From Lachnospiraceae bacterium (GTDB taxonomy: Bacteria; Bacillota; Clostridia; Lachnospirales; Lachnospiraceae), in NCBI GenBank assembly GCA_022791755.1, contig JAAVZR010000009.1, positions 1-64,000 of the forward strand: a stretch of DNA of 64,000 nt, given 5' to 3'. The notes under the pieces are model-generated. The model had not been told where the DNA came from, searched no databases, and was given only the letters and a program-made list of their open reading frames with translations. Shown here piece after piece: positions 1 through 64,000 of the stretch (position 1 is its first letter; each line of letters opens with the position of its first letter). A program made the translations under genes and the position numbers.

Positions 1-146
1 AAACCATAGAGATTGGCAATACTATAATCAGATAGATAAATCGACAACAAATTCAATCTAATAAATCGACAGAATACGGTACATATCTGAATCTTATCGG
101 AAGGATTTTTCTTTCATAGACACAGAAAAATTTACAGCCTCTTGTA

Positions 147-1184
147 TTACATCTTTTGCATGAACTCCTCGATGGTCTCCGCTCTGGCAGCCAGCCGCAC
201 CCATTGATGCAGAGTGATAAGATTTTGTTCCTGGCGGATTTTTTCAGAAACCATCAAAGGAATCGAGCCGATTTCCCCGAGAAAATCCAGGATTTCTTCT
301 GCTTTTCCCTCGAGTTTTCCTTCAAGTTTACCCTCGAGCTTACCTTCTATTCTGCCTTCCGCTCTTCCTTCCTCCAGGATACTCATTCCCAGACCAGTCA
401 TATGAGTCACCTCCCTCAGTAAAACCGGATTTTTATCAAAATCAATAAATCGTGACAGCGTTTCCAGAAAACCCTCTTTATGAGGGTAAAATAAAGCGGT
501 CAAAAATACAAAAAGCTCATTACATTCCGGAGGACACACGCTGTCGCCCAGACGGATAAGTACCATGTGAAACAAATCATAATCTTTAGGATCCGGCCTA
601 CAGCCGCCGGTATTCCTGTAATTGTGCATTCCATAAAAAGAGATAGTAAAGCGCTCCCTCTTAGGAACCCTGTCACGACAGATCCAGATAGTAAAACACT
701 TCTCCAGCCGTCCATAATCGGTATCCTCCGTCAGTACATTCATCTGAGAACTGAGGCTGCGCGCCAGGTAATAGGCGGCCCGCTTCTCAATGGGATAACC
801 AGGACGATAATTTTTCTGTAATTCCACGTTAATATGTAAATTTACATGAACATCACCGGAGAGCTCCGGATTTCTGGCCCGAAACAGTGCATCAAACGTA
901 ACCGTTCTCTCGTCAAGCTCCGAAAACTCGGTGGGTTCCCCACGAATGACAGAATGTGTACGTCCGCGAGATACCTCGGGAGAAGAAACAGAGGCTCTGT
1001 CAATGAAGCCGGCGATCTGTTCCAGACTGTAATCCCGATATTCCTCCACGACCCCTTTGAGAATCACAGAAAGGATTTCAGGATGCCCTAAAAGCTTCTT
1101 GCCGACCGAATCGAGGCGAATCATAGCCCCGGTAAGCTCCAAATCACTGAGCATATGTATACTGCCTGTGATTTTATCCGTCAT
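147..1184 (-). CDS. Rpn family recombination-promoting nuclease / putative transposase-like protein
   Basis: ORF track 147..1409(-). The first ~75 aa look non-native, and a likely ATG (MTDKITGSIHMLSDLELTG) lies at 1184. The body (FDALFRARNPELSGDVHVNLHINVELQKNYRPGYPIEKRAAYYLARSL) and the EGK-rich C-terminus are typical of Rpn/PD-(D/E)XK proteins. Confidence 0.75.
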   Translation of the reverse strand: MTDKITGSIHMLSDLELTGAMIRLDSVGKKLLGHPEILSVILKGVVEEYRDYSLEQIAGFIDRASVSSPEVSRGRTHSVIRGEPTEFSELDERTVTFDALFRARNPELSGDVHVNLHINVELQKNYRPGYPIEKRAAYYLARSLSSQMNVLTEDTDYGRLEKCFTIWICRDRVPKRERFTISFYGMHNYRNTGGCRPDPKDYDLFHMVLIRLGDSVCPPECNELFVFLTALFYPHKEGFLETLSRFIDFDKNPVLLREVTHMTGLGMSILEEGRAEGRIEGKLEGKLEGKLEGKAEEILDFLGEIGSIPLMVSEKIRQEQNLITLHQWVRLAARAETIEEFMQKM

Positions 1185-1242
1185 ACATAATTCCTTCTTT
1201 AAAATCAATGCCAAGCCAAAAAAGCTCCCAATATATAAACCG

Positions 1243-1509
1243 CTACATATTCCGTACAAACTCCTCGAAGGTGTCTGCCCTGGCAGCCAGCCGTATCCAC
1301 TGATGCAGAGTGATAAGATTCTGCTCCTGTCGAACTTTTTCAGAGACCTCCAAAGGGACCGAGCCGATTTCCTCCAGAAAATCCAGGATTTCTTCCACTT
1401 TTCCCTCAAGTCTTCCCTCGAGCCTTCCTTCTATTCTCCCCTCCTCCCAAATACTCATTCCCAACCCAGTCATATGAGTTCCCCTTTCGTAAACCCGGAC
1501 TATACTCAA
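1243..1509 (-). pseudogene. Truncated C-terminal remnant of an Rpn-family paralog
   Basis: The 88-aa ORF (MTGLGMSIWEEGRIEGRLEGRLEGKVEEILDFLEEIGSVPLEVSEKVRQEQNLITLHQWIRLAARADTFEEFVRNM) matches the C-terminus of the adjacent 147..1184 gene nearly residue for residue and has no N-terminal domain. Confidence 0.7.
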
Positions 1510-1950
1510 AATTATAAATTACACCCCTATAACCCCTCTCTATAAAGGCAACATGAATCAATCACCCCATAAAAACCCCAACATCCGCAGAGCGGAAGCG
1601 ATCCGCACCGAACGGATTATCCCATAGAACAAGCCGCATCCTTTAAACCCGGCAGTCCCTTATAAAATACACTCCCAACCAAACGATAACTCCAAAAATT
1701 TCCAAAAAAACGGATATCAAAGAACAAACAAAGAAAGACAATACAAGAGAAACAAAGCAAGACACCCAGTCAGAATAAGCAAGCATCTGAGCAAATTTAT
1801 CATACTACACCTCTCCCAAAACCGCAACCCCTTTCTAACCAGATTCCGCATTTTCCCCTCTCTCCGAAGTCCCCAAACCGTCCTCCACCCAAGGCCATGC
1901 AGCCTCTCCAGGGAGCCCCCGGGAATGTTCCGGGAGGCATGCGGGAAACA

Positions 1951-2076
1951 GCCGGGAAGGAAAAGGGGTGGGGCGCCGGACGATTCGGTGAAGCGCGGGT
2001 CAGAGACGAAACCATACGGCATCCATGAGCCCGCATGCGCACCGTGTCCGACGCCCCACCCCTTTTCCTTCCCGGC
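1951..2076. repeat. Long inverted repeat: 31-nt arms 1951..1981 and 2046..2076, 30/31 complementary, 64-nt loop
   Basis: Arm 1 gccgggaaggaaaaggggtggggcgccggac; arm 2 gtccgacgccccaccccttttccttcccggc. Located upstream of ugd. Confidence 0.9.
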
Positions 2077-2185
2077 GTCCCTTCCCCCTCTCCCTCCCCG
2101 TTCATTCCCCCTCCCCCCTCTTGACACCCTCCCCAATCCATGATACAGTATTTCATACCGGAACAAAAGAAAGAGGAGGCTGTCC

Positions 2186-3493
2186 ATGAATATAACGGTA
2201 GCAGGGACCGGCTATGTGGGACTGGTCACCGGCGTCTGTCTGGCCGAGCATGGCCACCATGTGACCTGCCTGGATATCGATGAGGCCAAGATTGAGACCA
2301 TGAAGAGGGGGCATTCCCCCATATATGAGCCGGGCCTGGAGGAGCTGATGCGAAAGAATCGGGACAGGCTCGTATTCACCACGGATTATCGTCTTGCCTA
2401 TGGCGGCGCGCAGGTGATCTTCATCGGCGTCGGGACTCCGGAGAAGAAGGACGGCTCAGCGAATCTGCGCTATGTCTTTCAGGTGGCAAAACAGATTGCG
2501 GAGTCGGCCAGACAGGACTGTGTGGTGGTAGTGAAGTCCACGGTTCCCATCGGGACCAATGACAGGGTGGAAGAGCTGATTCGCAGGGAGGCGGCTCCCG
2601 GTGTGCGTCTGACAGTGGCCTCCAATCCGGAATTTCTGGCACAGGGTACGGCCGTACAGGACACGCTGCACGCTTCCCGCATTGTCATCGGCGCGGAGGA
2701 TGAGAATTCGGCTCAGGTCCTGCGCCGGGTATATGAAGGGTTTGACGCACCGCTTCTGGTGACAAACCGGCGCAGCGCAGAGATGATTAAATATGCATCC
2801 AATGATTTTCTTGCGCTGAAGATTTCATATATTAATGAAATTGCGAATCTGTGTGAAACCGTCGGGGCGGATATCGAGGATGTGGCCCGGGGTATGGGCT
2901 ATGACCGGCGTATCGGCAGTCAGTTTCTGAAGGCAGGCATCGGCTATGGCGGGTCCTGCTTCCCGAAGGACACGAAGGCCTTAAGCTGGCTGGCCAGCTT
3001 CAATGATAATGAGCTGAAGACGGTCAAGGCGGCCATAGAGGTCAATGAAAACCAGAAGTTTAAGCTGATTAAGAAGGCCCGCCGTTATTACGACGATTTT
3101 CACGGCCTCACCGTGGCAGTGCTGGGGCTGACCTTCAAGGCCGGCACCGACGATTTGCGGGAGGCCCCCTCCTTAGTCAGTATTCCGATCCTTCTGGATG
3201 ACGGCGCCAGGGTGAAGGCCTGGGATCCGGTGGGAGTTGAGAATTATAAACGACATTATCCGACACAGATCGAATATTGCCGGACACCGGAGGAAGCGCT
3301 TCAGGATGCCGGCCTCTGTCTGATCTTTACGGAATGGCCTCAGGTGAAAGAGCTTTCTCCGGCCGTATTCCGCCAGAGGATGCGCCGGGCGATCGTTCTG
3401 GACGGACGCAACTGCTTTTCCCTTTCCTCCATGGAAGGACAGGGAATCGTCTATGACAGTATTGGACGACGCGCAATTGTCGATGGGATTTAA
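2186..3493 (+). CDS. ugd: UDP-glucose 6-dehydrogenase (nucleotide sugar dehydrogenase)
   Basis: N-terminal MNITVAGTGYVGLVTGVCLAEHGHHVTCLDID Rossmann motif and GIGYGGSCFPKDTKAL active-site motif; good RBS (aaagaggaggc). Confidence 0.95.
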   Translation: MNITVAGTGYVGLVTGVCLAEHGHHVTCLDIDEAKIETMKRGHSPIYEPGLEELMRKNRDRLVFTTDYRLAYGGAQVIFIGVGTPEKKDGSANLRYVFQVAKQIAESARQDCVVVVKSTVPIGTNDRVEELIRREAAPGVRLTVASNPEFLAQGTAVQDTLHASRIVIGAEDENSAQVLRRVYEGFDAPLLVTNRRSAEMIKYASNDFLALKISYINEIANLCETVGADIEDVARGMGYDRRIGSQFLKAGIGYGGSCFPKDTKALSWLASFNDNELKTVKAAIEVNENQKFKLIKKARRYYDDFHGLTVAVLGLTFKAGTDDLREAPSLVSIPILLDDGARVKAWDPVGVENYKRHYPTQIEYCRTPEEALQDAGLCLIFTEWPQVKELSPAVFRQRMRRAIVLDGRNCFSLSSMEGQGIVYDSIGRRAIVDGI

Positions 3494-3540
3494 ATGACAA
3501 AATCTGCCATTCGTGCTATGATGATACCGCTGCTTCAGAG

Positions 3541-3786
3541 GTGATGCGGCATACAGACGGGTGGGAGGAGCGTATCATGCAGGAAGCGGTTAAGGCGCAG
3601 ACAGGACATATTATTTCCATGGAGAGGCTTCATGAGATTGTCAATTCCGGGTGTTTGAGCGGACTGTGCACAGGCGGCGTATTTTGCGGCGCGCAGATCG
3701 GGACAGGGCGTCAGGAAGAGGAATATACTCTCTGGAAACTGCGCTATGCCGACGGACAGCAGGAGCATTTGTACACATTAAACTAA
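3541..3786 (+). CDS. Small hypothetical protein
   Basis: 81-aa ORF between ugd and the next co-oriented gene; no family recognised. Confidence 0.4.
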   Translation: MMRHTDGWEERIMQEAVKAQTGHIISMERLHEIVNSGCLSGLCTGGVFCGAQIGTGRQEEEYTLWKLRYADGQQEHLYTLN

Positions 3787-3816
3787 AACGCAGAACAGGG
3801 GCTTTGGAAAAAGCAG

Positions 3817-4638
3817 ATGAAATACAGATATAAGGAAAAGACATATTGCTTCGGCAGCTATGACCTGATTCCCATGGAACCAGGTGACGACTGGGTTGCG
3901 GAGGGTGTCGTGCGGTTCCATCTTCCGGCCATACTGATTGATGTGGAGACGAAACCGGAGGAGTTTATCACAGGAGAAATCCGGGTGGCAGACTATGTGG
4001 ACGAGATGGAAGAGCACGACACAAAAGAGGATGATGAACCTTTAAGCGAACCGGTGATAGCGGTGGAATATGGTCCGGATGACTGGCGTGTCATCGACGG
4101 CTGGGGCAGAATCGAACGGGCTGTCAGAGAAGGAGTGGAGCGTCTGCCGGCGGTGAAGCTTCCTTCGGAGCAAGCCATGAAATATCTGGTGGAAGAGAGG
4201 GATGTCAAAGCTTTCATCGAACACTGGAATTTTAAGACAGCTTACTGGGAGCGCCGGGATCGTGTCAACGGATTCCTTATGGAGGACAGACCGGAATATA
4301 CGGAATGTATCGTGGATCCCGATGCCACGTGGGAAGCCGTTCTGGCTGCTGCCGCAGGACGGGAGATCGAGATTCCCATTCGGTGGAACCGGTGGTTTGC
4401 AATCCACGGCGATGGGACCAGGCTGTTTATCGGAGAGGCAAAGCATATGGCGCCGGTCTGTCCGCTGACTTTTGACAGACAGATCCGCAAGAAAGAATAC
4501 CTGGCGGTGTTTCCGCTGTATGAAGAATGGGAGCGGGCGGCAGATGATAAGCCCGTCCGGGAAGAAGCGAGGCGGATTACCATCAGTTATGAATATATTT
4601 TCGCCATGATTCGTCAGTTTGCAAAAGGAGAAAAGTAA
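3817..4638 (+). CDS. Hypothetical protein with a ParB/Srx-like motif
   Basis: 273-aa ORF whose stop overlaps the next ATG (taATG). Contains VIAVEYGPDDWRVIDGWGRIERAVREGVERLPAVKL, resembling the ParB/sulfiredoxin-fold DGhhR motif. Confidence 0.6.
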   Translation: MKYRYKEKTYCFGSYDLIPMEPGDDWVAEGVVRFHLPAILIDVETKPEEFITGEIRVADYVDEMEEHDTKEDDEPLSEPVIAVEYGPDDWRVIDGWGRIERAVREGVERLPAVKLPSEQAMKYLVEERDVKAFIEHWNFKTAYWERRDRVNGFLMEDRPEYTECIVDPDATWEAVLAAAAGREIEIPIRWNRWFAIHGDGTRLFIGEAKHMAPVCPLTFDRQIRKKEYLAVFPLYEEWERAADDKPVREEARRITISYEYIFAMIRQFAKGEK

Positions 4639-6755
4639 TGGGAGCAGGAAGTAAGATCAGTGCGCTTATCAAAGTAGTTAAGACATGGGTGGCGGCTAAT
4701 AAAGCGGCTGCCGGAATCCTGGCCGGCGTGTTTGTGGCCGGCGGCGGTACGGCGGTGGCTCTGGGAGCCGGGGCATTCTCCCAGCCTGTGGCTGCCGAGA
4801 CGACACAGGCAGTGGTTCAGACAGTGCCCGAATCCACCCAGGCAGAGCTGTCTGGTGAAGATATTGAGGCGATCTATGTCCCTAACCTTCTGCGGGGTGA
4901 TCTGATCGGCGAACCTCTTCTCAATGAACTCTGGGAGTCCCTGGAAGCGGCCTACAATCCCAGGGTCGGTACGACGGCTGAGGAGACTACGACCGAGGAA
5001 GAGACCGAGACAACAAAGAAGGAGAAAGTGGAGATTCCGCCGGTGGTGGTGGCTCCTGTCAATGACAAGGAGGACGAGCAGCCTCAGGATGACGCCGATA
5101 AGGGAACCTCCGATGAGCTGGATATCAAGGATGTCATCGAACAGGAGAAGGAAAAGGAAGAAGAAGGAGAATATGAGAATATCAGCCGCTCCTATGGAAT
5201 CGACGTGTCCAAATGGCAGTATTCCATTGACTGGGCTCAGGTAGCGGCCAGCGGCGTGGAATTTGCCATGATCCGCGTGGGATACCGGGGCAACCAGACC
5301 GGAGAGATCGTGATGGATCCCTATTTTGAGCGTAATATCAAGGGAGCTCTGGCCAACCATATCAAGGTGGGTATTTATTTCTATTCTCAGGCCATTGATG
5401 AGGAGGAGGCCAAACAGGAGGCCGCCTGGGTGGTGAACGTCATCCAGAAATATCAGATTACATACCCGGTGGTGTATGACTGCGAGGGCCTGGGGCAGAA
5501 CCGGATCAAGGATGTGACGAAGACGCAGCGCAGCAAAAATGCGGCGGCTTTCCTGGATTATATCCGTGGAGCCGGCTATACGCCGATGATGTATGCCAGC
5601 AAATACGGATATAATAAGAACTGGGATATGAGCTACATTAAGAACTGCAAGATCTGGCTGGCCCACTATACATCCGGAGGCCTGAACACACCCAGCGATT
5701 ATTCGGGCACCTATCATATGTGGCAGTATACCAGTAAAGGCAGCGTACCCGGTATTCGGGGCAATGTGGATCTGAATGTGGCGTATTTCAGTTATTCCAA
5801 TACGCCGGACCCGGTGATCGGCACTGTGAATTATACGGTAGTGGACGATACTGGAGCGCCGGTGAAGGGCGCCACCGTTTCCATGAAAGGGGCGAACAGC
5901 CGCCGTATACTGACAGCAGAGACCGGGGATAACGGGATCGCCTCCTTTGCCAATGTGGTGGTGGATGACTATAATGTGGAAGTGACCGGAATTCCGGAGT
6001 ATTATAAGAAGGGTGCGCAGAGTACGGCACAGATCAGTTTCGGTAAGGCGGAGAACATCTTTGAAGGCCGTCTGAGCATCGACAGAATCATGAGCACCGG
6101 CGTCAGCTGCGAGGTAGTGGACATGAACGCCAAGGCAGTGGCCGGAGTGACCGTGACGCTGGCCGGGACCTCACGCCTGGGTACTGCCGTACAGATGAGC
6201 GCAGTCACCGATGCCGGCGGTAAGGCCGTGTTTGCCAATGTACCCCTGGGCTCTTATGAGACATACGTCTCGGCTGTGCCGGAAGGATACGAGATGCCTG
6301 CTGCGCCGGTGAAGGAGATCGTGGAAGTAACCTCCTCAGCCGCGGTGACAGTTAAGCAGAAGATGACGGTGAAAGCGGTGAAACCCTCGGAGAGTGAAAC
6401 GCCGGAGGAACCCTCCACGGATAATCCGGGTGAGACCACGAAACCGGATGAAACCACAAAGCCGGACGAGACCACAAAGCCGGACGAGACCACGAAACCG
6501 GATGAGACCACAAAGCCGGACGAGACGGCTACAGCTCCTGCGGAGACCACTACAGAACCTGTAGAGACGACGACTCCTGCGGAGACCACCACGGCGGCGC
6601 CTGCCACGACCACGGCGGCTCCTTCCTCTTCGCCCGCAGAGACCACGACGACAGCGGCAGCTGCCCCGGCGGAGAGTACGACACCGGGACCGGCGCCGGG
6701 GGAAGACGATCCGGCCTCCCGGTCAAATGAAGGCCTGACGGCAGAGGAGGGCTGA
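4638..6755 (+). CDS. Glycoside hydrolase family 25 (lysozyme-like) surface protein with carboxypeptidase-regulatory/prealbumin-like domains and a Thr/Pro-rich tail
   Basis: N-terminal TM segment; GH25 signature YGIDVSKWQYSIDWAQVAASGVEFAMIRVGYRG...WLAHYTSG...YHMWQYTS; beta-sandwich repeats (VSMKGANSRRILTAETGDNGIASFANV); PDETTK repeats. Confidence 0.9.
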   Translation: MGAGSKISALIKVVKTWVAANKAAAGILAGVFVAGGGTAVALGAGAFSQPVAAETTQAVVQTVPESTQAELSGEDIEAIYVPNLLRGDLIGEPLLNELWESLEAAYNPRVGTTAEETTTEEETETTKKEKVEIPPVVVAPVNDKEDEQPQDDADKGTSDELDIKDVIEQEKEKEEEGEYENISRSYGIDVSKWQYSIDWAQVAASGVEFAMIRVGYRGNQTGEIVMDPYFERNIKGALANHIKVGIYFYSQAIDEEEAKQEAAWVVNVIQKYQITYPVVYDCEGLGQNRIKDVTKTQRSKNAAAFLDYIRGAGYTPMMYASKYGYNKNWDMSYIKNCKIWLAHYTSGGLNTPSDYSGTYHMWQYTSKGSVPGIRGNVDLNVAYFSYSNTPDPVIGTVNYTVVDDTGAPVKGATVSMKGANSRRILTAETGDNGIASFANVVVDDYNVEVTGIPEYYKKGAQSTAQISFGKAENIFEGRLSIDRIMSTGVSCEVVDMNAKAVAGVTVTLAGTSRLGTAVQMSAVTDAGGKAVFANVPLGSYETYVSAVPEGYEMPAAPVKEIVEVTSSAAVTVKQKMTVKAVKPSESETPEEPSTDNPGETTKPDETTKPDETTKPDETTKPDETTKPDETATAPAETTTEPVETTTPAETTTAAPATTTAAPSSSPAETTTTAAAAPAESTTPGPAPGEDDPASRSNEGLTAEEG
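6427..6525 (+). repeat. In-frame (P-D-E-T-T-K) tandem repeat
   Basis: Repeated gagaccac[a/g]aa[a/g]ccgga[t/c] units encoding PGETTKPDETTKPDETTKPDETTKPDETTKPDET. Confidence 0.85.
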
Positions 6756-6806
6756 GGGCAGGGGCAGACAAAACAGGAACCGGAGAGAAACTGGATACAG
6801 GGAATA

Positions 6807-6837
6807 AAACCCCGGCTTGAATATGGCCGGGGTTTTT
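6807..6837 (+). terminator. Rho-independent terminator
   Basis: aaaccccggc-ttgaatatg-gccggggttttt: 10-bp GC stem followed by a T run, just after the GH25 gene. Confidence 0.85.
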
Positions 6838-6851
6838 GGTATAATCAGGTT

Positions 6852-8606
6852 ATGAAGTATCATATTGAATATGCGAAATATAAATATGGGCGGATCACGG
6901 CTGTGGGCTGGCTGACCGGAGATACGCCTGAAATACCGACTTTTATCTGGGCTGAGGATGCCATGGGGAGACGCCTGGACTGCTCTGTGGAAAGAAGAGA
7001 GCGGGAGGATGTCCGGGCAGCGGTTTTTCCGGAGGATACGGGTGGGCTTTTTGGGTTCCGGATCTGTTTTGCCGTGGCGGAGGGAACGGCTTTTTTCCTG
7101 TGCGTAAGCGACGGGGAGAGGACGAACAGATGCCGGACCGATACCCGCCGGGTCAGCGCCACAGGCAGGATTCCGGACAGCCGGAAGGCACAGCTTAAGG
7201 AGACATGGCGCAGCCTGATAAGAAAGGATTCTCCCGAAGGCAAGCCGGTTGTAAGCCCCTATGGGGATACGGACAGACAGACGGCGTCATCTGAGAGCCG
7301 AAGGGGGAGTACGCCGCTCTTTAGCATCATAGTCCCTGCCTGTAATACGCAGGGAGAGCATCTGGCGGATATGCTGGAGTCGGTTATGGGACAGACATAT
7401 GACAGCTGGGAGATCTGCCTGGCAGACGGAAGCGCCAGATCTCTCAGGGAGAGCTGCGAGGAGGATCAAAGTCTTCTGGGCCGGACACTGGCCGGATATC
7501 TGACAGACCCCAGAGTCCGCTACCGGCATCTGCCATCCAATCTGGGGATCTCCGGCAACAGTAACGAGGCGCTCGCGATGGCCTGCGGTGAGTATACGGT
7601 GATGTTAGATCATGATGATATTCTGACGCCGGACGCGCTGGCCTGTGTCGCCGGGATGCTGGCGAAACAGCCGGAGGCAGACTTTATCTACAGCGACAGC
7701 GATCTGACCGATCATGATTATCTGTATTGCTATAATCCCCTCTTTAAGCCGGAATGGTCTCCGCAGATGCTGTACAGCGCCAATTATATCACCCATCTGT
7801 CGGTGATCCGTACCGATCTTTTGAGAGAATTGGGAGGTTTCAGGAGCAGCTGTGACGGAGCGCAGGACTGGGATCTGTTTTTGCGGGTGGGGGAGAGGAC
7901 AGACCGGATATACCGGATTCCCCGTATTCTGTATCACTGGAGAGCGGCGGAGGGGTCCACGGCCAGGGGAGTGGAGGAGAAGCCCTATGCGCGCCGGGCG
8001 CAGCTTGCGTCGGTGCAGGGGCATCTGGACCGGATGGGAATAGCGGGCCGCGCTGTGTTCGAGGACCGGGCGGGGACCTGTATCCGGGTGGAGCTCTCAG
8101 CGCGGGAGCACCGGGGGGACGTGGTGCTCTGCACGGCCCCGGGCGTCATCCTGTCGGAGGAGGCGGCTGCGGAGCTGCGGGCCTGGGCAGGCGTGCCGGG
8201 AATCGGCGTAGTCTGCCCGCGGGTGGCAGATGAGAAAGGGCGTATCGTGTCCCAGGGAGTATTGCTTTGCGGGGACGGTCCGGAGGCGTTGTTTGCCGGT
8301 TCGTATCCGGGCACGGCGAATGCCCTGGGGCATACGGACTGGTATCGGAACCATGTGGCGGCGGAACCGTTTTGCTACGCCGTCTCACGTCAGGCATGGG
8401 AGGAAGTGGGGCCCCCGGATGAGAAGCTGGGACCTCTGGCGATGGTGGATTTCTGCCTTCGCATGGAGGAGGCGGGATACCGGACCCTCATGACACCGTT
8501 TGCCCAGGTGACGGGAGAGCAGAGCATAGCTCAGGCGATCCGGAAGGAGGCGCTGGCTGCCTACAAAAAAAGGATAAAACGGTATCAGGCAGAGGAACGC
8601 AGATGA
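6852..8606 (+). CDS. Glycosyltransferase family 2
   Basis: FSIIVPACNTQGEHLADMLESVMGQTYDSWEICLADGSA...YTVMLDHDDILTPDAL...DFIYSDSDLTD GT-A motifs. Confidence 0.9.
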   Translation: MKYHIEYAKYKYGRITAVGWLTGDTPEIPTFIWAEDAMGRRLDCSVERREREDVRAAVFPEDTGGLFGFRICFAVAEGTAFFLCVSDGERTNRCRTDTRRVSATGRIPDSRKAQLKETWRSLIRKDSPEGKPVVSPYGDTDRQTASSESRRGSTPLFSIIVPACNTQGEHLADMLESVMGQTYDSWEICLADGSARSLRESCEEDQSLLGRTLAGYLTDPRVRYRHLPSNLGISGNSNEALAMACGEYTVMLDHDDILTPDALACVAGMLAKQPEADFIYSDSDLTDHDYLYCYNPLFKPEWSPQMLYSANYITHLSVIRTDLLRELGGFRSSCDGAQDWDLFLRVGERTDRIYRIPRILYHWRAAEGSTARGVEEKPYARRAQLASVQGHLDRMGIAGRAVFEDRAGTCIRVELSAREHRGDVVLCTAPGVILSEEAAAELRAWAGVPGIGVVCPRVADEKGRIVSQGVLLCGDGPEALFAGSYPGTANALGHTDWYRNHVAAEPFCYAVSRQAWEEVGPPDEKLGPLAMVDFCLRMEEAGYRTLMTPFAQVTGEQSIAQAIRKEALAAYKKRIKRYQAEERR

Positions 8607-10768
8607 AGACAATTCGCTATTATATTGATAAATCGGAACTGCTGGAACAGACGGCCCATCTGACAGGATGGGCTGTGTCCATGACAGAGGAGCCTGTGAC
8701 GATCCTGGTCGCAGGAAAGAGAGGGGAAGCGGTGGAGGCGGCGGTACGCAGGCTGTCACGGCCGGATGTGAGCCGGGCGGTCTTTGGCGACGGCCGCCGT
8801 CCGGACTGCGGGTTCGATGTGAAGTTTCCCTGTGAGAAGGACGGGAAATACCGGCTGATCTTTGAGGCGGGCGAAAAGAAAAAGACGCTTTCGGTAAATC
8901 CCGGCCAGCTGAGACGGGAGACCGGACGGCGCTATGTGCCGTTCCGAAAGATGGTTCGCATGACGACGCTTCCCATGGCGGCGGATGATCTGCATTTTCT
9001 GATTACGAAAGGGCTGTCGGCCTGGAGAGAGAGGCTGGCCCGCCGCTACGAGACAGACGGGAATAAATATATGCGCTGGCTGGATGAACACAGGGCGGAC
9101 CGGAGGGAGGAGACGAAAGGCGAGGGGCAGCGGCAGATGCCCTATGGCGGCAATAATCCGGCCCACAGCCGTCCCATGGTCAGTATCGTGGCGCCTGTGT
9201 TCAATACGCCTCTTAAATACTACGAAGCCATGGTGGCATCCTGTATGGGACAAGCCTACGAAAACTGGCAGCTGTGCATCGCGGACGGCAGCACGGATAA
9301 GACGGACCGGGAGAAGTGCCTGCCAAAGGACAGCCGGATCTGCTATCGGAAGCTTTCTGAGAATCTGGGGATTGCCGGGAATACGAATGAAGCGCTGTCC
9401 ATGGCAGGGGGACAGTGGATCGCTCTGCTGGATCACGACGACTTTATCGAAAAGAGCGCCCTGGCAGAGATGATGGAAACAGCGCTTAAGGACGGCGCAG
9501 ATCTGATTTATTCCGATGAGGATAAGGTATCCCTGGACGGGAAATTTTATTTTGAGCCCCATTTTAAACCGGATTTTAACCCGGATCTGCTGCGGTCCAA
9601 CAACTATATCAGCCATTTCCTGATGATAAAGAGGGAGCTTTTGCTTCGGGTGGGAGGGCTGCGGCGGGAATATGACGGAGCCCAGGACTATGATTTTATT
9701 TTGCGTCTCTGCGAGCAGGCAGAGCATATTGCCCATCTGCCGCGGGTACTCTATCACTGGCGGGCGCATCCGGCGTCCACGGCGGAGAACCCGGAGAGCA
9801 AGGCCTATGCCTGGGCGGCAGGCCGGCGGGCGGTGGAAGGACATTTAACGCGCAGCGGCATCGCCGGCAGAGTGGAGGAGACATCCCGCCCCGGCTATTA
9901 CCGGGTGCATTATGAGGCGCCGGGCCATCCGAAGATCTCGATCATCATCCCCAACAAGGACCAGGCTCAGCTTTTGTACGCCTGTGTCCGCTCAATCCGG
10001 GAGAAGACCCGGTGGCCGGATTACGAGATCATCATCGTGGAAAATAACAGCGCCACCCGGGAGATCCGGGACTGCTACGGGAAGCTGGAAAAATATCCGG
10101 AGGTAAAGGTGCTGACCTGGCCGGGGGAATTCAATTATTCTGCCATCAATAATTTCGGGGTGAGCCACAGTACCGGCGACTACATCCTGCTTCTGAACAA
10201 TGACACCCAGATTATTACGCCCGAATGGCTGGAAGAGATGGCCGGCATCTGCAGCCGCCCGGAGGTGGGCGTCGTGGGAGCCAAGCTTTTTTACCCGGAC
10301 GACACCATCCAGCATGCCGGAGTGGTCATGAAGCTGGCAGGCTGCTGCGGCCATGTCTTCTACGGCGCAGAGAAGGAAAATCCCGGAAGCTATGCCCGGG
10401 CGGTACTGATTCAGGACTACAGCGCCGTGACGGCGGCCTGCCTGATGTGCCGCCGGGAGGTCTGGGACAGAATGGGGGGCCTGTCCACGGATTTTAAAGT
10501 GGCCTATAACGATGTGGATTTCTGCCTGCGGGTCAGAAAGGCGGGACTGCTGGTGGTGTTTACGCCATATGCACAGCTCTATCATTATGAATCCCGGACC
10601 AGAGGCTATGAGGAAGGCAGCGAGAAGCAGAAACGTTTCCTGAGAGAGCAGGAGCTTTTAAGAGAGCGGTTCCCGGAGTATCAAACACAGGGCGATCCCT
10701 GCTATAATCCCAATCTCACGCTGGTGGCGGCGGACTTTACAGGGAAATATCTGCATGACGGAAAATAG
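8603..10768 (+). CDS. Glycosyltransferase family 2, two GT-A domains
   Basis: Two GT2 modules (VSIVAPVFNTPLKYYEAM... and ISIIIPNKDQAQLLYACVRSI...LLNNDTQIITPEWLEEM); ATGA overlap with the previous gene. Confidence 0.92.
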   Translation: MKTIRYYIDKSELLEQTAHLTGWAVSMTEEPVTILVAGKRGEAVEAAVRRLSRPDVSRAVFGDGRRPDCGFDVKFPCEKDGKYRLIFEAGEKKKTLSVNPGQLRRETGRRYVPFRKMVRMTTLPMAADDLHFLITKGLSAWRERLARRYETDGNKYMRWLDEHRADRREETKGEGQRQMPYGGNNPAHSRPMVSIVAPVFNTPLKYYEAMVASCMGQAYENWQLCIADGSTDKTDREKCLPKDSRICYRKLSENLGIAGNTNEALSMAGGQWIALLDHDDFIEKSALAEMMETALKDGADLIYSDEDKVSLDGKFYFEPHFKPDFNPDLLRSNNYISHFLMIKRELLLRVGGLRREYDGAQDYDFILRLCEQAEHIAHLPRVLYHWRAHPASTAENPESKAYAWAAGRRAVEGHLTRSGIAGRVEETSRPGYYRVHYEAPGHPKISIIIPNKDQAQLLYACVRSIREKTRWPDYEIIIVENNSATREIRDCYGKLEKYPEVKVLTWPGEFNYSAINNFGVSHSTGDYILLLNNDTQIITPEWLEEMAGICSRPEVGVVGAKLFYPDDTIQHAGVVMKLAGCCGHVFYGAEKENPGSYARAVLIQDYSAVTAACLMCRREVWDRMGGLSTDFKVAYNDVDFCLRVRKAGLLVVFTPYAQLYHYESRTRGYEEGSEKQKRFLREQELLRERFPEYQTQGDPCYNPNLTLVAADFTGKYLHDGK

Positions 10769-10818
10769 TGCCGCGCGGACGGGCCGTCCTGTCAGGCGGC
10801 GCACAGGGAGGAGAGACA

Positions 10819-12690
10819 GTGGAAGTTCAGGAAGAACGCAAGCCCAAAAGCCTTCTGACCAAGACCGTTCTCTATTTTAAGAAAAACGGGGCGAAAAAAG
10901 GCTTAAAAAAGATTCATAATAAGTTTTTCCGTCTGGAGACGGTGAGCTATGAGAGATGGAGACGGGGAGCCATGCCTTCGGAGCATGAGCTGGCCAGGCA
11001 GAGAAGAGAGAGCGCGTCCTGGAAGCAGGAAGCCGCCCGGGAAAAAGAGGAGAGATCCGGTTCTTATCCGCTTTTTTGCATTGTGGTTCCCATGTACCAT
11101 ACGCCGCCCGGGTATCTGGAAGAGCTGATCGCGTCGGTGCAGGGGCAGACCTATGAAAACTGGCAGCTGTGTCTGGCCGACGGCAGCGAGACGCCCTGCG
11201 GACGATTCGGCGGCGAGAGGGAGACGGACCCCAGAATCTGCTACCGGTTTCTGGGAGAAAACAAAGGAATCGCGGGCAATACCAACGAGGCTCTGTCCAT
11301 GGCCCGGGGAGACTATGTGGTGTTGGCAGACCATGACGACCTGCTGACGGCGGACGCTCTCTACAGCCTGGCGAGAGCTGTGAGGGAGGAGCCGGAGGCC
11401 GATCTGCTCTACTCCGATGAGGATAAGACGGACGCAAGAGGGAAAAAATATTATGACCCGCATTTTAAGCCGGATTTCAACGAGGATCTTCTGCGCAGCG
11501 TGAACTATATCTGCCATCTGCTGGCGGTGCGCCGCTCTCTGGCGCAGGAGGCGGGCGGCTTCTTATCCGGCTTCGACGGAGCCCAGGATTACGACTTTAT
11601 TTTTCGCTGTGCGGAGAGGGCCCGGAGGATCGTCCATATTCCGAAGATCCTCTATCACTGGCGCTGCCATGAGGCGTCCACCTCGGAGAATCCGGAGAGT
11701 AAGCGTTATGCCTTTGAGGCCGGACAGCGGGCGATCGAGGCGCACTATGGGAGGCTGGGGATCCGGGCGCAGGTGTCCGGGGGAGTGCGTCCCGGCATGT
11801 ACGTAACCCGCTATGAGAGATCCCGGGATCCCCTGGTATCGGTACTGATCCCCAATAAGGACCACGGGGAGGATCTGGAACGCACGATCCGTTCGGTGCT
11901 CTCCCGCACATCCTACCGGGAACTGGAGTGGATCATCCTGGAGAACAACAGTACGCAGGAGGAGACCTTTGTCCTTTATGAGAGACTGAAAAAGGAGCTG
12001 AAAAATGTCCGTATCCTGACCTGGGAGGGAGAGTTTAACTATTCTGCCATCAATAATTTCGGGGCGTCCCAGGCGTCGGGGGAGTATCTGTGGCTCTTAA
12101 ATAACGATCTGGAAATGATTACGGACGACTGTGTGGACGGGCTGCTAAACCCGTGTATGCGTCCGGAGATCGGCATTGTGGGAGCCCGGCTCTACTATGG
12201 AGACAATACGATCCAGCATGCCGGGGTGATCGTGGGTCTGGGAGGCGTGGCCGGTCATGCCTTCGTGGGCCAGCCCCGCTTTGACTGCGGGTACATGGGC
12301 AGGGACTGGTGTACTCAGCGCCTGAGCGCGGTGACGGCGGCCTGCCTGATGATACGCCGCTCGGTCTTTGAGGAGATCGGAGGATTCTCCGAAGAGCTGG
12401 CCGTGGCGTTTAACGACGTGGATCTGTGCCTGAAAGCCGGAGAAGCCGGTTACGGCGTTCTGTATAACGCGCAGGTGGAAGCTTACCACTATGAATCCAA
12501 GACGAGAGGGCTGGAGAACACGCCAGAGAAGATCGCCCGGTTTAACGGGGAGATGGACCGTTTCAAGGAGAAATGGGAGGGCAGGCTTCGGGCCGGAGAT
12601 CCTTACTATAATATCAATCTGACGTTGGCCCGCAACGACTTTACCCTGCGCAATCCCTACGAGATCGACTATGAACAGCGGATAAAATAA
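10819..12690 (+). CDS. Glycosyltransferase family 2, two GT-A domains
   Basis: ORF track begins 10768; GTG at 10819 has a better RBS (gggaggaga). Motifs parallel 8603..10768 (YENWQLCLADGS, DLLYSDEDK, FKPDFNEDLLRSVNYICH, GAQDYDFIFR). Confidence 0.9.
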   Translation: MEVQEERKPKSLLTKTVLYFKKNGAKKGLKKIHNKFFRLETVSYERWRRGAMPSEHELARQRRESASWKQEAAREKEERSGSYPLFCIVVPMYHTPPGYLEELIASVQGQTYENWQLCLADGSETPCGRFGGERETDPRICYRFLGENKGIAGNTNEALSMARGDYVVLADHDDLLTADALYSLARAVREEPEADLLYSDEDKTDARGKKYYDPHFKPDFNEDLLRSVNYICHLLAVRRSLAQEAGGFLSGFDGAQDYDFIFRCAERARRIVHIPKILYHWRCHEASTSENPESKRYAFEAGQRAIEAHYGRLGIRAQVSGGVRPGMYVTRYERSRDPLVSVLIPNKDHGEDLERTIRSVLSRTSYRELEWIILENNSTQEETFVLYERLKKELKNVRILTWEGEFNYSAINNFGASQASGEYLWLLNNDLEMITDDCVDGLLNPCMRPEIGIVGARLYYGDNTIQHAGVIVGLGGVAGHAFVGQPRFDCGYMGRDWCTQRLSAVTAACLMIRRSVFEEIGGFSEELAVAFNDVDLCLKAGEAGYGVLYNAQVEAYHYESKTRGLENTPEKIARFNGEMDRFKEKWEGRLRAGDPYYNINLTLARNDFTLRNPYEIDYEQRIK

Positions 12691-12710
12691 ATGAAATCAG
12701 GTGTATTACA

Positions 12711-13805
12711 ATGAAAACGACGGTAATTATCCCTAACTATAATGGAAAGCATTTTATGGAAGCCTGTATGAGGGCTCTGGGAAAGCAGAGCCGGAAGGAT
12801 TTCTGCGTGCTGATCGTGGACAACGGATCCTCCGACGGCAGTGTGGAGTGGATGAGAGAGCATCTGCCGGGACTGGTGACCGTGGAGGAGGGGAAGCATC
12901 TGCCGCTGTCCGAGGCGGCCACAGGGGAGAAGACAGGGCAGAGCGGCAGGGACAACGGGGCGAAGCGGGGAGAGCTCCCTTTTCCGGTCTATCTGCTGCC
13001 GCTACAGGAAAACACCGGCTTTTCCGGCGCGGTGAATCGGGGGATCCGCGCCTCTGTGACAGAGTATGTGATTCTGCTCAATAATGACACGGAGGTCCAC
13101 CGGGACTATATCCGGGCCATGGAGCGGGCCGTCGGACGAGACAGACGAATCTTTTCCGTCAGCAGCAGGATGGTTCAGCTGCATGACAAGAGCCTGATGG
13201 ATGATGCCGGGGATCTGTACACGGTCATCGGCTGGGGATTCCAGCGGGGAGTGGGGCAGAAAAGCAGCGGCTACAAAAGGGCGCGGAGGGTCTTTGCCGC
13301 CTGTGCGGGGGCTGCCATTTACCGGCGTCATGTCTTTGAGGAGATCGGATATTTCGACGAGGCGCATTTTGCCTATCTGGAGGATCTGGACGTGGGCTAC
13401 CGGGCCAGACTGGCGGGATATGAGAACTGGTACTGTCCCGCTGCGCTGGTGTACCATGTGGGCAGCGGCACCAGCGGCTCCCGGTATAACCCCTTTAAGG
13501 TACGGCTGGCTGCCCGCAACAGCGTGTATCTGAATTATAAGAATATGCCGTTTCTCCAGCTCCTTATTAACGCGCTGCCGTTAGCCTTCGGGTATGCGGT
13601 GAAGATACGCTTCTTCACGAAAAGAGGCTTCGGAAGCGACTACCGCGCAGGGCTTAAGGAGGGATTTACCACGCTTTACAGATGCCGTCGCGTGCCGGTT
13701 GGCGCAGACCGTCTGCTTCGCTATGCGCAGATCGAGCTGGAGCTCATCGGTAATACCTTTATTTATGCTTACGAATATATAAAGCGTCGGATAAGAAAAC
13801 CTTAA
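12711..13805 (+). CDS. Glycosyltransferase family 2 (rhamnosyltransferase-like)
   Basis: TTVIIPNYNGKHFMEACMRALGKQSRKDFCVLIVDNGSSDGSVEWM...EYVILLNNDTEVHRDYI...AYLEDLDVGYRARLAGY. Confidence 0.9.
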   Translation: MKTTVIIPNYNGKHFMEACMRALGKQSRKDFCVLIVDNGSSDGSVEWMREHLPGLVTVEEGKHLPLSEAATGEKTGQSGRDNGAKRGELPFPVYLLPLQENTGFSGAVNRGIRASVTEYVILLNNDTEVHRDYIRAMERAVGRDRRIFSVSSRMVQLHDKSLMDDAGDLYTVIGWGFQRGVGQKSSGYKRARRVFAACAGAAIYRRHVFEEIGYFDEAHFAYLEDLDVGYRARLAGYENWYCPAALVYHVGSGTSGSRYNPFKVRLAARNSVYLNYKNMPFLQLLINALPLAFGYAVKIRFFTKRGFGSDYRAGLKEGFTTLYRCRRVPVGADRLLRYAQIELELIGNTFIYAYEYIKRRIRKP

Positions 13806-13894
13806 GAATTTTGAATCCACTTTTTTTCTTGCAATCTGTCTGTCTTTAGAGTAAGATAACACAATAAGAAGGATTGTCTGTCAGGAGAAAGACC

Positions 13895-15316
13895 GTGATT
13901 AAGGAGAATCAGAAACGTTTGAATAATCTGGCGGTGCTGCTGGATGCGCTGGTGATCATAGCCTCGTATCTGGCGGCTTACTTTCTTGTATTCCGCTTAC
14001 AGATCTTCAGCGTCTTCACAGGTCCGGTGGAAGCGGTATACAGCTTCTCCCAGTATATGTCGGCTCTGTTCTTTCTGGTTCCGGCTCTTTTGTGCGTCTA
14101 TTGGGTACTGAGGCTGTATGCGCCCAAGCGGGCGGCTCAGAGTATCAAGGAAATCAACAGCATTCTACAGGCAAATCTCATCATACTTCTCGTTTTTTCC
14201 ATGATCCTGTTTCTGGGCAAGGAGCGTTTGCAGGATTTCTCACGTCCGATGCTGGCGCTGTTTTTTGTGATGAATGCCCTGGGGGACATGCTGTTTCGCT
14301 ACAGTGTGCGCCAGGTTTTACGCCGGGTGCGCCGCAAGGGCTATAATCAGAAGCATGTGCTTTTGGTGGGATGCAGCCGGGCGGCATTTGGCTATATCGA
14401 CCGGACCATGGAGAACCCGGTCTGGGGATACCGGGTCCGCGGGATTCTCGACGATAATACGGACTGGGGATATGAATACCGCGGCGTCCATGTGATCGGT
14501 CCGACCACCGAGCTGGAAGACATTCTGGCGGTGAACCGTCTGGATGAGATCGTCATCACTCTGGGCTTAAGCGAGTACGATAAGCTGGAGCATATCGTGG
14601 CGGTGTGCGAGAAATCCGGCGTCCATACGAAGTTTGTGCCGGACTATAATAATATCATTCCCACGAGGCCTTTTACGGAGGATCTTCTGGGACTTCCCGT
14701 GATTCATATCCGCCATGTGCCCTTGACGGATTCCTTCAATGCCACGATCAAGAGAGGCATGGACATAGCCGGTTCCATCGTGGCTCTGATCCTGTTTTCC
14801 CCGGTGATGCTGGCGGCGGCGGCGGCAGTGCGTCTGTCCTCCCCCGGCCCGGTGATCTTTAAGCAGGAGAGGGTAGGACTTCACAACCGCACATTTTCCA
14901 TGTATAAGTTCCGTTCCATGTGTGTGCAGACGCCGGGGGAGGAGAAGAAGGAGTGGACCAGAGCCGGCGATAACCGGGTTACGGGGGTGGGACGCATGCT
15001 TCGCAAGACCAGCATCGACGAGCTGCCGCAGCTGTTTAATGTGCTTAAAGGCGATATGAGTCTGGTGGGGCCCCGGCCGGAGCGGCCGTTTTTCGTGGAG
15101 AAATTCCGGGAAGAGATCCCGCGTTATATGATTAAACATCAGGTGCGTCCCGGCATGACCGGCTGGGCACAGGTCAATGGCTACCGTGGCGATACTTCCA
15201 TCCGTAAGAGGATCGACTATGATCTCTACTATATTGAGAACTGGACCGTGGGGTTTGACGTGAAAATCCTGTTTCTGACCGTAATCTGTGGATTTGTCAA
15301 TAAAAATGCTTATTAG
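13895..15316 (+). CDS. Undecaprenyl-phosphate sugar phosphotransferase (polyprenyl-P hexose-1-P transferase)
   Basis: CoA-binding-like N-terminus plus bacterial sugar transferase domain ([21 protein letters not shown]...[26 protein letters not shown]...[31 protein letters not shown]). GTG start near 13895 preferred over the TTG of the ORF track. Confidence 0.93.
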
Positions 15317-15330
15317 GCAGGAGGTTTATT

Positions 15331-16515
15331 ATGGCACGGAAGAGGGAGAAAGAGGCGTCTCCTGTGAAGAAGAGGAGCCGGCCTCTGACAGAAGAGGAAA
15401 TTATACAAAGAAAGCGCCAGGAGAAAGAGATGAAAAAAGCGAAAAAGAAGAGACGCCGCCGTGGTCAGGCGGCGATACTGGTGGTGGAGGGACTGATCCT
15501 TCTGGTATTGTTAGTCCTGATCTTTCTGCTCTCCAAATGGAATAAGGTGCTCAAGGCCGATTTCAAGAAGGAGGAGATCAAGGTCAATAAGGATCTGAAG
15601 GAGGAGACGATTCTGTCGTGGACAGGCTATCGGACCATAGCCGTCTTCGGTACGGACTCCAGGGATATGTCGAAGGAAAAGGGGCATGCGGATGTGGTCA
15701 TGCTGGTCAGCATCAACAGCGAGAGCGGCGATGTGAAGGTGGTTTCCGTGTACCGGGATACCTTTATGAATGACTCGCAGGACACCGATACCTACCGGAA
15801 GATGACCACCATGTACTGGCGCGACGGCGCCCTGGGCGGGCTGGGAGCCCTGAACCGGAATCTGGATCTGAATGTCACCGAGTATGTGGCGGTAAACTGG
15901 TATGCCGTGGCGCGGACCATTGATCTCCTGGGAGGGATCGATCTGGAGGTGCCGGAGTCCATGATGAAATACATCAACGGTTATATTCAGGAGACGGTGC
16001 AGTCCACGGGCATATATACGGATCCGACAGAGGGCAAATACCCGGAGTCCGACTATATCTATGAGCCGGGGTATCAGCACTTAAACGGAGTGCAGGCGGT
16101 GGCATTCTGTCGCATCCGCTATATCGACAACGACTACGGACGGGCGGAGAGACAGCGCCAGGTGGTGGATCTGATGTTGGAGAAAGCCAAGTCGGCCGGT
16201 CTGGGCACTCTTTTGAATATACTGGACGAGATCCCGAATTATGTGTCCACCAACCTGGAGATCAGCGATCTGATTTCTCTGGCTGAAGTGATCGGCCGCT
16301 TCCATATCGTGGAGATGGTGGGATTTCCCTTTGACAAACAGGCGAAGAAGCTCAAGGAAGGCGCTCCGGATTTCGTGTTCCCGAAGGGACTGGAGCAGAA
16401 CGTGGTGCGGCTTCATGAGTTCCTCTATGATAATGAAAATTTCGAGGCATCGGATACGGTCAAGGAGATCAGCCGCTACATAGAAAAGTATTCCGGCATC
16501 CCGGCGCCGGAGTGA
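15331..16515 (+). CDS. LytR-CpsA-Psr (LCP) family protein
   Basis: N-terminal basic region and TM segment; TIAVFGTDSRDMSKEKGHADVVMLVSINSESGDVKVVSVYRDTFM LCP signature; RIRYIDNDYGRAERQRQVV. Confidence 0.93.
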   Translation: MARKREKEASPVKKRSRPLTEEEIIQRKRQEKEMKKAKKKRRRRGQAAILVVEGLILLVLLVLIFLLSKWNKVLKADFKKEEIKVNKDLKEETILSWTGYRTIAVFGTDSRDMSKEKGHADVVMLVSINSESGDVKVVSVYRDTFMNDSQDTDTYRKMTTMYWRDGALGGLGALNRNLDLNVTEYVAVNWYAVARTIDLLGGIDLEVPESMMKYINGYIQETVQSTGIYTDPTEGKYPESDYIYEPGYQHLNGVQAVAFCRIRYIDNDYGRAERQRQVVDLMLEKAKSAGLGTLLNILDEIPNYVSTNLEISDLISLAEVIGRFHIVEMVGFPFDKQAKKLKEGAPDFVFPKGLEQNVVRLHEFLYDNENFEASDTVKEISRYIEKYSGIPAPE

Positions 16516-16684
16516 CGGGCAGTATCATATTTTTTTAAAGGTTTCATCACATTTTCTACACAAGTCCGTTTTATAGTATAGGCATACAGACAAGAAACGC
16601 CGACAGGCGGCAATAATATTATCATATGTCAGGGCAGTCCCGTACCGGCAGAGGATCGGGACGGCGCCAGGAAGGAGCGGCAGT

Positions 16685-18088
16685 ATGAACGGATATGATG
16701 AGACCAATAATGTAAACGATTTTAACGATCAGAATGAACCGGGTTCCGGGGAGTATTATTCCTACAGGGAACCGGACCGGAACGGTTCCGGACCGTCCTC
16801 GCCGAAAAGAAGCGGCGTAGGCAAGGTGGTGGCCGTCACACTGGGAATGCTGCTGCTGGTGGGGATCGCTGCTGCCGGCGGATACAGCGCTCACACGCTG
16901 GTGGAACAGCTGAAGAACGGCTGGGAGTCAGTGGTGGGAAGCAGCGAGCCGGAGGAGACGAAGGCCTCGGCGGACAATGGAAGCCAGAAGGAGACAGAGA
17001 CCAGCCTTAAGGAGAGGGAGACAATTCCCCAGACTACGACGATGACAAACCAGCCGAACAGAGGAGCGGTGATTCTCACCGATGTGTCGGATATGGTGGC
17101 CTCGGTCATGCCTTCCGTGGTGTCTATCGTCAACAGCAGCGTATACACCAGCCAGAACTTCGGCGGTTTCTGGCAGGGAGCCACGGAGATTCCCACGGAG
17201 AGCAGCGGTTCCGGCATTATCATCGGACAGAATGAGTCAGAGCTTTTTATCGTGACCAATAACCACGTGGTGGAGAACAATAAGAGCCTCACCGTACAGT
17301 TTATGGACGGCTCTTCGGCGGAAGCGACGGTGAAGGCGTCCAAAGCCAGCTCGGATATCGCCATCATCTCCGTTCCTCTGGACAAACTTTCTCAGGAGAC
17401 AAAGGAATCCATCGCCATCGCCACGCTGGGTAACTCGGATGAGCTGCGTATCGGCCAGGGCGTGATCGCCATCGGAAATGCGCTGGGATATGGCCAGTCG
17501 GTGACGGAGGGCTGTGTCAGCGCACTGAATCGCAAGGTGACGACCAGCGAGGGTACGACGCTTAACGTGCTCCAGACTTCAGCGGCCATCAATCCCGGCA
17601 ACAGCGGCGGAGCCCTGTTAAACGCCTCCGGCGAGGTCATCGGTATCAATACGGCCAAGGTCATGGATACCAGAGTGGAGGGGATTAATTACGCGATCCC
17701 CATCTCTTCTGTGATTGATCTGATCAGCGATATGATGCAGTGGGAATCCCGCAATAAGGTAGACAGCGAGGATGCTTCCTATCTGGGAATCCAGCCGGTG
17801 TCCGTGGACGACGAGTCTTCAGAGAGCTATGATATGCCCCGCGGGGTCTACGTCTATTCGGTGACAGACAATTCTCCGGCAGAGCGGGCCGGGATGCGGG
17901 CAAAGGATATCATCACGGCGGTGGACCAGTATCCGGTGGGCAGCACGGCGGATTTGCAGAATGCATTGGAGTATTTCTCCGGTGGCGAGACGGTGACAAT
18001 CATCGTGCAGCGGCAGGTGGACGGCGCTTACCAGGAATTATCTCTGGATGTGACTCTTGCTTACAAGAGGGATTATACCACCAGGTAA
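16685..18088 (+). CDS. htrA: S1C trypsin-like serine protease with PDZ domain (HtrA/DegP family)
   Basis: TM anchor; catalytic motifs TNNHVVENN, SSDIAIISV, INPGNSGGALLN; C-terminal PDZ (GVYVYSVTDNSPAERAGMRAKDIITAVD). Confidence 0.93.
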   Translation: MNGYDETNNVNDFNDQNEPGSGEYYSYREPDRNGSGPSSPKRSGVGKVVAVTLGMLLLVGIAAAGGYSAHTLVEQLKNGWESVVGSSEPEETKASADNGSQKETETSLKERETIPQTTTMTNQPNRGAVILTDVSDMVASVMPSVVSIVNSSVYTSQNFGGFWQGATEIPTESSGSGIIIGQNESELFIVTNNHVVENNKSLTVQFMDGSSAEATVKASKASSDIAIISVPLDKLSQETKESIAIATLGNSDELRIGQGVIAIGNALGYGQSVTEGCVSALNRKVTTSEGTTLNVLQTSAAINPGNSGGALLNASGEVIGINTAKVMDTRVEGINYAIPISSVIDLISDMMQWESRNKVDSEDASYLGIQPVSVDDESSESYDMPRGVYVYSVTDNSPAERAGMRAKDIITAVDQYPVGSTADLQNALEYFSGGETVTIIVQRQVDGAYQELSLDVTLAYKRDYTTR

Positions 18089-18127
18089 ATCCCGTTTAAA
18101 TATCGTATCATTTCCCTTTTTCTCTGG

Positions 18128-18158
18128 AAAAACCGTCCGGGCAGCCGGGCGGTTTTTT
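18128..18158. terminator. Rho-independent, possibly bidirectional terminator between convergent genes
   Basis: aaaaaccgtccgggcagccgggcggtttttt hairpin with A run before and T run after. Confidence 0.8.
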
Positions 18159-18201
18159 CCGTGGTAAGAGAGCGGCCGGACCGGTGGCCGGGACTTATCT
18201 C

Positions 18202-18708
18202 TCAGTATCGTTCGGGAAGCTCTGTTATCTCAAGAAAGCTGCCGTAGCGCTCCGGCCAGGCGGCGGCCAGGTATTCTCCTGCGCTCTGTCTCTGTGCCAG
18301 CAGCCTTTGGAGCTGCCGGCGCTCTGTGCGCAGCCGGCGAATCTCCCGCTGGAATCTGGCCGGGCGGGAGGGATCTGTTTCGGGGACGGTCAGAAGGTCC
18401 CTCTCTGTCTCAGAGGAGACAGGGAGAGGCAGAGAAGCTTTGTCCGGGGAAAGGGAAGCGGCGGACGGCCCGTTCTCTCTTCTGTGAGCGGCTGTCTCGA
18501 CAGTCTGGACATCGCTCTTTTCAAAATCACAGTACCGGATATGGCGCAGGGCGTGTTCAAAACGCTCGCGCTGCGCATGGGGATCCAGGCGGGCGCTGAT
18601 AAAGACGGTATACGTTCCGTCCTCATTCTCTGTGACAGCCTCCGTTACCTTTCCGTTCAGATCAACGATCCGGACGAATATATCGCGTCCCTCAATCAAC
18701 GTCGCCAT
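18202..18708 (-). CDS. Hypothetical protein co-transcribed with the XRE repressor
   Basis: ORF 18202..18819(-); probable start ATG 18708 (MATLIEGRDIFVRIVDLNGKVTEAV) overlapping the 3' end of the repressor gene. Confidence 0.6.
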   Translation of the reverse strand: MATLIEGRDIFVRIVDLNGKVTEAVTENEDGTYTVFISARLDPHAQRERFEHALRHIRYCDFEKSDVQTVETAAHRRENGPSAASLSPDKASLPLPVSSETERDLLTVPETDPSRPARFQREIRRLRTERRQLQRLLAQRQSAGEYLAAAWPERYGSFLEITELPERY

Positions 18709-19093
18709 AACCCCGTTCCTTTCTTTTAAGGGCAAGAAGCATGGAATGTACCGTCTCCAGGTCCTCCGGCTGTGCGTCGCGGGCGGCGTCAAACAGGAGG
18801 CGGAGCTCTCTGTTTTCAAAGATCTGCTGAGCCATCTGGGCAGTCTCCTGGTTCAGATAGTAGTCTTCCTCGTCTTCCTTTTCTTCGATCAGATCAGAGC
18901 GCCTACAGTGAAACAGACCGCACATGGCGTCAATTTTATCCATCCGGGGACTCTTGATCCCATTACACCAGTTATATACGGATGTGGTTCCCACATTCAG
19001 ACGGCGGGCCAGCTCGGCCTGCGTGATCTCATACTTGGCCAGATAGTATCGCAGACGTTTGGAAAAAACCCTGTTGAATTCCTGTTCAGACAC
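18692..19093 (-). CDS. XRE/Cro-CI family helix-turn-helix repressor
   Basis: FSKRLRYYLAKYEITQAELARRLNVGTTSVYNWCNGIKSPRMDKIDAMCGLFHCRRSDLIEEKE; GTG start with aggagg RBS; divergent from the tail gene cluster. Confidence 0.9.
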   Translation of the reverse strand: MSEQEFNRVFSKRLRYYLAKYEITQAELARRLNVGTTSVYNWCNGIKSPRMDKIDAMCGLFHCRRSDLIEEKEDEEDYYLNQETAQMAQQIFENRELRLLFDAARDAQPEDLETVHSMLLALKRKERGYGDVD

Positions 19094-19125
19094 GATGTAT
19101 ACCTCCTGTTCTTATTTATATAATA

Positions 19126-19136
19126 CACTAAAAGTG
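19126..19136. promoter_or_regulatory. Operator copy 1, CACTAAAAGTG
   Basis: Imperfect palindromic 11-mer near the repressor promoter. Confidence 0.6.
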
Positions 19137-19166
19137 ATAATAATTCAATAAAAATAAAAAAAATAT

Positions 19167-19206
19167 CACCTAAAGTGTTGACACACACTTAAAGTGATGG
19201 TATACT
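19167..19206 (+). promoter_or_regulatory. Sigma-A-like promoter with two operators (CACCTAAAGTG 19167-19177; CACTTAAAGTG 19186-19196)
   Basis: TTGACA (19178-19183), 17-nt spacer, TATACT (19201-19206). One operator abuts the -35 and one lies in the spacer. Confidence 0.8.
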
Positions 19207-19329
19207 GATCTCAGCTTCCTAAGAAGGAGCAATAAAAAGCCCAGGTTTGCCCGGTGATATGCGGTTTTCTCCCTTCCAGCAGAGAAAAAGGGATGCTGCA
19301 CGGAAAAAGGAATCGTTGTCAATATTTTT

Positions 19330-19360
19330 TTGCAGATAGAATCCACTTAAAGTGATATAC
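19330..19360 (+). promoter_or_regulatory. Second putative promoter with operator copy 4 (CACTTAAAGTG 19344-19354)
   Basis: TTGCAG (19330-19335), 17-nt spacer, TGATAT; the operator overlaps the spacer/-10. Confidence 0.55.
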
Positions 19361-19513
19361 AAACAAGAAAGAGAGATCGCGCGGAGCGCTGGGCGGGAAG
19401 AAAAATCAGGATGAGAGGAGGGATCATGGCAATGAACGGAAACGTCCGGGACGGTCCCGGAGGCAGAGAGCAGGAGCGTGGGGATTTGATACGAAAAAGA
19501 AGGGAGCGGGCAG

Positions 19514-19858
19514 ATGACATTGGCAGAGTTTCAGCAGATTTTGCTGCGGGTGACAGCCGGAGTATATCACTTTGAGGCCGGGGAGGACGCGGGAGAGAAA
19601 TACATCGTCTGGCAGGAAACAGGAGGCCGTGCACTCTACGGGAACAACCGGTGCACGGAGAGAACCCGGCAGATCCGGGTGGTCCTGCATACGCGGGAAA
19701 AAGAATCTTTTCTGCCTGACCGTCTTCTCTGTGAGTTGGACAGGGCCGGGGCAGCGTTTGAGGAACCGGTGACCGAGTACGACCCGGAGACAAAATGGAT
19801 CCGGCACACGGTGATGTGCGAGGTGCCGTACAGCCTGACGACGGCCGTGGAGGGGTGA
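19514..19858 (+). CDS. Phage tail terminator / minor capsid-like protein
   Basis: 114-aa protein immediately upstream of the major tail protein; position and size fit a tail-terminator/head-tail joining protein; family not firmly recognised. Confidence 0.55.
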   Translation: MTLAEFQQILLRVTAGVYHFEAGEDAGEKYIVWQETGGRALYGNNRCTERTRQIRVVLHTREKESFLPDRLLCELDRAGAAFEEPVTEYDPETKWIRHTVMCEVPYSLTTAVEG

Positions 19859-19937
19859 GAAGAGCAGGCGAAATTCGGCAACAGGAAAAGAGTATCAAAA
19901 GAAATTAATAAAAAACAAAGAGAAAAGGAGAACGATT

Positions 19938-20510
19938 ATGGCAACATTTGGAGCGAAATATATTGTATTTGCACCCTTTGCGGAGGAGCCGAAGGATACC
20001 CTTCCCAGCTATAAGGCGGCAGTGGAGGTGGGCCAGCTGGTGAAAGCGGACCTGACGGTCAATCTGACGGCCGGGGAGCTGTGGGCCAATAACGCGCTGG
20101 CGGAGAAGATCGAGGAGTTTGCCAGCGGCACCCTGGCGGTGGAAGTGGACGATATGACCCATGAGACAGAAAGCGCTCTGTTCGGATCTACCCTGAAGGA
20201 GAAGGAGCTGATCGACAGTACCGGCGATACGATTCCTTATGGGGGCCTGGGATATTATAAGACCCTGTCCCGGGGCGGTAAGAAGTATTATGAAGCCTGT
20301 TTTTATCCGAAGACGAAGGCGGTGATGGGGAACGATACGGCGCAGTCCAAGGCCAGCAGCATCACATTTACGGCCAGGCCGCTGTCCTTTACGATCTATG
20401 AGCCGCAGACAGGCGAATGGAGATACCGTGAGGTCTTTGACAGCGAGGAGGCTGCGGTGGCGTATATCGACGGCAAGCTGAAGACCGTGACCGGCGAGGA
20501 CGTGCAGTAA
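19938..20510 (+). CDS. Phage major tail (tube) protein, phi13-type
   Basis: MATFGAKYIVFAPF...LVKADLTVNLTAGELWANNALAEKIEEFASGTLAVEVDDM...GLGYYKTLSRGGKKYYEACFYPKTKA; typical TP901/phi13 major tail protein. Confidence 0.85.
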   Translation: MATFGAKYIVFAPFAEEPKDTLPSYKAAVEVGQLVKADLTVNLTAGELWANNALAEKIEEFASGTLAVEVDDMTHETESALFGSTLKEKELIDSTGDTIPYGGLGYYKTLSRGGKKYYEACFYPKTKAVMGNDTAQSKASSITFTARPLSFTIYEPQTGEWRYREVFDSEEAAVAYIDGKLKTVTGEDVQ

Positions 20511-20522
20511 TATAGGAGAGCC

Positions 20523-20619
20523 GGAGGCTGCCACAGGAGGGCTTGGAGCGCAGGATATGAGATTTTGCGGGAAACAAATTTTCATATCCTGCGCAGGGGT
20601 TCAAAATGTGGCAGCCTCC
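20523..20619. repeat. Nested double inverted repeat (outer arms 20523-20535/20607-20619; inner arms 20548-20560/20582-20594)
   Basis: Outer ggaggctgccaca / tgtggcagcctcc; inner gcgcaggatatga / tcatatcctgcgc; both perfect 13-bp arms. Confidence 0.85.
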
Positions 20620-20649
20620 AGAGAAGGATCGTGACGCGTAAGAGAACAG

Positions 20650-21084
20650 GTGCAGACAGAGAGGAGGAGACAGCTGATGCTGGCAAAAACAGAGAAATGC
20701 GTACTGGCGGGGAAGGAGATTCATCTGGCTTACACAGTGAACGCCATGTTTGAGATCAATGATCTGCTGGGAGAGAGGGAACTATTTGAGGTGCTGGGGA
20801 CCAACGACAGGGAAAATTTTTCCGCCTTCTGTGAGATCATAAGGATTCTGGCGGTAAACGGAGCGCTGTGCCGGCAGGCCCAGGGCTACGGACAGGGAGA
20901 TGCGCTTCCGGAGAACGGACAGTGGGAGGCCAGCCTGACGCCGCGGGAGTATATCGACGCGAAAAACAGCGCTCTCCATGCGGTGCTGAAGGGGCTGGGA
21001 AGAGAGACTGCCGAGGAGGAGGAGGTCGACCTGGGACTTCTGGAGCTGGAAAAAAACGCAAGCCGGCCAGAGCGGATATCCTGA
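20650..21084 (+). CDS. Tail assembly chaperone, 0-frame product (gpG-like)
   Basis: 144-aa ORF between tail tube and tape measure genes, the canonical position of G/GT chaperones. A second start (MLAKTEKCVLAG) is possible at 20677. Confidence 0.75.
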   Translation: MQTERRRQLMLAKTEKCVLAGKEIHLAYTVNAMFEINDLLGERELFEVLGTNDRENFSAFCEIIRILAVNGALCRQAQGYGQGDALPENGQWEASLTPREYIDAKNSALHAVLKGLGRETAEEEEVDLGLLELEKNASRPERIS

Positions 21085-21206
21085 CAATGGCAGCTCTGGC
21101 CGGTTTCAGTATAAGCGAGGCGCTGATGACGGCTCCGGGCCTGATCCGCGATATGTACGGCGTGTATCTGAAACGAAACGGATATGGGAAGGGGCTGCCC
21201 CAGTGA
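20650..21206 (+). CDS. Tail assembly chaperone, predicted -1 frameshift fusion (gpGT-like)
   Basis: Slippery A AAA AAC at 21051-21057. The -1 frame continues RKPARADILTMAALAGFSISEALMTAPGLIRDMYGVYLKRNGYGKGLPQ to 21206. Downstream 11-bp stem 21063-21073/21093-21103. Confidence 0.75.
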
Positions 21207-21260
21207 CGAAAGCTTTTATGAGAGTGAGGAGACAAAAACCGATGGAACAGAGAAAAAGGG

Positions 21261-24200
21261 ATGGGTAGTAAAAGAATGGATATGAGTGATGTGGCGGGAA
21301 TGGCAAAGAGCCGGGACGGGAAGCAGGAAGCAGCGCAGACCCAGGAGGAAAAGAAGGCCGGCGGACAGGACGCGCTGGGAGCGCTGGCAAAGGCGTTAAA
21401 GGATTCCGGGATCAAGGGGGCGCTGGAGGATATCGATCAGCTGTTGCAGGATTGTTCTTCTTCAGCGGCAGCTTTTGAGACCAGCATGGCAGGGTTGAAA
21501 ATCATGGCGGATACCTCGGTCGTGCCGGTGGATACCATGAAAAATGAGATACTGTCTCTGTCGTCGGAACTGGGTATAGGGGCGGGAAAGGTGGCGGAGT
21601 CCGTGTCCGCTGCGATCCGGGCCGGTGTGGATACAGCCTCCTCGGTGGGATTTGTGGAGACAGCGTCTAAGCTGGCGGCTGGCGGCTTTACGGATACTGC
21701 CACTTCGGTGAAGGTTCTGGCGGCGGCCATGAATGGCTACAAGCTGGAAGCGAATGAGGTGGAGCAGGTATCGGACTATCTGATTACCACGCAGAGGCTG
21801 GGCAAGACCACGGTGGGAGAGCTGGCATCCGCGATGGAGAAGGTGATTCCGGTGGCTGCCGCCAGTCACGTGGAGATGGACAATCTGTCCGCCGCTTACG
21901 CGGTCCTGACGAAAGACAGCCACACAGCAGGCGAGGCCGGCGCTTACCTAAAGGCGATTCTGGGCGAACTGGGGGACAGCTCCAGCCTGGTGGCCGGGAT
22001 ACTGCGCAGCGAGACGGGGATGTCTTTCGAAGAACTGTCGGAGTCCGGCAGCTCCCTGGGAGATATTATGGCGCTCCTGGGAGAGAGCGTGGGAGGCAAT
22101 ACGGAGGTCTTCCGAAAGCTGTGGGAGAGCTCGGAGGCCGGCGTCGGAGCCCTGTCTTTACTGGAAACGGGATCGGAGGAGTATGCAAGCGTACTGGTGC
22201 AGATGCGCCAGAGCGCCGGCGCGGCGGAGGAAGCTTTCGCACTCATGGCAGATACCACCCAGGGCGCCCATGACCGGATGGATGTGGCGGTGGAGAACAT
22301 GAAGACTGCCCTGGGCGATGCGCTGAATCCGGCGCTGGAGAAGCTCTATGAGACCGGGGCGGATGCCTTTGGCTGGGCTGCGGATTTCGTATCGGAACAT
22401 CCGGAGGTGGTACAGGCGATCATGGCGATTACCACCGTGGCTGGCGCCCTGACGGCAGGTCTGACTGTCCTGCATGGAGCCCTGACGATGATAGAGGTCG
22501 TTCAGAAGATGATAGCGTCACATCCGACGGCTATGATTGTAACGGCCGTGGTAGCAGCCGTGGCAGCGCTGGGGACCTACGTGGCGACATTGGAGCTGAC
22601 GGGAGAAGGAGAAGGAAGCCTGAGGCAGCGGACCAATGAACTTAGGGACAGCGTGGAAGAGCTGAATGAGGCCATTAAAGGGAATCAGGAGGCCTATGAG
22701 CAAAAGCAGGAGGCCATGCGGGAGCAGGCGGAAGCCACGCAAGCCATGATTGAGCAGCTGGAAACTCTGATGGAGGCGGAGGGAAACAGTCAGGCAAACA
22801 GAGAATCTATCAAAAGCTTGGTGGAAGAATTAAATGAAATGGTGCCGGAGCTGGCACTGGCCTATGATGAGGAAACAGATTCTTTAAATAAAACTGCTGA
22901 GGCTATCCGGACCACCGTGGAGGCTCAGGCGGAGTTATCCGAGTATGACGCAGCCATTGAGCGTCGTTCAGAGCTTCTGGCGGAGAATCGTGCAAAGTCG
23001 GAGGAACTGGCGGCGGTGCAGGGGCTTCTGGCGGAGTCGGAAGCGTATCTGGAGGAAGTCCAGCGACAGTATAACAACAATACCTATGAAGGAGCATATA
23101 TCATCGCAGAAGCGCAGGCTCAGACAGAGAATCTGCGAGTGACAATGGAAGCTACGAAACAGGCGCTGCGGGATAATGTGGAAGAATATTATGCTGTCGG
23201 CGTTCAGATCAATGAGTATACGGCGGCCAATGCGGATCTGCTGCCAAGCTCCAGAGCCGTAGTGGACAGTATGCTGGAGCAGGCGGAGGCATTGCAGGAA
23301 GACGAAAAAGCCTATCAGCAGATGGTGGAGCAGATCGCGGAGGCAGCGTTGGCCCATGAAGAATTCGCTGAGGGATATCGCTGCAATATAGAGAGCATAG
23401 AAGAGGGTTTGCACTCCTTATGGGAATCTTACTACGAAAGCGCGGCAGCGGCCTATGACAGTATCTCCAGTCAGGTCGGTCTTTTTGAGAATATGAAGAT
23501 CGAGTCGAAACAGAGCATCGAGGGCCTGATAGGAAATCTGCAAAGTCAGACAGAATATATGAATACCTATGCGGAGAATATCGATAAGGCCATGGAACTG
23601 GGGGTGGATCGGGCGATTCTCGAGAGACTGTCGGACGGATCAAAGGAATCGGCCGGATATCTGGCAGCCATTGCGGCCTCCGGTAAGGAAGAGGTCGATC
23701 AGTTGAATGCGGAATTTGCCAAGGTAGAAGTGGGAAAAAATAAATTTTCCGACGCTGTGGGGCGAATGGCCACGGATTTTGATAAGGAAATGGAGAAGAT
23801 GGAGACCTCCTATGACAAAATGGTGACGGAAATGGACCAGTTTGATAAAGCCTTTGCCGCATCGCTAAATACCTGCAAAGGGGTGGAAGAGGCGATTCAA
23901 TCGGAGCAGGAAGATATCGTTTCCAAAAACAGAGAACTAAAGGAGGCGATGGTAGCGGAGCTGGACGATTACGGAGCAGCCCATGTGGCGGCGGAGCATA
24001 CCTGCGAGGGCGTAAAGAGCGGCGTGGATGCCATGTGGGATTCCGTGGTGGAGAAACACCGGGCTCTGGCGCGGGCTGCCTGGGAAGCCTACAATCAGGA
24101 AATCGACATCCACTCCCCTTCAAGAAAATTCAAATGGTCTGCCGAGATGACCATGGAGGGCCTGGAGGCCGGTGTGCAGGAGGGGAGCCCGGCCGTCATG

Positions 24201-24521
24201 AAAGCCTACCGGGAGACAGCCAGAGAGGCCTGGGCCGCCTATGAGGAGGGAAGCCGGAGTCTGACCGGACAGACCTGGCAGGGACAGGCGATGATGATGG
24301 CCTTCACATCCGGTCTGCCGGACCCTGCGACGGCGGAGGCATCCATACGGGATTATGACAGGCGGCTTCTGGTCCGGATGATGGGCGTCGGGCAGGACAG
24401 AGAAGAGAGGGGCGTCAGAGAGATCAATCAGACCGTGAATATTTACAGACCGGTGGAATCGCCGGCGGAACTGGCCAGAGAGATGAGAAAGGCGGGAAGG
24501 GAGATGTGGCTGGATGGATAA
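21261..24521 (+). CDS. Phage tail tape measure protein (TP901 family)
   Basis: 1086 aa; N-terminal TP901-like region (SSELGIGAGKVAESVSAAIRAGVDTASSVGFVETASKLAAGGFTDTATSVKVLAAAMNGY), hydrophobic segment, long coiled coil, C-terminal WEAYNQEIDIHSPSRKFKWSAEM. Confidence 0.93.
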   Translation: MGSKRMDMSDVAGMAKSRDGKQEAAQTQEEKKAGGQDALGALAKALKDSGIKGALEDIDQLLQDCSSSAAAFETSMAGLKIMADTSVVPVDTMKNEILSLSSELGIGAGKVAESVSAAIRAGVDTASSVGFVETASKLAAGGFTDTATSVKVLAAAMNGYKLEANEVEQVSDYLITTQRLGKTTVGELASAMEKVIPVAAASHVEMDNLSAAYAVLTKDSHTAGEAGAYLKAILGELGDSSSLVAGILRSETGMSFEELSESGSSLGDIMALLGESVGGNTEVFRKLWESSEAGVGALSLLETGSEEYASVLVQMRQSAGAAEEAFALMADTTQGAHDRMDVAVENMKTALGDALNPALEKLYETGADAFGWAADFVSEHPEVVQAIMAITTVAGALTAGLTVLHGALTMIEVVQKMIASHPTAMIVTAVVAAVAALGTYVATLELTGEGEGSLRQRTNELRDSVEELNEAIKGNQEAYEQKQEAMREQAEATQAMIEQLETLMEAEGNSQANRESIKSLVEELNEMVPELALAYDEETDSLNKTAEAIRTTVEAQAELSEYDAAIERRSELLAENRAKSEELAAVQGLLAESEAYLEEVQRQYNNNTYEGAYIIAEAQAQTENLRVTMEATKQALRDNVEEYYAVGVQINEYTAANADLLPSSRAVVDSMLEQAEALQEDEKAYQQMVEQIAEAALAHEEFAEGYRCNIESIEEGLHSLWESYYESAAAAYDSISSQVGLFENMKIESKQSIEGLIGNLQSQTEYMNTYAENIDKAMELGVDRAILERLSDGSKESAGYLAAIAASGKEEVDQLNAEFAKVEVGKNKFSDAVGRMATDFDKEMEKMETSYDKMVTEMDQFDKAFAASLNTCKGVEEAIQSEQEDIVSKNRELKEAMVAELDDYGAAHVAAEHTCEGVKSGVDAMWDSVVEKHRALARAAWEAYNQEIDIHSPSRKFKWSAEMTMEGLEAGVQEGSPAVMKAYRETAREAWAAYEEGSRSLTGQTWQGQAMMMAFTSGLPDPATAEASIRDYDRRLLVRMMGVGQDREERGVREINQTVNIYRPVESPAELAREMRKAGREMWLDG

Positions 24522-25362
24522 CGAGGTGGTATTTACCTTTTACAGAGACAGCGAAGAGCTGACGGTGGGGGCCAACGCGTTTGGCATTATCAAATACAGC
24601 GGGCTGGAGGCGACAGACTATGCTCTGGAAACTATGCCAAACGGAAACGGGATCGGCGCGAGTCTGACAAAACGCAGGCTGCTGCCCAGGGATCTGTCGC
24701 TGGAATTTGAATATAAGATCCGGCGGCAGGATTCCGGGATCCGGCAGCGGCTGATCGGTTTTTTCAGCCCGTTTTCCTGCGGATGTCTTAACGTGCGATA
24801 TAAAGGGGTGGTCCGGGAAATCGAATATGAGGTGGAGAAGATGAGGCTTCCCACGGTCAATGTGAACGAACGTCTTCGCTGCTGCCTGGATCTTCAGTGT
24901 ATGAATCCGTTCTTTACAGGCGTACAGAAGCGCCGCGTGACACTGGCGACCTGGGTCGACGGCTGGAGGTGGAAATTCACACTGCCCTTTCATATGAAGC
25001 GGAGGGGCTCCTTCCGGCGCAATGTATATAACGCGGGCCATTCGGACACGCCGGTCCACATCATCTTTAAAGGGCCTGCGGTCAATCCTGCGGTGAAAAA
25101 CCTGACCACAGGGGAGATGATCCGGATTCGGAAGGAACTGACGACAGACGATGTGCTCTACATCTGTACGGAGTTCGGCGCTAAGACCGTGAGAATCGAC
25201 CACAGTGACGGACAGCAGGAGGATGCGTTTGACTATATTGATCTGAACAGCCGTTTCTGGTGGCTTCAGACAGGCGACAATATGGTGGAGTATGAGACAG
25301 ACAATGATCTGGAACCTCAGTCGGTTACCATCGAGTACGATGAGAGATATCTGGGAGTATAA
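24514..25362 (+). CDS. Distal tail protein (Dit-like)
   Basis: 282-aa protein directly after the tape measure gene; LSLEFEYKIRRQDSGIRQRLIGFFSPFSCGCLNVRYKG...; fits siphovirus Dit organisation. Confidence 0.75.
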   Translation: MDNEVVFTFYRDSEELTVGANAFGIIKYSGLEATDYALETMPNGNGIGASLTKRRLLPRDLSLEFEYKIRRQDSGIRQRLIGFFSPFSCGCLNVRYKGVVREIEYEVEKMRLPTVNVNERLRCCLDLQCMNPFFTGVQKRRVTLATWVDGWRWKFTLPFHMKRRGSFRRNVYNAGHSDTPVHIIFKGPAVNPAVKNLTTGEMIRIRKELTTDDVLYICTEFGAKTVRIDHSDGQQEDAFDYIDLNSRFWWLQTGDNMVEYETDNDLEPQSVTIEYDERYLGV

Positions 25363-25397
25363 GACAGCGGCCCGGCGGCCGCAGGAAAGGAGACGAT

Positions 25398-26015
25398 ATG
25401 GAGAACAGCGGTTTTTTTAACGGAGATGAAGAATACGGACAGGACGAGTTTAACCGGTATTTCCGGAACCTGTTTCAAAACGGAGTGAGTCTGGACGATG
25501 GGGGAGCTCTGACTCTGAAGGTGACAGCGGGAGAGAACGGTGTGACCCTGTCGAAGGGCTTCGCTATCGTGGAGGGATTTTTTTATTACAATGACGCGGA
25601 TAAGGCGGTGGCGCTTCAGAGAGATCCGTATCTGCCCCGGGTGGACCGGGTAGTGCTCAGGCTGGATCTGGCGGCGCACACGGTGCGATGCAAAATTCTG
25701 GAGGGGACAGCTTCCAGTACGCCGGCAGCACCTGTGCTGACCAGAGACGAACTGGTGTACGAGATATCGCTGGCGTCTGTGTATATCCCGGCGGAGGGAG
25801 ACATGGTGGTGACGGATGAGCGGGCGGATACGAAGCTGTGCGGAGCCATACGCCCGAAAAATCTGACGGAGTATCAGGATATGGTGACAGAATTTCAGCG
25901 CCGGTATGAAGCATGGTTTGTCATGCAGCAGTCCGTGGGATGGCGGAAGACGTACATCCAGTCCCTGGAACCGGAGGAGCATGTGGAGGGAAGCATATGG
26001 CTGAGAATCCGATAG
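25398..26015 (+). CDS. Phage tail/baseplate structural protein
   Basis: MENSGFFNGDEEYGQDEFNRYFRNLFQNGVSLDDGGALTLKVTAGENGVTLSKGFAIVEGFFYYND...; between Dit-like and Gp37-like genes. Confidence 0.6.
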   Translation: MENSGFFNGDEEYGQDEFNRYFRNLFQNGVSLDDGGALTLKVTAGENGVTLSKGFAIVEGFFYYNDADKAVALQRDPYLPRVDRVVLRLDLAAHTVRCKILEGTASSTPAAPVLTRDELVYEISLASVYIPAEGDMVVTDERADTKLCGAIRPKNLTEYQDMVTEFQRRYEAWFVMQQSVGWRKTYIQSLEPEEHVEGSIWLRIR

Positions 26016-27076
26016 AGATATGGTTTTTTGATCCTTCGCTCACCTTTATCGGTCTGGAGGATCACTATGAAGCCATCCGTTACCGGCAGCGGTGGAACAC
26101 ATACGGCGACTTTGAGATCTGCCTGTGCCGGATGATACCCCAGGCAAAGCTGGGAAATATCGTAGTCTTTGGTCACAACGGCAGAAAAAACGGGGTGATC
26201 CGGTATATCCGGATGGAAGAGGACGGAAAGGTGCGGATCAGGGGCTACAGTCTGCTGTGGCTTCTGACCCAGAGGATCACGATACCTCCAGCCGGGGAGG
26301 ACTGCCTTACAGTCAGCGATACTCAGGAAAATGTCATGAGAACTCTGGTGGACCAAAACGCCATCCATCCCGAGAATGTGTCCCGGATCATCCCCCACCT
26401 GTCTCTGGGAAAGAGGGCGCAGGCAGGGCGGATGATAACCTTTCAGAGCCGCTACGCCGGACTGGACAGAGAGATCGGCAGTCTGTCGGAATCTTCCGGC
26501 CTGGGAGTATCCATAGACTTTGACTATCAGAGGCAGGAATGTCTGTTTTGCGTCAGGCAGGGGACAGACCGGTCCTGTGAACAGGAAAAACGGTCTCCGG
26601 TGATCTTCTGTATGGACTACGATACGATCGAGAGCCGTACCTATGAGATCAGCGATATGGACGCGAAGACCTGTGCCGTCATAGCCGGAAAGGGCGAGGG
26701 AGCGGACCGGGCCGTGTATGTGTACGGCGACGAACTGGCGATGAATGAGAGGCGGGAGATATTTATCGACGCAAAGGATATAAAGGACCCTCTGCTTTTA
26801 CCGGAACGGGCGGCCACGAAGCTGGCGGAGTGGAAACCGGCGGAGGCCTATGAGTGTATCCTGTCTCTGGAAGGCTACGCAAAGAAATGGGATATCGGAG
26901 ATTATGTGACGGTGCTGGATCCCGAGCTTGGTATCAGGAAGCGGATGCAGATCACGGCGGTGGAGGAGTCTGTGGACCGCAACGGAGGATATGAGGTGGA
27001 GGCAACCGCAGGAGAGGCGGCCAAAAGCGTGGCGGAGCACCTGCGGAACAGGACGGCGGCAGGGAGCGCCGAGTGA
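25997..27076 (+). CDS. Siphovirus ReqiPepy6 Gp37-like / tail-associated protein
   Basis: Likely ATG at 25997 (MAENPIEIWFFDPSLTFIGLEDHYEAIRYRQRWNTYGDFEICL...); typical Gp37-like N-terminus. Confidence 0.75.
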   Translation: MAENPIEIWFFDPSLTFIGLEDHYEAIRYRQRWNTYGDFEICLCRMIPQAKLGNIVVFGHNGRKNGVIRYIRMEEDGKVRIRGYSLLWLLTQRITIPPAGEDCLTVSDTQENVMRTLVDQNAIHPENVSRIIPHLSLGKRAQAGRMITFQSRYAGLDREIGSLSESSGLGVSIDFDYQRQECLFCVRQGTDRSCEQEKRSPVIFCMDYDTIESRTYEISDMDAKTCAVIAGKGEGADRAVYVYGDELAMNERREIFIDAKDIKDPLLLPERAATKLAEWKPAEAYECILSLEGYAKKWDIGDYVTVLDPELGIRKRMQITAVEESVDRNGGYEVEATAGEAAKSVAEHLRNRTAAGSAE

Positions 27077-27132
27077 GAGACAAAAGCTCTGTACATAGAG
27101 TCGCAATACCAACATGATGGAAGGAGAATGAG

Positions 27133-27354
27133 ATGGGAGAGATTAAGAAAGCAGATTACCTGGTGGACAATGGGACGGATTACGATAAGATACATTTCTC
27201 CACCGGGGCGGATCAGGTAGAGTATGTAAAAAGCGGCGGTCAGACGACCAGTATCCAGGAGGCCCTGGGGGGCTACAGCCTGCGAATCGTGGATGTGAGG
27301 CCGGATGTGCAGGAACCGGGAGTGATCTATTTTATCAGAAAGGCGGAAGGCTGA
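27133..27354 (+). CDS. Small phage tail-region protein
   Basis: 73-aa ORF with RBS (aaggagaatgag), overlapping the next start. Confidence 0.5.
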   Translation: MGEIKKADYLVDNGTDYDKIHFSTGADQVEYVKSGGQTTSIQEALGGYSLRIVDVRPDVQEPGVIYFIRKAEG

Positions 27355-29198
27355 TGACAGGATTGATATGCGATGACCTGGAGTGTATCATGGCGGAGGA
27401 ACGGCTCATATCGGAGGCGTGGAGCGGAGGAAGACAGCTGTATCAGTACGACAGCACCGCTCCGTCTCTGACGGTCGCGGCCCCGGCCGGTACGGCTGAG
27501 AATGCTCCCTCATACTGGACCTCCGGCGCTGCCTATCGGGTACAGGGCAGCGTAACCGATGCGGACAGCGGTGCGGCGGCAGTGTATGTGAATGGGAAGG
27601 AGGCGGTGGTAAGCGGCAGCAGCTGGTACGGAGATATCACGCTGACGGCGGATACGACGGTGGCAGTACAGGTATATGCGGTGGACAAGGCGGGAAACCG
27701 GACGGGGACGATTACCCGATATGTCCGTTACGACAGTATGGCTCCTGCGGTGTCTCTTACGGCCCCAGCGGCAGACTCGTATATATCGGGAACCAGCGTC
27801 ACCGTCACAGGTACGGCGTCCGATGCCGGAGGGATCCGGTCTCTGACGGTGAACGGGACCGCTGTGGCTGTGGCGGCAAACGGCGCTTTCAGCATATCGG
27901 TGGCTCTGACGGCCAATGTCTGGAATACGGTCACGGTGGCGGCCACGGACTATGCCGGACGCAGTACCACGGTCGCCAGAAGGATATACAGCGATACGGT
28001 GAACCCGGCGGTGTCCTTTACGGCTCCTGCGGCAGATTCCTATACCTCTGCCGCCTCGGTGACGGCCTCCGGCACGGCCACGGACGCTGCGGGAATCCGG
28101 AGTGTGACGGTAAACGGGACGGCAGTGACCGTGGCAGCCAACGGCGCGTGGAGCAGATCGGTCTCTCTGACGGCCAATGCCTGGAATACGATCACGGTGA
28201 CAGCCACGGACAGAACCGGGAGGACGACTACCGTCACCAGGAGGGTGTACTGCGACATGACGAATCCAACCCTGGCAGTGAGCGCGCCTGCCGGCACGTC
28301 GGCCGGCGCTCCCACGTACTATCAGAGCGATGCCGCGGTCAGCTATACGGTGAGCGGCACGGCGTCCGATGCCACGGGGATCCGGAGCGTGACCGTAAAC
28401 GGAGCGGCGGCCTCGGTGAGCGGATCAAGCTGGAGTAAGGCCCTGTCTCTGGCGACGAATACGACGCATACGATTACAGTGGTGGCGACGGACGGAGCAG
28501 GCAGGACCAGCACGGTGGTACGGTATCTGCGGGTGGAGGCGTGGTATCAGTATGCGGCCAGAGTGGCTGGGACGACAGTGCAGGCCAGTCTGGACGCAAC
28601 ACTTAAAAATAGCGCAGTATGTAATGCCATTGCTGGTTATGCGACGGCATATGATATAATGAAAAGCCACTATTCTTCCAGCATGGCATCCTATATTGGA
28701 AGCTATTACTCCGCCGGTCTTAACCTCTTAAATTATCGCTGCCACTTAAAAACGTATTTGTTTAAGGATGGTGCAGATACAGGAGCTGTTTCCTACTCTA
28801 TTTCTACCATTGGTTCTGAAAACGGCAACTGGGTTGCTCGCAGGGAAAACAACGCATATTTATATGTTTATGTATCGGCAGGTATGTACTTAAAAATGGC
28901 ATACATAAACTTTATTGGATGGAATCGGATCGGCATACGGGCCAAGAGAAAACAATATGATTATGACAGCATTGCCGGGTTTATGGGTTTGAGTACCGAT
29001 ACAATATGCGATTTTAATAGTGACAACACTACATTTAAAGTTGCCAGGGTTACTTTTGATGCGTATAGGGATCCTGAATGGACTTATCTGGGCCTCTCTG
29101 CCTATCAAGGCTCTTATTATTTAAAGTTTGGATCGGTTTTGGGCTTTGGAGCCAACCAGCCAAGAGATTGCTATATCTATGATGTGATCATAGAATAA
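27354..29198 (+). CDS. Tail fibre/adhesin-like protein with tandem Ig-like repeats and a variable C-terminal domain
   Basis: Ig-like units (SVTVNGTAVTVAANGAWSRSVSLTANAWNTITVTATDRTGRTTTVTRRVY) between tail and lysis genes; the C-terminal ~215 aa differ in composition and lie in AT-richer DNA. Confidence 0.8.
   Translation: MTGLICDDLECIMAEERLISEAWSGGRQLYQYDSTAPSLTVAAPAGTAENAPSYWTSGAAYRVQGSVTDADSGAAAVYVNGKEAVVSGSSWYGDITLTADTTVAVQVYAVDKAGNRTGTITRYVRYDSMAPAVSLTAPAADSYISGTSVTVTGTASDAGGIRSLTVNGTAVAVAANGAFSISVALTANVWNTVTVAATDYAGRSTTVARRIYSDTVNPAVSFTAPAADSYTSAASVTASGTATDAAGIRSVTVNGTAVTVAANGAWSRSVSLTANAWNTITVTATDRTGRTTTVTRRVYCDMTNPTLAVSAPAGTSAGAPTYYQSDAAVSYTVSGTASDATGIRSVTVNGAAASVSGSSWSKALSLATNTTHTITVVATDGAGRTSTVVRYLRVEAWYQYAARVAGTTVQASLDATLKNSAVCNAIAGYATAYDIMKSHYSSSMASYIGSYYSAGLNLLNYRCHLKTYLFKDGADTGAVSYSISTIGSENGNWVARRENNAYLYVYVSAGMYLKMAYINFIGWNRIGIRAKRKQYDYDSIAGFMGLSTDTICDFNSDNTTFKVARVTFDAYRDPEWTYLGLSAYQGSYYLKFGSVLGFGANQPRDCYIYDVIIE
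27460..28540 (+). repeat. Four tandem Ig-like domain-encoding units (~260-nt period)
   Basis: Repeated starts near 27460, 27742, 28006 and 28267, with similar nucleotide text (ccggcggtgtcctttacggctcctgcggcagattcctat / cctgcggtgtctcttacggccccagcggcagactcgtat). Confidence 0.8.
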
Positions 29199-29450
29199 CT
29201 ACTGCAAATATATCTTCGTAATGTTATAGGCATTGCCGCCCCTCCAGTCGTTTACCCTGACATACGCATCGCTGGTAAGCGATGCGGTAGTTGCTGGTCT
29301 TGGAAGTGTGGGCTTTCGACGTTTCTGTCGGGGGACTACGCTGCCCTGGTTGAGGGGCAGCGGCTCCGAGACGTGCAGGCTGGCGCGCAGTTGCTCCACC
29401 TCATCGTCGGTAAGCGGGTGCTTCTTCCGGGTGTCCTTGCGACGTCGCAA
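29199..29450 (-). CDS. Antisense fragment resembling a tail-fibre C-terminus
   Basis: Convergent with the fibre gene; ends ...TASLTSDAYVRVNDWRGGNAYNITKIYLQ, reminiscent of fibre/receptor-binding C-termini. TTG start within a perfect palindrome. Confidence 0.35.
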   Translation of the reverse strand: MRRRKDTRKKHPLTDDEVEQLRASLHVSEPLPLNQGSVVPRQKRRKPTLPRPATTASLTSDAYVRVNDWRGGNAYNITKIYLQ

Positions 29451-29583
29451 GAGAAAAGGAGAAGAATAGGATCTTTACCAGAGCGGGCCCAGAAAGGTCT
29501 TTTAGTGTGCCAAAAATATAAATCGATTTGGCTATGGGTACAAATAACCGAACTGTGAGAAAATAAATAGGAGTCAGGATGAT

Positions 29584-29844
29584 ATGTATGAAGCACTTAT
29601 TACAGGATCTGTAGCTATTTTAGTTTGCATGATTAATAATCTTTTTCAGAAACATGTAGTCAGAAAGCAAAATGATAAAACGATTTCGCTGGTTGCGTAT
29701 CGTATAGAACAACTTGAAAATAAAGTACAGGCTCATAACAATCTCATAGAAAGAATATATCGTTTAGAAGAGCGAACCGAAATTCAAGAAGAGAAAATTA
29801 AATCGGCAAATCATAGAATCGCAAATTTGGAGAAAGGGGATTGA
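29584..29844 (+). CDS. XhlA/holin-associated small protein
   Basis: N-terminal TM segment (ITGSVAILVCMINNLF) then coiled coil (LEERTEIQEEKIKSANHRIANLEKG); immediately before the holin. Confidence 0.55.
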   Translation: MYEALITGSVAILVCMINNLFQKHVVRKQNDKTISLVAYRIEQLENKVQAHNNLIERIYRLEERTEIQEEKIKSANHRIANLEKGD

Positions 29845-29846
29845 GA

Positions 29847-30074
29847 ATGAACGAAAGATATTGGACTATTTGGGTTAAGGCAGCGGGAGTAAGGGCAGTA
29901 AAAACGATAGCCCAGACAGCTGTTGCCACAATAGGTACAGCTGGCATACTGAGTGTGGTAGATGTACGGACCGTATTGTCTGCATCCATATTATCCGGTA
30001 TTTTGTCTTTGCTTACATCGCTGGCAGGGCTGCCGGAGGTAAAAATAAAATCAGGAGGCGGATATGAAGGGTAA
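29847..30074 (+). CDS. Phage holin
   Basis: MNERYWTIWVKAAGVRAVKTIAQTAVATIGTAGILSVVDVRTVLSASILSGILSLLTSLAGLPEV; small hydrophobic r1t-type holin overlapping the amidase gene. Confidence 0.85.
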   Translation: MNERYWTIWVKAAGVRAVKTIAQTAVATIGTAGILSVVDVRTVLSASILSGILSLLTSLAGLPEVKIKSGGGYEG

Positions 30075-30963
30075 GATGAAAATCGCAATGGACGCCGGTC
30101 ATGGCCTGCACACAGCCGGCCGGCGCTGCCTTCCCTCTCTGGATCCGGCCCAGACCAGGGAATGGAAGCTGAATTCGCGGATTATGGACAGGCTCCAGGA
30201 AGCCTTGCAGGGATACGACTGTGAGGTTCTGCGGGTCGATGATATTACCGGAGTCCGGGATGTGGGCCTTAGTGACAGAGTGACTGCGGCTAACGATTTC
30301 GGCGCGGATCTGTACCTGAGCATGCATCACAATGCCGGTGTCGGGGGAAAAAGCGGCGGGGGAACCGTGGTCTATCACGCCAGCGATATTCCTGCCCATG
30401 TCTCCCTGGCACAGAGGCTGTACCAGCATATCGTGGCAGAGACGGGACTTATGGGCAATCGCAGCAGCAAGGTGGTAAAGAAAGCATATTATGTTCTGGC
30501 TAACACGAACATGCCAAGTTATCTGGTGGAGAACGGTTTTATGGACAGTCTGGCAGATACGCCTGTCATTATCACGGAAGCTCACGCACAAAAGACAGTT
30601 CGTGGTATCATAACCTGGCTGGAACAGGATTGCGGTCTGAGGCATCTGGCTGAGAGCGAGGATTCCGGGCAGCAGGAAACGCCCTCGAAAGAAGAGTCGC
30701 CGGATGGCGGCGAAGGTACGGATCCGACGGATTTATCCCCGGGAGCAGCGGTCATTGTCAACGGAATCATCTATGGTACAGGCAGCGGCAAGGGCTGCGG
30801 AATCGCGAAAAACCATGACCGGATGTATATCACCGGTTACGCCGGAGAACGTTATCCCTATTGCTGGGGAGTGGCAAAGACAGCAGGCGGAATCCGACAG
30901 GGATGGGCCCGGGCAGAGGATCTGAAGCTTGCGACGGAGTCGGCCGGGATGAGGAGACTATAA
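30064..30963 (+). CDS. N-acetylmuramoyl-L-alanine amidase (Amidase_3) endolysin, 0-frame part
   Basis: MKIAMDAGHGLHTAGRR...LSMHHNAGVGGKSGGGTVVYH...YLVENGFMDSLADTPVI; C-terminal SH3-like region ...YCWGVAKTAGGIRQGWARAEDLKLA. Confidence 0.92.
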   Translation: MKGKMKIAMDAGHGLHTAGRRCLPSLDPAQTREWKLNSRIMDRLQEALQGYDCEVLRVDDITGVRDVGLSDRVTAANDFGADLYLSMHHNAGVGGKSGGGTVVYHASDIPAHVSLAQRLYQHIVAETGLMGNRSSKVVKKAYYVLANTNMPSYLVENGFMDSLADTPVIITEAHAQKTVRGIITWLEQDCGLRHLAESEDSGQQETPSKEESPDGGEGTDPTDLSPGAAVIVNGIIYGTGSGKGCGIAKNHDRMYITGYAGERYPYCWGVAKTAGGIRQGWARAEDLKLATESAGMRRL

Positions 30964-31190
30964 AGGATTATCCGGAATGGGCGGCGATCTGTAACGAGAG
31001 GAACGTTAATGTGCGTATCGGTCCGGGGACGGAAAATGCTGTTTTGACAGCCTGGCCGAAGCTGGGACCCGGCAATGAGGTGGATGTGACCGGTGAGAAG
31101 AGGGCGCCGAATGGTAAGCTGTGGTACCGGATACGGATTGCCGGGATCCATACCGGTTGGGTGTATGGAGGATTTCTGGACAGGAGATGA
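30861..31190 (+). CDS. Bacterial SH3 domain fragment in the -1 frame of the endolysin
   Basis: CNERNVNVRIGPGTENAVLTAWPKLGPGNEVDVTGEKRAPNGKLWYRIRIAGIHTGWVYGGFLDRR is a typical SH3b domain. No convincing independent start upstream of it. Confidence 0.7.
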   Translation: MLGSGKDSRRNPTGMGPGRGSEACDGVGRDEETIKDYPEWAAICNERNVNVRIGPGTENAVLTAWPKLGPGNEVDVTGEKRAPNGKLWYRIRIAGIHTGWVYGGFLDRR

Positions 31191-31388
31191 GATTTTATAA
31201 TGGGATTGGGCTGGCAGAGAGGAATTCTGTCAGCCGTTTTTTTAAAACCTATTGCTTTTTTTTGCGATTCTGCGTATAATAGCTAAAGATTCAGGGGAAC
31301 TTGAATAGATAAAATTTTAAAATTTATAAAAATAATAAATATTGTAATATCTTAGAATACCCTTGCAGCCTGGGCACCTGGGTTTTCC

Positions 31389-31397
31389 TGATATAAT
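31389..31397 (+). promoter_or_regulatory. Putative extended -10 promoter of the capsule operon
   Basis: TGATATAAT (TGnTATAAT) upstream of the leader; no strong -35 at standard spacing. Confidence 0.45.
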
Positions 31398-31449
31398 ATA
31401 ATGAAAATCAAAGCATTCCATCGGATCGTATGTTTCTTAGTAGAGAGCA

Positions 31450-31513
31450 GCCATCCGTAAGCTTTATATAGATTGCCATGGTCATGACGACATATTTCGT
31501 GAGCGTGGATGGC
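31450..31513 (+). promoter_or_regulatory. Leader RNA structure (GCCATCC ... GGATGGC stem) upstream of loaP
   Basis: 7-bp outer stem 31450-31456/31507-31513, just before a terminator-like hairpin. Confidence 0.45.
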
Positions 31514-31517
31514 GAAG

Positions 31518-31542
31518 CATACCCTTACAGGGTTCTTTTTTT
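31518..31542 (+). terminator. Leader terminator/attenuator
   Basis: acccttacagggttcttttttt: short stem ACCCT/AGGGT followed by TTTTTTT, upstream of the first capsule gene. Confidence 0.55.
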
Positions 31543-31620
31543 ATACCTTTTTGGAGAACGTATTTTGAAAGCGTATTCAGATAGTATCCTTTTTCAGAAC
31601 AGATTATAGGAGGAGAGGAT

Positions 31621-32163
31621 TTGTATTATGTAATTCAGGTGGCACCAGGAATGGAAGAGCGGACGGAAACTTGGATTCGAAACAAAGTAAAGCATGACGT
31701 ATATGATTGTTGTTTTCACCCGGTACGCCACAGGAGGAAAAAGTTTCATGGGGAATGGAAGGATCTGTATGAAAAGCTTCTGCCGGGGTATGTGTTTATT
31801 GTAAGCGATTTGATTCACGAATTATATCAGGAATTGGGACAAGTTCCTGCATTTACTAAAATACTGGGTAAAGAGGGAGATTATTTTACATCTCTTCATG
31901 AAAATGAGGTGGACTGGCTGGGAAGGATTATGGTTCCGGGCCTGTCTGACGAGGGGTATGCTGAAATAGGATTATCAAAGATAATTGTAACAAAGCAGAA
32001 TACGATAGAGATTTTATCGGGGCCTCTGCAAAATCTCAAAGACAGGATACGGAAGATCAATCTGCACAAACGGATCGCAGAGGTGGAAGTAGACTTTATG
32101 GGAAGGAAAAAGATAGTCTATTTGGGAATTGAGTTGGTTAAGACGGGGGAAGACCTTGAATAG
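31621..32163 (+). CDS. loaP: LoaP-like NusG-family antiterminator
   Basis: MYYVIQVAPGMEERTETWIRNKV...FHGEWKDLYEKLLPGYVFIVSDLIHELYQELGQVPAFTKILG: NusG-NGN-like domain plus KOW-like C-terminus; TTG start with aggagg RBS; first gene of the polysaccharide operon. Confidence 0.85.
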   Translation: MYYVIQVAPGMEERTETWIRNKVKHDVYDCCFHPVRHRRKKFHGEWKDLYEKLLPGYVFIVSDLIHELYQELGQVPAFTKILGKEGDYFTSLHENEVDWLGRIMVPGLSDEGYAEIGLSKIIVTKQNTIEILSGPLQNLKDRIRKINLHKRIAEVEVDFMGRKKIVYLGIELVKTGEDLE

Positions 32164-32178
32164 GAGGGAGGATCTTAA

Positions 32179-33120
32179 GTGAAAAAACTTGCAGTTACAG
32201 GAATCACCGGAAAAAGCGGATTATTTTTTCTTTCTGAGGTATTGAAGAATGAAGGGATTTTTTTAGACAGATGGAAAGAAATACGTTTTTCATCGAGAGA
32301 ATGTGAAAAAGCAGAGAAGATTAAGAGCCGTGTAAAAAAATCTGAGATAACCTTCAGGCCGTTTATCGGAGATACGACAGACAGCGTATTTTGTGAAAAA
32401 TTATGTGCCGGCTGTGATACATTGCTTCATATTGCCGGAATACACAGCAGTCGAATTATGGTTGAGGCAGCGATTAAAGCAGGGGTTAAGAGGATGATTC
32501 TGGTCCATACGACAGGAATTTATTCAAAATATAAAGCGGCCGGAGAAGAGTACCGGGAAACGGATAAAATTGTTTACCGGCTTTGTGCAGAGAACCAGAT
32601 TATATTGAGTATCCTTCGTCCTACGATGATTTACGGGACCTTGAATGACGGAAACGTATCGGTATTTATACGTATGATTGATAAGCTTCCCGTTATGCCT
32701 ACAGTCAATGGAGGAAGATACGAATTACAGCCGGTACACTGCCGGGATTTGGGAGCGGCTTATTTTAGAGTGCTAATGAATGAAGAAGTTTGCAGTGGTA
32801 ATGATTATATTCTTTCGGGCGGTGAACCGATTGAATTGCGCAGAATGTTTGAAGAAATTGCACAGAACCTTGAAAAGAAAAAGCATTTTATCAGCTGTCC
32901 CTATCCGATTGCGTATGCAGGCGCTTGGTTTATATATATGTTGACGTTGGGAAAGAAGGATTACCGGGAAAAGGTACAGAGACTTGTGGAGCCTAGAATA
33001 TATGGTCATGAAAAAGCGACGCAGGATTTCGGATATGCCCCCAGAACATTTCAGGAGGGTATCATAGATGAAGTAAGAATGTATACGCGGCAAAAGGAGC
33101 GGAGCTGCCAGAAAAAATAA
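32179..33120 (+). CDS. NAD-dependent epimerase/dehydratase (SDR) family protein
   Basis: KKLAVTGITGKSGLFFLSEVL Rossmann motif; LRPTMIYGTLNDGNVSVFIRMIDKLP. Confidence 0.85.
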   Translation: MKKLAVTGITGKSGLFFLSEVLKNEGIFLDRWKEIRFSSRECEKAEKIKSRVKKSEITFRPFIGDTTDSVFCEKLCAGCDTLLHIAGIHSSRIMVEAAIKAGVKRMILVHTTGIYSKYKAAGEEYRETDKIVYRLCAENQIILSILRPTMIYGTLNDGNVSVFIRMIDKLPVMPTVNGGRYELQPVHCRDLGAAYFRVLMNEEVCSGNDYILSGGEPIELRRMFEEIAQNLEKKKHFISCPYPIAYAGAWFIYMLTLGKKDYREKVQRLVEPRIYGHEKATQDFGYAPRTFQEGIIDEVRMYTRQKERSCQKK

Positions 33121-33151
33121 AAGCATATGTGGATTATTGCGGAGAACAGGG

Positions 33152-35227
33152 ATGAGAAAATCTAAAAAAGCAAAAATACTTACGGGATGTATAGCCTTTT
33201 TCGGCGGCGTATTTGCTTTGCTGTATTATGTTGCGAAGAGAGATCCGGAGAATTTTGATAATAATAAAAAAAAAGTTTCTCAGGAGCCGTCAAAAACAGA
33301 ACGGTCATACAAATATGATTTCCAGCCTACTATATATGAAGGAACAGTGAAGCCTTTTATTGATAAAACGCTTTCCTTTATGGGACTGATACTTTTAGCT
33401 CCGCTGTACCTTATTATTGCAGCGGCGGTGTATGCGGATGACCCGGGTCCTGTTTTCTTCAGGCAGAAGCGAGTGGGAAAAGATAAAACATTTTTCTTTT
33501 TGCATAAATTCCGGACCATGAAACTTTCTACACCTCATGATGTTCCCACACATCAGCTGTCGGATCCGGATCAGTATATTACAAAGGTGGGAAGAATATT
33601 ACGAAAATACAGTCTGGATGAACTTCCGCAGATCTGGGATATTTTTCGGGGACGTATGAGTATTATCGGACCGCGGCCGGCCCTGTGGAATCAGAACGAC
33701 CTGATAAAGGAGCGTGAAAAATACGGCGCAAACAGCGTTATGCCGGGACTGACCGGATGGGCGCAGATCAATGGGAGAGATGAACTGGAGATACCGGTCA
33801 AAGCCGGATTAGATGGAGAATATGTAAAACATTTGAAGCAGGGCGGATGGAGCGCCTTGTTTTTTGATGTGAAATGTTTTCTGGGCACAATTACTTCGGC
33901 GTTAAAAGGAGAAGGCGTTGTCGAAGGAGGAACAGGGGAGCTGCATAAAAATGCGGAAGAAAACGATCGGAGAATCGTTAACGAAAATACGGATGGCGTG
34001 TTAGGAAGTGAAGCTGTAAAAGATGCCAAAAATAATATATTAGTAATCTGTCAATATTATTATCCTGAAAATTTTCAGATAACGCCAATTTGTGAACATC
34101 TTGCGAGGGACGGTTATCGTGTTACCGTATTAACCGGTTTGCCTAATTATCCAGACGGTGTGATTCCAAAAGAATATAGAAAAGGTCACAGAGACGAGTA
34201 TATTAACGGCGTCCATGTGATTCGCACCTATGAGATTCCCCGTGGAAAGGGCGCTGTAAAGTTAGGATTTAATTATCTTAGTTATTCCCTGACATCATAT
34301 AAAAAAGTTTTGGAACTTAATGATAAATTTGACCTGGTATTTGTTTACCAGTTGTCTCCTGTTTTAATGGGATTACCAGGTTTACGATACGCAAGGAAAT
34401 ATAAAAAGCCTTTATTCTTGTATTGCTGCGATCTTTGGCCGGAGTCTATGAAAATGTATATAAAGAATGAGAATAATCCGGTGTTTAAGATAGTTAAAAC
34501 AATAAGCAGGAAAATTTATACATCAGCAGATTTGCTGGCGGTACAGTCAAGGAGTTTTTCTTCCTATTTAAGAGATACACATGGTATCCCAGATGAAAGA
34601 TTTGTTTATATGCCGGCCTTTGCTGATGAAACATATCTGGAAATGGATTTTTCTACGGAAGATGAAGTCACGGATTTTGTATTTCTTGGGAATCTTGGTA
34701 TTGCTCAGAACCTGCTTGCCGTATTGGACGCGGTAAATAAAATCAAAAATGTGCCGGGGTTCAGGGTTCATTTCGTGGGTGAGGGTACATGTCTGAATGA
34801 GATGAAAGAGTATGCGGCTAAAAATGATTTGAAAGATATCGTTAAGTTTTATGGCAGACGTCCCATAGAAGAGATGCCTGGATATTATAAGCTGGCAGAT
34901 GTATGCCTGGTTTCTTTGAAAGCGGATAACGCCACCGGACTGACATTGCCGTCAAAGGTTCAAGGCTATATGGCAGCAGGAAAGCCTATTATCGGTATGA
35001 TTGATGGATCGGCGAGAAAGGTAATCCATGATTCAAATTGCGGCATTTGTGTGTCAGCTGATGATATTGATGGGTTTGCAGAAGTAATGAAACAATTTAT
35101 TGAAAATAAAGAAAAATATACGGAGTATGGGGAGAACGGAAGAAATTATTTTAAAGAAAATTTTTGCGAGGATGTTTTTATGAACAGACTTGAGCAGAGT
35201 TTCAAAATATTATTAGGGGAGAACTAA
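33152..35227 (+). CDS. Fusion protein: initiating sugar-1-phosphate transferase plus GT4 glycosyltransferase
   Basis: N-terminal PGT (KPFIDKTLSFMGLILLAPLYLIIAAAVYADDPGPVFFRQKRVGK...SLDELPQIWDIFRGRMSIIGPRPALWNQ) and C-terminal GT-B (NNILVICQYYYPENFQITPICEHLARDGYRVTVLTGLPNYP...) in one uninterrupted ORF. Confidence 0.88.
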   Translation: MRKSKKAKILTGCIAFFGGVFALLYYVAKRDPENFDNNKKKVSQEPSKTERSYKYDFQPTIYEGTVKPFIDKTLSFMGLILLAPLYLIIAAAVYADDPGPVFFRQKRVGKDKTFFFLHKFRTMKLSTPHDVPTHQLSDPDQYITKVGRILRKYSLDELPQIWDIFRGRMSIIGPRPALWNQNDLIKEREKYGANSVMPGLTGWAQINGRDELEIPVKAGLDGEYVKHLKQGGWSALFFDVKCFLGTITSALKGEGVVEGGTGELHKNAEENDRRIVNENTDGVLGSEAVKDAKNNILVICQYYYPENFQITPICEHLARDGYRVTVLTGLPNYPDGVIPKEYRKGHRDEYINGVHVIRTYEIPRGKGAVKLGFNYLSYSLTSYKKVLELNDKFDLVFVYQLSPVLMGLPGLRYARKYKKPLFLYCCDLWPESMKMYIKNENNPVFKIVKTISRKIYTSADLLAVQSRSFSSYLRDTHGIPDERFVYMPAFADETYLEMDFSTEDEVTDFVFLGNLGIAQNLLAVLDAVNKIKNVPGFRVHFVGEGTCLNEMKEYAAKNDLKDIVKFYGRRPIEEMPGYYKLADVCLVSLKADNATGLTLPSKVQGYMAAGKPIIGMIDGSARKVIHDSNCGICVSADDIDGFAEVMKQFIENKEKYTEYGENGRNYFKENFCEDVFMNRLEQSFKILLGEN

Positions 35228-35232
35228 ATAAA

Positions 35233-36291
35233 ATGTCAATATTAAGCGGAAAAACATTGATGATTACAGGCGGAACAGGATCCTTTGGAAATACTGTTTT
35301 GAACAAATTCCTCACCACAGACATTGGTGAAATAAGGATTTTTTCAAGGGATGAAAAGAAACAAGACGATATGCGCCATTTATATCAGGCTAAATTTTCA
35401 GGATATTCGGATAAAATTAAATTTTATATCGGTGATGTCAGAGATATTCAATCCATAAAAAATGCCATGCATGATGTGGATTTTATATTTCATGCCGCGG
35501 CATTGAAACAGGTTCCTTCCTGTGAATTTTTCCCGGTAGAGGCAGTGAAGACTAACGTGCTGGGGACGGAAAACGTACTGACGGCTGCTATTGAGGAAGG
35601 GGTTCAGAGAATCATCTGTCTTTCGACAGACAAGGCGGCATATCCTGTGAACGCTATGGGAGCTTCGAAAGCGATGATGGAAAAAGTTATTGTAGCCAAA
35701 AGCCGTACTATAAAACCTGAAAAAACGAAAATTTGTTGTACCCGGTATGGGAATGTTTTGTGCTCTCGCGGATCAGTAGTTCCGCTTTGGATAGATCAAA
35801 TCCGAAACAGAGAACCGATTACCGTTACGGCGCCGGAAATGACAAGGTTTGTTATGAGCTTACCCGAAGCGGTAGATTTGGTGCTGTTTGCGTTTGAAAA
35901 GGGTGAATCGGGAGATATTCTTGTTCAGAAAGCACCGGCCTGTACGATCGAAACCCTTGCCAGGGCAACGGTGGAAATATTTGATCCGGGTCATGAAATT
36001 AAGGTGATAGGCATACGCCATGGTGAGAAGATGTATGAGACGCTGCTTACTAATGAAGAATGTGCCCATGCGGTTGATTTAGGGAATTTTTATCGGGTTC
36101 CGTGTGATAAACGCAGTCTTAATTATGATAAATATTTTATTCATGGAGACGCTGAAAGAAATACTCTCTCAGAATTTAACAGTAACAATACAAAGCTTCT
36201 GAATGTGAAGGAAGTAAAAGAAAAATTGTTGTCGCTTAATTATATCCAGGATGAATTAGTAAATTGGGAAGTTAAACAGGGGAAAAAATGA
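35233..36291 (+). CDS. capE: UDP-N-acetylglucosamine 4,6-dehydratase/5-epimerase (CapE/WbjB-like)
   Basis: SGKTLMITGGTGSFGNTVLNKFL...MRHLYQ...FHAAALKQVPSCEFFPVEAVKTNVLGTENVL...STDKAAYPVNAMGASKAMMEKV. Confidence 0.88.
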   Translation: MSILSGKTLMITGGTGSFGNTVLNKFLTTDIGEIRIFSRDEKKQDDMRHLYQAKFSGYSDKIKFYIGDVRDIQSIKNAMHDVDFIFHAAALKQVPSCEFFPVEAVKTNVLGTENVLTAAIEEGVQRIICLSTDKAAYPVNAMGASKAMMEKVIVAKSRTIKPEKTKICCTRYGNVLCSRGSVVPLWIDQIRNREPITVTAPEMTRFVMSLPEAVDLVLFAFEKGESGDILVQKAPACTIETLARATVEIFDPGHEIKVIGIRHGEKMYETLLTNEECAHAVDLGNFYRVPCDKRSLNYDKYFIHGDAERNTLSEFNSNNTKLLNVKEVKEKLLSLNYIQDELVNWEVKQGKK

Positions 36292-37145
36292 AATTTTTAG
36301 TAATTGGTTGTAACGGCATGGCAGGACATATGATATCCGTATATTTAAACGAAAAGGGATATAATGTTATCGGATATGCCAGACAGAAATCCAGATTTGT
36401 CGATACGGTTATCGGGGACGCCACAGACTTTCATTTATTAAAAGATACGATTTTAAAAGGTAATTATGATACTGTGATTAATTGTGTAGGACTTTTAAAT
36501 CAGTTTGCGGAAAATAATCATCCCATGGCAGTTTTACTTAACGCGTATCTGCCTCATTATCTGGCACAGGCGACATTTCATACGGATACTCAGATCATAC
36601 AAATGAGTACAGACTGTGTGTTTTCGGGAAAGACGGGTGGCTATACTGAACAGTCGGTTCCGGATGGGAAGCTTTTTTATGACAGATCAAAAGCAATGGG
36701 AGAACTTGACGACGGTAAAAATATAACATTTCGAAACTCAATTATCGGACCGGATATTAAAGAAAGTGGAATAGGACTTTTAAACTGGTTTATGAAACAG
36801 AAGGAAGCGGTATACGGTTATACCAGGGCTATTTGGACGGGGCAGACTACTTTGCAGTTAGCAAAGACGATGGAAGCTGCGGCAAAAAGCAGAGCACATG
36901 GACTGTATAACGCCGTACCGGCGCGGTCTGTTAATAAATATGAATTACTTAATTTTTTTAATATGTATATTCGGCGTGAACCGATAAAGATTGAGCCCAT
37001 GGAAGAGTATGCGGTTGACAAATCATTAATACGGACCAGGTTTGATGGTTTTGATTATGTGATACCGGATTATGAGTTTATGGTGAAAGAATTAGGAGAC
37101 TGGATGCGGGCACATAAAGAATTGTACCCACACTATGAATTGTAA
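36288..37145 (+). CDS. RmlD-like/CapF-related SDR sugar reductase
   Basis: MKFLVIGCNGMAGHMISVYLNEKGYNVIGYAR...MSTDCVFSGKTGGYTE; ATGA overlap with capE. Confidence 0.8.
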   Translation: MKFLVIGCNGMAGHMISVYLNEKGYNVIGYARQKSRFVDTVIGDATDFHLLKDTILKGNYDTVINCVGLLNQFAENNHPMAVLLNAYLPHYLAQATFHTDTQIIQMSTDCVFSGKTGGYTEQSVPDGKLFYDRSKAMGELDDGKNITFRNSIIGPDIKESGIGLLNWFMKQKEAVYGYTRAIWTGQTTLQLAKTMEAAAKSRAHGLYNAVPARSVNKYELLNFFNMYIRREPIKIEPMEEYAVDKSLIRTRFDGFDYVIPDYEFMVKELGDWMRAHKELYPHYEL

Positions 37146-37156
37146 AGGAGACCGAG

Positions 37157-38293
37157 ATGGGAACAGTAAGAAAACTAAGGTTGATGACCATAGTTGGAAC
37201 ACGTCCGGAAATAATAAAAATGTCTGCTGTTATAAAGAAATGCGACCAATATTTTGACCATGTTTTAGTACACACAGGACAGAATTATGATTATACATTA
37301 AACGAAGTCTTTTTTAATGATTTAGGGCTTCGGGCCCCTGACTACTATCTAGGCGTTGCAGGTGAGAATATTGGACAGACGATGGGGAACGTAATTTCCA
37401 AATCGTATGAATTTATGATAAAGGTTAAGCCGGATGCAGTTATTGTTTTAGGCGATACGAATTCATGCCTTTCCGTTATTTCAGCGAAGAGATTAAAAAT
37501 CCCGGTATTTCATATGGAGGCGGGAAATCGTTGTAAGGATGAAAATCTTCCGGAGGAAGTGATTCGCAGGATTGTGGATGTGACAAGTGATGTGAATCTT
37601 TGCTACTCGGAAAATGCAAGAAAATACATTTTGGATTCTGGCGTCAGGCCTGAGTATACCTATGTTGTGGGATCGCCGATGGCTGAAGTACTGGATGCTG
37701 GTTTAGAGAGCATAGAGAACAGCAGTATAATGGAAAAGCTTGCGTTGACAGCAGGAAAATATATATTGCTTTCGGCTCATCGTGAAGAAAATATTGATAC
37801 TGAAGAAAATTTTTTTTCCTTGATGAATGCGGTAAACACGATGGCTGAAACATATGATATGCCTATTTTATATTCCTGTCATCCAAGAAGCAGAAAATAT
37901 ATCGATATTCGTAATTTTAAATTTGATAAGCGGGTGATCCAACATCAGCCGTTGGGCTTTTTCGATTATAATAAGCTTCAGAAAAACGCTTTTTGCGTAG
38001 TCTCGGATAGCGGAACCTTACCGGAAGAGAGTGCATATTTTAAGTTTCCGGCCGTTTCTATTCGTACATCAACGGAAAGACCGGAAGCGATGGAACGAGG
38101 CGTTTTTACTGTGGGATCTATTACTGCGGAACAGGTTCTTCAGGCAGTTGACCTTGCCGTAAGTATGCATGTTAACGGAGATGATGCCGGTAGCGTTCCT
38201 GCATATATAGATAATAATGTATCAACGAAGGTTGTGAAAATTATTCAGAGCTATGTTGGTATTATTAATAGAATGGTTTGGCGGAAGATATGA
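37157..38293 (+). CDS. wecB: Non-hydrolysing UDP-N-acetylglucosamine 2-epimerase (WecB/CapG-like)
   Basis: LMTIVGTRPEIIKMSAVIKKCDQYFDHVLVHTGQNYDYTLNEVFF...HMEAGNRCKDENLPEEVIRRIVD...SDSGTLPEESAYFKFPAVSIRTSTERPEAME. Confidence 0.92.
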   Translation: MGTVRKLRLMTIVGTRPEIIKMSAVIKKCDQYFDHVLVHTGQNYDYTLNEVFFNDLGLRAPDYYLGVAGENIGQTMGNVISKSYEFMIKVKPDAVIVLGDTNSCLSVISAKRLKIPVFHMEAGNRCKDENLPEEVIRRIVDVTSDVNLCYSENARKYILDSGVRPEYTYVVGSPMAEVLDAGLESIENSSIMEKLALTAGKYILLSAHREENIDTEENFFSLMNAVNTMAETYDMPILYSCHPRSRKYIDIRNFKFDKRVIQHQPLGFFDYNKLQKNAFCVVSDSGTLPEESAYFKFPAVSIRTSTERPEAMERGVFTVGSITAEQVLQAVDLAVSMHVNGDDAGSVPAYIDNNVSTKVVKIIQSYVGIINRMVWRKI

Positions 38294-38348
38294 TTTGGAA
38301 TATATTTCCGGCTTATGGCCGTCAACTGCCGATAAGAGGAAACCAGGC

Positions 38349-39242
38349 ATGGATAATAGTGTAAGTGTAATCATTCCATTTTATGAAGGGGTAGAATGGC
38401 TTTGTGAAGCTGTTGAAAGCGTGTTAAATCAGACGTATGCCGTTTCGGAAATAATAGTTGTAAATGATGGATCCAGGGAATCCGTAGAATATTTTTTGGA
38501 GAAGTATGGAGAAAAGATAATTTATATTTATAAAGAAAATGGCGGTCCTGCGTCGGCGCGCAATATGGGAATAGAGAGATCTACGGGGAAGTTCATAGCC
38601 TTTTTAGATTCTGATGATTTATGGCTTCCCAGAAAATTGGAATTACAAATTTTCGCTATGAAAAGTAAGAATGCTGTGTGGTCGCATACAGGATATGAAA
38701 CATTTGATACCTTAAGTAAAAACAAAGACACAGTTAAGCGAGTTTCTATATCTGAGTTTTCAGGTGATATTTTTCCTAAAATGTTATATTTTAATCCGCT
38801 GGCAACACCTGGGATCGTTATTGATGGGGAATTGCTCAGAAATAATATAAATTGGAGATTTAATAAAGATATGCGCTATGGACAAGATCAGTATTTATGG
38901 ATGTGCATAGCTCCAAAACATGAAATATTGGCAATAGATGAAGTACTTGTACGGGTACGAATGCGAGGGAATAATGCTGCTTTGCGAGCCAGAGTGCAAT
39001 TACGAGCCAAGGCTATTATTTACGATAATATACTAAAAGGCAACCGGGAATATTTAGGGCAGCTGTCTTTTATTGGAAAGAGTGCCTTTGGCTTATGTAT
39101 ATGTGGCGAAAAGATATTGACTTTTTTTGAAAAGAAAACTGAAAAGAATACGGTTATCTTAGAAAACATATCAAGATGCTTGTATATATTGCCGTGGTGC
39201 ATGTTTAAGATAGCATATATCTATTGTAGGCATAAAGAGTAA
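38349..39242 (+). CDS. Glycosyltransferase family 2
   Basis: MDNSVSVIIPFYEGVEWLCEAVESVLNQTYAVSEIIVVNDGSRE...FIAFLDSDDLWLPRKLE; ATG at 38349 preferred over 38253. Confidence 0.9.
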   Translation: MDNSVSVIIPFYEGVEWLCEAVESVLNQTYAVSEIIVVNDGSRESVEYFLEKYGEKIIYIYKENGGPASARNMGIERSTGKFIAFLDSDDLWLPRKLELQIFAMKSKNAVWSHTGYETFDTLSKNKDTVKRVSISEFSGDIFPKMLYFNPLATPGIVIDGELLRNNINWRFNKDMRYGQDQYLWMCIAPKHEILAIDEVLVRVRMRGNNAALRARVQLRAKAIIYDNILKGNREYLGQLSFIGKSAFGLCICGEKILTFFEKKTEKNTVILENISRCLYILPWCMFKIAYIYCRHKE

Positions 39243-39263
39243 AAAATGAAGTGGAGAAAATAG

Positions 39264-40577
39264 ATGAATGAAATGTCAAAAGCATATAAATTGCCAATGA
39301 AGGTAATACAGATCTATTTGTTTACTACCATTATACTCTATGTTTTTGGTCCATGGCAGTGGAAAGATTTAAATATGGCCCTGACCGTAGGCTTGCTTCT
39401 GAGTTACCAGACAGCACTATATTTGGGGTATAGATACAGTTCAATAGGTTATATGAAACGTAAGACAAGAACGGTTTATTTCAGTAAACATGCATTACAA
39501 ATGATAATTTTGCTCGGCTTTGCTGTGACTTTATTGCAATGTATCAGGACAATAGGGTCTGTTAATATTTCTTCGATTCTAAAGCAGGTTTTACAGGGCT
39601 TGACAGATGCGGCATCTCAGTACAGGGCGAGCAAAGAAGTAACGAATAAATTTGGAGGTGCGGCTGCAACTTATTTTATTGTTTTAACAGCACCTATCAC
39701 CTGGATGGCGATACCATTATCTATCCGGCATTTTAAGGAGCTGAATATGCTCTTCAGGGTAATTGCCATTGCCAATATTTTTCTGGAGGTTTCCAGATGG
39801 CTTGCTATCGGTACGAATAAGGGAATTATTGATATCTTAATTATTGCGGTATGCATGATTTATTTAAACAGTATTGCTAAATGTATTAAAAAAAGGAGTA
39901 ATCTAAATAAAAGTAAGACACATATATTAATTATAGGAGTTGTTCTGACAGTCATAGGACTCTATATTTTTGAAAACAATGTTGGTAGTCGTATTAATAG
40001 TAACTGGAGAAATTATGAGATTACTAATGGCAATACACCGATAAATTATGATTCTCTGTTAATGCAATTACTGCCTCCCGGATTAAGTACCATATTAATA
40101 CTTGTTGCATCCTATTTGACTCAGGGATACTATGCATTTTCTTTATGCCGGTCTGTTGAATGGATTCCTATGTTTGGAACAGGAAATTCGATGTTTATAA
40201 TAGAAAATATTCGGGATCTGTTTGGATTTAGTTTGTATGATTATACATATCAGACGAGAATAGCATGCTTTAATTGGGACCCGTTTGTAAACTGGCATTC
40301 ATTTTATGTATGGTTAGCAAATGATTTCAGTATTATAGGTGTTATTTTCGTTATGTTTATATTGGGATATCTTTTTTGCCAGGTAGTTCAGGATGCCATC
40401 ATAAAAGGCGACGACCTGGCGATTGTTTTGTTTTGCTTATTTGCGATCATGTTTATTTACTTACCGGCAAACAATCAAATACTGTCATATCCCACAACAT
40501 TCATGGCTTTTTGGGTGATATTGATTATTTGGAAGATTACAAGAAAGTATAAGTTGCGCATTGGAAGTAAAGTGTAA
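39264..40577 (+). CDS. O-antigen/oligosaccharide repeat-unit polymerase (Wzy-like)
   Basis: Polytopic hydrophobic protein in a capsule operon; TKGIIDILIIAVCMIYL..., large loop, ...WHSFYVWLANDFSIIGVIFVMFILGYLF. Confidence 0.8.
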   Translation: MNEMSKAYKLPMKVIQIYLFTTIILYVFGPWQWKDLNMALTVGLLLSYQTALYLGYRYSSIGYMKRKTRTVYFSKHALQMIILLGFAVTLLQCIRTIGSVNISSILKQVLQGLTDAASQYRASKEVTNKFGGAAATYFIVLTAPITWMAIPLSIRHFKELNMLFRVIAIANIFLEVSRWLAIGTNKGIIDILIIAVCMIYLNSIAKCIKKRSNLNKSKTHILIIGVVLTVIGLYIFENNVGSRINSNWRNYEITNGNTPINYDSLLMQLLPPGLSTILILVASYLTQGYYAFSLCRSVEWIPMFGTGNSMFIIENIRDLFGFSLYDYTYQTRIACFNWDPFVNWHSFYVWLANDFSIIGVIFVMFILGYLFCQVVQDAIIKGDDLAIVLFCLFAIMFIYLPANNQILSYPTTFMAFWVILIIWKITRKYKLRIGSKV

Positions 40578-40579
40578 TT

Positions 40580-41848
40580 ATGAAGAATATTGTTGTTTTG
40601 CTTAGAAATTATAAACCCTATAATTCTGCTATTGGGATATGCATGAGTAATGTGATTGATATATTGAAAAAAAACGCTCATATCTATGTGATCTGCGAAA
40701 AAACTAAGATAAATGAGGAAAACCGGGAAATCATCGAGGGAGAAACGGTTATTAGATTTTTATCCAGGCAGTCATATTTCAGGAAAAAAAATGAAAATAA
40801 GATAGAAAGTTCAGAGGGATTTAAAAAAAAGTGGTACTTTTTTATGCTTCAAATGATCCGGTTTGCATACAATATAAAATTTCTGTTATCAAAACATAGC
40901 ATTCAGACAGACTTGGCAGATTGCTTCTTCACTGCGTTAGAGTCGATACCGGATAAAATAGACATGATAGTCCCGACATGTATGCCTGTCGAATCGCTTA
41001 TGGCAGCACATCGTTATTGTTCCATTCATAAAGAAGTGTTTTTTTTGCCGGTTCTGTTTGATAAGTTTGCAGACAACGGAACTCTGCATCGATTTACTTT
41101 TAATAAGAAGTTAAAATGGAAAGCAAACCAGAGCATAGAGTATGAAGCTTTTTCTGATATTCAATGCAGGAAAATTTTATATGTCGAGGCCTGGGAAAAT
41201 TATCTCAAACAAAATTATCCTCAGATTTTAAAGAAAATCGTTTTGATAGAGCATCCTCTTTTAAAACCAATCACTACGGATTTGAACGTTAATTTTGAAA
41301 AAGACAGAATTAATTGTGTGTACACGGGGACGTTAACCGTCGCTGGAAGAAATCCTTTGGCCGCATTGGAAATGATAAAAAGGCTGCATAAAATTAACCG
41401 TCGAATAAAATTTCATGTATATGGATCCGGGGACGCATTACCCATTGTCAAACGATTTACTTCCGAGGATAGAAATGTATTTGAATTGCATGGTGCGGTT
41501 TCTTCGGAAAAGGCACATGCGGCAATGAAAAATGCTCAGATTTTAATATCGATTGGTAATGAAGATATCACACAGACTCCAAGTAAAATATTTGAATATA
41601 TGTCCTGCGGCAAAATCATTATCCATATTGCCAAAAAAGAAGAGGATCCGGTTCTGGAGGTGTTAAGAAAATATCCTCTGTCGCTTTGCTTTGTGGAGAA
41701 AAAAGACAAGATTCAGCAGCAGGTTGAAGAAGCAAATGATTTTATCGTTAAAAATTTAGATACTCATGTAAGTTATGAGAAAATCAGAGAAGTATTTCCG
41801 ACGGCATTACCGGAATATACGTCAAATTTAATTATAAGTGAGTGTTAA
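40580..41848 (+). CDS. GT4-like glycosyltransferase
   Basis: C-terminal GT-B features (VYTGTLTVAGRNPLAALEMIKRLHKINRRIKFHVYGSG...SIGNEDITQTPSKIFEYMSCGKIIIHI). Confidence 0.8.
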   Translation: MKNIVVLLRNYKPYNSAIGICMSNVIDILKKNAHIYVICEKTKINEENREIIEGETVIRFLSRQSYFRKKNENKIESSEGFKKKWYFFMLQMIRFAYNIKFLLSKHSIQTDLADCFFTALESIPDKIDMIVPTCMPVESLMAAHRYCSIHKEVFFLPVLFDKFADNGTLHRFTFNKKLKWKANQSIEYEAFSDIQCRKILYVEAWENYLKQNYPQILKKIVLIEHPLLKPITTDLNVNFEKDRINCVYTGTLTVAGRNPLAALEMIKRLHKINRRIKFHVYGSGDALPIVKRFTSEDRNVFELHGAVSSEKAHAAMKNAQILISIGNEDITQTPSKIFEYMSCGKIIIHIAKKEEDPVLEVLRKYPLSLCFVEKKDKIQQQVEEANDFIVKNLDTHVSYEKIREVFPTALPEYTSNLIISEC

Positions 41849-41866
41849 GGGATAAGGGAGAAAAAT

Positions 41867-43186
41867 ATGTCGCTGTATGAAAAGATTGTTAATAAAGACG
41901 AAAAAATTGCACTGGTCGGCTTAGGATATGTCGGCATGCCGATCGCAGTGGCTTTTGCAAAAAAAGCAAATGTTATTGGATATGATTTAAATGCGAGGAA
42001 AATTGAACTTTACAGACAGGGGATGGATCCGACAAAAGAGGTGGGAGAGGAGGGCATGAGGGCTACCACGGTTGAATTTACCGCAGATGAAAAAAAACTG
42101 CGGGAAGCAAAATTTATTATCATTGCGGTTCCCACTCCTGTGAATACAGATCATACCCCAGATTTGACTCCGGTTATTGGCGCGTCTGAGATTGTAGGTC
42201 GTAATCTGACCAAAGGCGCGATTGTCGTATATGAGTCAACGGTTTATCCGGGATGCACGGAAGACATCTGTATTCCGATTCTGGAAAAGGAATCCGGATT
42301 GAAGTGCGGCGCGGATTTCAAAATTGGTTATTCGCCGGAACGTATTAATCCTGGCGATAAGATACATCGTCTGGAAAACATTCATAAAATTGTTTCAGGT
42401 ATGGACGCGGAATCACTTGAAGAAATTAAGAATATATATAATCTTGTTATAGAAGTTGGAACATACCCCGTTTCCAATATTAAAACAGCAGAAGCGATCA
42501 AAGTTGTTGAAAACAGTCAGCGTGATATCAACATTGCTTTTATGAATGAACTGGCGATGGTTTTTGACAGAATGGGTATCGATACAAACGAAGTTGTCGA
42601 TGGTATGAATACAAAATGGAATGCACTTGGCTTTCGTCCAGGCCTTGTAGGAGGGCATTGTATCGGAGTAGATCCATATTATTTTACGTATGAAGCAGAA
42701 AAACTTGGGTATCACAGTCAGATTATTTTAAATGGCCGCATCGTAAATGACAGTATGGGAGATTATATTGCTGATGCCGCAGTAAAACAGATGATTGTTG
42801 CAGGCCAGGCCCCGAAAAAATCAAAGGTTGTTATTTTGGGGCTGACATTTAAGGAAAACTGCCCTGATATAAGAAACAGTAAAGTGAAAGATGTGATTAA
42901 GAGGCTTAGAATATACGGAATCAACCCTGTTATAATAGACCCCTGGGCTGATGAAGAGGATGCCATAAGGGAATATGGCATTGAACTGAAACATATGGAA
43001 GATGCCAAAGATGCCGACAGTATAATTATTACAGTTGCTCACAATGAATTTAAGAATATGAGTCTTAAATATATGAAAGATATTTATAAAGACGGACCAG
43101 ATGATGAAAAAGTGTTAATTGATGTCAAGGGGATCTTTAAAGTTTCGGATCTGGAGTCGTCAGGAATTAGATACTGGAGACTGTAA
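41867..43186 (+). CDS. Nucleotide sugar dehydrogenase (TviB/WbpA/CapL-like)
   Basis: KIALVGLGYVGMPIAVAFAKKANVIGYDLNARKIELYRQGMDPTKEVGEE...GYSPERINPGDK...GLVGGHCIGVDPYYFTYEAEKLGYHSQIILNGR. Confidence 0.9.
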   Translation: MSLYEKIVNKDEKIALVGLGYVGMPIAVAFAKKANVIGYDLNARKIELYRQGMDPTKEVGEEGMRATTVEFTADEKKLREAKFIIIAVPTPVNTDHTPDLTPVIGASEIVGRNLTKGAIVVYESTVYPGCTEDICIPILEKESGLKCGADFKIGYSPERINPGDKIHRLENIHKIVSGMDAESLEEIKNIYNLVIEVGTYPVSNIKTAEAIKVVENSQRDINIAFMNELAMVFDRMGIDTNEVVDGMNTKWNALGFRPGLVGGHCIGVDPYYFTYEAEKLGYHSQIILNGRIVNDSMGDYIADAAVKQMIVAGQAPKKSKVVILGLTFKENCPDIRNSKVKDVIKRLRIYGINPVIIDPWADEEDAIREYGIELKHMEDAKDADSIIITVAHNEFKNMSLKYMKDIYKDGPDDEKVLIDVKGIFKVSDLESSGIRYWRL

Positions 43187-43237
43187 GATAGAAAACGGTA
43201 TTAAGTAAATATAGCAGAAGGAGAAGGAAGCATACCT

Positions 43238-44644
43238 ATGTTTTGTAAAAAGAAAACGATAATGGATATTCTCAGGGTTTCCGTGAGTAATATCATAAAA
43301 TTGTTATCGGGCATTTTAGTAGGCTTCTTACTTCCCAGAATTATCGGAGTTACTGATTATGGGTATTATAAGACATTTACATTATACTCTACTTATGTAG
43401 GTTTATTTCATCTGGGAATCTGCGACGGAATATACTTAAAATATGGCGGTAAAAATTACGAGGAGCTAGATAAAAAAAAGTTTCGTAAATACAGCTGTTT
43501 TTTTGTAATAGTTGAAGGAATAATTGCTTTAATAATAATGATCTGCGGCGCTGTGTTTTTAGCGGGAGAATATCGTTTTATATTTATCTGCTTATCAGCG
43601 TACCTCTTTTTTACAAATATTACCGGATATTATCAGATTATATCACAGATCACCAGTAGGTTTCGTGAGCTTTCCCACAGAAATGTAATTCAGTCCTTGC
43701 TAATGGCTGTCTCCGTTGTAGGGATATGGGCGATTAATAAGTATTTTGAGATAAAGATTTCCTATCGGATATACACGCTTATATATATTTTTATCACAGC
43801 TGTTCTTGCGGTGTGGTATATGGGTACATATAGGGATATTTCTTTTGGAAATCGAGATAAAACTTATAAAGTCAGCGGAGATATTTATTGTTTTATAAGA
43901 ACAGGTTTCCCATTGACCGTGGCAAATTTGTGTTCCTCTCTGATTCTGACGTTAGACAGACAATTTGTAAATGTTTTGTTTGACACAGATACATATGCGG
44001 TGTATGCGTTTGCCTACAATATGTTATCGCTGGTTACGACTGCAATAGCAGCTGTTTCTACGGTAATTTATCCCGAATTAAAACAGAAAGATGAGAAGAA
44101 ATTATTTGAATTATATCCCTTTTTGCTCATGGTAGTTTTATGCCTGGTGTTCGCATGCCTTACGATATATTTTCCTTTATGCGCATTTGTCGAATGGTTT
44201 TTGCCAAAGTATACAGGATCAATAAGAATATTCAGAGTGATTTTTCCTGGGTTAGCGATCAGCTCTGCTGTGACAATTATTATACATAATTATTATAAAG
44301 CTATTGGACGCAGTTTTTCGTTTTTTATAAAAAGTATTGTAGTTCTGATAACGTCAACAATAGCGAATGCTATAGCATACGTTTTTTGGGGAACGACAAT
44401 TTCTGTTTCTGTTGCATCGATTATATGTATGATTTTTTGGTACTTATTTACGGAAAGACTGATTATACGGGAATTTAAGGTTCTCTGGAAGAAGAATTGC
44501 TTATATTTGATCGTAATGATATTTGCATTTTATACTGTGAGTTTAGTGAATAATTATTTGCTTGGATGTCTTTTGTATATAGCATTTTTTGGAATAATTA
44601 CCTTTGGTTTTTACAGAAGACAAATTGGCAATGTAAGAAGATGA
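43238..44644 (+). CDS. Polysaccharide flippase (Wzx-like)
   Basis: MATE/PST-like multi-TM protein (SNIIKLLSGILVGFLLPRIIGVTDYGYYKTFTLYSTYVGLFHLGICDGIYLKYGGK). Confidence 0.88.
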   Translation: MFCKKKTIMDILRVSVSNIIKLLSGILVGFLLPRIIGVTDYGYYKTFTLYSTYVGLFHLGICDGIYLKYGGKNYEELDKKKFRKYSCFFVIVEGIIALIIMICGAVFLAGEYRFIFICLSAYLFFTNITGYYQIISQITSRFRELSHRNVIQSLLMAVSVVGIWAINKYFEIKISYRIYTLIYIFITAVLAVWYMGTYRDISFGNRDKTYKVSGDIYCFIRTGFPLTVANLCSSLILTLDRQFVNVLFDTDTYAVYAFAYNMLSLVTTAIAAVSTVIYPELKQKDEKKLFELYPFLLMVVLCLVFACLTIYFPLCAFVEWFLPKYTGSIRIFRVIFPGLAISSAVTIIIHNYYKAIGRSFSFFIKSIVVLITSTIANAIAYVFWGTTISVSVASIICMIFWYLFTERLIIREFKVLWKKNCLYLIVMIFAFYTVSLVNNYLLGCLLYIAFFGIITFGFYRRQIGNVRR

Positions 44645-44784
44645 AAAACCGTAAAAAATTTCATCTGGATAGCCGGCTTAAGTAAATGGCCCAGCCGGGA
44701 AACTCCTCCATTTCACAAAATCTTTACTTGTAACCTCCCCTAATCTCCTGTATAATTGCCATACAGAAGGAGAATGATACGCCC

Positions 44785-46347
44785 ATGAGTGAAGAATACA
44801 AAGACACGGAAGAATCCAGGGAAACCAGGGACCTCAAAGATACCGAAAATACAAAAGAAAGCACACATACACAGGCGGCTGTGGCTGACGGGGAGGAAAA
44901 GAGCGGCGGGGACGGATCCGGCCAGGGCACATCCCACAGTACTAAATCCCCCTCTGGTACGTCAGGAAGCGCCGCCTCTCACTCCGACGACGATGACGCC
45001 TACGAAAAAGTATGCTTCATCTGCCGTCGTCCTGAGAGCCGGACCGGGCGCCTGGTGCGTATGCCCGGCAATATGGACGTCTGCCCCGACTGTATGCAGA
45101 AGGCGTTTAATATGCTACAGAACGGGAATCTGTCAGACTATCAGGAGATTCTGAAGAACTATCCGAATCTGGGGAAGGATCTGCTTAATCTCAATGAGCT
45201 GGGATTAAACAGCCCCGAGGTGCCTAAGAGGCAGAAGCTCAAGAAGAAAAAGCCAAAGGAAGAGACGGAGAAGCCCCGGTTTGACAGAAAGCAGATCCCG
45301 GCGCCTCATCAGATGAAGGCTCAGCTGGACGAATATGTGGTGGGGCAGGAGCAGGCCAAAAAGGCAGTATCTGTGGCTGTGTATAACCACTATAAAAGGA
45401 TCACGGCCGATCTGTCCGACGGTGTGGAGATCGAGAAATCGAATATGCTTCTTCTGGGGCCTACCGGCAGCGGGAAGACCTATCTGGTAAAGACCTTAGC
45501 CAGGCTCCTGAATGTCCCCCTGGCCGTTGCCGACGCCACCTCCCTGACAGAGGCCGGTTATATCGGCGACGATATCGAGAGTGTGGTTACGAAGCTTCTG
45601 GCCGCGGCGGATAACGATGTGGAGCGGGCAGAGCATGGCATTATCTATATTGATGAGATCGACAAGATCGCGAAGAAGAAGAATACCACCACCCGGGATG
45701 TGAGCGGAGAATCGGTACAGCAGGAGCTTTTAAAGATGCTGGAGGGCTCTAATGTGGAAGTTCCTGTGGGCTCTAACAGCAAGAACGCCATGGTGCCGAT
45801 GACCACGGTGAATACGTCAAACATCCTCTTCATCTGCGGCGGCGCGTTTCCGGATCTGGAAGATATCATAAAGGCGCGGCTCAATGAAAAGGCGGGTATC
45901 GGTTTTGGCGCGGCTCTTAAGGACAATTTTGAGAAAAAGGACATTCTGTCAAAGGCCACTACGGAGGATCTGCGCCGGTTTGGCATGATTCCGGAGTTTC
46001 TGGGACGGCTCCCCGTGCTGGTGGCGCTGGAGCCCCTTACAAAAGAGTACATGCTGCGGATTCTGAAGGAACCCCGCAATGCCATCATTCGTCAGTACCA
46101 GAAGCTTCTGGCTATGGATGAGGTGCGGCTGATATTCGAGGAGGAGGCGCTGGAGCTCATCGCAGAGAGAGCCATGGAGAAGGAGACAGGAGCCAGGGCG
46201 CTGCGCTCGATTATTGAAGAATATATGATGGATATCATGTATGAGATTCCCAAGGATGATAATATCGGGAGCGTCACGATTACCAGAGAGTATCTGGAGC
46301 ATACCGGCGGTCCCCGGATTGCCATGCGGGGGATGGAGCTGCTGTAG
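44785..46347 (+). CDS. clpX: ATP-dependent Clp protease ATP-binding subunit ClpX
   Basis: C4 zinc finger (CFICRRPESRTGRLVRMPGNMDVCPDC), Walker A LLLGPTGSGKTYLVKTLA, ADATSLTEAGYIGDDIESVVTKLL, sensor/C-terminal ClpX motifs. Confidence 0.95.
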   Translation: MSEEYKDTEESRETRDLKDTENTKESTHTQAAVADGEEKSGGDGSGQGTSHSTKSPSGTSGSAASHSDDDDAYEKVCFICRRPESRTGRLVRMPGNMDVCPDCMQKAFNMLQNGNLSDYQEILKNYPNLGKDLLNLNELGLNSPEVPKRQKLKKKKPKEETEKPRFDRKQIPAPHQMKAQLDEYVVGQEQAKKAVSVAVYNHYKRITADLSDGVEIEKSNMLLLGPTGSGKTYLVKTLARLLNVPLAVADATSLTEAGYIGDDIESVVTKLLAAADNDVERAEHGIIYIDEIDKIAKKKNTTTRDVSGESVQQELLKMLEGSNVEVPVGSNSKNAMVPMTTVNTSNILFICGGAFPDLEDIIKARLNEKAGIGFGAALKDNFEKKDILSKATTEDLRRFGMIPEFLGRLPVLVALEPLTKEYMLRILKEPRNAIIRQYQKLLAMDEVRLIFEEEALELIAERAMEKETGARALRSIIEEYMMDIMYEIPKDDNIGSVTITREYLEHTGGPRIAMRGMELL

Positions 46348-46424
46348 GGGAGACGGGTGTCTCCATACCGGCGGCGTATGAATGATATGTGATCCGTAAC
46401 GATAAAACAGAATAATAGAAAACG

Positions 46425-46463
46425 GCGGCTTCTGAGGTAAGAATACTTCAGGAGCCGCTTTTG
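46425..46463 (+). terminator. Rho-independent terminator after clpX
   Basis: gcggcttctgaggtaagaatacttcaggagccgctttt: stem plus T-rich tail. Confidence 0.7.
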
Positions 46464-46623
46464 TCTCTACGACCAGATGGAAGATCTTTTTGGCTTTTGG
46501 AGTATATCCACAGCTTTTAAAGCATTGGGAGATAGGTTCTTTGTATGGAAAACAGTAAAAAGTAACCCTCCCCGCGCCCCAGGCATAAAATAAAAAAAGA
46601 CTACGGTTTGTCGGAGATTTGTC

Positions 46624-48327
46624 ATGCCCAATGAAGCAGAACGCAGGCAATGCACGGAAAACATTATATCAGAGGACTACGGAGATTTCATTCTGGAAGA
46701 TTATTTTCCGGAGCAGGTGGAGACGATACCGGCAAATTATTGCAGCCAGGAAGTAAACAGCCGATATCTTTCTTTTTATGTCCCCAGACAGCTGTGGGCG
46801 CCTTTAAGTTTTAGCAGCGCCCCCTATGTGTCGGTCCCAAAGCTCTTTACCCCCCAGGACAGTACCAGCCTGACCGTATCCGGCATCACACAGGTGAGGC
46901 AGTCGGCCCTGGGGCTCACCGGGGAAGGGGTGATCGTAGGAATCATTGACACAGGCATTGATTACCGCAATCCGGTATTCCGCAATCCGGATGGGAGCAC
47001 GCGGATTCTGGCAATCTGGGATCAGACGATAAATGACGGTCCCCTGCCGGGGGTGTTCTCCTATGGGTCCGAATACCGCCGGGAGCAGATCAATGAGGCG
47101 CTTCAGTCGCCGGATCCCTATGCGGTGGTGCCATCGCGGGATACGGAAGGGCACGGAACCTTTCTGTCTGGTGTGGCAGCGGGCAGCGACATGCCGGAAA
47201 ATCAGTTTATCGGGGCGGCCTCGAAGGCATCCATTGTGATGGTAAAGCTGAAGCCGGCCAAACAGTATCTGAGAGATTTTTTTGCGATCCAGCCAAATGT
47301 ACCCGCCTATCAGGAAAACGACATTATGCTGGCGGTAGCCTACCTGCAACAATTGCAGCAGGAATTTGATATGCCGCTGGTGGTATTGTGCAGCATGGGC
47401 ACCAACTGGGGCAGCCATTCCGGACTATCGCCGCTGTCACAGACGCTGGCCATGATGCTGGAGAGACCGGCCATATCGGCGGTGGTGCCGGTGGGTAATG
47501 AGAGCGGCCTGGGACATCACTATGAGGGAAAGATCAGTGAAGAGGGAGGGTATCAGGATGTGGAGATCCGGGTAGCGCCCGATGAGAGAGGATTTCAGTT
47601 GGAGCTGTGGTCGATTGTGCCGGACAGGTTTACGGTATCCATCCTCTCTCCCGGCGGGGACTTCGTGCCGCAGATTCCTGCAAGACTGGGAGAAAATCAG
47701 AGAATTACCTTTCCCCTGGAGGCCACGACCGTGGATGTGAGCTACCGTTTTCTGGAGGTACGGGCCAATAACTATCTGGCGGTCATGCGTTTTCTCACAC
47801 CGGCGCCGGGGGTGTGGACGATCCGCGTCTATAATATGAATTTTGTGACGGGGATGTTTAATATGTGGCTGCCATGCCAGGGCTTTATCAGAGAAGAGAC
47901 AGCTTTTTTGAATCCTAACCCCAACACGACGCTGACCGTGCCCTCCGCCACGGAAAAGGTACTGTCCGTAGGGGCTTATAACCATAATAACGGAGGGATC
48001 TATATCCGGTCCGGCAGAGGATATACGACACTGGGGGCGATCAAGCCGGATCTGGTAGCTCCCGGCGTGGATGTCTATGGCCCCGGTTTACACGGACAGT
48101 ATATCCGGCGCAGCGGAACCAGCGTGGCTGCGGCCATAGCGGCGGGAGCGGCAGCCTGTATGCTGGAATGGGGGGTGGTGAGAAAAAACCGCCCCTGGAT
48201 GAATAATAATTTTATCCGCGCGACACTGATCCAGGGAGCCAGAAGAAATCCGAACCTGACATATCCCAACCGGGAATGGGGATATGGTACTTTGGATCTC
48301 TATAATACCTTTAACAGCTTTTCGTGA
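46624..48327 (+). CDS. S8 family (subtilisin-like, Csp-type) peptidase
   Basis: Catalytic Asp GVIVGIIDTGIDYRNPVFRNPDGSTRI, His DTEGHGTFLSGVAAG, Ser RRSGTSVAAAIAAGAAACMLEW. Confidence 0.93.
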   Translation: MPNEAERRQCTENIISEDYGDFILEDYFPEQVETIPANYCSQEVNSRYLSFYVPRQLWAPLSFSSAPYVSVPKLFTPQDSTSLTVSGITQVRQSALGLTGEGVIVGIIDTGIDYRNPVFRNPDGSTRILAIWDQTINDGPLPGVFSYGSEYRREQINEALQSPDPYAVVPSRDTEGHGTFLSGVAAGSDMPENQFIGAASKASIVMVKLKPAKQYLRDFFAIQPNVPAYQENDIMLAVAYLQQLQQEFDMPLVVLCSMGTNWGSHSGLSPLSQTLAMMLERPAISAVVPVGNESGLGHHYEGKISEEGGYQDVEIRVAPDERGFQLELWSIVPDRFTVSILSPGGDFVPQIPARLGENQRITFPLEATTVDVSYRFLEVRANNYLAVMRFLTPAPGVWTIRVYNMNFVTGMFNMWLPCQGFIREETAFLNPNPNTTLTVPSATEKVLSVGAYNHNNGGIYIRSGRGYTTLGAIKPDLVAPGVDVYGPGLHGQYIRRSGTSVAAAIAAGAAACMLEWGVVRKNRPWMNNNFIRATLIQGARRNPNLTYPNREWGYGTLDLYNTFNSFS

Positions 48328-49684
48328 TATGGCGCTGTTCCCACTTATGGCCCCGGTAGCGAAGGAGAAAGAGGACGAGGCGCAGCTGCCAGTCGATGGT
48401 CATGGCGACCCAGGTGCCGAACACCCCCATGCCCAGGTGACGTCCCAACACATAGCTGAGCAGAATGCGGCAGAGCCACATGGAGACGATGGATACGGTC
48501 ATGGTAAATACGGCGTCTCCGGCTGCGCGCAGCGTTCCGGGCAGCGTAAAGGAAAGAGGCCAGGTGAGCATGGCGGCGATCCCGTACCAGAGAGTGATCT
48601 GTCTGGTGAGAGCGGACGTCTCCGGAGACAGGTTGTAGGCATTCAAAATCACGGGAAGAATCAGAAATATGATCGCATTGGTGACAAGGATCGCCACATG
48701 GGCTATGACCAGCAGCTTGCGGGTATAATAGCGGGCCTGTTCGTAGTCTCTGGCCCCCACGCAGCGGGAGATTACGGTGATAAGTCCCAGATTTACGGCG
48801 CCGGCCGCCAGAACCTGAAAACCGGATATGGTATTGGATACGGCATTGGCGGCGATGGCAGAGGTGCCAAAGGAAGCCACCAGGCTCAGTACCAGGATTT
48901 TGCCCAGCTGAAACATACTGTTTTCCAGACCGCTGGGGATACCGACCTGGAGAATCCGCATCACCATATTCTTCTCCGGACGAATGGAGAACGGGAGGTT
49001 GAGGTGAATGAGCTGTTGCGGCTTTAAGAGCATCGCGGTGATAAAGCATGCCGCTACAATGCGGGAAAACAGCGTGGATAAGGCCGCTCCGGCCACGCCC
49101 ATGTGAAAGACGAAGATCAGGAGGGCATTTCCCACGATATTCAAAAGATTCATGGCTAATGACACATACATGGAGATCCGTGAATTACCCATGACGCGAA
49201 ACAGGGCCGCGCCGGAATTATATACGGCGATAAAAGGGATGGCAAAGGTCAGGATAAACAGGTAGTCGGCGGCAGCCTGATGGACATCGTGATCCAGCCG
49301 GCCAAAGACCCGCGTGAGGATAAAGCTTTGTCCGAGGAGGATCAGAATCGTGACCGCGGCCGAAATCAGAATACTGAGAAGATAGAGCTGGCCGGCCGCA
49401 AAGCAGGCCTGCTTTTCATTTTTCTGTCCCAGCAGCTGGCCGGCTGCCACAGCGCCGCCTGTGGCCAGAGCCGAAAAGATATTGATGATAAGAATATTGA
49501 CGCCGTCCACGAGAGAGACGCCGGACACGGCGGCCTCCCCTACCTGGGCCACCATGATGCTGTCGGCCATACCTACGACTACGGCCAGAAACTGCTCTGC
49601 GATGAGGGGGCCAATGAGCTTACACAGAGCCTGATTATCAAAAAGCTGTTTCTCCACCGGGATTTTGGGAAATACTCTCTTCAT
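48311..49684 (-). CDS. MATE family efflux transporter
   Basis: LIGPLIAEQFLAVVVGMADSIMVAQVGEAAVSGVSLVDGVNILIINIFSALATGGAVAAGQLLGQKNEKQA; 12-TM profile. Confidence 0.93.
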   Translation of the reverse strand: MKRVFPKIPVEKQLFDNQALCKLIGPLIAEQFLAVVVGMADSIMVAQVGEAAVSGVSLVDGVNILIINIFSALATGGAVAAGQLLGQKNEKQACFAAGQLYLLSILISAAVTILILLGQSFILTRVFGRLDHDVHQAAADYLFILTFAIPFIAVYNSGAALFRVMGNSRISMYVSLAMNLLNIVGNALLIFVFHMGVAGAALSTLFSRIVAACFITAMLLKPQQLIHLNLPFSIRPEKNMVMRILQVGIPSGLENSMFQLGKILVLSLVASFGTSAIAANAVSNTISGFQVLAAGAVNLGLITVISRCVGARDYEQARYYTRKLLVIAHVAILVTNAIIFLILPVILNAYNLSPETSALTRQITLWYGIAAMLTWPLSFTLPGTLRAAGDAVFTMTVSIVSMWLCRILLSYVLGRHLGMGVFGTWVAMTIDWQLRLVLFLLRYRGHKWEQRHITKSC

Positions 49685-49926
49685 GGGATGCCTCGAATCC
49701 AGGCGGCACAGGGCACAGAGGACATGATAAATCTGATCCTGCCGCCGTTTTTATGATACCGTATCGGACGAAGTCCGCCTGTCCTGAGGGGACATAAAGT
49801 AAGGAATGGCCGAAGGTATATACCTGTTCAGTATACTACCGGGACGATGAAAAAGCATCCTCATAAATATACAAAAAAAAGCAGAGATCCGGAGGAAAAC
49901 TGTACAAGAAAGTTTATATCCCCGGG

Positions 49927-50025
49927 GGTCGGACAGATCTCGTCTGATAAGGTATCCCCTTACGGGGCCCCCTTAACTCATACCCCTGCGGGGTAGACAG
50001 ACTTCGTCTGATAAGGTATAATCAC
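49927..50025. repeat. Two near-identical direct repeats containing small hairpins
   Basis: ggggtcggacagatctcgtctgataaggtat and ggggtagacagacttcgtctgataaggtat, separated by CCCC-n-GGGG hairpins. Confidence 0.75.
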
Positions 50026-50083
50026 TTGGGAAAGATTGCATTATGGGTTAGAGTCATTGGGGCGGGGGAATAAGCGAAGGGAC

Positions 50084-50231
50084 GCCGGGGACCGTAGAGC
50101 TTCCCTGTCCGGGCGCGCTTTCGCTCTGTGCATGACGCAGCGGTGCTAAGTTCGCGCTTCGCTGCCGCTCGCGCTCACTAAGAACCGGCGTCCTGCAAAG
50201 GCCCGGACAGGGAAGCTCTGCGGTCCCCGGC
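50084..50231. repeat. Long inverted repeat: 31-nt arms 50084..50114 and 50201..50231, 30/31 complementary
   Basis: Arm 1 gccggggaccgtagagcttccctgtccgggc; arm 2 gcccggacagggaagctctgcggtccccggc; 86-nt structured loop. Confidence 0.92.
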
Positions 50232-50328
50232 TGTATCTTGCTTACCTCATGAGGATGCCTCAAAAGATAGATGTGGTTTCAGCTTTTCCGGAAGGTAAAA
50301 GCCATCTTTTTGGTGTGTGATACCCTGT

Positions 50329-50356
50329 TTGTTGTAAAGTGTTGTAACACTATAAT
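50329..50356 (+). promoter_or_regulatory. Promoter of the Fe-ADH gene with a dyad in the spacer
   Basis: TTGTTG (50329-50334), 16-nt spacer, TATAAT (50351-50356); dyad GTGTTGTAACAC at 50339-50350. Confidence 0.65.
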
Positions 50357-50508
50357 GCAGGGGATTTTGCATTGGAAGAGGGAAAGGTTCCGGTGCGGAC
50401 AGCCATCGGTGTCCGGGGGCCGCTGTCGTTCCCTTAAATGCCTCTCAATACTACGAAGGCACTCCCCGGTATTCCGGGCCGTGACGATACATAAGGAGGA
50501 TTCATTTT

Positions 50509-51693
50509 ATGAACAGCTTTACCTATCATATTCCAACAGAAGTTGTATTTGGCAGAGATTCGGAGACGCTGACGGCTTCTCTGATACAAAAATACGGAGG
50601 GTCCCGGGTTCTCATAGTCTATGGCGGAGGCAGCGCCGTGCGAAGCGGGCTGATCGAAAAGCTGGAGACACAGCTTTCGGAAGCGGGACTGGCCTGGGAG
50701 GCCATGGGCGGAGTGCATCCGAATCCCTATCTGGAGTTTGCCAGGGAGGGAGCAAAGCGTGCACGGGAAAAGGAAGCAGATTTTATTCTGGCAGTGGGCG
50801 GAGGCAGCGTCATTGACACCTGCAAGGCTATTGCCATCGGAGCCGCGAATCCGGATACCGATATCTGGAAGTTCTGGACGCGGGAGGAGACCGTGACAAA
50901 GAGCCTGCCGGTGGGAGTGGTACTGACGATCTCCGCCTCCGGCAGTGAGATGAGCGATTCGGCAGTGCTCACCGATATGGAGAGCGGTGTGAAGAGAGGG
51001 CTGGGTACATCCTTTAACCGGCCCGTATTTGCCGTACTGAATCCGGAGCTGACCTATACGCTGCCGTCCTACCAGGTGGCCTGCGGGGTGGCGGATATCA
51101 TGATGCATACCATGGACCGGTATTTTAATCCTGATACCACGAACCAGCTCACCGATGAGATCGCGGAGGCGCTGCTTCGCACCACGATCCACAATGGTCT
51201 GACGGCGGTGAAGAACAGCCATGACTATACCGCCATGAGCGAGCTGATGTGGTGCGGCAGTCTGTCGCACAATGGTCTGACAGGGCTGGGAGGAAAGAAG
51301 GATTTCGCTCCTCATCAGCTGGGACATGAGCTGTCCGCCCGCTTTGACGTGGCCCATGGGGCCAGCCTGTCGGCCATCTGGGGTTCCTGGGCGAGATATG
51401 TCTATAAGACGGATGTAAACCGTTTTGCCCGTTTTGCGGCCAACGTATGGGGCCTTCGGGGCTCCAGCGAGGAGTCGGCGGCCATAGCCGGGATCCATGC
51501 CACAGAAGAGTATTTCACCTCCATCGGGATGCCTGTGAACTTCGTGTCACTGGGGATCGGAGTTCAGCCGGAGGAGGCGCTCAGAGAAATGGCCCTGGGA
51601 TGTACCTATCAGAGGACGCGCAAGGTCGGCACGTTTAAAGTGCTGGACGTGGAAGATATTTACGAAATTTATAAGGCGGCAAATTGCGGATGA
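50509..51693 (+). CDS. Iron-containing alcohol dehydrogenase (butanol dehydrogenase-like)
   Basis: MNSFTYHIPTEVVFGRDSETLTASLIQKYGGSRVLIVYGGGSAVRSGLIEKLE...VGGGSVIDTCKAIAIGAAN...FAPHQLGHELSARFDVAHGASLSAIWGSW. Confidence 0.95.
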   Translation: MNSFTYHIPTEVVFGRDSETLTASLIQKYGGSRVLIVYGGGSAVRSGLIEKLETQLSEAGLAWEAMGGVHPNPYLEFAREGAKRAREKEADFILAVGGGSVIDTCKAIAIGAANPDTDIWKFWTREETVTKSLPVGVVLTISASGSEMSDSAVLTDMESGVKRGLGTSFNRPVFAVLNPELTYTLPSYQVACGVADIMMHTMDRYFNPDTTNQLTDEIAEALLRTTIHNGLTAVKNSHDYTAMSELMWCGSLSHNGLTGLGGKKDFAPHQLGHELSARFDVAHGASLSAIWGSWARYVYKTDVNRFARFAANVWGLRGSSEESAAIAGIHATEEYFTSIGMPVNFVSLGIGVQPEEALREMALGCTYQRTRKVGTFKVLDVEDIYEIYKAANCG

Positions 51694-53690
51694 TGACAAA
51701 GCAGGAGCTATCCAAACTTTACCAGAAGATACTGATGGAGCTGCCGCCCAGGACCTGCCGCGACGATTTGTCCGGCTTACAGCAGAAGATTCAGGTGGTA
51801 CTGCGCCATGGCAGACAGAAAAAAATCAAGGATGAGACGCTGGTATCGGAGCTGATGCATCTGGTGCCTGTGTTAAAGGACTGTAAACAGAAGCATCTTT
51901 ACGAAGCGCAGGCGGTCATGGCGCTCCCGCAGGTGCTGGGCGTGTGTGACCGGCTGGCCGAGATCCGGTATCGGGCTTATGAGCAGGCCGGCGAGGAGGA
52001 CAGGCCGCCTTTAGAAGAGCTGTTTCAATACTTTTATCACGGCAGGAGAGAGATTATCACCCTGCCGCCGGTGAAGGCGTACCGCACCCGCTACATAGAA
52101 ATGCAGATTCTGGCCCGGGTGAAAGAGGCGATCCCGGCAGCTCCGGCCACGGAGTATCCGCTGGCCAGGGAGATGAAACGTCACTTTATCCTGCATGTGG
52201 GCGCTACCAATACCGGCAAGACCTACGATGCCCTGCAGGATCTGAAGCGGGCGGAGAGCGGAGTCTATCTGGCGCCGTTACGGCTTCTGGCCATGGAGGT
52301 GCAGGAGCGGATGATGGAAGAGGGGATATTTTGCTCTCTTCTGACCGGTGAGGAGGAGGATATCCGGCATTCAGCCACGGTGCTGTCGGCCACGGTGGAG
52401 AAGCTGGATGTAAACCGTGCCTATGAGGTGGCAGTCATTGATGAGTGTCAGATGATTACGGATCCTCAGCGGGGGGCGTCCTGGACCAGAGCCATACTGG
52501 GCGTGCGGGCACAACGGATCCATGTATGTATGGCGCCGGAAGCAGAGCACATCGTGCGGGCGCTGATCGCCGACTGCAAGGACAGCTGGGAGATCGTCCG
52601 CCACCGCCGCCGGATTCCTCTGACGTATCAGGACAGGCCCTATCGTTTTCCGCAGGATATCGAGGACGGCGATGCGCTGGTGGTATTTTCCCGCAAGACC
52701 GTGCTGTCGGTGGCAGCAGAGCTTACGAGGGCCGGGATCCAGGCCAGCGTCATCTACGGAGCTCTGCCCTACGCTGCCAGAAAGCGTCAGGTGCGGCGCT
52801 TTCTGGACGGAGAGTCCAGGGTTCTGGTGACCACGGACGCCGTGGGGATGGGGATGAATCTGCCGATCCGGCGTATCGTCTTTATGGATATCGTCAAATT
52901 CGACGGCAAAGAAAGGCGGCTCCTGGAACCGGCACAGACCAGGCAGATCGCAGGCCGGGCCGGACGTCTGGGAATGTACGAGGAAGGATTTGTGACCTGT
53001 ATCAAGCAAAACGAGGTGATCCGGAATAATCTGGAGACAGAGGTGGAGACGATCACCCAGGCCCGGCTGAATTTCTCGGAGGCCCTTCTGGATGCGGATT
53101 ATGCCCTTGAGGATCTGATCCGCATGTGGTCCCTGGCTCAGGTGCCTGACAAGTACAGCAAGATGGATACGGAAGAGCCTCTGACGCTGTTAAAGGCGCT
53201 GCGGGGAGCAGGAGTGGATATCACGGGGCGGGAAGCCAATGAGACGCTGTACCGGATGATTACCGTGGGTTTTGATATCGAGAGCCGGGAGCTGGTGGAG
53301 CAGTGGCTGGAGTCATGCCGGCGTTATCTGGCCGGGGAAGAGCTGCTCTTGTTCCCGGATTGCGAGGTGGAAGGGCTTCTGGAGATGGAACTGGCATGCA
53401 GGCAGCTGGACTTGTACTACCAGATGTGTCATCGTTTCGGAATGCCCTGCGATGAGGAGCGGGTGGCCATGGAAAAGGACCGCCTGGCAGCAGCCATCGA
53501 CAGTGCCATCGCGAAGGACCTGCAAAATTACCGGAAGCGCTGCCGGATCTGCGGCAGGACCCTGCCCTGGAATGTGGCCTTCGGCGTATGCGATGCCTGC
53601 TTCGGCCTGCAGAACCGCCGCCGGACGAAAGCGCCGGAGAAAATGCCGGGGAAGGCCCGGGGCAAATCACGGAAAAAAGTAAAAAGATGA
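51690..53690 (+). CDS. Suv3-like superfamily 2 RNA helicase
   Basis: HVGATNTGKTYDALQDLKRAESGVYLAPLRLLAMEVQERM...VIDECQMITDPQRGASWTRAILGV...LVVFSRKTVLSVA...DAVGMGMNLPIRRIVFMDIVKFDG...QIAGRAGRLG; C-terminal CRICGRTLPWNVAFGVCDAC zinc ribbon. Confidence 0.9.
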   Translation: MMTKQELSKLYQKILMELPPRTCRDDLSGLQQKIQVVLRHGRQKKIKDETLVSELMHLVPVLKDCKQKHLYEAQAVMALPQVLGVCDRLAEIRYRAYEQAGEEDRPPLEELFQYFYHGRREIITLPPVKAYRTRYIEMQILARVKEAIPAAPATEYPLAREMKRHFILHVGATNTGKTYDALQDLKRAESGVYLAPLRLLAMEVQERMMEEGIFCSLLTGEEEDIRHSATVLSATVEKLDVNRAYEVAVIDECQMITDPQRGASWTRAILGVRAQRIHVCMAPEAEHIVRALIADCKDSWEIVRHRRRIPLTYQDRPYRFPQDIEDGDALVVFSRKTVLSVAAELTRAGIQASVIYGALPYAARKRQVRRFLDGESRVLVTTDAVGMGMNLPIRRIVFMDIVKFDGKERRLLEPAQTRQIAGRAGRLGMYEEGFVTCIKQNEVIRNNLETEVETITQARLNFSEALLDADYALEDLIRMWSLAQVPDKYSKMDTEEPLTLLKALRGAGVDITGREANETLYRMITVGFDIESRELVEQWLESCRRYLAGEELLLFPDCEVEGLLEMELACRQLDLYYQMCHRFGMPCDEERVAMEKDRLAAAIDSAIAKDLQNYRKRCRICGRTLPWNVAFGVCDACFGLQNRRRTKAPEKMPGKARGKSRKKVKR

Positions 53691-53856
53691 AAGGAATCTT
53701 AAGATTTTTTGTATACGGAAGAAAAGGATAGCAAGGCGGAAAAAAGCGTGGTATACTGATTACAATATAGCGGGCCAGGCAGGATTGGCCCTCACGGTTC
53801 GGGCCTTTTAGTCAGAGGGCGGTTGTCAGAACAGGATCAGGAGACGGCGGGACATC

Positions 53857-55353
53857 ATGGATAAAAAAGAAATAAACGATATAGGCAAGGAAATCCGTAC
53901 AGCGGTTCAGGATGCGATCAACAGCAATGACTTTGCCGATCTGAATCACCAGATCCGGGATTCGGTTAATGAAGCGCTGGATGAAATTCGCAGTGCCTTT
54001 CAGTCAGGCGTGGAGTCATTCGGAGGAGACGGCCACAGAAATCCGGATGGGGCGGACAGGCGCAGGCAGGAGCGCGGGGCAGCGCAGAGTGCAGGGTGCA
54101 GGCAGATGGACGGCCCGGCCAGGGTCAGAGAAACGGCCCGCCGTCAGATGGAGGCAGGCCGCCGCAGGGCTGAGGAGGTACGCCGCCGGATGGAATCAGC
54201 CGGCAGGGCTCATATGGCGGGAACGGTGGAGCATACCCGCAGTGAGGGCGTATCGGCCCGTGAGACGGTTCATCTTCGCGCCAGGGCAGAGCGGGAGCAT
54301 ATCCGGCAGACACTCAGACGCCGGGCAGATATCATCGCCAGACGCCCGAAAGGTACGGTGTCCGGTGTGCTGTGCACGGTCTTTGGCAGTGTGTTTCTCA
54401 GCACAGGCATACTGCTGGCCCTGTTGTTTGGAACGATATCGCTGACCGGAGATCTGCCTTTTATAGGTCTTTTGATTATCCTTCTTTCGGCGGTCATGCC
54501 TGTGGGGGGAGGCGGCATCGCCCTGCTCTCGGCGGGAGCCAGAGCGCGGGGACGGGTGGAGCGCTTCCGCACCTACGTGAGTGTGATCGGCGAGCAGAAT
54601 TATGTAAAGATCAGTGAGCTGGCGGCGGCCGTGCGTAAATCAGAGAAGTTTGTCCGCAAAGATTTAAAGAAGATGATCGAACTGAGAATGTTTCCTCAGG
54701 GACATATCAGCGAACAGCAGAACCTGTTCATTCTGGATCACGACACCTATGCCGAATATGAGACCATGCAGCGGGAAGTGGAGCAGAGAAGCCAGACCAG
54801 GAAAGAAGAGACCAGAGAAGAGCGTCAGCTGAGAGAGACCATGGAGCTGGGGCGGGAGTATCTGGCGAAGATCCGCCGGGCCAACGAGGCGATTCCCGGC
54901 GTGGAGATATCGAAGAAGCTGACGCGGCTGGAGAAATCGGTGAGCCGTATCTATGCACAGATACAGAAGTCTCCGGATAAGCTGTCGGAGCTGCGCCGTT
55001 TTCAGGAGTATTATCTCCCCACCACATTGAAGCTGGTGGAGACATACCGGGAGTTCGACGCACAGCCCATTGCCGGAGAGAATATCAATACGGCCAAGAC
55101 AGAGATCGAGGCGTCTTTAGATACGATTAATCAGGCTTTTGAAAAGCTGTTTGACAGTCTCTTTGCCGAGACGGCTATGGATGTCTCGGCGGACATATCG
55201 GTATTGCAGACGCTGTTAGCCCAGGAGGGGCTGACGGAGGAGGCATGGAAGGCAGCCACGGAGACCGGCGCCGAGTATATGCAGGATGGCGCTATCTCAG
55301 GAGGAGAACCGGCTGAGAAATCGGAGGAAGCCGCCCTGAAAATGGGCGTGTAG
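53857..55353 (+). CDS. XpaC-like (5-bromo-4-chloroindolyl phosphate hydrolysis family) protein
   Basis: Central TM hairpin, then ...LEKSVSRIYAQIQKSPDKLSELRRFQEYYLPTTLKLVETYREFDAQPIAGENI, characteristic of XpaC; adjacent to telA. Confidence 0.85.
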   Translation: MDKKEINDIGKEIRTAVQDAINSNDFADLNHQIRDSVNEALDEIRSAFQSGVESFGGDGHRNPDGADRRRQERGAAQSAGCRQMDGPARVRETARRQMEAGRRRAEEVRRRMESAGRAHMAGTVEHTRSEGVSARETVHLRARAEREHIRQTLRRRADIIARRPKGTVSGVLCTVFGSVFLSTGILLALLFGTISLTGDLPFIGLLIILLSAVMPVGGGGIALLSAGARARGRVERFRTYVSVIGEQNYVKISELAAAVRKSEKFVRKDLKKMIELRMFPQGHISEQQNLFILDHDTYAEYETMQREVEQRSQTRKEETREERQLRETMELGREYLAKIRRANEAIPGVEISKKLTRLEKSVSRIYAQIQKSPDKLSELRRFQEYYLPTTLKLVETYREFDAQPIAGENINTAKTEIEASLDTINQAFEKLFDSLFAETAMDVSADISVLQTLLAQEGLTEEAWKAATETGAEYMQDGAISGGEPAEKSEEAALKMGV

Positions 55354-55403
55354 CTGCCGATTTTGGGACAGAAACTTAGAATAAAGCAGAGGAGAAGCAC
55401 AGG

Positions 55404-56573
55404 ATGGACGAGTGGAAAGAAATGCAGACAGGGACGCCGACACTGACCTTTACCCCTTTTACGGAGGAAGAGAAGGCGCCGGTGGCGGTGAATGAAGAGC
55501 CGAAGAAGATGGAACAGGTCGTCTTTGACGAGAGCAGCCTTTCGGTGGAAGAGCGAAAAATGGTGGATGATTTTGCCAGCCAGATCGAGTTAAATAACAG
55601 CAATCTGATTCTCCAGTACGGAGCCGGGGCGCAGAAGAAGATGGCCGATTTCTCGGAGAACACACTGAGCCATGTGAAGACCAGAGATCTGGGAGAGATC
55701 GGAGAGGCGCTCAGCCGGGTGGTGTCGGAGCTTCGCAGCTTTGACGAGGAGGAAGAGAAGGGCTTTTTCGGAATCTTTAAGAAAGGCTCCAATAAGATCG
55801 AAGCCATGAAGGCCAAATACGCCAAGGCGGAGACCAATGTGACGCAGATCGTCCATGTGCTGGAAGACCATCAGGTGACGCTTCTGAAGGATGTGGCCAT
55901 GCTGGACAAGCTGTACGAGCTCAATAAAACCTATTTTAAAGAGTTGTCCATGTATATTCTGGCGGGTAAGAAGCGTCTTAGAAAGGCTCAGGAGGAGGAG
56001 CTTCCGGCTCTGGAAAAGAAGGCGGCCATGAGCGGACTGCCGGAGGATGCCCAGGCGGTCAATGACATGCTGTCGATGATAAACCGTTTTGAGAAGAAGC
56101 TGCATGATCTGGAGCTGACGCGGATGATCTCGATTCAGATGGCGCCGCAGATCCGCCTGGTTCAGAATAACGATACTATGATTTCGGAGAAGATTCAGTC
56201 CACTCTGGTGAATACGATCCCCCTGTGGAAGAGTCAGATGGTGCTGGCGCTGGGAGTCTCCCATTCGGCGGAAGCTGCCAAGGCGCAGCGCGAGGTGACG
56301 GATCTGACCAATGAGCTTCTGAAGAAAAACGCGGATGTTCTGAAGACGGCTACCATTGAGACAGCGAAGGAATCCGAGCGGGGCGTCGTGGATATTGAGA
56401 CACTGCAGCACACGAACCAGTCCCTGATCTCTACTCTGGATGAGGTGATGCGGATCCAGGACGAAGGGCGTGAGAAGCGTCGGGAGGCGGAGGCCGAGCT
56501 GGGACGTATCGAGGGAGAGCTGCGCGACAAGCTTCTCCAGGTCAGCACATCTGCCGGACGGAAGCAGAAATAG
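55404..56573 (+). CDS. telA: Toxic anion resistance protein TelA family
   Basis: VDDFASQIELNNSNLILQYGAGAQKKMADFSENTLSHVKTRDLGEIGEALSRVVSELRSFD...GIFKKGSNKIEAMKAKYAKAETNVTQIVHVLEDHQVTLLKDVAMLDKLYELN. Confidence 0.93.
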   Translation: MDEWKEMQTGTPTLTFTPFTEEEKAPVAVNEEPKKMEQVVFDESSLSVEERKMVDDFASQIELNNSNLILQYGAGAQKKMADFSENTLSHVKTRDLGEIGEALSRVVSELRSFDEEEEKGFFGIFKKGSNKIEAMKAKYAKAETNVTQIVHVLEDHQVTLLKDVAMLDKLYELNKTYFKELSMYILAGKKRLRKAQEEELPALEKKAAMSGLPEDAQAVNDMLSMINRFEKKLHDLELTRMISIQMAPQIRLVQNNDTMISEKIQSTLVNTIPLWKSQMVLALGVSHSAEAAKAQREVTDLTNELLKKNADVLKTATIETAKESERGVVDIETLQHTNQSLISTLDEVMRIQDEGREKRREAEAELGRIEGELRDKLLQVSTSAGRKQK

Positions 56574-56633
56574 GAATGAAATCCCCTTTGTTCCAATATA
56601 CTGAGACTGAGAGAAAATGGGAACAGGGATTTT

Positions 56634-57539
56634 ATGAAAAAACGAATCCAAAAGGCAGCAGGGACATTGACTTTGTTTGCCTTCATGTATCTTCTGGGGA
56701 CGATGGCCGGAGTGTGGTCCGTGGCGCGTCATGGCAATGGGACGAAGGAGACGGCAGCCGTCGATGCGTCGATGGATGTGGAGAGGTACTACGCCGGAGA
56801 CATATCCGGCAATATCTTAAATTCTGAGAACTGGGGCCTGGGGTTTGGCCCGGAAGGAACAAAGCCCTCCGGCAATGTCAGCGCGGAGGAGCTGGAAAAA
56901 TACAATGCATGGTATGTGGCTCCCACGGAGGAGAAGGTGATTTACCTGACCTTTGATGCAGGCTACGAGAATGGAAATACGCCGGCGATACTGGATGCTT
57001 TGAAAAAGCACAGTGTGCCGGCGACTTTTTTCCTGGTGGGGAATTATCTGGAGACCAGCCCGGACCTGGTAAAGCGAATGGTGGAGGAAGGACATACGGT
57101 GGGCAATCATACCTATCACCATCCCGATATGGGCAGTATCTCGGATCAGGCGGCCTTTGAGGCGGAGCTGCGGGAGTTAGAGGAGCTGTATGAGAAGATC
57201 ACCGGAGAAGAGATGGCGAGGTACTATCGTCCTCCCCAGGGAAAATACAGCGAAAATAACCTGAAAATGGCCGATGGCATGGGATACCAGACCTTTTTCT
57301 GGAGCCTGGCCTATGTGGACTGGTATGAGGATGACCAGCCCTCTAAGGAGGAGGCATTTGAAAAGCTGCTGAGCCGGATCCACCCCGGCGCCATCGTTCT
57401 GCTGCACAGTACCTCAGCCACCAATGCTCAGATCCTGGATGAGCTCCTGACCAAATGGGAAGAGATGGGATATCGCTTTGAGGCCCTGGGTGAGCTTTCG
57501 CAGGAAGCCTCTCTGACTCTGGGAGGATATTATTGGTAA
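56634..57539 (+). CDS. Polysaccharide deacetylase (CE4, PdaA-like)
   Basis: VIYLTFDAGYENGNTPAILDALKKHSVPATFFLVGNYLETSPDLVKRMVEEGHTVGNHTYHHPDM...RYYRPPQGKYSENNL. Confidence 0.93.
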   Translation: MKKRIQKAAGTLTLFAFMYLLGTMAGVWSVARHGNGTKETAAVDASMDVERYYAGDISGNILNSENWGLGFGPEGTKPSGNVSAEELEKYNAWYVAPTEEKVIYLTFDAGYENGNTPAILDALKKHSVPATFFLVGNYLETSPDLVKRMVEEGHTVGNHTYHHPDMGSISDQAAFEAELRELEELYEKITGEEMARYYRPPQGKYSENNLKMADGMGYQTFFWSLAYVDWYEDDQPSKEEAFEKLLSRIHPGAIVLLHSTSATNAQILDELLTKWEEMGYRFEALGELSQEASLTLGGYYW

Positions 57540-57548
57540 TGTTTTCCG

Positions 57549-58241
57549 CTAGCTCCAACAGTCTGTCAGAGGGGCTATTTCGGCAAGCTCTGACCTGGGA
57601 AAGAAAAATTCCGGAAATCCTGTGGCATAGGGGGCCACATCGTACTGTTGATAGTAGAGGGTAAGGCCATCCGGCGTCAGGTAAAAGCTTTCCGGGCGGA
57701 AGTGTTCTCGTAAGAGAGAGGGGTAGTCCTTAAAATAGGAGCCGGGCTCTTTTTCCAGCCGCTCCTGAATCTGTTTTTCTATCCTTTCAAAGAGGTCGTT
57801 GCGTATGAGAGGAGACAGATAGTCAGAAGAGAATATGTCCGACAGAGTGACCCTGCGGCCGGTTTCGAAATCCCAGGTATCGGAGGTACGTATGGTATTT
57901 CCGTGGGCGCCTCCCATATAACAGTACTGATCCGTGTAGAGGCTGGTGAAACAGCCCTGATTGTAGGTGACATAATAGCGACTGGTCCATTCATACTCCC
58001 GGACAGGACCCGGCCCGTTGGGCGGAATATATTTGACCTGTCCGGCAGCCTGTACATAGAGTACGGTCCGGCAGTGATTTTCGGCGGAGGCAGCGGCATA
58101 TGCGTAGACTTCGTTAATCTGATCGGCGGCGGATACGGAGCAGGTAGTAGTAAAAGAAGGGTATTCGATCAGGTACGAGAGAACCGGAAAATTCCGGTAA
58201 TACATAGTATCTGACAGGGCATTCTGATAGATAGTCTGCAT
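57549..58241 (-). CDS. DUF3298/DUF4163 (RsiV-like) domain protein
   Basis: SRYYVTYNQGCFTSLYTDQYCYMGGAHGNTIRTSDTWDFETGRRVTLSDIF...FYLTPDGLTLYYQQYDVAPYATGFPEFFFPRSEL. Confidence 0.85.
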   Translation of the reverse strand: MQTIYQNALSDTMYYRNFPVLSYLIEYPSFTTTCSVSAADQINEVYAYAAASAENHCRTVLYVQAAGQVKYIPPNGPGPVREYEWTSRYYVTYNQGCFTSLYTDQYCYMGGAHGNTIRTSDTWDFETGRRVTLSDIFSSDYLSPLIRNDLFERIEKQIQERLEKEPGSYFKDYPSLLREHFRPESFYLTPDGLTLYYQQYDVAPYATGFPEFFFPRSELAEIAPLTDCWS

Positions 58242-58387
58242 GATGGTTTCCCAGGAGTTTTCTATAATATATGGCAGGACAGCGCACTTTGATACAGAGG
58301 GCCTGTCCGGGAGGAAATGGAAAAAAGATCACAAAAAAGGGCGGCGCTTCATATAATGTTGTAATGAGAAAAAGGATGGAATAGTTA

Positions 58388-58957
58388 ATGAACCATTCAT
58401 GCAGACTCAGCGACAATACCAAACGATATCTGGACCGGTTTTACTGTATTTTGGATGAGATGACAGTGGCGATGACAGGCGTGGAGTGGACGGAAAGCAT
58501 CTCCTATGACTTCATCATACAGATGATTCCCCATCACCGTGCCGCCATTGAGATGTCACAGAATTTGCTCCAGTACACGACCAATGTTTCTCTTCAGAAT
58601 ATGGCGGAGAATATCATTGAGGAGCAGATGCGGGGGATCGAACAGATGCAGGCCGCCATGGCGTGTTGTTCACAGCTGTGCAACAGCGAACAGGAACAGT
58701 GCCTGTACCGTCGCCGGGTGGATCAGATTATGGATACCATGTTTATGGAGATGGGGCGGGTCTGTGAGTGTAACTGCATTGACCATGATTTTATGAAGGA
58801 AATGATTCCACATCATGAGGGAGCGGTCCGGATGGCGGAGAATGCGCTGAAATTTGAACTTTGCCCGGAGCTTGTTCCGATTTTGGAGAGAATCATCCGG
58901 TCACAGAGAAGAGGAATCGGAGAGATGAGAAGAATGATGGGGTGCTGCCGGGGGTGA
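58388..58957 (+). CDS. DUF305 family protein (two copies of the motif)
   Basis: FIIQMIPHHRAAIEMSQNLL and FMKEMIPHHEGAVRMAENAL. Confidence 0.85.
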   Translation: MNHSCRLSDNTKRYLDRFYCILDEMTVAMTGVEWTESISYDFIIQMIPHHRAAIEMSQNLLQYTTNVSLQNMAENIIEEQMRGIEQMQAAMACCSQLCNSEQEQCLYRRRVDQIMDTMFMEMGRVCECNCIDHDFMKEMIPHHEGAVRMAENALKFELCPELVPILERIIRSQRRGIGEMRRMMGCCRG

Positions 58958-59162
58958 GAGCGGCCCGCCGGAGGTTTTTCTTTCAAAATGAAATGCGCCC
59001 CTGTCCACGGAGGGTACTCATAGCCGATATTTTATCTGCAATATTGATGTTGACAATCCGGAGAGAAGTGATATAATGTTCTAAAAAGAACAGTGCGAAA
59101 AAGAACAATAAAATGCGGGCTCTGAGAGGAGCGAAATACACAGGACAAGGGACAGGAGTAAA

Positions 59163-59627
59163 ATGGAAAACTTGACAAATGCGGAACAAAAAATGCGGGC
59201 CGGTTTCTTTGACACGGTGGGGCTGATGAGGCAGCTGTATAACCGGTCACTGGAATCGGTCTGCATAAAATTTGGTATGACCAGGATGGAGCTGGACGTG
59301 CTCTTATTTCTGGCTAATAATCCTGAGTTTGACACGGCCAGCGATATCGTGGAGCTGCGTGGGCTGAGCAAATCTCACGTCTCCACCTCTGTGGCCGGCC
59401 TGGAGAAGCGGGGCTATCTGGAGAGAAATCACCGGTCCGGGAACCGGCGGACGGTTCATCTGAAATTAAAAGCCGATGCAGAGGCGGCAGTAGAAGCAGG
59501 GCGTCTGGCGCAGAGGCGCTTTTTTACAGTTGCATTCCGGGGCATTTCTTTGGAGGACAGGGAAGCCATGGAGCGATCTTTTGAAAAAATGGCGGGAAAT
59601 GTCCGTGAGATACTTTGGGAGGAATAG
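59163..59627 (+). CDS. MarR family transcriptional regulator
   Basis: FGMTRMELDVLLFLANNPEFDTASDIVELRGLSKSHVSTSVAGLEKRGYLERNHRSGNRRTVHLKL wHTH. Confidence 0.9.
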   Translation: MENLTNAEQKMRAGFFDTVGLMRQLYNRSLESVCIKFGMTRMELDVLLFLANNPEFDTASDIVELRGLSKSHVSTSVAGLEKRGYLERNHRSGNRRTVHLKLKADAEAAVEAGRLAQRRFFTVAFRGISLEDREAMERSFEKMAGNVREILWEE

Positions 59628-59630
59628 GCG

Positions 59631-60398
59631 ATGTATGAGCTTTTGATCTGTTTTGTGGCAGGGATTGGAGCCGGGCTGGGTACAGGCTTTGCCGGAATGA
59701 GCGCAGCGGCGGTGATCAGTCCCATGCTGATTACCTTTTTACATATGGAACCCTATGAGGCGGTGGGAATCGCTTTGGCCAGCGATGTGCTGGCCAGCGC
59801 AGTAAGTGCCTATACTTATGGAAAAAATAAAAATCTGGATATCCGAAACGGGCTGGTCATGATGGTCTCAGTGCTGTGCTTTACTCTGGTGGGGAGCTGG
59901 ATTTCCAGCCTGATTCCCGGCGCGACGATGGGAAGCTTCTCCGTCTTTATGACATTTCTTTTAGGGGTGAAGTTTATCGTAAAGCCTGTGATGACGACCA
60001 GAGAGGCCATGGAAGGGGTTAGCCTGAAAAAGAGATTTGCCCAGTCCGTCATCTGCGGGATTTTCATTGGCTTTATCTGCGGTTTTATCGGCGCCGGCGG
60101 CGGGATGATGATGCTTTTGATCCTGACCAGTGTTCTGGGATATGAGTTAAAGACAGCGGTGGGAACCAGCGTCTTTATTATGACATTCACAGCCTTCACC
60201 GGTGCGGTGAGCCATTTTGCTATCGGCGGTTCGCCGGACTGGCAGATTCTGATTGGCTGCGTTTTGTCCACACTTTTATGGGCCAGGATCGCGGCCCGTT
60301 TTGCTAATAAGGCCAGCGCAGTCACTCTGAACCGGGCCACAGGCGTCGTACTGGTCATCCTGGGAGCGGCGGTCATAGCAGTGAATTATCTTCTGTGA
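59631..60398 (+). CDS. Sulfite exporter TauE/SafE family protein
   Basis: Multi-TM; GIGAGLGTGFAGMSAAAVISPMLITFLHMEPYEAVGIALASDVLASAVSAYTYGKNKNLD...FICGFIGAGGGMMMLLILT. Confidence 0.9.
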   Translation: MYELLICFVAGIGAGLGTGFAGMSAAAVISPMLITFLHMEPYEAVGIALASDVLASAVSAYTYGKNKNLDIRNGLVMMVSVLCFTLVGSWISSLIPGATMGSFSVFMTFLLGVKFIVKPVMTTREAMEGVSLKKRFAQSVICGIFIGFICGFIGAGGGMMMLLILTSVLGYELKTAVGTSVFIMTFTAFTGAVSHFAIGGSPDWQILIGCVLSTLLWARIAARFANKASAVTLNRATGVVLVILGAAVIAVNYLL

Positions 60399-60502
60399 GG
60401 CAAGGGGAACGACCTTCTCTGAGACGGATTGACAAAAGGCAGACTTACCTGTATGATTAATGATGAATACGGAATTATCGTACAGAGAGGGACGACAGCC
60501 AG

Positions 60503-61129
60503 ATGAAACAACAAAGGATTTCCCGTTCCCGACGGGATATGAGAAACGCTCTGCTACAGCTGATGAAAACTACGCCGTACGGAGCCATTACGGTGACGAT
60601 GCTGGCAGGAGAGGCTGGCGTCAACCGCAAGACGTTTTACGCCCACTACCAGAATAAGGATGAGCTCCTGCATGAGCTGCTCTACGATATGTTTGATGAG
60701 CTGTTTGGATGCTTTATGTATGAGAAAGGGACCCCGGATGAAATCCTGGATGAGGAGCATCTGCGGTCGGATGTGCGCCGTTTTCTCGAGACATTGGAGA
60801 GAAGCGAGGAGAAGATCCTGGTACTAATTACGTCGGATACCTCAGAGACAGCGATCGCCATGGCGGATCAGGTCGTCTTAAACCGTCTGAAGGAGATTCA
60901 TGTGCTGGAGGATGGCGGTACGGTTCCGCGAAAATTTTATCTGGAGATCATACGGAATTTTTTTATGGGGCTCATAGATGCCTGGCTTGAGGCAGAAGGG
61001 ATTACGCAGGAGGAAGGCGTGACGGCTTTGACCAGGCTCATACGCCACAGCTTTGCCAATATGTTTCGCTATGTGAGGCCGGAACGAAAGCAGACGCAGG
61101 AGTCGGCGTTGAAGACACCGAGAGGATAA
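60503..61129 (+). CDS. TetR/AcrR family transcriptional regulator
   Basis: ISRSRRDMRNALLQLMKTTPYGAITVTMLAGEAGVNRKTFYAHYQNKDELLHELL. Confidence 0.9.
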   Translation: MKQQRISRSRRDMRNALLQLMKTTPYGAITVTMLAGEAGVNRKTFYAHYQNKDELLHELLYDMFDELFGCFMYEKGTPDEILDEEHLRSDVRRFLETLERSEEKILVLITSDTSETAIAMADQVVLNRLKEIHVLEDGGTVPRKFYLEIIRNFFMGLIDAWLEAEGITQEEGVTALTRLIRHSFANMFRYVRPERKQTQESALKTPRG

Positions 61130-61140
61130 AAACGATAAAA

Positions 61141-61182
61141 CGGATCCGCTGTGACCTTATGAGCCGCAGCGGATCCGCTTTT
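61141..61182. terminator. Rho-independent terminator between convergent genes
   Basis: cggatccgctg ... cagcggatccg perfect 11-bp stem followed by cttttg. Confidence 0.75.
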
Positions 61183-61209
61183 GTATGAATCAAAGACAGT
61201 GCCGGTGAA

Positions 61210-61797
61210 TCAGGATTCCTTCTCCTCGAAAGAAGCGTCCTTAGCGCAGGCTCTGGCCTTAATCAGGAAATTAGAGCCGGTGCCTCCGTCGGGGAAGCAG
61301 GGAAGCTCTGTGACCAGATCGGCTCCGTACTGAGCCTTCAGCTCGTCGATGGGACCGAATTTCAGAGCACGCATCATACAGCTGGAGACACAGGCCGGGG
61401 CCTCGCCCTTGTCGATGAGATCCTTACACATATCACATTTCATCACCTTATTTTCCGCTTCCACATAGACGGGATGGACATAAGGACATGCCGTGACGCA
61501 GGCCTTACAGGCATCGCCCAGACACTCCACATTGGGATCGTGGTATACGATACCGGTGGCCTCATCCTTGACCGTGCGTCCGGTGGGGCAGATGCTCACG
61601 CAGGCCGGGTTATCGCAGTGGTTGCAGCTGGCAGCCAGGTGATAGATCCCCGGAGCGGGGAAGTCGCCGGTTTCATAGGTATGGACCGTGCGGAACAGAT
61701 AGCCGATTTCCAACCGGTTTTTATCCTTGCAGGCGATCTGGCAGGTGTGACAGCCTGCGCATACCGTCTGATCAAAATAGAATCCATATTGTGCCAT
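61210..61797 (-). CDS. dmsB: 4Fe-4S dicluster protein (DmsB-like electron transfer subunit)
   Basis: QYGFYFDQTVCAGCHTCQIACKDKNRLEIGYLFRTVHTYETGDFPAPGIYHLAASCNHCDNPACVSICPTGRTVKDEATGIVYHDPNVECLGDACKACVTACPYVHPVY. Confidence 0.9.
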   Translation of the reverse strand: MAQYGFYFDQTVCAGCHTCQIACKDKNRLEIGYLFRTVHTYETGDFPAPGIYHLAASCNHCDNPACVSICPTGRTVKDEATGIVYHDPNVECLGDACKACVTACPYVHPVYVEAENKVMKCDMCKDLIDKGEAPACVSSCMMRALKFGPIDELKAQYGADLVTELPCFPDGGTGSNFLIKARACAKDASFEEKES

Positions 61798-61812
61798 TTT
61801 CAGTTCCTCCTC

Positions 61813-64000
61813 TTAGTCAAACAAAATCGTCTGAGGGACATCCACATCTTTGGGGATCGGTGTGCCATCCCACTTCTCCACCTGTACCGTCAGAGAGTTA
61901 TAGCCATCCACACCCATGCCGGTGGCCACGTTTCCGGTGATATAGTTCTCACTGCCGGACTGGTCGATGCCGGTGGCTTCGTCTACTCTTACCCATGCGC
62001 CGTGAGGCAGGCCCACGACACCGGGAGTCATGCGCGCCGTCACATAGGCCTGACGCAGCGTCTCGCCGTACTGGGAGGAGATCTTCACTGTGTCGCCATC
62101 CTTGATTCCGCGGTCCGCAGCGTCCTGCTTGGAGATATAGAACGGATTGGCACAGGCTTCCCGCAGCCAGGGGATATTGTCAAAGATGGAGTGAGAACGT
62201 CTCTGGTAGTGCGGGTTGATGCACTGCAGAGGATACTGGCTCTTCTCTTTGCCGATGGTATTGTCCACAAAGGTGCTCTCATAGCCCTGGGTGGCAGGCC
62301 GGTATTTGGGCAGCGGGGAATATTCGTCCTCGGAATACCCCTGGGAGTTGATGATATCCGCCCACATCTGGGAATAGAACTCCACCTTGCCGGTGGCGGA
62401 GGCAATGGGATTCGCCTCGGGATCCTTGCGGAACTCTTCCTTGTCGATATAGCCGAAATTATCACCCACCTTGCGCTCTACACGGTACATACCGTCTTCC
62501 ATGAACTGCTTGATCGGGATACGACCCTCCTGAGGAGCGCCTTCCACGCCCCACTCGTCGATATCTTCCTGAGTGATGGAGCACAGATTCTCCCAGTCCA
62601 CACCGTTTTCCTTGATGACGGTGGAGGTGGCCACCTCATTGAACAGACGCTGTGTCGGGCTTACGGTGAAGAAGTCGTCCTGGGTGAGGCCGAACTTTTC
62701 GCCGATCTTAATGCAGGCTTCCACATCGCTGAGGGACTCAAAATAAGGGTCCACCACCTGGCGGCTAATCAGGACGATATCACGGTTCATATAGCCTTCC
62801 CATACATAGCTGCCTTCACGCTCCCAGTTGGTGGTGATGGGCAGAACGATATCGGCATACTTGTTGCTGGCGGTCAGGAAATGACCCTGCCCCACCACGA
62901 ACTCCACGGCACGGTGAGCCTCGATACCCTTCTTTGCGCCTTCGCAGGTAGTCAGCTTTGCCTTACCGGCATTCCAGATCATCTTGACATTGGCAGTGGT
63001 ATTTTCGATTTTCTTAGTCAGATCAAAGTTTTCAATGACGCTCTTCCAGGCAACGCCGTAGCCATTTAGAGTCGTCCAGATGCTGGTGGGATTATAGGGC
63101 TCGCCCATGACGGCGTTCCACATCTGGTTATCGCCCACATAGCTGCCTGTGCCTGTGCCGGAGGTGGCGGCGCCGGCGCCTCCGTTGCTGCCCACTTTGA
63201 CCAGGCGGGGACCGAAGTTGTTGGTGTGGTTCCAGGCCGTAGGTCCGACACAGTTGCCGCTCTTACCGATGTGGCCGCCCATGGCTGCCAGGCAGATGGC
63301 CATCTGAGGAACCTGATCGGCGTTATAGTTGCGGGCGCTGGCCCAGCTGGAGAGGATGGCACAGTTATTATCCTTGCTTAAGATGCGAGCCACTTCCCGC
63401 AGCGTATCCGCGTCTACGCCGCAGATTTCGCTGGCCCACTCCGGCGTCTTGGGGGTGCCGTCGTATTCGCCGCGCAGATAATCGAAGAAATTCTCATTGA
63501 TCCGGGCATTGTCCGGCATATGGTCGGCATCCTGGCCTACGCAGCAGCGATCCAGGAAATCCCAGTCGATAAGCTTCTTCTCCTCATCCTCCTCCAGCAT
63601 CACATAGGCCATACCCAGCATGGCGGCCAGATCTGTGCCGGGACGAATCGGAACCCATTTTGCATCCAGAATGGAAGAAGTATCGGTATAAATCGGATCA
63701 AAGATGATAAACTGACAGCCGGCATCCTTCCATGCCTTGGCATAGTTGGTAGCGTTGCCCAGAGCCGCCCAGGCGGGATTGTAGCCGAAGGCGACGCAGT
63801 ACTGGCAGTTCAGCATGTCGAGACGGTCGTTATTGACAGAGTAGTCGTTGCAGCCGTCGCCCCAGCCCAGCACGCCGGGGGCATACCAGCAGCCCCAGGA
63901 GGAAGTGGTCCAGGATGTCAGATAGTTGATATTCAGCTTGTTTAACAGAGCGGTGGGCTCGCCTCCATTGACCAGTATGGCATTGTCGCCGTATGTGGTA
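61813..64000 (-). CDS. dmsA: Molybdopterin-dependent oxidoreductase, DmsA-like (5' end beyond window)
   Basis: Reading frame stays open to the window edge (...TTYGDNAILVNGGEPTALLNKLNINYLTSWTTSSWGCWYAPGVLGWGDGCNDYSVNN); molybdopterin-binding and dinucleotide-binding motifs. Confidence 0.9.
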   Translation of the reverse strand, partial: TTYGDNAILVNGGEPTALLNKLNINYLTSWTTSSWGCWYAPGVLGWGDGCNDYSVNNDRLDMLNCQYCVAFGYNPAWAALGNATNYAKAWKDAGCQFIIFDPIYTDTSSILDAKWVPIRPGTDLAAMLGMAYVMLEEDEEKKLIDWDFLDRCCVGQDADHMPDNARINENFFDYLRGEYDGTPKTPEWASEICGVDADTLREVARILSKDNNCAILSSWASARNYNADQVPQMAICLAAMGGHIGKSGNCVGPTAWNHTNNFGPRLVKVGSNGGAGAATSGTGTGSYVGDNQMWNAVMGEPYNPTSIWTTLNGYGVAWKSVIENFDLTKKIENTTANVKMIWNAGKAKLTTCEGAKKGIEAHRAVEFVVGQGHFLTASNKYADIVLPITTNWEREGSYVWEGYMNRDIVLISRQVVDPYFESLSDVEACIKIGEKFGLTQDDFFTVSPTQRLFNEVATSTVIKENGVDWENLCSITQEDIDEWGVEGAPQEGRIPIKQFMEDGMYRVERKVGDNFGYIDKEEFRKDPEANPIASATGKVEFYSQMWADIINSQGYSEDEYSPLPKYRPATQGYESTFVDNTIGKEKSQYPLQCINPHYQRRSHSIFDNIPWLREACANPFYISKQDAADRGIKDGDTVKISSQYGETLRQAYVTARMTPGVVGLPHGAWVRVDEATGIDQSGSENYITGNVATGMGVDGYNSLTVQVEKWDGTPIPKDVDVPQTILFD

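Follow-up and report, generated by a model that had tools for sequence, protein, structure and literature searches.

A predicted programmed -1 frameshift in the tail assembly chaperone gene of a headless phage-tail cassette, a probable F-type tailocin of a Lachnospiraceae bacterium

Organization of the tail and lysis cassette

The window analysed here, a 64,000-nucleotide stretch of a contig from a Lachnospiraceae bacterium, carries between 19.5 and 31.2 kb a cassette of tail and lysis genes headed by a divergent regulatory region (Table 1). The gene situated between those of Dit and Tal represents families (phrog_9534 and phrog_5339) that are filed by PHROGs under head and packaging; it occupies the same place in tailed relatives. 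The GC content falls over the final third of the fibre gene and the adjoining downstream gap (28600-29560), as in exchanged receptor-binding tips. Just past the stop codon of the amidase gene, at 30954-31190, an SH3b cell-wall-binding domain is encoded in the -1 frame. The endolysin may have been truncated, which would amount to damage, or this domain may be made separately. A search for relatives of the endolysin in viral contigs revealed none.

The repressor and ImmA-like genes diverge from the tail genes, with the operator-like palindromes and the promoter in between. Three of the four palindromes are found in near-identical register upstream of homologous repressor genes of three prophages (L094, L095, and L106) and of L107, which is also a headless cassette. 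Copies of the repressor that are 70-76% identical occur in prophages as well as in a further headless cassette; its use as a tailocin marker was abandoned, as ordinary prophages carry it too and it is thus not diagnostic. Active metalloproteases of this kind have the motif HEXXH. The ImmA-like protein has HALRH at the HEXXH-like position, and the loss is shared by its counterparts in L016 and L106, while that of L107 keeps HELRH.

The hairpin in the gap between the tube and chaperone genes is nearly perfect and about 97 nt long. It is present in a single copy in the genome, and the possibility that it is a repeat element was rejected. Shorter strong hairpins are located at the equivalent place in L024, L025, L028, L006, L007, L016, and L043. 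Perhaps the hairpin acts as an attenuator or forms an mRNA 3' end, setting the level of tube protein over that of the chaperone. A search of Rfam with the 18-32 kb region of the window gave no match.

Table 1. Features of the cassette and of its regulatory region (window coordinates; a dot denotes no strand)
Feature	Coordinates	Strand	Basis or remarks
ImmA/IrrE-like accessory protein	18202..18708	-	weak Peptidase_M78; homologs adjoin repressor in other loci
Cro/C1-type repressor	18692..19093	-	HTH_26 E=5e-10
Four operator-like palindromes, CACTTAAAGTG	19126..19354 (at 19126, 19167, 19186, 19344)	.	three recur beside homologous repressors in other loci
Sigma70-like promoter, TTGACA-17-TATACT	19178..19206	+	11/12 matches; overlaps an operator
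Tail terminator protein	19514..19858	+	homolog of annotated Castelnaud tail terminator and of the gene in other loci
Tail tube (major tail) protein	19938..20510	+	phrog_88 E=1.3e-16
Long intergenic RNA hairpin, tube-chaperone gap	20523..20619	+	-65 kcal/mol, z=-7.6; single copy in genome
Tail assembly chaperone G, predicted 0-frame product, 135 aa	20677..21084	+	weak phrog_2115; AF2 fold
Slippery heptamer A AAA AAC	21051..21057	+	direct reading, all frames, homolog comparison
Candidate stimulatory stem-loop, 11 bp + 19-nt loop	21063..21103	+	fold; 2 two-sided pair changes among 5 relatives
-1 frame T extension, 49 codons	21057..21206	+	predicted GT product 176 aa
Tape measure protein	21261..24521	+	PhageMin_Tail E=1.7e-28, phrog_28775 E=4e-60
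Distal tail protein Dit	24514..25362	+	SPP1_Dit E=7e-15
Virion structural protein, phrog_9534/phrog_5339 kind	25398..26015	+	E=6e-39
Tail-associated protein Tal (Sipho_Gp37)	25913..27076	+	PF14594 E=1e-58
Small protein	27133..27354	+	no match in Pfam or PHROGs
Fibre / receptor-binding candidate, Ig-like repeats	27354..29198	+	Glucodextran_B, Big_7 repeats
XhlA-like small membrane protein	29584..29844	+	phrog_1863 E=3e-11; XhlA E=2e-5 (below Pfam cut-off)
r1t-type holin	29841..30074	+	PF16945 E=2e-10
Endolysin, N-acetylmuramoyl-L-alanine amidase	30064..30963	+	Amidase_3 E=8e-26

A headless cassette on a chromosomal island

While the preliminary description of this DNA referred to the tail chaperones of siphophages, the cassette proved to be devoid of head and packaging genes and to be flanked by host genes. 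Genes of portal, terminase, protease, capsid, and connectors were found neither in the window nor in the rest of the contig by tblastn with the head proteins of three related phages, a search that does detect head genes in most relatives. No HK97-type capsid gene was found in the host genome, where the matches to phrog_2 are weak and located elsewhere; this genome is a draft, 88% complete, which leaves some room for a helper phage in it. The cassette also contains no integrase or early genes. With capsid, portal, and terminase genes lacking, it does not appear to represent a siphophage or an intact prophage. What precedes the tail genes is the host HtrA gene (16685-18088) rather than genes of capsid, portal, or terminase. 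In all six sister species searched HtrA is directly followed by the ClpX-like gene that lies at 44785-46347 in the window, with nothing recognisable of the 18.1-44.8 kb region in between. This empty junction indicates that the cassette belongs to an inserted island that spans about 26.7 kb. Besides the cassette, the island (18089-44784) comprises a NusG/LoaP-like gene (31621-32163) and a low-GC (35-40%) polysaccharide cluster; a tailocin and the surface glycan could conceivably be connected through self-immunity.

Two other headless cassettes of the same tail family were identified. One, L016, comes from a mouse-gut Lachnospiraceae and has genes of leuD, threonine synthase, and aldo-keto reductase upstream, as well as repressor and ImmA-like homologs (52%). 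The other, L006/L014, comes from Hominifimenecus microfluidus, with a YibE/F-like gene upstream and genes of an NlpC/P60 lysin and an ABC transporter downstream. Between the chaperone and tape measure genes of L006 (12570-13650) there are two similar minus-strand ORFs and a repeated start of the tape measure gene, as from a tandem duplication. In the tree based on tube and chaperone proteins every headless locus (n=3) is sister to a head-bearing phage, namely, the window to L024 (support 91/91), L016 to L013 (100/99), and L006 to L007 of the same genome (100/99). The AU test rejects a topology in which the headless loci form one clade (p far below 0.001). Thus, there have been three or more events of head loss or tail-module capture. 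A headless cassette of a second kind, L107 (G255:C112), which is flanked by electron-transfer flavoprotein genes, encodes a repressor 70% identical to that of the window and has the same operators, but its Gp15-type chaperone pair belongs to a different tail lineage. Module capture is plausible, since this cassette shares the repressor but differs in the tail.

The absence of head and packaging genes and the flanking host genes make it likelier that any function of the cassette is that of a phage-tail-like bacteriocin. Its genes comprise those expected of an F-type tailocin, namely, a full non-contractile tail set and dedicated lysis genes, with no head or packaging genes. We put at roughly 75% the probability that the cassette is an F-type tailocin in which the chaperone is produced by standard G/GT frameshifting. 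Tails made from it would stay headless, since under a prophage-type repressor it encodes a full set of siphophage-type tail proteins together with a holin and an endolysin, but no means of making or filling a head. The particles would be freed by lysis and could then kill related strains. It is less likely, by a wide margin, that the same frameshift operates in, or is left over from, a decaying prophage remnant which is not a working tailocin. Decay would be in line with the displaced SH3b frame and with the lack of integrase and early genes, and the cassette is missing from all six sister species searched, so that its open frames could merely reflect a recent arrival. On the other hand, every tail gene from the terminator to Tal is open, the lysis and repressor genes are kept, and what is missing is exactly the set of head, packaging, replication, and integration genes. 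The existence of the two headless cassettes of the same tail family, and of one with another tail lineage, also argues against decay.

The frameshift site and its conservation

The preliminary description had the chaperone reading frame begin at GTG 20650. Its frame and stop are retained here, but ATG 20677 is a more likely start, since it is preceded by a strong ribosome-binding site (GGAGGA) and aligns with the starts of homologs. The product matches phrog_2115 ('tail protein') weakly (E = 0.0014); this family is matched by 16 of 31 homologs, and Phage_TAC_11 by one. An AF2 model of the chaperone, obtained with an input of 31 sequences (pLDDT 83), had no match in the PDB, while its best matches among viral models are in some cases named tail assembly chaperone and in others tail tube protein.

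Direct reading of the window shows seven A at 21050-21056 followed by C at 21057. Since the 0-frame codons here are GAA AAA AAC, the heptamer A AAA AAC is in register; it lies close to where the G gene ends. It is followed by a 5-nt spacer, GCAAG (21058-21062), and by a perfect 11-bp stem, in which CCGGCCAGAGC (21063-21073) pairs with GCTCTGGCCGG (21093-21103) across a loop of 19 nt. The 0 frame ends with TGA at 21082-21084. Reading of all frames indicates that the -1 frame is open for 49 codons from 21057, up to a stop codon at 21204-21206. All these elements had been located correctly, to the base, in the preliminary description. The heptamer alone is of little value as proof, since heptamers in register are not rare: there are 79 of the X XXY YYZ type in the 19,344 codons of the called window genes, 15 of them being AAAAAAN. 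The hairpin is more unusual, as perfect 11-bp hairpins with loops of 3-30 nt occur at only four separate places in the 64 kb, and the local RNA fold at the slip site has a z of -3.1.

The chaperone is rare, with homologs in three of the 396 genomes sampled from the family, the genome of the window included. While a scan of viral contigs with a peptide pattern derived from the window chaperone as a single protein gave no homolog, alignment-based scans succeeded and provided 11 genomic loci and 39 from viral contigs. Together with Flavonifractor phage Castelnaud, a Hominifimenecus prophage, and the window itself they make 53 rows, some of which share a contig. An automatic rule, which asked for an in-register heptamer close to the 0-frame stop together with a -1 extension of 40 codons or more, was passed by 50 rows. 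A slippery run in register and a homologous T extension of about 43-55 codons in the -1 frame are present in 51 of the 53 loci. These include L062, which has both the run and the extension but was missed by the rule due to a later 0-frame stop; L040 is cut by the contig end. The sole homolog in which the T extension lies outside the -1 frame is L050, with eight A instead of nine (5640-5660), which may be a homopolymer or sequencing error or may reflect a different shift. Conservation of the heptamer in homologs, proposed earlier as a check of the frameshift, is therefore borne out. Additionally, when a profile was built from 33 distinct T extensions, with that of the window left out, the window -1 extension was the best of 1731 window frames (E = 8e-13, next best 0.62).

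The pattern of stem conservation is different. A strong stem immediately downstream of the slip site was found only in the window and in four of its close phage relatives (L024, L025, L027, and L028, with L026 repeating L025), with z of -2.7 to -5.1. In these five sequences 94.5% of cells pair in the helix, as compared to 29-55% with the helix slid. Two neighbouring stem pairs differ on both sides (C-G to G-C and A-U to G-C) and one pair on one side; the count of two-sided pairs was not unusual in a letter-shuffle control (241/500). Both double changes split the same two groups and may represent one event each, on one branch. Covariation that comes from five sequences and probably from one or two events lends the stem moderate support. 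Other homologs mostly have runs of nine A and no significant stem; the stem is a feature of this clade and not a requirement of the family. Consequently, the earlier statement that all three elements are intact is valid for the window, and conservation of the stem for it and four close relatives, but neither extends to most homologs, which have longer A runs and no stem. The idea that loss of the stem goes with longer A runs was dropped: it fits one event in the window clade, but runs of 7-8 A without a stem occur elsewhere in the family. A further contig with a heptamer and a stem, L132, came from a DNA-pattern scan and was discarded as unrelated in sequence. A second alignment scan for close relatives yielded zero further stem-bearing sequences.

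The position of the gene between those of tube and tape measure, the predicted fold, and the fact that both the slippery run and the -1 frame protein are conserved concur with the initial identification of a G/GT tail chaperone and make a programmed -1 frameshift in this gene highly probable. Ribosomes starting at ATG 20677 would occasionally slip back by one base on A AAA AAC, aided by the downstream stem-loop, and would thus synthesize a major product G of 135 aa and a minor product GT of 176 aa. By analogy with phage lambda, G would coat the tape measure protein, while GT would recruit tail tube subunits through its T part. Production of GT by transcriptional slippage on the A run, instead of ribosomal frameshifting, is plausible in the many homologs that have nine A and no significant stem. 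In the window it seems improbable, as the run comprises only seven A and a paired stem is preserved in the clade at a spacing of 5 nt, a feature that would be of no help to polymerase slippage. Even less credible is the synthesis of T alone by re-initiation at ATG 21087, just past the 0-frame stop: the arrangement TGA CA ATG (21082-21089) would permit it, but several homologs (L012, L018, and L041) have no such Met, while the slippery run in register is nearly universal. The site being an A run, an assembly or homopolymer sequencing error might in principle create two frames, but the chance of this is negligible, as dozens of independent contigs show the two frames arranged in the same way.

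Significance and comparison with known systems

The predicted frameshift is of a textbook kind. Its context is less so, as F-type tailocins of gut clostridia have been little described; our search of the open-access literature found none described for Lachnospiraceae, which is not proof of their absence. That a headless cassette has kept its frameshift site and stem suggests selection on tail assembly, either at present or in the recent past. Tentatively, and with the odds somewhat against it, we propose that a siphophage tail family of Lachnospiraceae gave rise to F-type tailocins on three or more separate occasions, through head loss or tail-module capture. The G/GT frameshift would have been kept each time, in the window on an island that also carries a surface-polysaccharide locus, a possible source of self-immunity. 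If headless derivatives have indeed arisen from one tail family repeatedly and independently, the birth of tailocins would become testable in abundant gut bacteria.

The -1 frameshift of tail assembly genes is conserved, and lambda gpG/gpGT is among its examples (Xu, Hendrix and Duda 2004, reviewed in PMC5009743). As in lambda, the gene analysed here lies between those of tube and tape measure, carries a slippery heptamer towards the 3' end of G, and is followed by a short -1 frame T extension that stops just ahead of the tape measure gene. In contrast, its protein family is far from lambda G, the heptamer, A AAA AAC, is followed by a stem confined to one clade, and no head genes accompany the gene. 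Flavonifractor phage Castelnaud (ON453903) encodes a homologous chaperone that is 37% identical, with a run of nine A and a homologous -1 extension, although it is annotated solely as a 0-frame 'tail protein'. Unlike the window cassette, Castelnaud is a complete phage with terminase, portal, and capsid, and it has no comparable stem.

The Listeria monocin is an F-type tailocin composed of a regulatory module, a capsid-free tail module, and a lysis module (PMC6872733). The window cassette differs from it in tail lineage, in host, and in having HALRH in place of HEXXH. Both have a repressor with a metalloprotease-like protein, a siphophage-type tail without a capsid, a holin with an endolysin, and no excision or replication genes. 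While membership of the chaperone in the lambda-type G/GT group appears well supported by sequence comparison, it is by this shared anatomy only that the cassette would be grouped with monocin-type tailocins.
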